Assembly (NCBI GenBank): GCA_031255975.1
Contig: JAIRRM010000184.1
Location: forward strand, 1-18,011
DNA length: 18,011 nucleotides
Direction of reading: 5' to 3'
Origin: Propionibacteriaceae bacterium
GTDB taxonomy: Bacteria > Actinomycetota > Actinomycetes > Propionibacteriales > Propionibacteriaceae
The notes beneath the pieces are model-generated. The model did not search any database. It was not told the origin of the DNA and saw only the letters and a program-made list of their open reading frames with translations. Made by a program: the position numbers and the translations under genes. Positions 1 to 18,011 of this stretch are shown here, one piece after another. Within the stretch, counting starts at the first letter, position 1; each line of letters begins with the position of its first letter.

Positions 1-2
1 CC

Positions 3-599
3 TCTCCTGCCTCTGCTCCTGTATTCCGCCCTATCGCCGATCCTGGCCCGCTCGGGCTGGCGTCGTTTGCGGCGACCACTTTTATCCTCTCGGTGTTTAA
101 CGCCGGGTTGGTGGACAAGTCCGCTGAACCTGTGGTGTTTGGCGTGGCTCTTTTCTACGGCGGCGCTACCCAGATAGTCGCTGGCGTCCTCGAATTCATC
201 AAGAACAACCTGTTTGGCGGCGTGGCGTTTTGCTCGTTCGGTGCCTTCTGGATGTCGTTCTGGTATCTCACCACGCATCCGGAAATGTTCGCCTCCACCG
301 AACATAAAGGCACAGGTGTGGGAGTGTTCCTACTGGCGTTCACTATCTTCACTGGCTACATGCTGATTGCGGTCAGCAAGGTCAACTGGGGTTTGACGTG
401 TACGTTCACGGTGTTGTTCATCGCGTTCATCGGTCTCACCGTCGGTGATCTATGCGAACTTGAAGCCGCCACCCGCGTTGGTGGTTGGTTCGGTCTCGCT
501 GCCGCTTTCGGCGCGTGGTACTGCTCTTTCGCCGGGGTGCTTAACTCCACCTCCGGCAAGACGGTGCTCTCCGTCGGTCCGAAAGGTGCCGCACACTAA
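3..599 (+). CDS. GPR1/FUN34/YaaH (AceTr) family acetate/succinate permease, 5' partial
   Basis: This is the 3' part of a small integral membrane protein that probably moves acetate (or succinate) with protons across the cytoplasmic membrane. The reading frame is open from base 3 and enters from beyond the left edge, so the true start is not visible; a GTG at 93 lies inside the conserved region and is not the start. The family signature appears at bases 39-59 as DPGPLGL (usual form NPxPLGL, with Asn replaced by Asp), followed by a TTF and NAGL segment. Further on are the YGGATQ motif and the GAFW(M/L)SF motif typical of the family. About 199 residues are visible, close to full family length (about 190-220), with several hydrophobic helices and a short polar C-terminus. 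It ends at TAA and converges with nagA, whose reaction releases acetate; a role in exporting or re-importing that acetate is inference. Confidence 0.85.
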   Translation, partial: SPASAPVFRPIADPGPLGLASFAATTFILSVFNAGLVDKSAEPVVFGVALFYGGATQIVAGVLEFIKNNLFGGVAFCSFGAFWMSFWYLTTHPEMFASTEHKGTGVGVFLLAFTIFTGYMLIAVSKVNWGLTCTFTVLFIAFIGLTVGDLCELEAATRVGGWFGLAAAFGAWYCSFAGVLNSTSGKTVLSVGPKGAAH

Positions 600-613
600 C
601 GCCCTGTAAATAC

Positions 614-657
614 GTACAACGCCCGGCTCTCCTTTGTGGATGGGTCGGGCGTTGTGC
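614..657 (+). terminator. Hairpin terminator after the acetate permease gene
   Basis: Fifteen bases after the permease stop codon, 614-629 pairs with 642-657, leaving a 12-base loop. The core is a perfect 10-bp stem (ACAACGCCCG at 616-625 with its complement at 646-655), extended on both sides by pairs that include three G-U wobbles in plus-strand RNA. No strong U-tract follows, so termination efficiency is uncertain. The position fits the end of the permease transcript. Confidence 0.6.
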
Positions 658-662
658 ATGTG

Positions 663-749
663 TGTGCGTTTGGGTGTTCATTGGGCAGTTTTGTACGTAA
701 ACGCCCGCCAGAAGTGTACGAAAGTGTCCAATGAACACTCGAATGCGCA
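663..749 (+). ncRNA. Long near-perfect hairpin, possible structured RNA
   Basis: Bases 663-698 pair with 714-749 to give a 36-bp stem closed by a 15-base loop (699-713). By hand I count 27 Watson-Crick pairs, 8 G-U wobbles and one mismatch (G688/G724). Every wobble is G-U when read as plus-strand RNA; the minus-strand transcript would have A-C mismatches at those places. This favours an RNA structure transcribed from the plus strand, downstream of the acetate permease. It could be a second terminator, an mRNA 3'-end stabiliser, a processed small RNA or a remnant of a palindromic mobile element. No U-tract follows and no promoter is evident, so the type is a guess. Confidence 0.4.
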
Positions 750-835
750 AGGACAGCCATGGAGAGGTGTTTTGGGGAGGGGGTTCCTGCCGAACGGGGA
801 TGTCTGGGGGAATGGACTCCCGGCGAGGTTGAATC

Positions 836-1978
836 TCAGCTAGAGACAGACGCCGTCAGCACCCGGCAGACGTTCAGGGCATCATCCAGCAATACGATGT
901 CGGCGCGATTGCCGATAGCCAGCGAGCCGACACCTTCAAGAGAGAGGTAGGCCGCAGGATGCGCGGTGGCGGCGCGTAACGCCAAGGCTAAAGGCACCCC
1001 GGCGGCGACCGCCGTACGTATCGCGCGGTCTAAAGTGAGCGTAGAACCGGCGATGGTGTCGCTTCCGGCGATCCGGGCCACCCCGGCGGTGACCGTGACC
1101 GGCAGTTCGCCCAGACTGTACGAGCCGTCGGCAACCCCCGCCGCGGCCATGGCGTCGGTGATGAGCACACAGCGTTCGGGCTTGGTGCGCATCACCTGGG
1201 AAAGCAGTTGCGGCGCGACATGTACCCCGTCGAATATCAACTCCACCCACACGGCTGGGTGCTCCCAAAGCGCCAGCACCGGGCCGGGAGCGCGATGCAA
1301 AAGTTCGGGCATCGCGTTGCCCAGATGAGTGGCTCCGGTGGCACCAGCCGCGATGGCGGCGCGGGCGGTGTCGTAATCACAGCCGGTGTGACCCAGCGCT
1401 ACGGTGACCCCGCGTTGCGCCAGGTACGTCACCGCCTGGATGCCCCCGGCACGTTCCGGCGCGAGGGTTACCAGTTTCACCGCGCCGTGGCTGCCGGCGG
1501 CGAGTAGTCGCTGGATGTCGTCGCTGGTGGGATCGATGAGGCGAGCCACCGGGTGCGCGCCATGGTATTCGGGAGCCAGCCACGGCCCTTCCAGATGTAT
1601 TCCGGCGAGTTCCCCGGCGCTTACCAGCGGGGTCAGCGCCGTGATCTGAGCCTCCAGTTCAGCGATGCTCTGGGTGACCAACGAGCCGATCATGGTGGTG
1701 GTGCCGTGGGTGCGATGGGTGGCGAGCACGGTACGGGTCGCAGCCACGCCTTCGCCGAAGGAGGCTCCGCCGCCGCCGTGACTATGTATGTCCACGAAGC
1801 CGGGGGAGAGCACGCCGTCCCATTCGATGTCGGGGGTACGGGTCGCGGCTCCGGTGCCGACGGCGGTGATACGTCCATCAGTGGTTTCTACCCAACCGGT
1901 GACGAGGTCGGGTTGGTCGGGCAAAAGCACGCGCTTGGCGTGGATCAGCGTGGTAGTCACCGCACCAGTCTCACACAT
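836..1978 (-). CDS. nagA: N-acetylglucosamine-6-phosphate deacetylase
   Basis: This cytoplasmic amidohydrolase removes acetate from GlcNAc-6-P to give GlcN-6-P. The 380-residue length is normal for the family. Visible motifs are the metal-binding HSH (65-67, within VDIHSHGGGG), the HLEGPW segment with the metal-ligand Glu (130), GHT (His197), THLGNAM (His218; THLYNAM in many homologues), GVH (His254) and the catalytic Asp of ITDAM (Asp275). Together they indicate an intact active site. The gene starts three bases after the nagB stop codon, so the two are surely co-transcribed and probably translationally coupled. The ATG at 1978 has no clear Shine-Dalgarno sequence; an in-frame GTG at 1960 is an alternative start. 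It supplies GlcN-6-P to NagB and is the point where GlcNAc from both halves of chitobiose converges. Confidence 0.95.
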   Translation of the reverse strand: MCETGAVTTTLIHAKRVLLPDQPDLVTGWVETTDGRITAVGTGAATRTPDIEWDGVLSPGFVDIHSHGGGGASFGEGVAATRTVLATHRTHGTTTMIGSLVTQSIAELEAQITALTPLVSAGELAGIHLEGPWLAPEYHGAHPVARLIDPTSDDIQRLLAAGSHGAVKLVTLAPERAGGIQAVTYLAQRGVTVALGHTGCDYDTARAAIAAGATGATHLGNAMPELLHRAPGPVLALWEHPAVWVELIFDGVHVAPQLLSQVMRTKPERCVLITDAMAAAGVADGSYSLGELPVTVTAGVARIAGSDTIAGSTLTLDRAIRTAVAAGVPLALALRAATAHPAAYLSLEGVGSLAIGNRADIVLLDDALNVCRVLTASVSS

Positions 1979-1981
1979 CGC

Positions 1982-2773
1982 TCAGACATCCAGCCGTTGC
2001 CAGTCGGGTAGATTGGCGTACACCTGCTTGTAGTAACCCTTGAGTTTTAGCGAACCGGCGGCGGCCTCATCGATGACGCAGGTGGCGTGCCGATGCAGTT
2101 GGAGCACGGAACCGGGCCACATTGAGGTGACCGATCCCTCAATGATGGCGGCGATGGCTTCGGCCTTGGTGTCGCCGGTGGCGACCAGCACGATGGCGCG
2201 GGCGTCCATGATGGTGCCGATGCCCTGGGTGATGCAGTGTCGCGGCACTGCGGCGGCTGACTCGAAGAAGCGGGCGTTGTCGGTGATGGTGCGAGGTGCC
2301 AGCGTCTTGATCCTGGTTCGGCTCGCCAGCGAACTCGTCGGCTCGTTGAACCCGATGTGGCCATTTGCGCCCACGCCGAGGATCTGCACGTCCACCCCAC
2401 CAGCGGCGGCGATCTCGGCCTCGTAGCGCTCTCCGGCGGTATCTAGCCGGGCGGGGTCGCCGTCGGGTACATGTACCCGCGCCGGATCTAGCCCCAGCGG
2501 CGTCGTGACGGTGCGGGCGATGGTGGCGTGATAACTTTCAGGATGTTCGTACGGCAGCCCCACGTACTCATCCAGCGCGAACGCCGAGGCGGCGCTGAGG
2601 TCGAGTTCACCGGCGGCCACTAATGCGGCCAACTCGCGGTAGGTGGCAAGCGGTGATGACCCGGTGGCCACCCCGAGCACCACCTGTGGGCCGACCTTGG
2701 CGGCCAACTGGGCCACCTTGGCGGCGCCGATCTCGCCGACCCGAGCTTCGTTGGGGCAGATGATGACTTCCAT
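1982..2773 (-). CDS. nagB: Glucosamine-6-phosphate deaminase
   Basis: This cytoplasmic enzyme converts GlcN-6-P to fructose-6-P and ammonia, the last committed step of amino-sugar catabolism. The NagB/6-phosphogluconolactonase fold is shown by the phosphate loop GVATGSSPLATY, the FALDEYVGL segment with the catalytic Asp, the EHPESYH segment, and GVGANGHIGFNEP, which holds the catalytic Asn/His/Glu cluster. I chose the ATG at 2773, giving 263 residues, the usual family size. It is preceded by AGGCGG nine bases upstream, and translation from it starts MEVIICP, like other NagB proteins. A GTG at 2791 would add six residues. The gene is first in the minus-strand nagB-nagA operon, transcribed away from the palindromic operator at 2849-2871, so the ROK repressor probably controls it. 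The allosteric GlcNAc-6-P site of the E. coli enzyme was not assessed. Confidence 0.95.
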   Translation of the reverse strand: MEVIICPNEARVGEIGAAKVAQLAAKVGPQVVLGVATGSSPLATYRELAALVAAGELDLSAASAFALDEYVGLPYEHPESYHATIARTVTTPLGLDPARVHVPDGDPARLDTAGERYEAEIAAAGGVDVQILGVGANGHIGFNEPTSSLASRTRIKTLAPRTITDNARFFESAAAVPRHCITQGIGTIMDARAIVLVATGDTKAEAIAAIIEGSVTSMWPGSVLQLHRHATCVIDEAAAGSLKLKGYYKQVYANLPDWQRLDV

Positions 2774-2837
2774 GGGCCTTTTCCGCCTCACTTTCCATTT
2801 CTGAGGAATTTCATAACAAGTAAATCACGGAGAGCCA

Positions 2838-2866
2838 TTGACTGACAGGAGTTAGTAAAGTTTACT
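2838..2866 (+). promoter_or_regulatory. Promoter of the ROK repressor/chitobiose operon (leaderless type)
   Basis: A TTGACT -35 box (2838-2843) and a TTTACT -10-like box (2861-2866) are separated by exactly 17 bases. The predicted transcription start falls at about 2873-2874, on the A of the repressor's ATG, and no Shine-Dalgarno sequence precedes that ATG. This fits a leaderless mRNA, which is common in actinobacteria. The -35 box is a good match; the -10 box is weaker. Start-site mapping would settle it. Confidence 0.55.
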
Positions 2867-2871
2867 AACTC
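2849..2871. promoter_or_regulatory. 23-bp palindromic operator, probable ROK repressor site
   Basis: The arms GAGTTAGTAAA (2849-2859) and TTTACTAACTC (2861-2871) are perfect complements around a single G at 2860. The palindrome sits in the divergent gap between nagB and the ROK repressor gene, covers the repressor's -10 box and ends two bases before its ATG. A bound dimer would block the repressor/transport operon directly. It lies 76 bases upstream of the nagB start and so could also act on nagBA. A single AGTAAAT half-site occurs at 2819-2825. I saw no second full copy elsewhere in the window. Confidence 0.75.
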
Positions 2872-2873
2872 TC

Positions 2874-4040
2874 ATGGAACGGGCAAAGTCGCCTAGTACG
2901 GGATCACTTACCCGGCAACGTCGAGGTGGATTGACTACCGCGCGGCCGCAGGACGGTCGTCGCTCCAATCTGGCCGTCGTGATGCAGTCTTTGAGTGACG
3001 AGCCGGGCCTCACCAGAGCAGAACTTGCTCGTCGTACCGGCCTCACTAAAGTGACCATCTCCGACCTGGTAGCTGAGTTAATTGACGCCGGATTGGTGGC
3101 TGAACGTGGCACCGCTCCGAGCGCAGGGCCCGGCAAACCAGCCATCGGTTTGGAGATACGTACGGATGCGCGTGACATCATCGCTTTCGATATCGCGCAG
3201 CCCGCCACGGTGAGAATTGGCGTGTACGATCTCGCCGGTGGGCAGCGCTCCGTCGCCACAGCCTCCCTAGGAGCCGCTCGGGGCGGCGACGCCGTCGCAG
3301 CGCTGGGCGAATTGGCGGCTGCGGCTATCGCGAACGCCGACCGTCCAGTGCTGGGTGTGGGTATCGGCTCCCCCGGCATCGTGGACGCCGAAGGTAAGGT
3401 GCTCTCGGCAGAGATTCTGGGATGGACGGACGTGCCGTTACAGGCACTGCTCGCTGAACGCCTCGGAGTGCCGGTGGTGGTGCTGAACGACGCCAACGCC
3501 GCCGCCAGCGCCGAACGCTCCTTCGGAGGCGGGCTGGCCGATGCCATCCGCGTCACCATCACCGACGGTGTGGGTGCTGGCATCATGCTTGGCGGCGAAC
3601 TGCTCATCGGCAAATCCGCTGCGGCAGGCGAGATTGGTCACGTCGTGGTGGAGTACGGCGGCGACCACTGCCGCTGTGGCAAGGATGGCTGCCTGGAGAC
3701 GTGGATCTCGGTGCCGGCGCTCAACCGGAGGTTACGCGCCGGGGCGAACATCGGCGGTGGGCCGGGATCGCGCAGCGAAATACTGGCAGAAGCTGGGCGA
3801 CGCCTCGGTATGGCGCTGGCCCCCGTGGTGGCGGCGCTCGATGTGAATGAGGTGGTGATTGGCGGGCCGATTGATCTACTCAGGGGAGTTTTCGTCACCT
3901 CAGCCGCCGATCTAGTGAGCGAGCGCACCCACTCTCGCTTTCGTGCCGACACCACGGTACGACTGTCCGCGCTCGGCTCCGAGGCCGTGCTGCTCGGGGC
4001 GGCATCGCTGATAAGACTCAGCACCCTCGGAATCTCCTGA
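2874..4040 (+). CDS. ROK-family transcriptional repressor (NagC/XylR type)
   Basis: This is a sugar-responsive DNA-binding protein of 388 residues, with an N-terminal winged helix-turn-helix joined to a ROK sugar-binding domain. The HTH spans about residues 47-75 (TRAELARRTGLTKVTISDL). The ROK part shows GIGSPGIVD, NDANAA (206-211), and the zinc motif with His256 and CRCGKDGC (266-273). The N-terminal ATP-binding DxGxT motif of ROK kinases is replaced by FDIAQPATV, as expected of a regulator rather than a kinase. It is the first gene of the import/phosphorolysis operon and divergent from nagB, with a 23-bp palindrome ending two bases before its start, so autoregulation is likely. The inducer is probably GlcNAc-6-P or GlcNAc by analogy with NagC; this is inference. 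The start is the ATG at 2874, placed as for leaderless translation. Confidence 0.9.
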   Translation: MERAKSPSTGSLTRQRRGGLTTARPQDGRRSNLAVVMQSLSDEPGLTRAELARRTGLTKVTISDLVAELIDAGLVAERGTAPSAGPGKPAIGLEIRTDARDIIAFDIAQPATVRIGVYDLAGGQRSVATASLGAARGGDAVAALGELAAAAIANADRPVLGVGIGSPGIVDAEGKVLSAEILGWTDVPLQALLAERLGVPVVVLNDANAAASAERSFGGGLADAIRVTITDGVGAGIMLGGELLIGKSAAAGEIGHVVVEYGGDHCRCGKDGCLETWISVPALNRRLRAGANIGGGPGSRSEILAEAGRRLGMALAPVVAALDVNEVVIGGPIDLLRGVFVTSAADLVSERTHSRFRADTTVRLSALGSEAVLLGAASLIRLSTLGIS

Positions 4041-4120
4041 GCCCGAGACACAACAGAACATCGTGCAGGCAGAGACAACAAGAAGAGAAACCTCGTCTTA
4101 GGACAGAAGAAAGGAACAAA

Positions 4121-5452
4121 ATGAGAAGGAAGATCGCGGCGGCCCTGTTAGCAGCGGCCACTGTAATCACCATGGCCGGGTGTTCTGACGACACTCCGAA
4201 CCCGTCCGGTACGGACACTGCAAAGGGTCAGGACATCACTTTCTGGCTCATCGGCGGTGACACCCCGCAGTCGGCGCGTGACTACCTTATCGAGGAGTAC
4301 AACAAGCGCACCGGTGGCACGTTGACCATTGTGGAGCAAACCTGGGGTGACATCATCACCAAGCTCACCACCAATATGCCTGATGCCAACAACACGCCCG
4401 ACGTGACCGAGATCGGCAATACCCAGTCGCCGAGTTTCACCAACGTCGGCGCATTCCTCGACATCTCCGACATGTATCAGGAGTTGGGCGGCACCAAGTT
4501 GCTGCAGAGCTTCGTCGATGTCGGCATGGTGGACGGCAAGAACTACACCCTGCCGTACTATTTTGGATCGCGCTATATGTTCTACCGCAAGGATGTGTGG
4601 GAGGCAGCGGGCTACACCGAAATGCCGACCACCCTTGACGCCTTCAACGCGGCGGTGATTGACATCACTACCAAGAATCCGCTCGGCATAGCTGATTTCT
4701 CCGGCATGTTCCTGGGCGGCCAGGATTGGCGTGACGGCGTTTCCTGGGTATTTGCCAACGGTGGCGAACTGGCCAAGTACGAGAACGGCCAGTGGGCTAT
4801 GACCCTCTCCGATCCGAACACCATCAAGGGGCTACAGCAGTTGCAGGACATCCAGCTACGCGCCTCAATGGCTCCGACGACCGCTCGTGACCAAAGCCCA
4901 TGGCTCTACATAAACGATAGCGATTCAATGACTAACGATGACGGCACCACGTCGGCCACCGCGCTCTCCGCCGCCACCATCATGGCCCCGGGTTGGGCAC
5001 ACTGGTCGATTGGCGATTTGGAGGGCGATGCCCGTGTCTGGAATCCGGATAAGTTCGGCACTTACGTGCTGCCGGGTAACGACGGCAAGCCGGCTCCGGT
5101 GTTCGCCGGTGGCTCCAATGTCGGTATCTCCGCCGCGTCCAAGAACGTGGAAGGTGCCAAAGAGTTGATGCGTATCATCTTCTCCGCCGAGTATCAGCAG
5201 ATCCTAGGTCAGAATGGCCTTGGCCCTGCCAACTCCGATTACGTGAACTCGCTGGGTAACGACGAGTTCGCCAAGGCCCTCATTGAGTCAGCGTCTAACT
5301 CGAAGCTCACCCCAGCCGCTGTCGGCTGGGCGGGCGTAGAGGCTACTGGCAAACTGGAGGAGTTCTTTGCGAGAGTGGCCGAAGGTGGCGATGTGGTGGC
5401 GTTGGCCGCCGAATACGACGCCACTTTGACGCCGTTGCTGAATCAGGCGTAA
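4121..5452 (+). CDS. Sugar ABC importer, substrate-binding lipoprotein (family 1)
   Basis: This extracytoplasmic solute-binding lipoprotein of 443 residues probably captures chitobiose or chito-oligosaccharides and delivers them to the two permeases encoded next. The N-terminus is a lipoprotein signal: MRRK, a hydrophobic stretch, then the lipobox TMAGC with the lipidated Cys at residue 21. The mature part looks like the MalE/family-1 fold, with DITFWLIGG near the start and a typical NVGISAASKNVEGAKELMRI segment near the end. A Shine-Dalgarno-like AAAGGA precedes the ATG. The 80-base gap after the repressor gene shows no obvious promoter or operator copy, so it is probably co-transcribed with it. 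A strong intercistronic hairpin follows the stop codon. Substrate assignment comes from operon context, not from binding-site residues. Confidence 0.88.
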   Translation: MRRKIAAALLAAATVITMAGCSDDTPNPSGTDTAKGQDITFWLIGGDTPQSARDYLIEEYNKRTGGTLTIVEQTWGDIITKLTTNMPDANNTPDVTEIGNTQSPSFTNVGAFLDISDMYQELGGTKLLQSFVDVGMVDGKNYTLPYYFGSRYMFYRKDVWEAAGYTEMPTTLDAFNAAVIDITTKNPLGIADFSGMFLGGQDWRDGVSWVFANGGELAKYENGQWAMTLSDPNTIKGLQQLQDIQLRASMAPTTARDQSPWLYINDSDSMTNDDGTTSATALSAATIMAPGWAHWSIGDLEGDARVWNPDKFGTYVLPGNDGKPAPVFAGGSNVGISAASKNVEGAKELMRIIFSAEYQQILGQNGLGPANSDYVNSLGNDEFAKALIESASNSKLTPAAVGWAGVEATGKLEEFFARVAEGGDVVALAAEYDATLTPLLNQA

Positions 5453-5457
5453 GCCAA

Positions 5458-5501
5458 TGGGTGTGTGGACGGGGCTGGTGAGTGCTCCGTCCACACACCC
5501 A
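5458..5501 (+). promoter_or_regulatory. Intercistronic hairpin between binding-protein and permease genes
   Basis: A perfect 15-bp stem (5458-5472 with 5487-5501, core GTGTGTGGACGG) encloses a 14-base loop. It starts six bases after the binding-protein stop codon and ends 20 bases before the permease Shine-Dalgarno sequence. No U-tract follows, so full termination is unlikely. Similar structures in ABC-importer operons protect the binding-protein mRNA from 3' decay or partly terminate, giving excess binding protein over permease. Confidence 0.7.
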
Positions 5502-5520
5502 GATTCCGAAGTATCGTCCC

Positions 5521-5526
5521 AGGAGG
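5521..5526 (+). promoter_or_regulatory. Shine-Dalgarno AGGAGG deciding the permease start
   Basis: A consensus AGGAGG lies five bases before the ATG at 5532. It supports this start over the in-frame ATG at 5457, which sits at the foot of the intercistronic hairpin and would add 25 unconserved residues. Confidence 0.8.
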
Positions 5527-5531
5527 TGCGC

Positions 5532-6464
5532 ATGACAGCCGCAGCGCCGGTTGAGGTCGAGACCGCAGCACGCGAACTGAACCCGCGTCGTTTCAAGGTT
5601 GCGCCGTACCTGCTTATCGCTCCAGCCATCGTGATGCTAGTGGTGGCGCTGGGCTACCCATTGGGCTGGCAGTTGTACACCTCGCTACATCACTATGGTT
5701 TGGCGCAGCAGTTCGGCAGACCTGCGGAGTTTGTCGGTATCGAGAACTTCGCCACCTTGTTCGGGTCGTCCGAAACCTGGACGGTGGTGATTCGCTCCCT
5801 GATTTTCTGCCTGGTAAACGCCGGGCTCACCCTGATTATCGGCCTCGGTGCCGCGCTGCTGATGAAAGCGGTTCACACGGTGGTACGGCTCATCATCCAG
5901 GGGGCTATGCTGCTGGCGTGGGCCACCCCGGTCACCGCCGCCGTCACCATCTGGATCTGGCTGTTTGACTGGCACCATGGCGTCGTTAACTGGGTGCTGG
6001 CGCACTTTTGGCCGTCCATGGCGCACTACAACTGGCTGGGCAGTCAGTTTGGGTTCTATGCTGTCGCTACTTTGATTGTGGTGTGGATGAGCGTGCCGTT
6101 CGTGGCGCTCTCCATCTACGCCGGGCTCACCCAGGTGCCGGACGAGGTGATGGAGGCCGCGCAGATTGACGGTGCTACCGCCTGGCAACGGCTCACCCGA
6201 ATCACGTTGCCGCTCATCCGTCCGGTGCTGATGATCGTCGCCTTGCTGCAAGTGATTTGGGATCTGCGCGTGTTCACCCAGACTCGCATGTTGCAGGACT
6301 ACCAAGACCCGCTCAATGTGGATCTGCTCGGCACCTACATCTATCGCGTAGGCATCGGGCGGTCCGATTTCTCGATGGCTAGTGCGTTCTCCATTTTCGT
6401 GCTGCTGCTTACCGTCGCGTTGAGCTGGTTCTACGTACGTCAACTGATAAAAGAGGACAACTGA
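5532..6464 (+). CDS. Sugar ABC importer permease (MalF/UgpA type)
   Basis: This is one of two inner-membrane subunits forming the sugar translocation pore; 310 residues, six predicted membrane helices. The N-terminus is cytoplasmic (to about residue 22), followed by a first helix APYLLIAPAIVMLVVAL. The conserved EAA loop that docks the ATPase is at about 208-232 (EAAQIDGATAWQRLTRITLPL). Both the EAA motif and the Gly at the usual spacing are present, so it should couple to an ATPase, though no such ATPase is encoded in the operon. The stop codon is one base before the next permease gene, implying tight translational coupling. It belongs to the CUT1-like permease group, usual for di- and oligosaccharides. 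The start at ATG 5532 is set by the AGGAGG just upstream. Confidence 0.93.
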   Translation: MTAAAPVEVETAARELNPRRFKVAPYLLIAPAIVMLVVALGYPLGWQLYTSLHHYGLAQQFGRPAEFVGIENFATLFGSSETWTVVIRSLIFCLVNAGLTLIIGLGAALLMKAVHTVVRLIIQGAMLLAWATPVTAAVTIWIWLFDWHHGVVNWVLAHFWPSMAHYNWLGSQFGFYAVATLIVVWMSVPFVALSIYAGLTQVPDEVMEAAQIDGATAWQRLTRITLPLIRPVLMIVALLQVIWDLRVFTQTRMLQDYQDPLNVDLLGTYIYRVGIGRSDFSMASAFSIFVLLLTVALSWFYVRQLIKEDN

Positions 6465-6465
6465 C

Positions 6466-7299
6466 ATGCCCTCCCTTCGTAAAACGCTGGTTGCGTTTGC
6501 CGCTATTGTGATGGCCGCAGTGTGGGCCTTCCCGGTGTACTGGATGGTTTCGTCGTCGCTACTGTCGAACGTTACGCTCAGCCGCAGCACTCCCACCTGG
6601 TTCCCTGCTGGAGGCACGCTCAGCAACTACCGTGCCGTGCTGGCGGACGGTCGCTTCGGCGACGCGCTTTGGGTGTCGCTCCGGGTGACGTTGCTCACCG
6701 TGTTCGTGGTGTTGATCTTCGCCTTCTTGGCGGCTCTCGCTATCTCGCGTTTCAAGTTCCGTGGGCGTAAAAGCTTCGTGCTGGCGCTGCTGTTCATTCA
6801 GATGTTGCCTGCCGAGGGGTTGTTCATCGCGCAGTACAAAATGATGGCCACTACGCAGCTACTCAACTCGGTCATCGGTGTCTCGGTGCTATACATCGCC
6901 GCCATCATTCCGTTCACGGTGTGGATGCTGCGTGGTTTTGTCGCCGGTATTCCCGCCGAATTGGAAGAAGCGGCGCAGATTGATGGCTGCTCGCCGACCG
7001 GCGCGTTCTTCCGGGTGACGTTCCCGTTACTGGCTCCGGGACTGGTGGCGTCTGGCGTGTACGCATTCCTCCAGGCTTGGAACGAGTTCACCATCGCGCT
7101 TGTCATCATGCAAGATCCGGTGTCGCGCACTTTGCCGCTGTGGTTGCGGGCGTTCATCGAAGGGTCTCGGGCGCGCGAAATTGACTGGGGTGCGGTGATG
7201 GCATCATCTACGCTGGTCGCGGTGCCGGTAATCGTGTTCTTCATGGTTGTACAGGGACGCATGACCTCCGGCTTGGTAGCGGGAGCAGTCAAGGGGTGA
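6466..7299 (+). CDS. Sugar ABC importer permease (MalG/UgpE type)
   Basis: This is the second pore-forming subunit, 277 residues with six predicted helices. It starts with the short MPSLRKTL lead and the WAFPVYWMVSSSL helix typical of MalG-type permeases. The EAA loop is at about 167-192 (LEEAAQIDGCSPTGAFFRVTFP). The LQAWNEF motif near the C-terminal third is a hallmark of this subgroup. It begins one base after the preceding permease stop, with a GAGG element upstream, and its own stop is six bases before the kinase ATG. The pair probably forms a heterodimer fed by the lipoprotein encoded at 4121-5452 and energised by a shared ATPase encoded elsewhere. Confidence 0.93.
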   Translation: MPSLRKTLVAFAAIVMAAVWAFPVYWMVSSSLLSNVTLSRSTPTWFPAGGTLSNYRAVLADGRFGDALWVSLRVTLLTVFVVLIFAFLAALAISRFKFRGRKSFVLALLFIQMLPAEGLFIAQYKMMATTQLLNSVIGVSVLYIAAIIPFTVWMLRGFVAGIPAELEEAAQIDGCSPTGAFFRVTFPLLAPGLVASGVYAFLQAWNEFTIALVIMQDPVSRTLPLWLRAFIEGSRAREIDWGAVMASSTLVAVPVIVFFMVVQGRMTSGLVAGAVKG

Positions 7300-7305
7300 T
7301 TCTTG

Positions 7306-8226
7306 ATGAGTGATGCGCGCTCGATTCTAAATCTGGGTATCGACGTGGGAGGCACCAAGACGTACGGCGTGGTGCTTGACGGAGCCGACAAAGTGGTGGC
7401 GCGAGGCAGTTCACCCACGCAGAAGAGTGCGGCTGGAGTGCAGGCATCGGTGACCGGGGTGGCGCGAGCGCTGGCAGTCGAATTGGGTATCGACATCACA
7501 GGCTTTGCCAGCGTCGGCATCGGCATCCCCGGCATGGTGGACACCTGCACCGGGGAGGTGGTCTCTGCCGTGAATCTGGGGTTCGACCGGATGCCGTTGG
7601 CTGCTGCCATGGCCCCGGTGTTCCAGGTTCCGGTGTGTATCGACAATGACATGAAGGTGGCGTTGCGCGGTGCCGGATTGTTGCTCGGCACCGATTCGCT
7701 GGTGTACCTCAATATCGGTACGGGGGTGGCTTCTGCCGCCATGGAACGTGGCCGGGTGGTGCGCGGAACCGAGAACATCGCCGGTGAAATCGGCCATATC
7801 ATCTATGAGCCGGGCGGGCCACTGTGCCTTTGCGGACAACAGGGCTGTCTGGAGGCGGTGCTCGGCGGACGCTACCTGGTGCCCCGGTTGGCGGAGGCCG
7901 GAGTGGAGTGGGCCGGTTTGGGTGCTATGCCGAAACATCCAGAGTATGCGCGCTGCGTAGGAGCGTTGGCGTGGGCCATCTCGGTGCTGTACCTGATGTA
8001 TGACCCGTCGGTGATAGCCCTAGGTGGCGGTGTGGTTGGTGCCGCGTCCTGGCTGCCAGAAGCGTTGAGCGCGGAGTTGACGACGCGTGCCGCCCGCGCG
8101 ATGTTCCCAGATTTCAAGCTCATTGAATCGCGGCTGCGTTTCCCCAGCACCACCGACCGTGCCGAGGTTGGAGCCATCGGAGCGGCGCTGGTGGGTCGGG
8201 ACAGCGCGGACAGTACCAAAGGGTAG
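7306..8226 (+). CDS. ROK-family sugar kinase, probable N-acetylglucosamine kinase
   Basis: This cytoplasmic kinase of 306 residues is likely to phosphorylate the free GlcNAc released by the phosphorylase to GlcNAc-6-P using ATP. The ATP-phosphate loop is intact (DVGGTK, 13-18). The catalytic base region reads IDND (112-115), followed by LNIGTGV, the GEIGH segment (His164) and the zinc motif CLCGQQGC (174-181), then ALGGGV near the C-terminus. It has no N-terminal HTH, unlike the ROK repressor in the same operon. The ATG at 7306 is chosen because AAGGGG lies about nine bases upstream; a TTG at 7303 would add one residue. Sequence alone does not separate GlcNAc kinase from glucokinase or ManNAc kinase; the assignment rests on the neighbouring phosphorylase and nag genes. 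Confidence 0.88.
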   Translation: MSDARSILNLGIDVGGTKTYGVVLDGADKVVARGSSPTQKSAAGVQASVTGVARALAVELGIDITGFASVGIGIPGMVDTCTGEVVSAVNLGFDRMPLAAAMAPVFQVPVCIDNDMKVALRGAGLLLGTDSLVYLNIGTGVASAAMERGRVVRGTENIAGEIGHIIYEPGGPLCLCGQQGCLEAVLGGRYLVPRLAEAGVEWAGLGAMPKHPEYARCVGALAWAISVLYLMYDPSVIALGGGVVGAASWLPEALSAELTTRAARAMFPDFKLIESRLRFPSTTDRAEVGAIGAALVGRDSADSTKG

Positions 8227-8239
8227 GCGAGGTGGCATC

Positions 8240-10486
8240 ATGCGGCCCAGAGTAAAAGCGGTGGTGTTGGCGGCTGGGCACGATTCTGAGACTCGTGCGC
8301 TGCTGTTGCGACCCTTTGCGAACTCCACCGTCATCGAACAGGCATTGGCTACGGTGACTCAGGTGGTGCCCAAGCGCGATGTCATCATCGTGGTGGATGA
8401 GCACGACTCGGCGGTACGCGAGCATCTGGGTGATTCTTGGCGTTACGTGATGCAGACGGTGCAAGCCGGCACCGGTGATGCGGTGCGTTGTGCCCGCTTC
8501 GAGTTGGAAGGTTTCAACGGCGATGTGCTGGTCGCCTACGGCGATACCCCGCTCATCCGTTCGTCGAGTCTGCGGGGGCTGTTGTGGCGACACCAGCTAA
8601 AGGAGGCGCAGCTTTCAGCGCTGACGGCGATGTTGGAGCATCCGGCGTCTTACGGCCGGGTGGTTCGAGGTGTCGCGGGTGAAATCGCCGGCATCGTGGA
8701 ACCGGAGGATCAGACTCCGGAGACTGAGCGGCTCACCGAGGTGAACGTCGGGGCGTACGTTATTGACAACTCGTTGCTCATCCCCACCCTGGATGAGATG
8801 GCGGCGGCGGGGGAGCATCGGCTCACTGAATTGGTGGAGCGGCTCATCGCTGCCGGGCACACCATTTCGTCGTACGCCATCTACGACCCGGATGAGGTGC
8901 AGGGCATCAATTCGCTGGAAGAGTTGGTTACCGCTGGCGATATCGTGTTGAAGCGGCTGTTCGCGCCCAGTCACGTCATTGAGACTGGTGAGATCGAGTT
9001 CGGTACTGGCGGTTGGCGAGCGCGTATCGGCGAAGGGTTCACATTGCACAATGTTCGGCGGTTGACGCAGGCGTTGGCCAATGATGTGACTCGGCGCGGC
9101 TTGGAGTCGCAGGGGGTGGTGATCGGCGGTGACCGGCGTTTCCTCTCCGCCGAGTCGGTGGTGGTGGCCGCCGAAGTGTTCGCCGGTAATAACATCCCGG
9201 TGAAGTTGTTGCTGGGCGACGTGCCCACGCCTTTGGTGACGTTCGCCGCTCCCCACCTGGGGTGCGGATACGGGCTGGTGTTCACCGCCAGCCACAATCC
9301 GCCGCAGTGGAACGGTCTCAAGGTGTTTCGCGCCGACGGCTCGTTACCGCTTGCCGCCGAAACCGACCGATTCTGCGCCGAAGCCAACGCGCTTGGCCCA
9401 GCCGATGTGGTGTCGCTCGACTTAGAGTTGGCGAAAGCGTCCGGCATTGTCCAGGACACTGACCTGACCAACGCCTATGTGGACGCGGTGGAGCGATTGG
9501 TAGACGTGGCCGCGATGCGCGACTCCGGGGGGCTCAGAGTGTTGGTAGATCCGATGTATGGCACCTCACAACTCACGCTCGGCATGATTCTCTCGGACGC
9601 CCGTTGTCGTAGCGAGTTCATCCACTCGGCTGTCAACCCGCTGTTTGGTGGGCAGTCCCCGGCTCCTGATCCAGAGGCATTGAGTCAGCTCATCACGATG
9701 ATGAAGACCGGTGGTTACGGATTGGGGTTGGCCACCGATGGCGACTCTGATCGTATCGGCGTTATCGATGGGCAAGGGCGCTACGTGTCTACCAATGACC
9801 TGCTGCTGCTTATCTACTGGTATCTGCACGAGGTGCGCGGCATGAAGGGCGGTGTGGTGCGTAATCTGGCCACCACTCATCTGCTCGACCGGTTGGCGGA
9901 GCATTTTGGCGAGCGCCATTTGGAGGTGCCGGTGGGCTTCAAGCACATTACCGCTGGGATGGCCGAGATCGACGCGTTGCTGGGGGGCGAAAGCTCTGGC
10001 GGGCTCACCGTCCGGGGACATATCTTGGGCAAGGACGGCATCTTCGCTTGCGCCCTGGTGGTGGAGATGCTGGCCGTAACCGGACGGACACTCACCGAAC
10101 TTTTGCGTGATGTGTACGCCATCACCGGACGGCGCTACCAGCGGGAGCACGGTGTCCCTGCCACCCCGGAGATGCGGGTGGAGTTGCCGCGCCGGATGGC
10201 CGTTGCCGCGCCCAGTGAGGTGGCGGGATACCCGGTGGAGCGTATCGACACCAAAGACGGCATCAAAATCCACTTGGTATCAGAATCCGGCTCCGCTCAG
10301 GCGGCGGATAAGCCTGGACGAGCGGGGCAAGGTGCTTGGGTATTGCTCAGATTCTCTGGCACCGAACCGGTGCTACGGATGTTCGCGGAAGCCGAAAGCC
10401 AGTCGAAGGTGCGGCAACTCATCAACTGGGTGGGTGACTTCGCCGCCGGGGTATGCCCCGGCGATCAGCCGCAAACCCATGTCTGA
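8240..10486 (+). CDS. Fusion of a GlmU-like nucleotidyltransferase domain and a phosphohexomutase
   Basis: This 748-residue protein has two domains. Residues 1 to about 240 resemble the GlmU pyrophosphorylase domain: VKAVVLAAG, QAGTGDAV (75-82), AYGDTPLI (99-106), SYGRVVR, GIVEPED, TEVNVG and EVQGINS. Its signature loop is degenerate: LAAG is followed by HDSETRALLLRPF instead of xGTRMxSxLPK, so the catalytic Lys is missing. Residues 250-735 form an alpha-D-phosphohexomutase with all loops intact: FGTGGWR, the phosphoserine loop TASHNP (Ser351), the metal loop DGDSDR (500-505), the sugar loop GGESSGG (582-588) and the phosphate loop RFSGTEP (704-710). The mutase probably turns the phosphorylase product GlcNAc-1-P into GlcNAc-6-P. 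There is no GlmU acetyltransferase domain. The ATG at 8240 follows the kinase stop by 13 bases and has a purine-rich AGGCGAGG upstream; an earlier in-frame codon would overlap the kinase gene. Confidence 0.85.
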   Translation: MRPRVKAVVLAAGHDSETRALLLRPFANSTVIEQALATVTQVVPKRDVIIVVDEHDSAVREHLGDSWRYVMQTVQAGTGDAVRCARFELEGFNGDVLVAYGDTPLIRSSSLRGLLWRHQLKEAQLSALTAMLEHPASYGRVVRGVAGEIAGIVEPEDQTPETERLTEVNVGAYVIDNSLLIPTLDEMAAAGEHRLTELVERLIAAGHTISSYAIYDPDEVQGINSLEELVTAGDIVLKRLFAPSHVIETGEIEFGTGGWRARIGEGFTLHNVRRLTQALANDVTRRGLESQGVVIGGDRRFLSAESVVVAAEVFAGNNIPVKLLLGDVPTPLVTFAAPHLGCGYGLVFTASHNPPQWNGLKVFRADGSLPLAAETDRFCAEANALGPADVVSLDLELAKASGIVQDTDLTNAYVDAVERLVDVAAMRDSGGLRVLVDPMYGTSQLTLGMILSDARCRSEFIHSAVNPLFGGQSPAPDPEALSQLITMMKTGGYGLGLATDGDSDRIGVIDGQGRYVSTNDLLLLIYWYLHEVRGMKGGVVRNLATTHLLDRLAEHFGERHLEVPVGFKHITAGMAEIDALLGGESSGGLTVRGHILGKDGIFACALVVEMLAVTGRTLTELLRDVYAITGRRYQREHGVPATPEMRVELPRRMAVAAPSEVAGYPVERIDTKDGIKIHLVSESGSAQAADKPGRAGQGAWVLLRFSGTEPVLRMFAEAESQSKVRQLINWVGDFAAGVCPGDQPQTHV

Positions 10487-10521
10487 CCATCGATAACAGC
10501 AATTAAGGAGCACCAGGCGGT

Positions 10522-13005
10522 ATGCAGTACGGCCATTTTGACGATGCGGCGCAAGAGTATGTGATCGACCGGGTGGATACTCCGTCCAGTTGGATCAACT
10601 ATCTCGGTGTGGAGCGTTGGTGTACCGTCATCAATCAAAGTGCCGGGGGTTACAGTTTTTTCCGTTCGCCGCAGTCCGGTCGGGTTACCAGATTTCGGCC
10701 CAATGGGGTGCCCGTTGATCGCCCCGGCCATTATCTGTATCTGCGTGATGATTCCGATGGCGATTACTGGTCGGCGTCTTGGCAGCCGGTGGGAAAGCCG
10801 CTGCGTCCGTTTGATGCCGGAAACGCGAACCCTGGTGAAGGGGCGGCTAGTTATCGTACTCGCCATGGGCTGTCGTACAGTGTGTATGAATCGGAGTATC
10901 GAGGCATAACTGCTAGTCAGCGTATATTTGTGCCGCTGGGCGATGATGTGGAACTGTGGGATGTGAGCGTCAGCAACAACTCTGCAGCAACCAGGGAACT
11001 CTCATTGTTCGGGTACGTGGAGTTCAGCTTCCATTCGGTGCAGATCGACAACGAGAACTTTCAGATGTCGCTTTACGCGGCGGGTTCGTCGTACGCCGCT
11101 GCGGTGATCGAGTACGACTTCTTCTACGAGCCGTGGACGTACCACTTTTTCACCGCGACACGCGAACCGGCCGGGTTCGATTCTCTGCGCGATAGCTTCA
11201 TCGGATCGTACCGAGATGAGGGTAATCCGTTGGCTGTGGAGCGTGGGGAATGCTCTAATTCGCAGGGCGCCACCGGGAATCATTGCGGCGCATTGCAGCA
11301 TCGCGTCACGCTGGCCCCCGGCGAGACGGTGCGATTCACGTATTTGTTGGGTTATGGTCGCCGCGAGGTCGGGCAGCGGCTCCGCGACAAATACGCCGAT
11401 CCGGCTGCGGTAGACAGCGCTATCGCAAACTTGGCCAACTATTGGCAGGCCAAGCGGGCGGTGCTACAGGTACGTACCCCGGACGCCGATCTGAACACTC
11501 TCATCAACACCTGGACGCTCTATCAGGCCGAAACCTGCGCGGTGTGGAGCCGCTTCGCATCGTTTGTGGAGGTAGGTGGTCGCGTCGGGCTGGGTTACCG
11601 CGACACTTCGCAAGACGTGATGAGCGTGCCGCACACCAACCCCGACAAAGTGCGGCAGCGTCTTGTCGAACTGCTGCACGGGCAGATGAGTTGGGGCTAT
11701 GGATTGCATCTGTTCGACCCGGCGTTGTTCGCCGGGCCGCGTGATGACATCCCCGGCGGGGTGAAGCTCCCCACGGTGGTGCCGAGCCGGGCCAGCGATC
11801 TGGTGCATGGCCTTGATGACGCCTGCTCCGACGATCACCTCTGGCTGGTGCCCAGCGTGGTGCAGTACGTGGTGGAAACCGGGGCGTTGTGTTTCTTAGA
11901 CGAGGTGATCCCGTTCGCCGATTCCGCGTTGAATCAAAGCGAACGTAGCGCGGTCATCGGAGTTGAAGCCGCCAACGGCTATGACCCCACTCCCACCACG
12001 GTGTACCAACATCTGCTGCGCGCTATCGAGTTCACCGCGGCGCAGGTGGGGGAGAACGGCATCGCCAAAGGGCTGCGAGCCGACTGGAATGATTGTCTGA
12101 ACCTGGGAGGCGGGCAGAGCGCGCTGGTGGCGTTCCTGCATGTCTGGGCGACACGTTCTTTGCTGGGGTTGGTGGCTCAGTTGCCCGAGAGTGACCCGCG
12201 CCGCGCTGACCTGCCGCGACTGGAAGCCATCTCCATCGAGGTGGGAACAGCCATTGAGCGCGAACTTTGGGACGGAGCCTGGTACCTGCGCGGCTTCACC
12301 AGCGGCGGGGTGCCCATCGGCTCCAACGCGTCACCGGAGGGAAAGGTGTTCTTGGAGCACATGCCATGGGCGGTGATTTCTGGCGTGGCTGTTCCCGAGC
12401 GGGCTACGCAGGCCATGAACGCCGTACACGAGCATCTCGCCAGTGAGTATGGCGCGCATCTGGTGTGGCCTGCCTACACCAAGGTGGACGACGCCATCGG
12501 CTATGTCACCAGGGTGTATCCCGGAGTGAAGGAGAACGGCGCCATATTCTCGCATCCGAACGCGTGGCCGGTGATCGCCGAGGCGCTGCTCGGGCGTGGT
12601 GAGCGCGCATACGGTTACTACCGCGCGCTGGCACCCAGCCGCTATAACGACCGTATCGAGGTGCGGCGTACCGAACCGTACGTATACGCTCAGTTCGAGT
12701 ACGGTCGTGACCATGAGTTCTTCGGACGGGCGGAGAACCCCTGGCTTACCGGCACCGCCGGGTGGATGTACACCGCCGCCACCCAGTATCTGCTGGGCAT
12801 CCGGCCTACTCTCACCGGGTTGGTGGTTGACCCCTGTATCCCGCCGGAGTGGGAGGGCTTCGAGGTCACCAGAGTTTGGCGCGGGGCCACCTACCGGATC
12901 AAGGTCGAGAATCCGCGGCACGTCAGTTGCGCCGCTTCTCGTCCTGCCGCCGTATTGCCGGTGATCTCCGCCGGTGAGACGCATAGCGTAACGGTTGTCC
13001 TCTAA
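10522..13005 (+). CDS. chbP: GH94 N,N'-diacetylchitobiose phosphorylase
   Basis: This cytoplasmic inverting phosphorylase of 827 residues should cleave (GlcNAc)2 with inorganic phosphate into alpha-GlcNAc-1-P and GlcNAc. The N-terminus (YGHFDDAAQEYVI, then WINYLG, then AGGYSF) is typical of GH94 disaccharide phosphorylases. The middle is closer to what I recall of Vibrio chitobiose phosphorylase than to cellobiose phosphorylase: FRPN..DRPGHY.YLRDD, CSNS...NHCG, and WTLYQAETC.VWSRFASF.EVGGR. The catalytic Asp lies in ADWNDCLNLGGG (520-531). The C-terminal part has ENGAIFSHPN (671-680) and the phosphate-site TGTAGW (743-748). About 20 extra residues at about 467-490 make it longer than the roughly 800-residue Vibrio enzyme. 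A TAAGGAG lies upstream of the ATG. It is the last gene of the operon and explains the neighbouring mutase and kinase. Confidence 0.92.
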   Translation: MQYGHFDDAAQEYVIDRVDTPSSWINYLGVERWCTVINQSAGGYSFFRSPQSGRVTRFRPNGVPVDRPGHYLYLRDDSDGDYWSASWQPVGKPLRPFDAGNANPGEGAASYRTRHGLSYSVYESEYRGITASQRIFVPLGDDVELWDVSVSNNSAATRELSLFGYVEFSFHSVQIDNENFQMSLYAAGSSYAAAVIEYDFFYEPWTYHFFTATREPAGFDSLRDSFIGSYRDEGNPLAVERGECSNSQGATGNHCGALQHRVTLAPGETVRFTYLLGYGRREVGQRLRDKYADPAAVDSAIANLANYWQAKRAVLQVRTPDADLNTLINTWTLYQAETCAVWSRFASFVEVGGRVGLGYRDTSQDVMSVPHTNPDKVRQRLVELLHGQMSWGYGLHLFDPALFAGPRDDIPGGVKLPTVVPSRASDLVHGLDDACSDDHLWLVPSVVQYVVETGALCFLDEVIPFADSALNQSERSAVIGVEAANGYDPTPTTVYQHLLRAIEFTAAQVGENGIAKGLRADWNDCLNLGGGQSALVAFLHVWATRSLLGLVAQLPESDPRRADLPRLEAISIEVGTAIERELWDGAWYLRGFTSGGVPIGSNASPEGKVFLEHMPWAVISGVAVPERATQAMNAVHEHLASEYGAHLVWPAYTKVDDAIGYVTRVYPGVKENGAIFSHPNAWPVIAEALLGRGERAYGYYRALAPSRYNDRIEVRRTEPYVYAQFEYGRDHEFFGRAENPWLTGTAGWMYTAATQYLLGIRPTLTGLVVDPCIPPEWEGFEVTRVWRGATYRIKVENPRHVSCAASRPAAVLPVISAGETHSVTVVL

Positions 13006-13020
13006 CAGGCATCCTGGCGC

Positions 13021-13050
13021 TTGACGCGGATAGCGATATATCGCTAGAGT
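13021..13050 (+). promoter_or_regulatory. Promoter of the ABC exporter operon
   Basis: TTGACG (13021-13026) and TAGAGT (13045-13050) form -35 and -10 boxes with an 18-base spacer that is almost wholly occupied by a 16-bp palindrome. The predicted start is near 13057, leaving a 5' leader of about 50 bases. A second -10-like TAGAAT at 13096-13101 lies eight bases before the ATG at 13110, placed as for a leaderless start, but without a good -35 box. Confidence 0.55.
13031..13046. promoter_or_regulatory. 16-bp perfect palindrome, probable repressor operator
   Basis: TAGCGATATATCGCTA is fully self-complementary and lies between the -35 and -10 boxes of the exporter promoter. A further half-site (GATAGCGA, 13075-13082) repeats its left end, preceded by GA as in the palindrome, 46 bases downstream. 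Such dyads in multidrug-exporter promoters are usually bound by TetR-, PadR- or MarR-type repressors. No such regulator is encoded in this window. Confidence 0.65.
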
Positions 13051-13109
13051 TGCGGGGTTGTGCCGCTACACTCCGATAGCGACACCCCTGAGCACTAGAA
13101 TCGCGGTCG

Positions 13110-14843
13110 ATGCTTCGTAAATTGGTTTTCCGTTTTATCAGGCCCTACGGCGGCGCGTTGCTTGGCGTGTTGCTGTTGCAGGCCATGGCCTCTATGGCCT
13201 CGCTCACGCTGCCCACACTCAACGCCGCCATCATCGACGACGGTGTGGCCAAAGGCGATACCGCGTTCATCTGGACTCGTGGCGCGCTGATGCTGGCTGT
13301 CAGTGTCGCGCAGGTAGTGGGTCAGGTCGGTGCCGCTTTCTGCGGTGCCAAGCTGGCGATGGGTTTTGGACGCGATGTACGCGCCGGGCTTTTCGATCAT
13401 GTGCTCCGGTTTTCCGCGCGTGAGGTGAACAAGTTTGGCGCGCCGAGTCTCATCACCCGTAACACCAATGACGTACAGCAGGTGCAACAACTGTTGCTGA
13501 TGAGTTGCGTATTCATCGCGTCTGCTCCGCTCACCGCCGGCGGGGGCATTGTGATGGCGTTGCGCGAAGACATCGGTCTTTCCTGGCTCATCCTGGCGGC
13601 TGTCGGCGCGCTAGGCGTCGTCATCGGCATCGTGGTGGGGTTTATGACGCCGTTGTTTCGCAAGAACCAGGAGCGTATCGACAACATCAACCGGGTGTTA
13701 CGCGAGCAGTTGACCGGCATTCGGGTGATTCGGGCGTTCATCCGCGAGCCATCGGAGCGAAAACGCTTCCGGGCGGCCAACAGCGACCTGATGACCCTTG
13801 GCTTCAAGATCGGCACGCTGTTCTCGCTGATCTTCCCCGCCGTGAACCTGATTCTCAACCTGTCTACCGTGGGGGTGATGTGGTTCGGCGGGCATCGTAT
13901 TGACACTGGCGATTTGCAGATTGGGCAGATGCAGGCGTTCATCCAATATCTGATGCAGATTCTGATGAGCGTGATGATGGCCACCATGATGTTGATGATG
14001 CTGCCGCGAGCCCAGGTGTGCGCCCGGCGCATCATGGAGGTGTTCAACACTCCTTCGTCCGTGGCCGAGCCGGAACACCCGATCACCGAGGTGGCCACCA
14101 AGGGGCACATCGAGTTTAAGAATGTGACCTACCACTACCCCGGTGCCGAAAGCCCGGTGCTCAAAGACGTGAGTTTTGCCGTGGAGCCCGGCACCGTCAC
14201 CGCCATTGTCGGAGCCACCGGTTCCGGGAAGACCACCTTGGTGAACCTGATCCCACGCTTGGCCGACGCCACCTCCGGCTCTGTACTGGTAGACGGGGTG
14301 GACGTACGCCAGCTTGACCAAGACGTGCTGTGGGCGCATGTCGGGCTGGTGCCACAGAAGCCGTACCTGTTTTCCGGCACGGTGGCCAGCAACCTGGAGT
14401 ACGGCAAACCGGATGCCAGCGCGGACGAGATGTGGACGGCGCTGCGTACCGCCGCCGCGGAAAGTTTCGTGCGGGAACGCGGCGGATTGGAAAGCGGCAT
14501 CGCGCAGGGAGGTACCGACGTATCCGGCGGGCAGCGGCAACGACTATCCATAGCCAGAGCGCTGATGAAGCAGCCAGACGTTTACGTATTCGACGACGCC
14601 TTCTCGGCGCTCGATGTGGCCACTGATGCCCAGGTACGCTCCGCGCTTGCTGCGGAGACCAAGGCGGCGGCGGTGTTGATCGTGGCGCAGCGCATCACGT
14701 CCATCAGAGACGCCGATCAGATTTTGGTGCTTGATGAGGGTCGCATCGTAGGGCGTGGCACTCACATCGAACTGTTGGCCGACTGCCCGACGTACGCCGA
14801 GATCGTCGCCTCGCAGCTAAGTGCGGAAGAGGCAACGGCATGA
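13110..14843 (+). CDS. Heterodimeric ABC exporter subunit with degenerate catalytic site
   Basis: This 577-residue type IV (type I exporter) half-transporter has an N-terminal six-helix membrane domain (about 1-310) and a C-terminal ATPase domain. Walker A is GATGSGKT (368-375), the signature VSGGQ (471-475) is canonical, but Walker B reads VFDDAFSALD, with Asp496 where the catalytic Glu should be, and the switch His is Gln527 (VAQRITS). This pattern is that of the degenerate partner in heterodimeric exporters such as BmrC or TM287. The stop codon overlaps the next start (ATGA), so the two subunits are made together. No clear Shine-Dalgarno sequence precedes the ATG at 13110. The substrate is unknown: multidrug, lipid or peptide export are all possible. 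It has its own promoter and need not serve the sugar pathway. Confidence 0.92.
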   Translation: MLRKLVFRFIRPYGGALLGVLLLQAMASMASLTLPTLNAAIIDDGVAKGDTAFIWTRGALMLAVSVAQVVGQVGAAFCGAKLAMGFGRDVRAGLFDHVLRFSAREVNKFGAPSLITRNTNDVQQVQQLLLMSCVFIASAPLTAGGGIVMALREDIGLSWLILAAVGALGVVIGIVVGFMTPLFRKNQERIDNINRVLREQLTGIRVIRAFIREPSERKRFRAANSDLMTLGFKIGTLFSLIFPAVNLILNLSTVGVMWFGGHRIDTGDLQIGQMQAFIQYLMQILMSVMMATMMLMMLPRAQVCARRIMEVFNTPSSVAEPEHPITEVATKGHIEFKNVTYHYPGAESPVLKDVSFAVEPGTVTAIVGATGSGKTTLVNLIPRLADATSGSVLVDGVDVRQLDQDVLWAHVGLVPQKPYLFSGTVASNLEYGKPDASADEMWTALRTAAAESFVRERGGLESGIAQGGTDVSGGQRQRLSIARALMKQPDVYVFDDAFSALDVATDAQVRSALAAETKAAAVLIVAQRITSIRDADQILVLDEGRIVGRGTHIELLADCPTYAEIVASQLSAEEATA

Positions 14844-16888
14844 GCGAGCGAATGCAACCTGAAGTGCAGACCGATACACGGGCCGAGACGTTGAAAGACA
14901 GCGCCCCCAAGGCCAACGAGCGCCCGAAGTATGCCCCACAGGGTCACCAAGCCGGCCCCGGCCCGATGGGTGGTCGGGTGCATGAGAAGGCGGTCAACTT
15001 CATCCCTAGCCTGAAACGACTCATCGGCATGTTGCGTCCGGAGCGGCTGTTGATCACGTTCGTGCTGTTGATGGGCACCATCGGCGTGGTGTTCAACGTA
15101 CTGACCCCGAGAATCCTAGGCCGAGCCACTGACGCTCTCTTTGAGGGGATCGTGGGCAAGATGCTGGCCGCGCAGCTAACGGAGCGGGGCATTGACCCGT
15201 CCACCGTGAGCGTGGCGCAGCTCGTCGAGATGTTACGGCAGTCCGGCGACGACCAGTTGGCGGACATGATCTCCGGGATGCCCGGTCTGGTGATCGGCCA
15301 GGGTATCGACTTCACTCGGGTGGGTGAGGTGCTGCTCACGGTGATCGCGCTGTTCGCCACGGCATCCCTGCTGTTGTACTTCCAGTCGTTCCTGTTGAAC
15401 CGCGTCGTGCAACGCTCCGTCTACCGGATGCGGCAGGACATCTCGGCCAAAATTGACCGGCTGCCGTTGTCGTATTTCGACGGCCAACCGCGCGGTGAAC
15501 TGCTGAGCCGGGTCACCAACGACATTGACAACATCCAACAGAGCTTGCAACAGTCGTTGTCACAGCTTGTCAACTCGCTGCTGAGCATCATTGGTGTTGC
15601 CATCATGATGTTTACGGTGTCATGGCAACTGGCGTTGGTCACGTTGTGCATCATCCCACTGGCGGGGGTGTCGTCCATGCTTATCGGCAAGCGGGCGCAG
15701 CAGCGCTTTGTGGCGATGTGGGCAGCCACCGGCGCGCTCAACTCTCAGGTGGAGGAGGCATACACCGGGCACGCGCTGGTCAAGACTTTCGGTCGCCGCC
15801 GTGAGGTGGGCGCGGCCTTCGGCGAAACCAACGAGGAGTTGCGTAAAGCCGCCTTCGGAGCGCAGTTCATGTCGGCGGTATTGATGCCGCTGAACTTCTT
15901 CATCGGCAACCTGAATTACGTGGTCATCGCGGTGCTCGGCGGTCTCAAGGTGGCCAGTGGCACCATGCCGCTGGGCGACGTACAGGCGTTCATCCAGTAT
16001 TCGCGGCAGTTCACCCAACCCATCGGCCAAGTGGCCTCCATGGCCAACCTGTTGCAATCTGGGGTGGCCTCTGCCGAGCGGGTATTCCAAGTGCTAGACG
16101 CGGCGGAGCAGGTGCCGGACGCTACCGGCGCGCTACCGGAGCCGGTCACCGGACGTGTCGAGTTCGTAGACGTGAGTTTCAGCTACGATCCGGCGGAACC
16201 GCTGATCGAGGGCCTGAACATCGAGGCGCTGCCCGGCCAGAGCGTCGCCATCGTCGGCCCTACCGGGGCTGGCAAGACCACGTTGGTTAATCTGTTGATG
16301 CGGTTCTACGAAATCCAGCGTGGGCGTATCTTGCTAGACGGCGTGAACATCGCCGCCGTGCCGCGCCATACGCTGCGCGACCAGTTCGGCATGGTGCTCC
16401 AAGATACTTGGTTGTTCTCCGGCACCATCTACGACAACATCGCCTACGGCAAAGTCGGCGCGACCCGCGACGAGGTGCTGGCGGCGGCCAAGGCGGCGTA
16501 TGTTGATCGTTTCGTCCACAATCTGCCCGACGGCTACGACACCGTGATCGACGAGGAGGGTTCCAACGTCTCCGCGGGTGAGAAGCAGTTGATTACGATC
16601 GCGCGGGCATTTATCGCCGATCCGGCGGTGCTGATTCTTGACGAGGCGACTTCCAGTGTGGACACTCGCACCGAGGTGTTGGTGCAGCAGGCGATGGCGC
16701 GGCTGCGTGGTGGTCGTACCTCGTTTGTCATTGCACATCGGCTTTCGACGATCCGGGATGCCGATGTGATTCTGGTGATGCAGCACGGTGCCATTGTGGA
16801 GCATGGTTCGCATGAGCGGTTGATGCGGGCTAAAGGCGAGTACTACAAGCTGTATCAGAGCCAGTTCGCGGGGGTGTTGGAGGACTAG
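14840..16888 (+). CDS. Heterodimeric ABC exporter subunit, catalytic partner
   Basis: This is the second half-transporter, 682 residues. A hydrophilic N-terminal extension of about 60 residues (rich in Pro, Gly and charged residues) precedes the first helix. A loop of about 60 residues lies between helices 1 and 2 (about 100-160), predicted outside the cell and typical of this actinobacterial subgroup. The ATPase domain has Walker A GPTGAGKT (473-480), Walker B VLILDEATSSVD with the catalytic Glu602 and switch His633 (IAHRLST). Its signature is the non-canonical VSAGEKQ (577-583) in place of SGGQ. This complements the upstream subunit: one composite site has an intact Walker B and intact signature, the other is degenerate on both sides. 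The ATG at 14840 overlaps the TGA of the previous gene. Substrate not predictable from sequence. Confidence 0.93.
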   Translation: MSERMQPEVQTDTRAETLKDSAPKANERPKYAPQGHQAGPGPMGGRVHEKAVNFIPSLKRLIGMLRPERLLITFVLLMGTIGVVFNVLTPRILGRATDALFEGIVGKMLAAQLTERGIDPSTVSVAQLVEMLRQSGDDQLADMISGMPGLVIGQGIDFTRVGEVLLTVIALFATASLLLYFQSFLLNRVVQRSVYRMRQDISAKIDRLPLSYFDGQPRGELLSRVTNDIDNIQQSLQQSLSQLVNSLLSIIGVAIMMFTVSWQLALVTLCIIPLAGVSSMLIGKRAQQRFVAMWAATGALNSQVEEAYTGHALVKTFGRRREVGAAFGETNEELRKAAFGAQFMSAVLMPLNFFIGNLNYVVIAVLGGLKVASGTMPLGDVQAFIQYSRQFTQPIGQVASMANLLQSGVASAERVFQVLDAAEQVPDATGALPEPVTGRVEFVDVSFSYDPAEPLIEGLNIEALPGQSVAIVGPTGAGKTTLVNLLMRFYEIQRGRILLDGVNIAAVPRHTLRDQFGMVLQDTWLFSGTIYDNIAYGKVGATRDEVLAAAKAAYVDRFVHNLPDGYDTVIDEEGSNVSAGEKQLITIARAFIADPAVLILDEATSSVDTRTEVLVQQAMARLRGGRTSFVIAHRLSTIRDADVILVMQHGAIVEHGSHERLMRAKGEYYKLYQSQFAGVLED

Positions 16889-16913
16889 CCGTCTGGTCGC
16901 GGGTGGGTGGAGA

Positions 16914-17125
16914 GATTCCGGCTCGAAGGCCGGAATGACGAAATCTGGCATCGGGTAAAACCGATATTTCCAGTTCTGGTGACGTGTAGCCCGAGTCCGC
17001 CCATCATTCCGGCCTCTGAGCCCGCCCGTCATTCCGGCCTTAGAGCCGGAATCCGTATGTGGTTTCCAGTTTTGGTGGTGTGTGGTCTGACCCCGTCCGT
17101 CATTCCGGCCTTTGAGCCGGAATCC
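16914..17125. repeat. Cluster of REP-like palindromic repeats
   Basis: Three complete copies and one truncated copy of a 26-28-base palindromic unit occur here: 16914-16940 (inverted orientation), 17002-17023 (right arm lost), 17027-17054 and 17098-17125. Each complete copy folds with 8-bp arms ATTCCGGC/GCCGGAAT around a 6-base loop, flanked by CGTC and ATCC. A longer unit is also duplicated: TTTCCAGTT(C/T)TGGTG followed by a CCG-rich spacer and the palindrome, starting at 16967 and again at 17063. The first copy is about 25 bases after the exporter stop and may stabilise or end that transcript. Confidence 0.8.
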
Positions 17126-17129
17126 ATCT

Positions 17130-18011
17130 TTTGATGCGGTTGGTAATCGGGTTGGGGTGACGAATACCGCGGGGGATGGTTCTCTGCTTGAATCGGTTTC
17201 TTACACCTACGATGCGGATAATCGGTTACTTGAGGAAACTTCCACTGTCAGTGGCACGACTACTTATGCGCATGATGCTGGTGGTTTGCTGGTTGGTTCC
17301 ATTAGCCCTACGGGCACTTTGCAGTATGAATACAATGCGGATCGGCGTTTGAGGGCTGTGTTTGCGGGTGGCCGACTCATGATGGCTGCTTCTTATGACG
17401 GGCATGGGGAGCGGGTGTTTCAGCTTTCGGCTGTTCCGATGTCGCTCACGGTTAGTGCTGGTGGGAGTGTTTTTGATTGGTTTAGTGAGGAGTTCCCTTC
17501 GACTGCGGGTGGGGTGTTTTGGTATGGCTTCATTCAGGCGCTCACGCAACAAGTGGCTGGTTCTAATCCGGCTTTGTTGTTGGAGATGCAGCCTGGGATT
17601 CGTAAAGTGTTGACGACGGTTGAGCATCAACTGCCGTCTGATTTGGCGTTAGATGAACGTGATTTGGGCAGTCTTGATGCTACTGGTATCGATCCGGCGG
17701 ATCTTGGTGAGTGGGTTTCTGGTGTGTATTCCACTTTGATTCCGGAGGGGATGGAGACTGTTGGTGAGGGTTGGGGTTATGAGTTAACGCATTATGTGAA
17801 TGACATCAACACTGCCCATACTCGGGTGTTGAGTACTTATAGCGCTGCGGGTGTTGATGTTGCGAATAATACTTATGGGTTAGATCGGTTGTCTTCCACC
17901 GGTGGCACGGTTTCGTGGTTGTTGCATGATGGGCGTGGCTCGGTTGGGCAGCAGATCACCGGTGGTGGGCTCTCGTTTGCTGCGTCATATGATCCGTATG
18001 GTGGAGCCGCG
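17130..18011 (+). CDS. RHS/YD-repeat protein, 5'-truncated remnant, runs off right edge
   Basis: The frame is open for 294 codons from 17130 to the window end. It encodes YD-repeat elements (FDAVGNRVG, YTYDADNRLLEE, YEYNADRRLRA), a non-repetitive stretch of about 150 residues, then YVNDINTAHTRVL, TYGLDRLSS, LLHDGRGSVGQQ and YDPYGG. The last motifs mark the RHS-associated core that in intact proteins precedes a variable toxin-like C-terminus. The homology starts abruptly within five bases of the last REP-like copy, an in-frame TGA lies at 17088, and there is no convincing start codon or ribosome site. So the 5' end of the gene seems lost and expression is doubtful. Codons are visibly richer in T (GGT, GTT, TTG) than in the upstream genes, suggesting separate ancestry. 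Intact RHS proteins are large secreted or surface polymorphic toxins. Confidence 0.75.

Follow-up and report, generated by a model that had tools for sequence, protein, structure and literature searches.

A stretch of 18,011 nucleotides from a Propionibacteriaceae bacterium, analysed here as a whole (the window), encodes a GlmU-like domain that has lost its triphosphate-binding loop and is fused to a phosphohexomutase. Judging from sequence, we give even chances to the reading that this non-catalytic N-terminal domain (N-domain) tunes a catabolic GlcNAc-phosphate mutase, most likely by binding UDP-GlcNAc, with GlcNAc-1-P the next-best ligand. The most likely role, and a plausible one by analogy, would be that of a UDP-GlcNAc (or GlcNAc-1-P) sensor on the mutase, as GMPPA is for GMPPB. 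If true, this would explain directly, at the molecular level, how GlcNAc-1-P is divided between energy metabolism and the cell wall in a bacterium that feeds on chitin. It would also be an example, in bacteria, of a pyrophosphorylase that has retired from catalysis and been put to use in sensing its product, with a mutase as the partner in place of a pyrophosphorylase.

The fusion gene is flanked by the genes of a ROK sugar kinase and a GH94 enzyme, in the following neighbourhood:

836..1978, minus strand: NagA-like GlcNAc-6-P deacetylase (208 bits, just under the cut-off of 225.65)
1982..2773, minus strand: NagB, GlcN-6-P deaminase (TIGR00502, 257 bits, cut-off 236.9)
2874..4040, plus strand: ROK-family regulator with winged helix, NagC/Mlc-like (Pfam, NCBIfam)
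4121..7299, plus strand: sugar ABC importer, binding protein and two permeases (Pfam)
7303..8226, plus strand: ROK sugar kinase (Pfam), from its context probably a GlcNAc kinase
8240..10486, plus strand: pseudo-GlmU/phosphohexomutase fusion gene, 748 aa, one of 65 aligned homologous fusions
10522..13005, plus strand: GH94 chitobiose phosphorylase (Pfam and comparison with solved enzymes)

The fusion starts at an ATG at 8240, and its open frame extends upstream to 8087. By sequence score, the GH94 neighbour is closest to characterized chitobiose phosphorylase, with 939 bits against 1V7V and 499 bits against a second chitobiose phosphorylase, compared with at most 459 bits for lactose/cellobiose phosphorylases; the original prediction of a chitobiose operon is thereby borne out. 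No NCBIfam kinase model scored above its cut-off on the ROK sugar kinase. The gene content suggests a pathway in which chitobiose phosphorylase would convert imported chitobiose to GlcNAc and GlcNAc-1-P, the ROK kinase would phosphorylate GlcNAc to GlcNAc-6-P, the mutase would convert GlcNAc-1-P to GlcNAc-6-P, and NagA/NagB would pass GlcNAc-6-P to glycolysis. The same genome encodes a separate GlmM (C42, 577 bits, above cut-off) and a separate GlmU (C164, 332 bits, below cut-off because a contig end cuts the gene), so the fusion is not the cell-wall enzyme; with GlmU above cut-off in 13 of the 16 fusion genomes tested, we rejected the idea that the fusion is the cell's sole GlmU/GlmM.

The N-domain is homologous to the N-terminal nucleotidyltransferase domain of GlmU. 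It scored 35.5 bits against Pfam NTP_transferase (PF00483, cut-off 21.2), and phmmer with residues 1–252 against the PDB returned 17 distinct sequences at E ≤ 0.01 (best E 8.9e-32), every one annotated as GlmU or under another name for this enzyme. Curated GlmU cut-offs were not reached, either by the best GlmU model in NCBIfam (PRK14354, 155.4 bits against 450) or by TIGR01173 (about 137.2–139 bits, the lower figure set against 366.85). Unlike GlmU, the fusion has neither the intact GxGTR...K loop with R18 and K25 that binds the UTP triphosphate nor the C-terminal left-handed beta-helix acetyltransferase domain (no hexapeptide family was among the Pfam matches at E ≤ 0.01), and carries a phosphohexomutase instead; most residues that contact uracil, sugar and metal are common to both. 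Within the fusion gene we located:

8255..8959, plus strand: GlmU-like nucleotidyltransferase domain, about residues 1–240 (TIGR01173 over model positions 2–240; PF00483)
8267..8302, plus strand: degenerate triphosphate-binding loop, residues 10–21, LAAGHDSETRAL, GxGTR and catalytic Lys absent
8453..8473, plus strand: retained uracil-side contacts Q72, G77, T78 (E. coli Q76, G81, T82)
8537..8545, plus strand: retained Y100-G101-D102 (E. coli Y103-G104-D105)
8654..8746, plus strand: retained sugar-side contacts G139, E154, N169
8909..8911, plus strand: retained N224 (E. coli N227), 64/65 fusions
8993..10435, plus strand: alpha-phosphohexomutase, domains I–IV (Pfam PGM_PMM)
9284..9307, plus strand: phosphoserine loop TASHNPPQ (349–356)
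9737..9754, plus strand: metal loop DGDSDR (500–505)
9983..10003, plus strand: sugar loop GGESSGG (582–588)
10349..10369, plus strand: phosphate loop RFSGTEP (704–710)

Loss of the GxGTRM...PK loop, first read from the query sequence, holds throughout the family. G16, T17, R18 and K25 of E. coli GlmU are replaced by D15, S16, E17 and L21 in the query protein; a second alignment instead places a gap at R18, so the exact alignment within the shortened loop is uncertain. The motif LAxGxG[T/S]R occurs in none of the 65 fusions versus 15 of 17 ordinary GlmUs (from the query's own genome, the fusion genomes and E. coli), with the same result for a looser form, and all 17 GlmUs keep R18 and K25. Three of the 65 fusions have K at the K25 column and six have R at the R18 column, both together only in L183. 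When invariant columns were defined from the 17 GlmUs, the fusions had lost 4/4 inside positions 15–26 versus 5/22 outside (H28, G32, Y197, D200 and A205, mostly changed; Fisher p = 0.008), so that loss within the triphosphate loop is more than chance. Replacements in the lost loop are scattered, with no conserved new loop, and since the motif is absent from the approximately 300 N-terminal residues of each of the 65 fusions, we rejected an intact loop supplied by a different segment. Such a domain would no longer hold the triphosphate of UTP or pyrophosphate, and for that reason should not make UDP-GlcNAc.

The 65 distinct fusions come from Chloroflexi and Actinobacteria, and their mutase domains form one clade (SH-aLRT 99) in trees of the quick kind, without bootstrap and with long branches among distant standalone sequences. 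Homologous loci came from a genome contig scan, with 80 of 120 loci listed; we left out the query locus itself (L001), a locus beside GH94 with its mutase cut by the contig end (L066), four loci with BLAST figures equal to those of L040, L039, L041 and L045 (L003, L004, L005 and L007, respectively), and copies of L067, L058 and L060 (L155, L162 and L174). A draw of 298 genomes from one Chloroflexi class, probably Anaerolineae to judge by the titles of L060 and L067, counted 42 fusion genomes, three of them incomplete (G689, G819 and G808), and 30 loci were retrieved. One of the fusions is from Xylanimicrobium pachnodae JCM 13526 (L052), a strain kept in a culture collection, and we rejected sequencing error or MAG chimerism because 65 distinct sequences, drawn from many assemblies, show both the fused frame and the loss of the loop. 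L074, also considered as a fusion, proved to be two adjacent genes. No paper on the fusion or its pathway was among the matches listed from the open-licence PubMed Central literature.

Outside the loop, the GlmU landmarks LAAG, QAGTGDAV, AYGDTPLI and TEVNVG are present in the translation, the last three as the original prediction had claimed. The query retains A12, Q72, G77, T78, Y100, D102, G139, E154, N169, T196 and N224 relative to E. coli GlmU, and we take N224 to be a metal ligand. Across the family (E. coli numbering), Q76, G81 and D105 are kept in 65/65 fusions and N227 in 64/65, and the GlcNAc contacts N169, G140 and E154 in 59/65, 58/65 and 53/65. Excerpts of published GlmU work assign the uracil-side contacts (PMC8386105, PMC9105790) and sugar-side contacts (PMC8386105). 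The contacts of M. tuberculosis GlmU given in the excerpt of PMC8386105 are A14, G17, T18, R19, K26, Q83, G88, T89, G151, E166 and N181; by our mapping to E. coli numbering, G17, T18, R19 and K26 are lost in the fusions, and the other seven kept. With its uracil, sugar and metal contacts, the N-domain would most likely bind UDP-GlcNAc. Our guess at the direction of control is that, when UDP-GlcNAc is plentiful, the mutase would drain GlcNAc-1-P into catabolism, and when it is scarce, GlcNAc-1-P would be left for the separate GlmU.

The N-domain is under purifying selection, with dN/dS of 0.13–0.46 in nine pairs (dS > 1 in two of the nine). Near the pocket, the fusions have gained conserved basic residues, R107 (56/65 fusions) and an arginine at the E. 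coli Y197 column (query 194; 46/65), which could replace lost charges. The helix after D102 (query 110–123) is conserved in fusions and not in GlmU (G113 65/65, L120 62/65, A123 64/65) and could be an interface. This helix would also suit an unlikely but serious alternative, in which the N-domain lost catalysis after the fusion and persists as a structural remnant serving folding, dimerization or docking, with no sensing. Consistent with this, 509 of the 528 pairs formed by 33 fusions show more rapid divergence in the N-domain than in the mutase, and six Bifidobacteriaceae fusions, one clade, keep the domain despite a lost sugar pocket: the segment with G140 and E154 is missing, and D replaces N169, P replaces T82 and S replaces Y103. 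However, a pure scaffold is not expected to keep Q76, G81, D105 and N227 in 64–65 of 65 fusions, nor E154 and N169 in most. The first four are kept in the pocket-less six too and so may be structural, which cuts both ways.

The original sensor–mutase reading thus stands in part. A conserved family, a loop degenerate in 65/65, the retention of most uracil, sugar and metal residues, GlcNAc linkage in two phyla and separate GlmU and GlmM argue for it; loss of the pocket in the six Bifidobacteriaceae fusions means that sensing cannot be the role everywhere, and makes these six a natural negative control.

In the mutase half, all four PGM_PMM domains scored above Pfam gathering scores. The four loops, predicted to be intact, are so, and are present in 33/33 fusions of one alignment. 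The fusion shares these domains and loops with GlmM and other alpha-phosphohexomutases (1TUO/1WQA), and differs from GlmM in falling below the equivalog cut-off (146.5 versus 447.55 bits), in its GESSGG sugar loop and in its extra N-terminal domain. The best NCBIfam model overall was an archaeal GlmM (249.7 bits, below its curated cut-off); best-hit annotation could call these proteins GlmU or GlmM, and curated cut-offs back neither. GESSGG also stands in place of the FEAN sugar loop of the eukaryotic-type GlcNAc-phosphate mutase (AGM1/PGM3), whose Asn contacts the N-acetyl group according to an excerpt of PMC5570346. GESSGG is shared by 24/24 standalone sister mutases, some of which adjoin a nucleotidyltransferase gene or one resembling galactokinase; the loop is therefore no proof of specificity for GlcNAc, and we rejected it as a marker of this.

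Gene linkage points to GlcNAc as the probable substrate. Of the 28 judgeable Actinobacterial loci, 27 have chitobiose phosphorylase within 1.2 kb of the fusion; it is 8–1,149 bases downstream in 26 of 29 loci, and the other three end within 50 bases of the fusion. In Chloroflexi, where the linkage involves NAGPA, GH20 and NagA, GlcNAc genes occur at 11/26 fusion loci versus 0/19 control loci, a contrast biased in its own favour because the NAGPA and GH20 probes were taken from the fusion loci themselves and many of the Chloroflexi controls are titled Dehalococcoidia or SAR202. One NAGPA match (L189) covers just 80 residues where a contig ends, and a weak GH94 match at L065 (28.5%) was left uncounted. 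A fairer test, with a threshold of our choosing, is the genome-wide count, in which a NAGPA homologue occurs in 7/42 fusion genomes versus 4/256 others (p = 1.5e-4; p = 7e-4 once the genome that supplied the search query is set aside). Homologous fusions beside GH94 genes are the pattern in Actinobacteria; in Chloroflexi, six of seven fusion genomes examined lack a close chitobiose phosphorylase, and the tie to this enzyme is not general.

A mutase acting on Glc-1-P or Man-1-P, with the chitobiose link incidental or serving central metabolism, seems to us quite improbable. The shared GESSGG and sister neighbourhoods would fit it, as would the 15/26 Chloroflexi loci without a GlcNAc gene by the probes used, and one fusion of the query's family (G188) lies approximately 1 kb after a phosphofructokinase gene in a genome, listed as 100% complete, with no GH94 match. 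Against it stand the Actinobacterial neighbourhoods, the Chloroflexi NAGPA/GH20/NagA linkage and the finding that only 2 of the 298 genomes of the Chloroflexi draw have chitobiose phosphorylase, in both beside the fusion. Returning to the sensor reading, we suggest, with somewhat less than even confidence, that a UDP-GlcNAc-gated GlcNAc-1-P mutase with a dead GlmU in cis arose once, probably in Anaerolineae-type Chloroflexi, and was carried with chitobiose phosphorylase into Actinobacteria.

In the Vibrio chitobiose phosphorylase pathway, GlcNAc-1-P from the phosphorylase reaches GlcNAc-6-P through a mutase. An acidobacterium pathway uses a mutase in the same way, and the excerpt of PMC6252331 describing it mentions no pseudo-GlmU domain. 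GMPPA, according to excerpts of PMC11228364, PMC9856158 and PMC9168903, is a catalytically inactive nucleotidyltransferase paralogue; it binds the sugar nucleotide that is the product, and regulates GMPPB. The fusions likewise appear to have lost catalytic residues and kept a product pocket (lost in 6/65). GMPPA is a separate subunit acting on a pyrophosphorylase, whereas the query domain, known from sequence alone, is fused to a mutase and, if our reading is true, would be coupled to it. The original prediction's alternative of a live transferase, either a slow uridylyltransferase or one using a non-pyrophosphate acceptor (for example, phosphate) on UDP-GlcNAc, is less likely, indeed improbable: the remaining D105, N227, N169, G140 and E154, the new arginines at 107 and 194 and the occasional K or R at the lost columns would suit it, but the absent motif and scattered replacements argue against it. 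Its precedent is GlmR of Listeria: other studies had proposed that this protein is regulatory, yet it was found to catalyse UDP-GlcNAc synthesis (PMC10128056, in excerpt), so activity inferred from sequence can mislead.

A search of the open-licence PubMed Central literature found nothing on Actinobacterial bifunctional mannose-1-P guanylyltransferase/phosphomannomutase fusions. In these mannose-specific proteins, a beta-helix separates the two domains and the mutase is often degenerate. They resemble the query in joining a nucleotidyltransferase to a phosphohexomutase, and differ in that the query's degenerate half is the transferase.

We confirmed the previously noted GlmU-like domain with a broken loop, fused to a mutase, by its single reading frame, by domain matches and by comparison of the loop. 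Residues 7–240 of the protein match GlmU models and residues 250–735 match a complete alpha-phosphohexomutase. The gene lies between an upstream ROK kinase gene and a downstream GH94 gene, whose best solved relative is the chitobiose phosphorylase 1V7V (939 bits; another chitobiose phosphorylase scores 499 bits and a lactose/cellobiose phosphorylase 459 bits). The window also encodes a sugar ABC importer, a ROK regulator, NagB and a NagA-like deacetylase, with the following features:

3–599, GPR1/FUN34/YaaH-family gene, cut by the left edge
8240–10486, forward strand, pseudo-GlmU/phosphohexomutase fusion gene, one 748-aa reading frame
13110–16888, two adjoining ABC exporter genes, 3' of the operon
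17112–18011, reading frame with RHS repeats, truncated by the right edge of the window

GPR1/FUN34/YaaH proteins are acetate transporters; because NagA releases acetate, a functional link between the gene at 3–599 and the operon is conceivable.

Among the matches listed, the closest homologue was from a Propionibacteriaceae MAG (locus L032, 83%). A contig scan (best 80 of 120 relatives) and 196 genomes drawn from the window's order (6 with a full-length fusion, its own included) gave at least 38 distinct fusions after removal of copies, from Propionibacteriaceae, Propionicimonas, Cellulomonas, Promicromonosporaceae, Bifidobacteriaceae MAGs and Chloroflexi. The fusion is uncommon among Actinobacteria at large, since the sole match at E <= 1e-130 in 394 genomes drawn from the window's class was its own. 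By our count, 42 of 298 genomes drawn from the class to which a Caldilineae-titled genome belongs carried the fusion; 30 loci fetched from these, 27 of them new, brought the total to 65 sequences.

In 17 ordinary GlmUs (that of E. coli and 16 loci from the window's own and the fusion genomes), R18 and K25 (E. coli numbering) were invariant and the motif LAxGxG[TS]R was present in 15. The motif occurred in 0/65 fusions, with arginine at the R18 column in six and lysine at the K25 column in three; the sole fusion with both (L183) still lacks GxGTR. Q76, G81 and D105 were invariant across all 65, N227 and T199 near-invariant (64 each), and T82 (59), N169 (59), G140 (58) and E154 (53) mostly kept. 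GlmU-invariant columns were lost in 4/4 cases at positions 15–26 and kept in 17/22 elsewhere (p = 0.008), the exceptions being H28, G32, Y197, D200 and A205. This division agrees with the contacts that an excerpt of PMC8386105 lists between M. tuberculosis GlmU and its ligands UDP-GlcNAc and pyrophosphate: by our residue mapping, G17, T18, R19 and K26 are lost, and A14, Q83, G88, T89, G151, E166 and N181 are kept. The UTP loop is thus lost while most of the remaining pocket stays, as first proposed, and the N-terminal domain is very probably not a working nucleotidyltransferase. The domain is under selection (dN/dS 0.13–0.46 in nine close pairs; mutase, 0.04–0.23). It evolves faster than the mutase: mean identity is 0.49 versus 0.66, and when 33 fusions are compared pairwise the domain is the less similar part in 509 of 528 pairs.

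Among loci from the best 80 of 120 matches listed, a chitobiose phosphorylase lay 8–1149 bases downstream in 26 of 29 Actinobacterial loci (24 within 260 bases); in the other three the sequence ends within 50 bases of the match. A chitobiose phosphorylase gene accompanied the fusion in 27 of 28 judgeable Actinobacterial loci once the window and genome G188 were added, and a close one in 3 of 26 Chloroflexi loci. In G188, which gave no GH94 match, a phosphofructokinase gene precedes a fusion of the window's family (L185) by about 1 kb. GlcNAc genes were near the fusion in 11/26 Chloroflexi loci in total (close chitobiose phosphorylase, 3; NAGPA phosphodiester-glycosidase homologue, 6; GH20 hexosaminidase, 3; NagA, 1) versus 0/19 standalone-mutase control loci, a contrast biased in its favour as the NAGPA and GH20 probes came from fusion loci themselves. 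NAGPA homologues (E <= 1e-70) occurred in 7/42 fusion genomes versus 4/256 others (p = 1.5e-4; p = 7e-4 without the query's own genome), in six of the seven within 2 kb of the fusion. The six of 26 Chloroflexi loci with a NAGPA homologue near the fusion (L058, L187, L188, L189 by a partial match, L191 and L200) suggest a GlcNAc-1-phosphodiester salvage route in Chloroflexi. From the Actinobacterial linkage and the Chloroflexi counts, the fused mutase associates in both phyla with enzymes of GlcNAc metabolism, whether or not the phosphorylase is among them, although 15/26 Chloroflexi loci had none by the probes used.

GlcNAc-1-P made by the phosphorylase would stand at a fork: GlmU would turn it into UDP-GlcNAc, whereas a mutase would send it to catabolism as GlcNAc-6-P. 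Loss of triphosphate binding with uracil, sugar and metal contacts kept is what one would expect of a UDP-GlcNAc sensor. GMPPA sets a precedent: this inactive paralogue of GDP-mannose pyrophosphorylase binds GDP-mannose and restrains GMPPB (parts of PMC11228364, PMC9856158 and PMC9168903). The architecture is new, and this use of a known fold probably so. The original prediction, that the domain may sense GlcNAc-1-P or UDP-GlcNAc and tune the mutase, is partly supported by the loop loss, the retained pocket and the GlcNAc gene company. Against it speak six Bifidobacteriaceae fusions (L054, L056, L057, L059, L061 and L063; one clade, support 100) that lost the sugar-contact segment retained by their relative L046. 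In these six (N-domain dN/dS 0.33 and 0.46 in two pairs tested), either sensing was lost or the domain serves a different, structural function, for which a helix conserved in fusions and not in GlmU (G113, 65/65) is a candidate interface. A regulatory reading is also weakened by GlmR, a proposed regulator that turned out able to be an enzyme (excerpt of PMC10128056). We put sensing of either ligand at an even chance, and we infer the ligand, the coupling to the mutase and the sign of control alike.

A further point against is the sugar loop of the fusions, GESSGG, which is unlike PGM1 GEESF and PGM3 FEAN (as given in part of PMC5570346) and is common to 24/24 standalone sister mutases. Among eight sister loci, a nucleotidyltransferase gene whose loop looks intact adjoins the mutase in L008; by Pfam, L012 contains a galactokinase-like GHMP kinase, and L026 a similar kinase by eye only. 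These three perhaps represent an alternative galactose route.

The fusion probably has a single origin followed by transfer. In a mutase tree of 132 rows all 65 fusions group in a single clade (SH-aLRT 99), with the 31 Actinobacterial rows (100) nested within Chloroflexi rows; the transferase domains of the fusions also split from GlmU (100). Only 2/298 genomes of the Chloroflexi class draw have a chitobiose phosphorylase at E <= 1e-200, in both adjoining the fusion. One of them, G727 (phosphorylase at 62%), carries the Chloroflexi row nearest to the Actinobacterial fusions (L168). This suggests that the two genes moved together as a pair. In a SAR202 genome (L074, 7995–10595), a sugar nucleotidyltransferase gene with a loop intact by eye adjoins a standalone mutase gene, an arrangement that may resemble a pre-fusion state.
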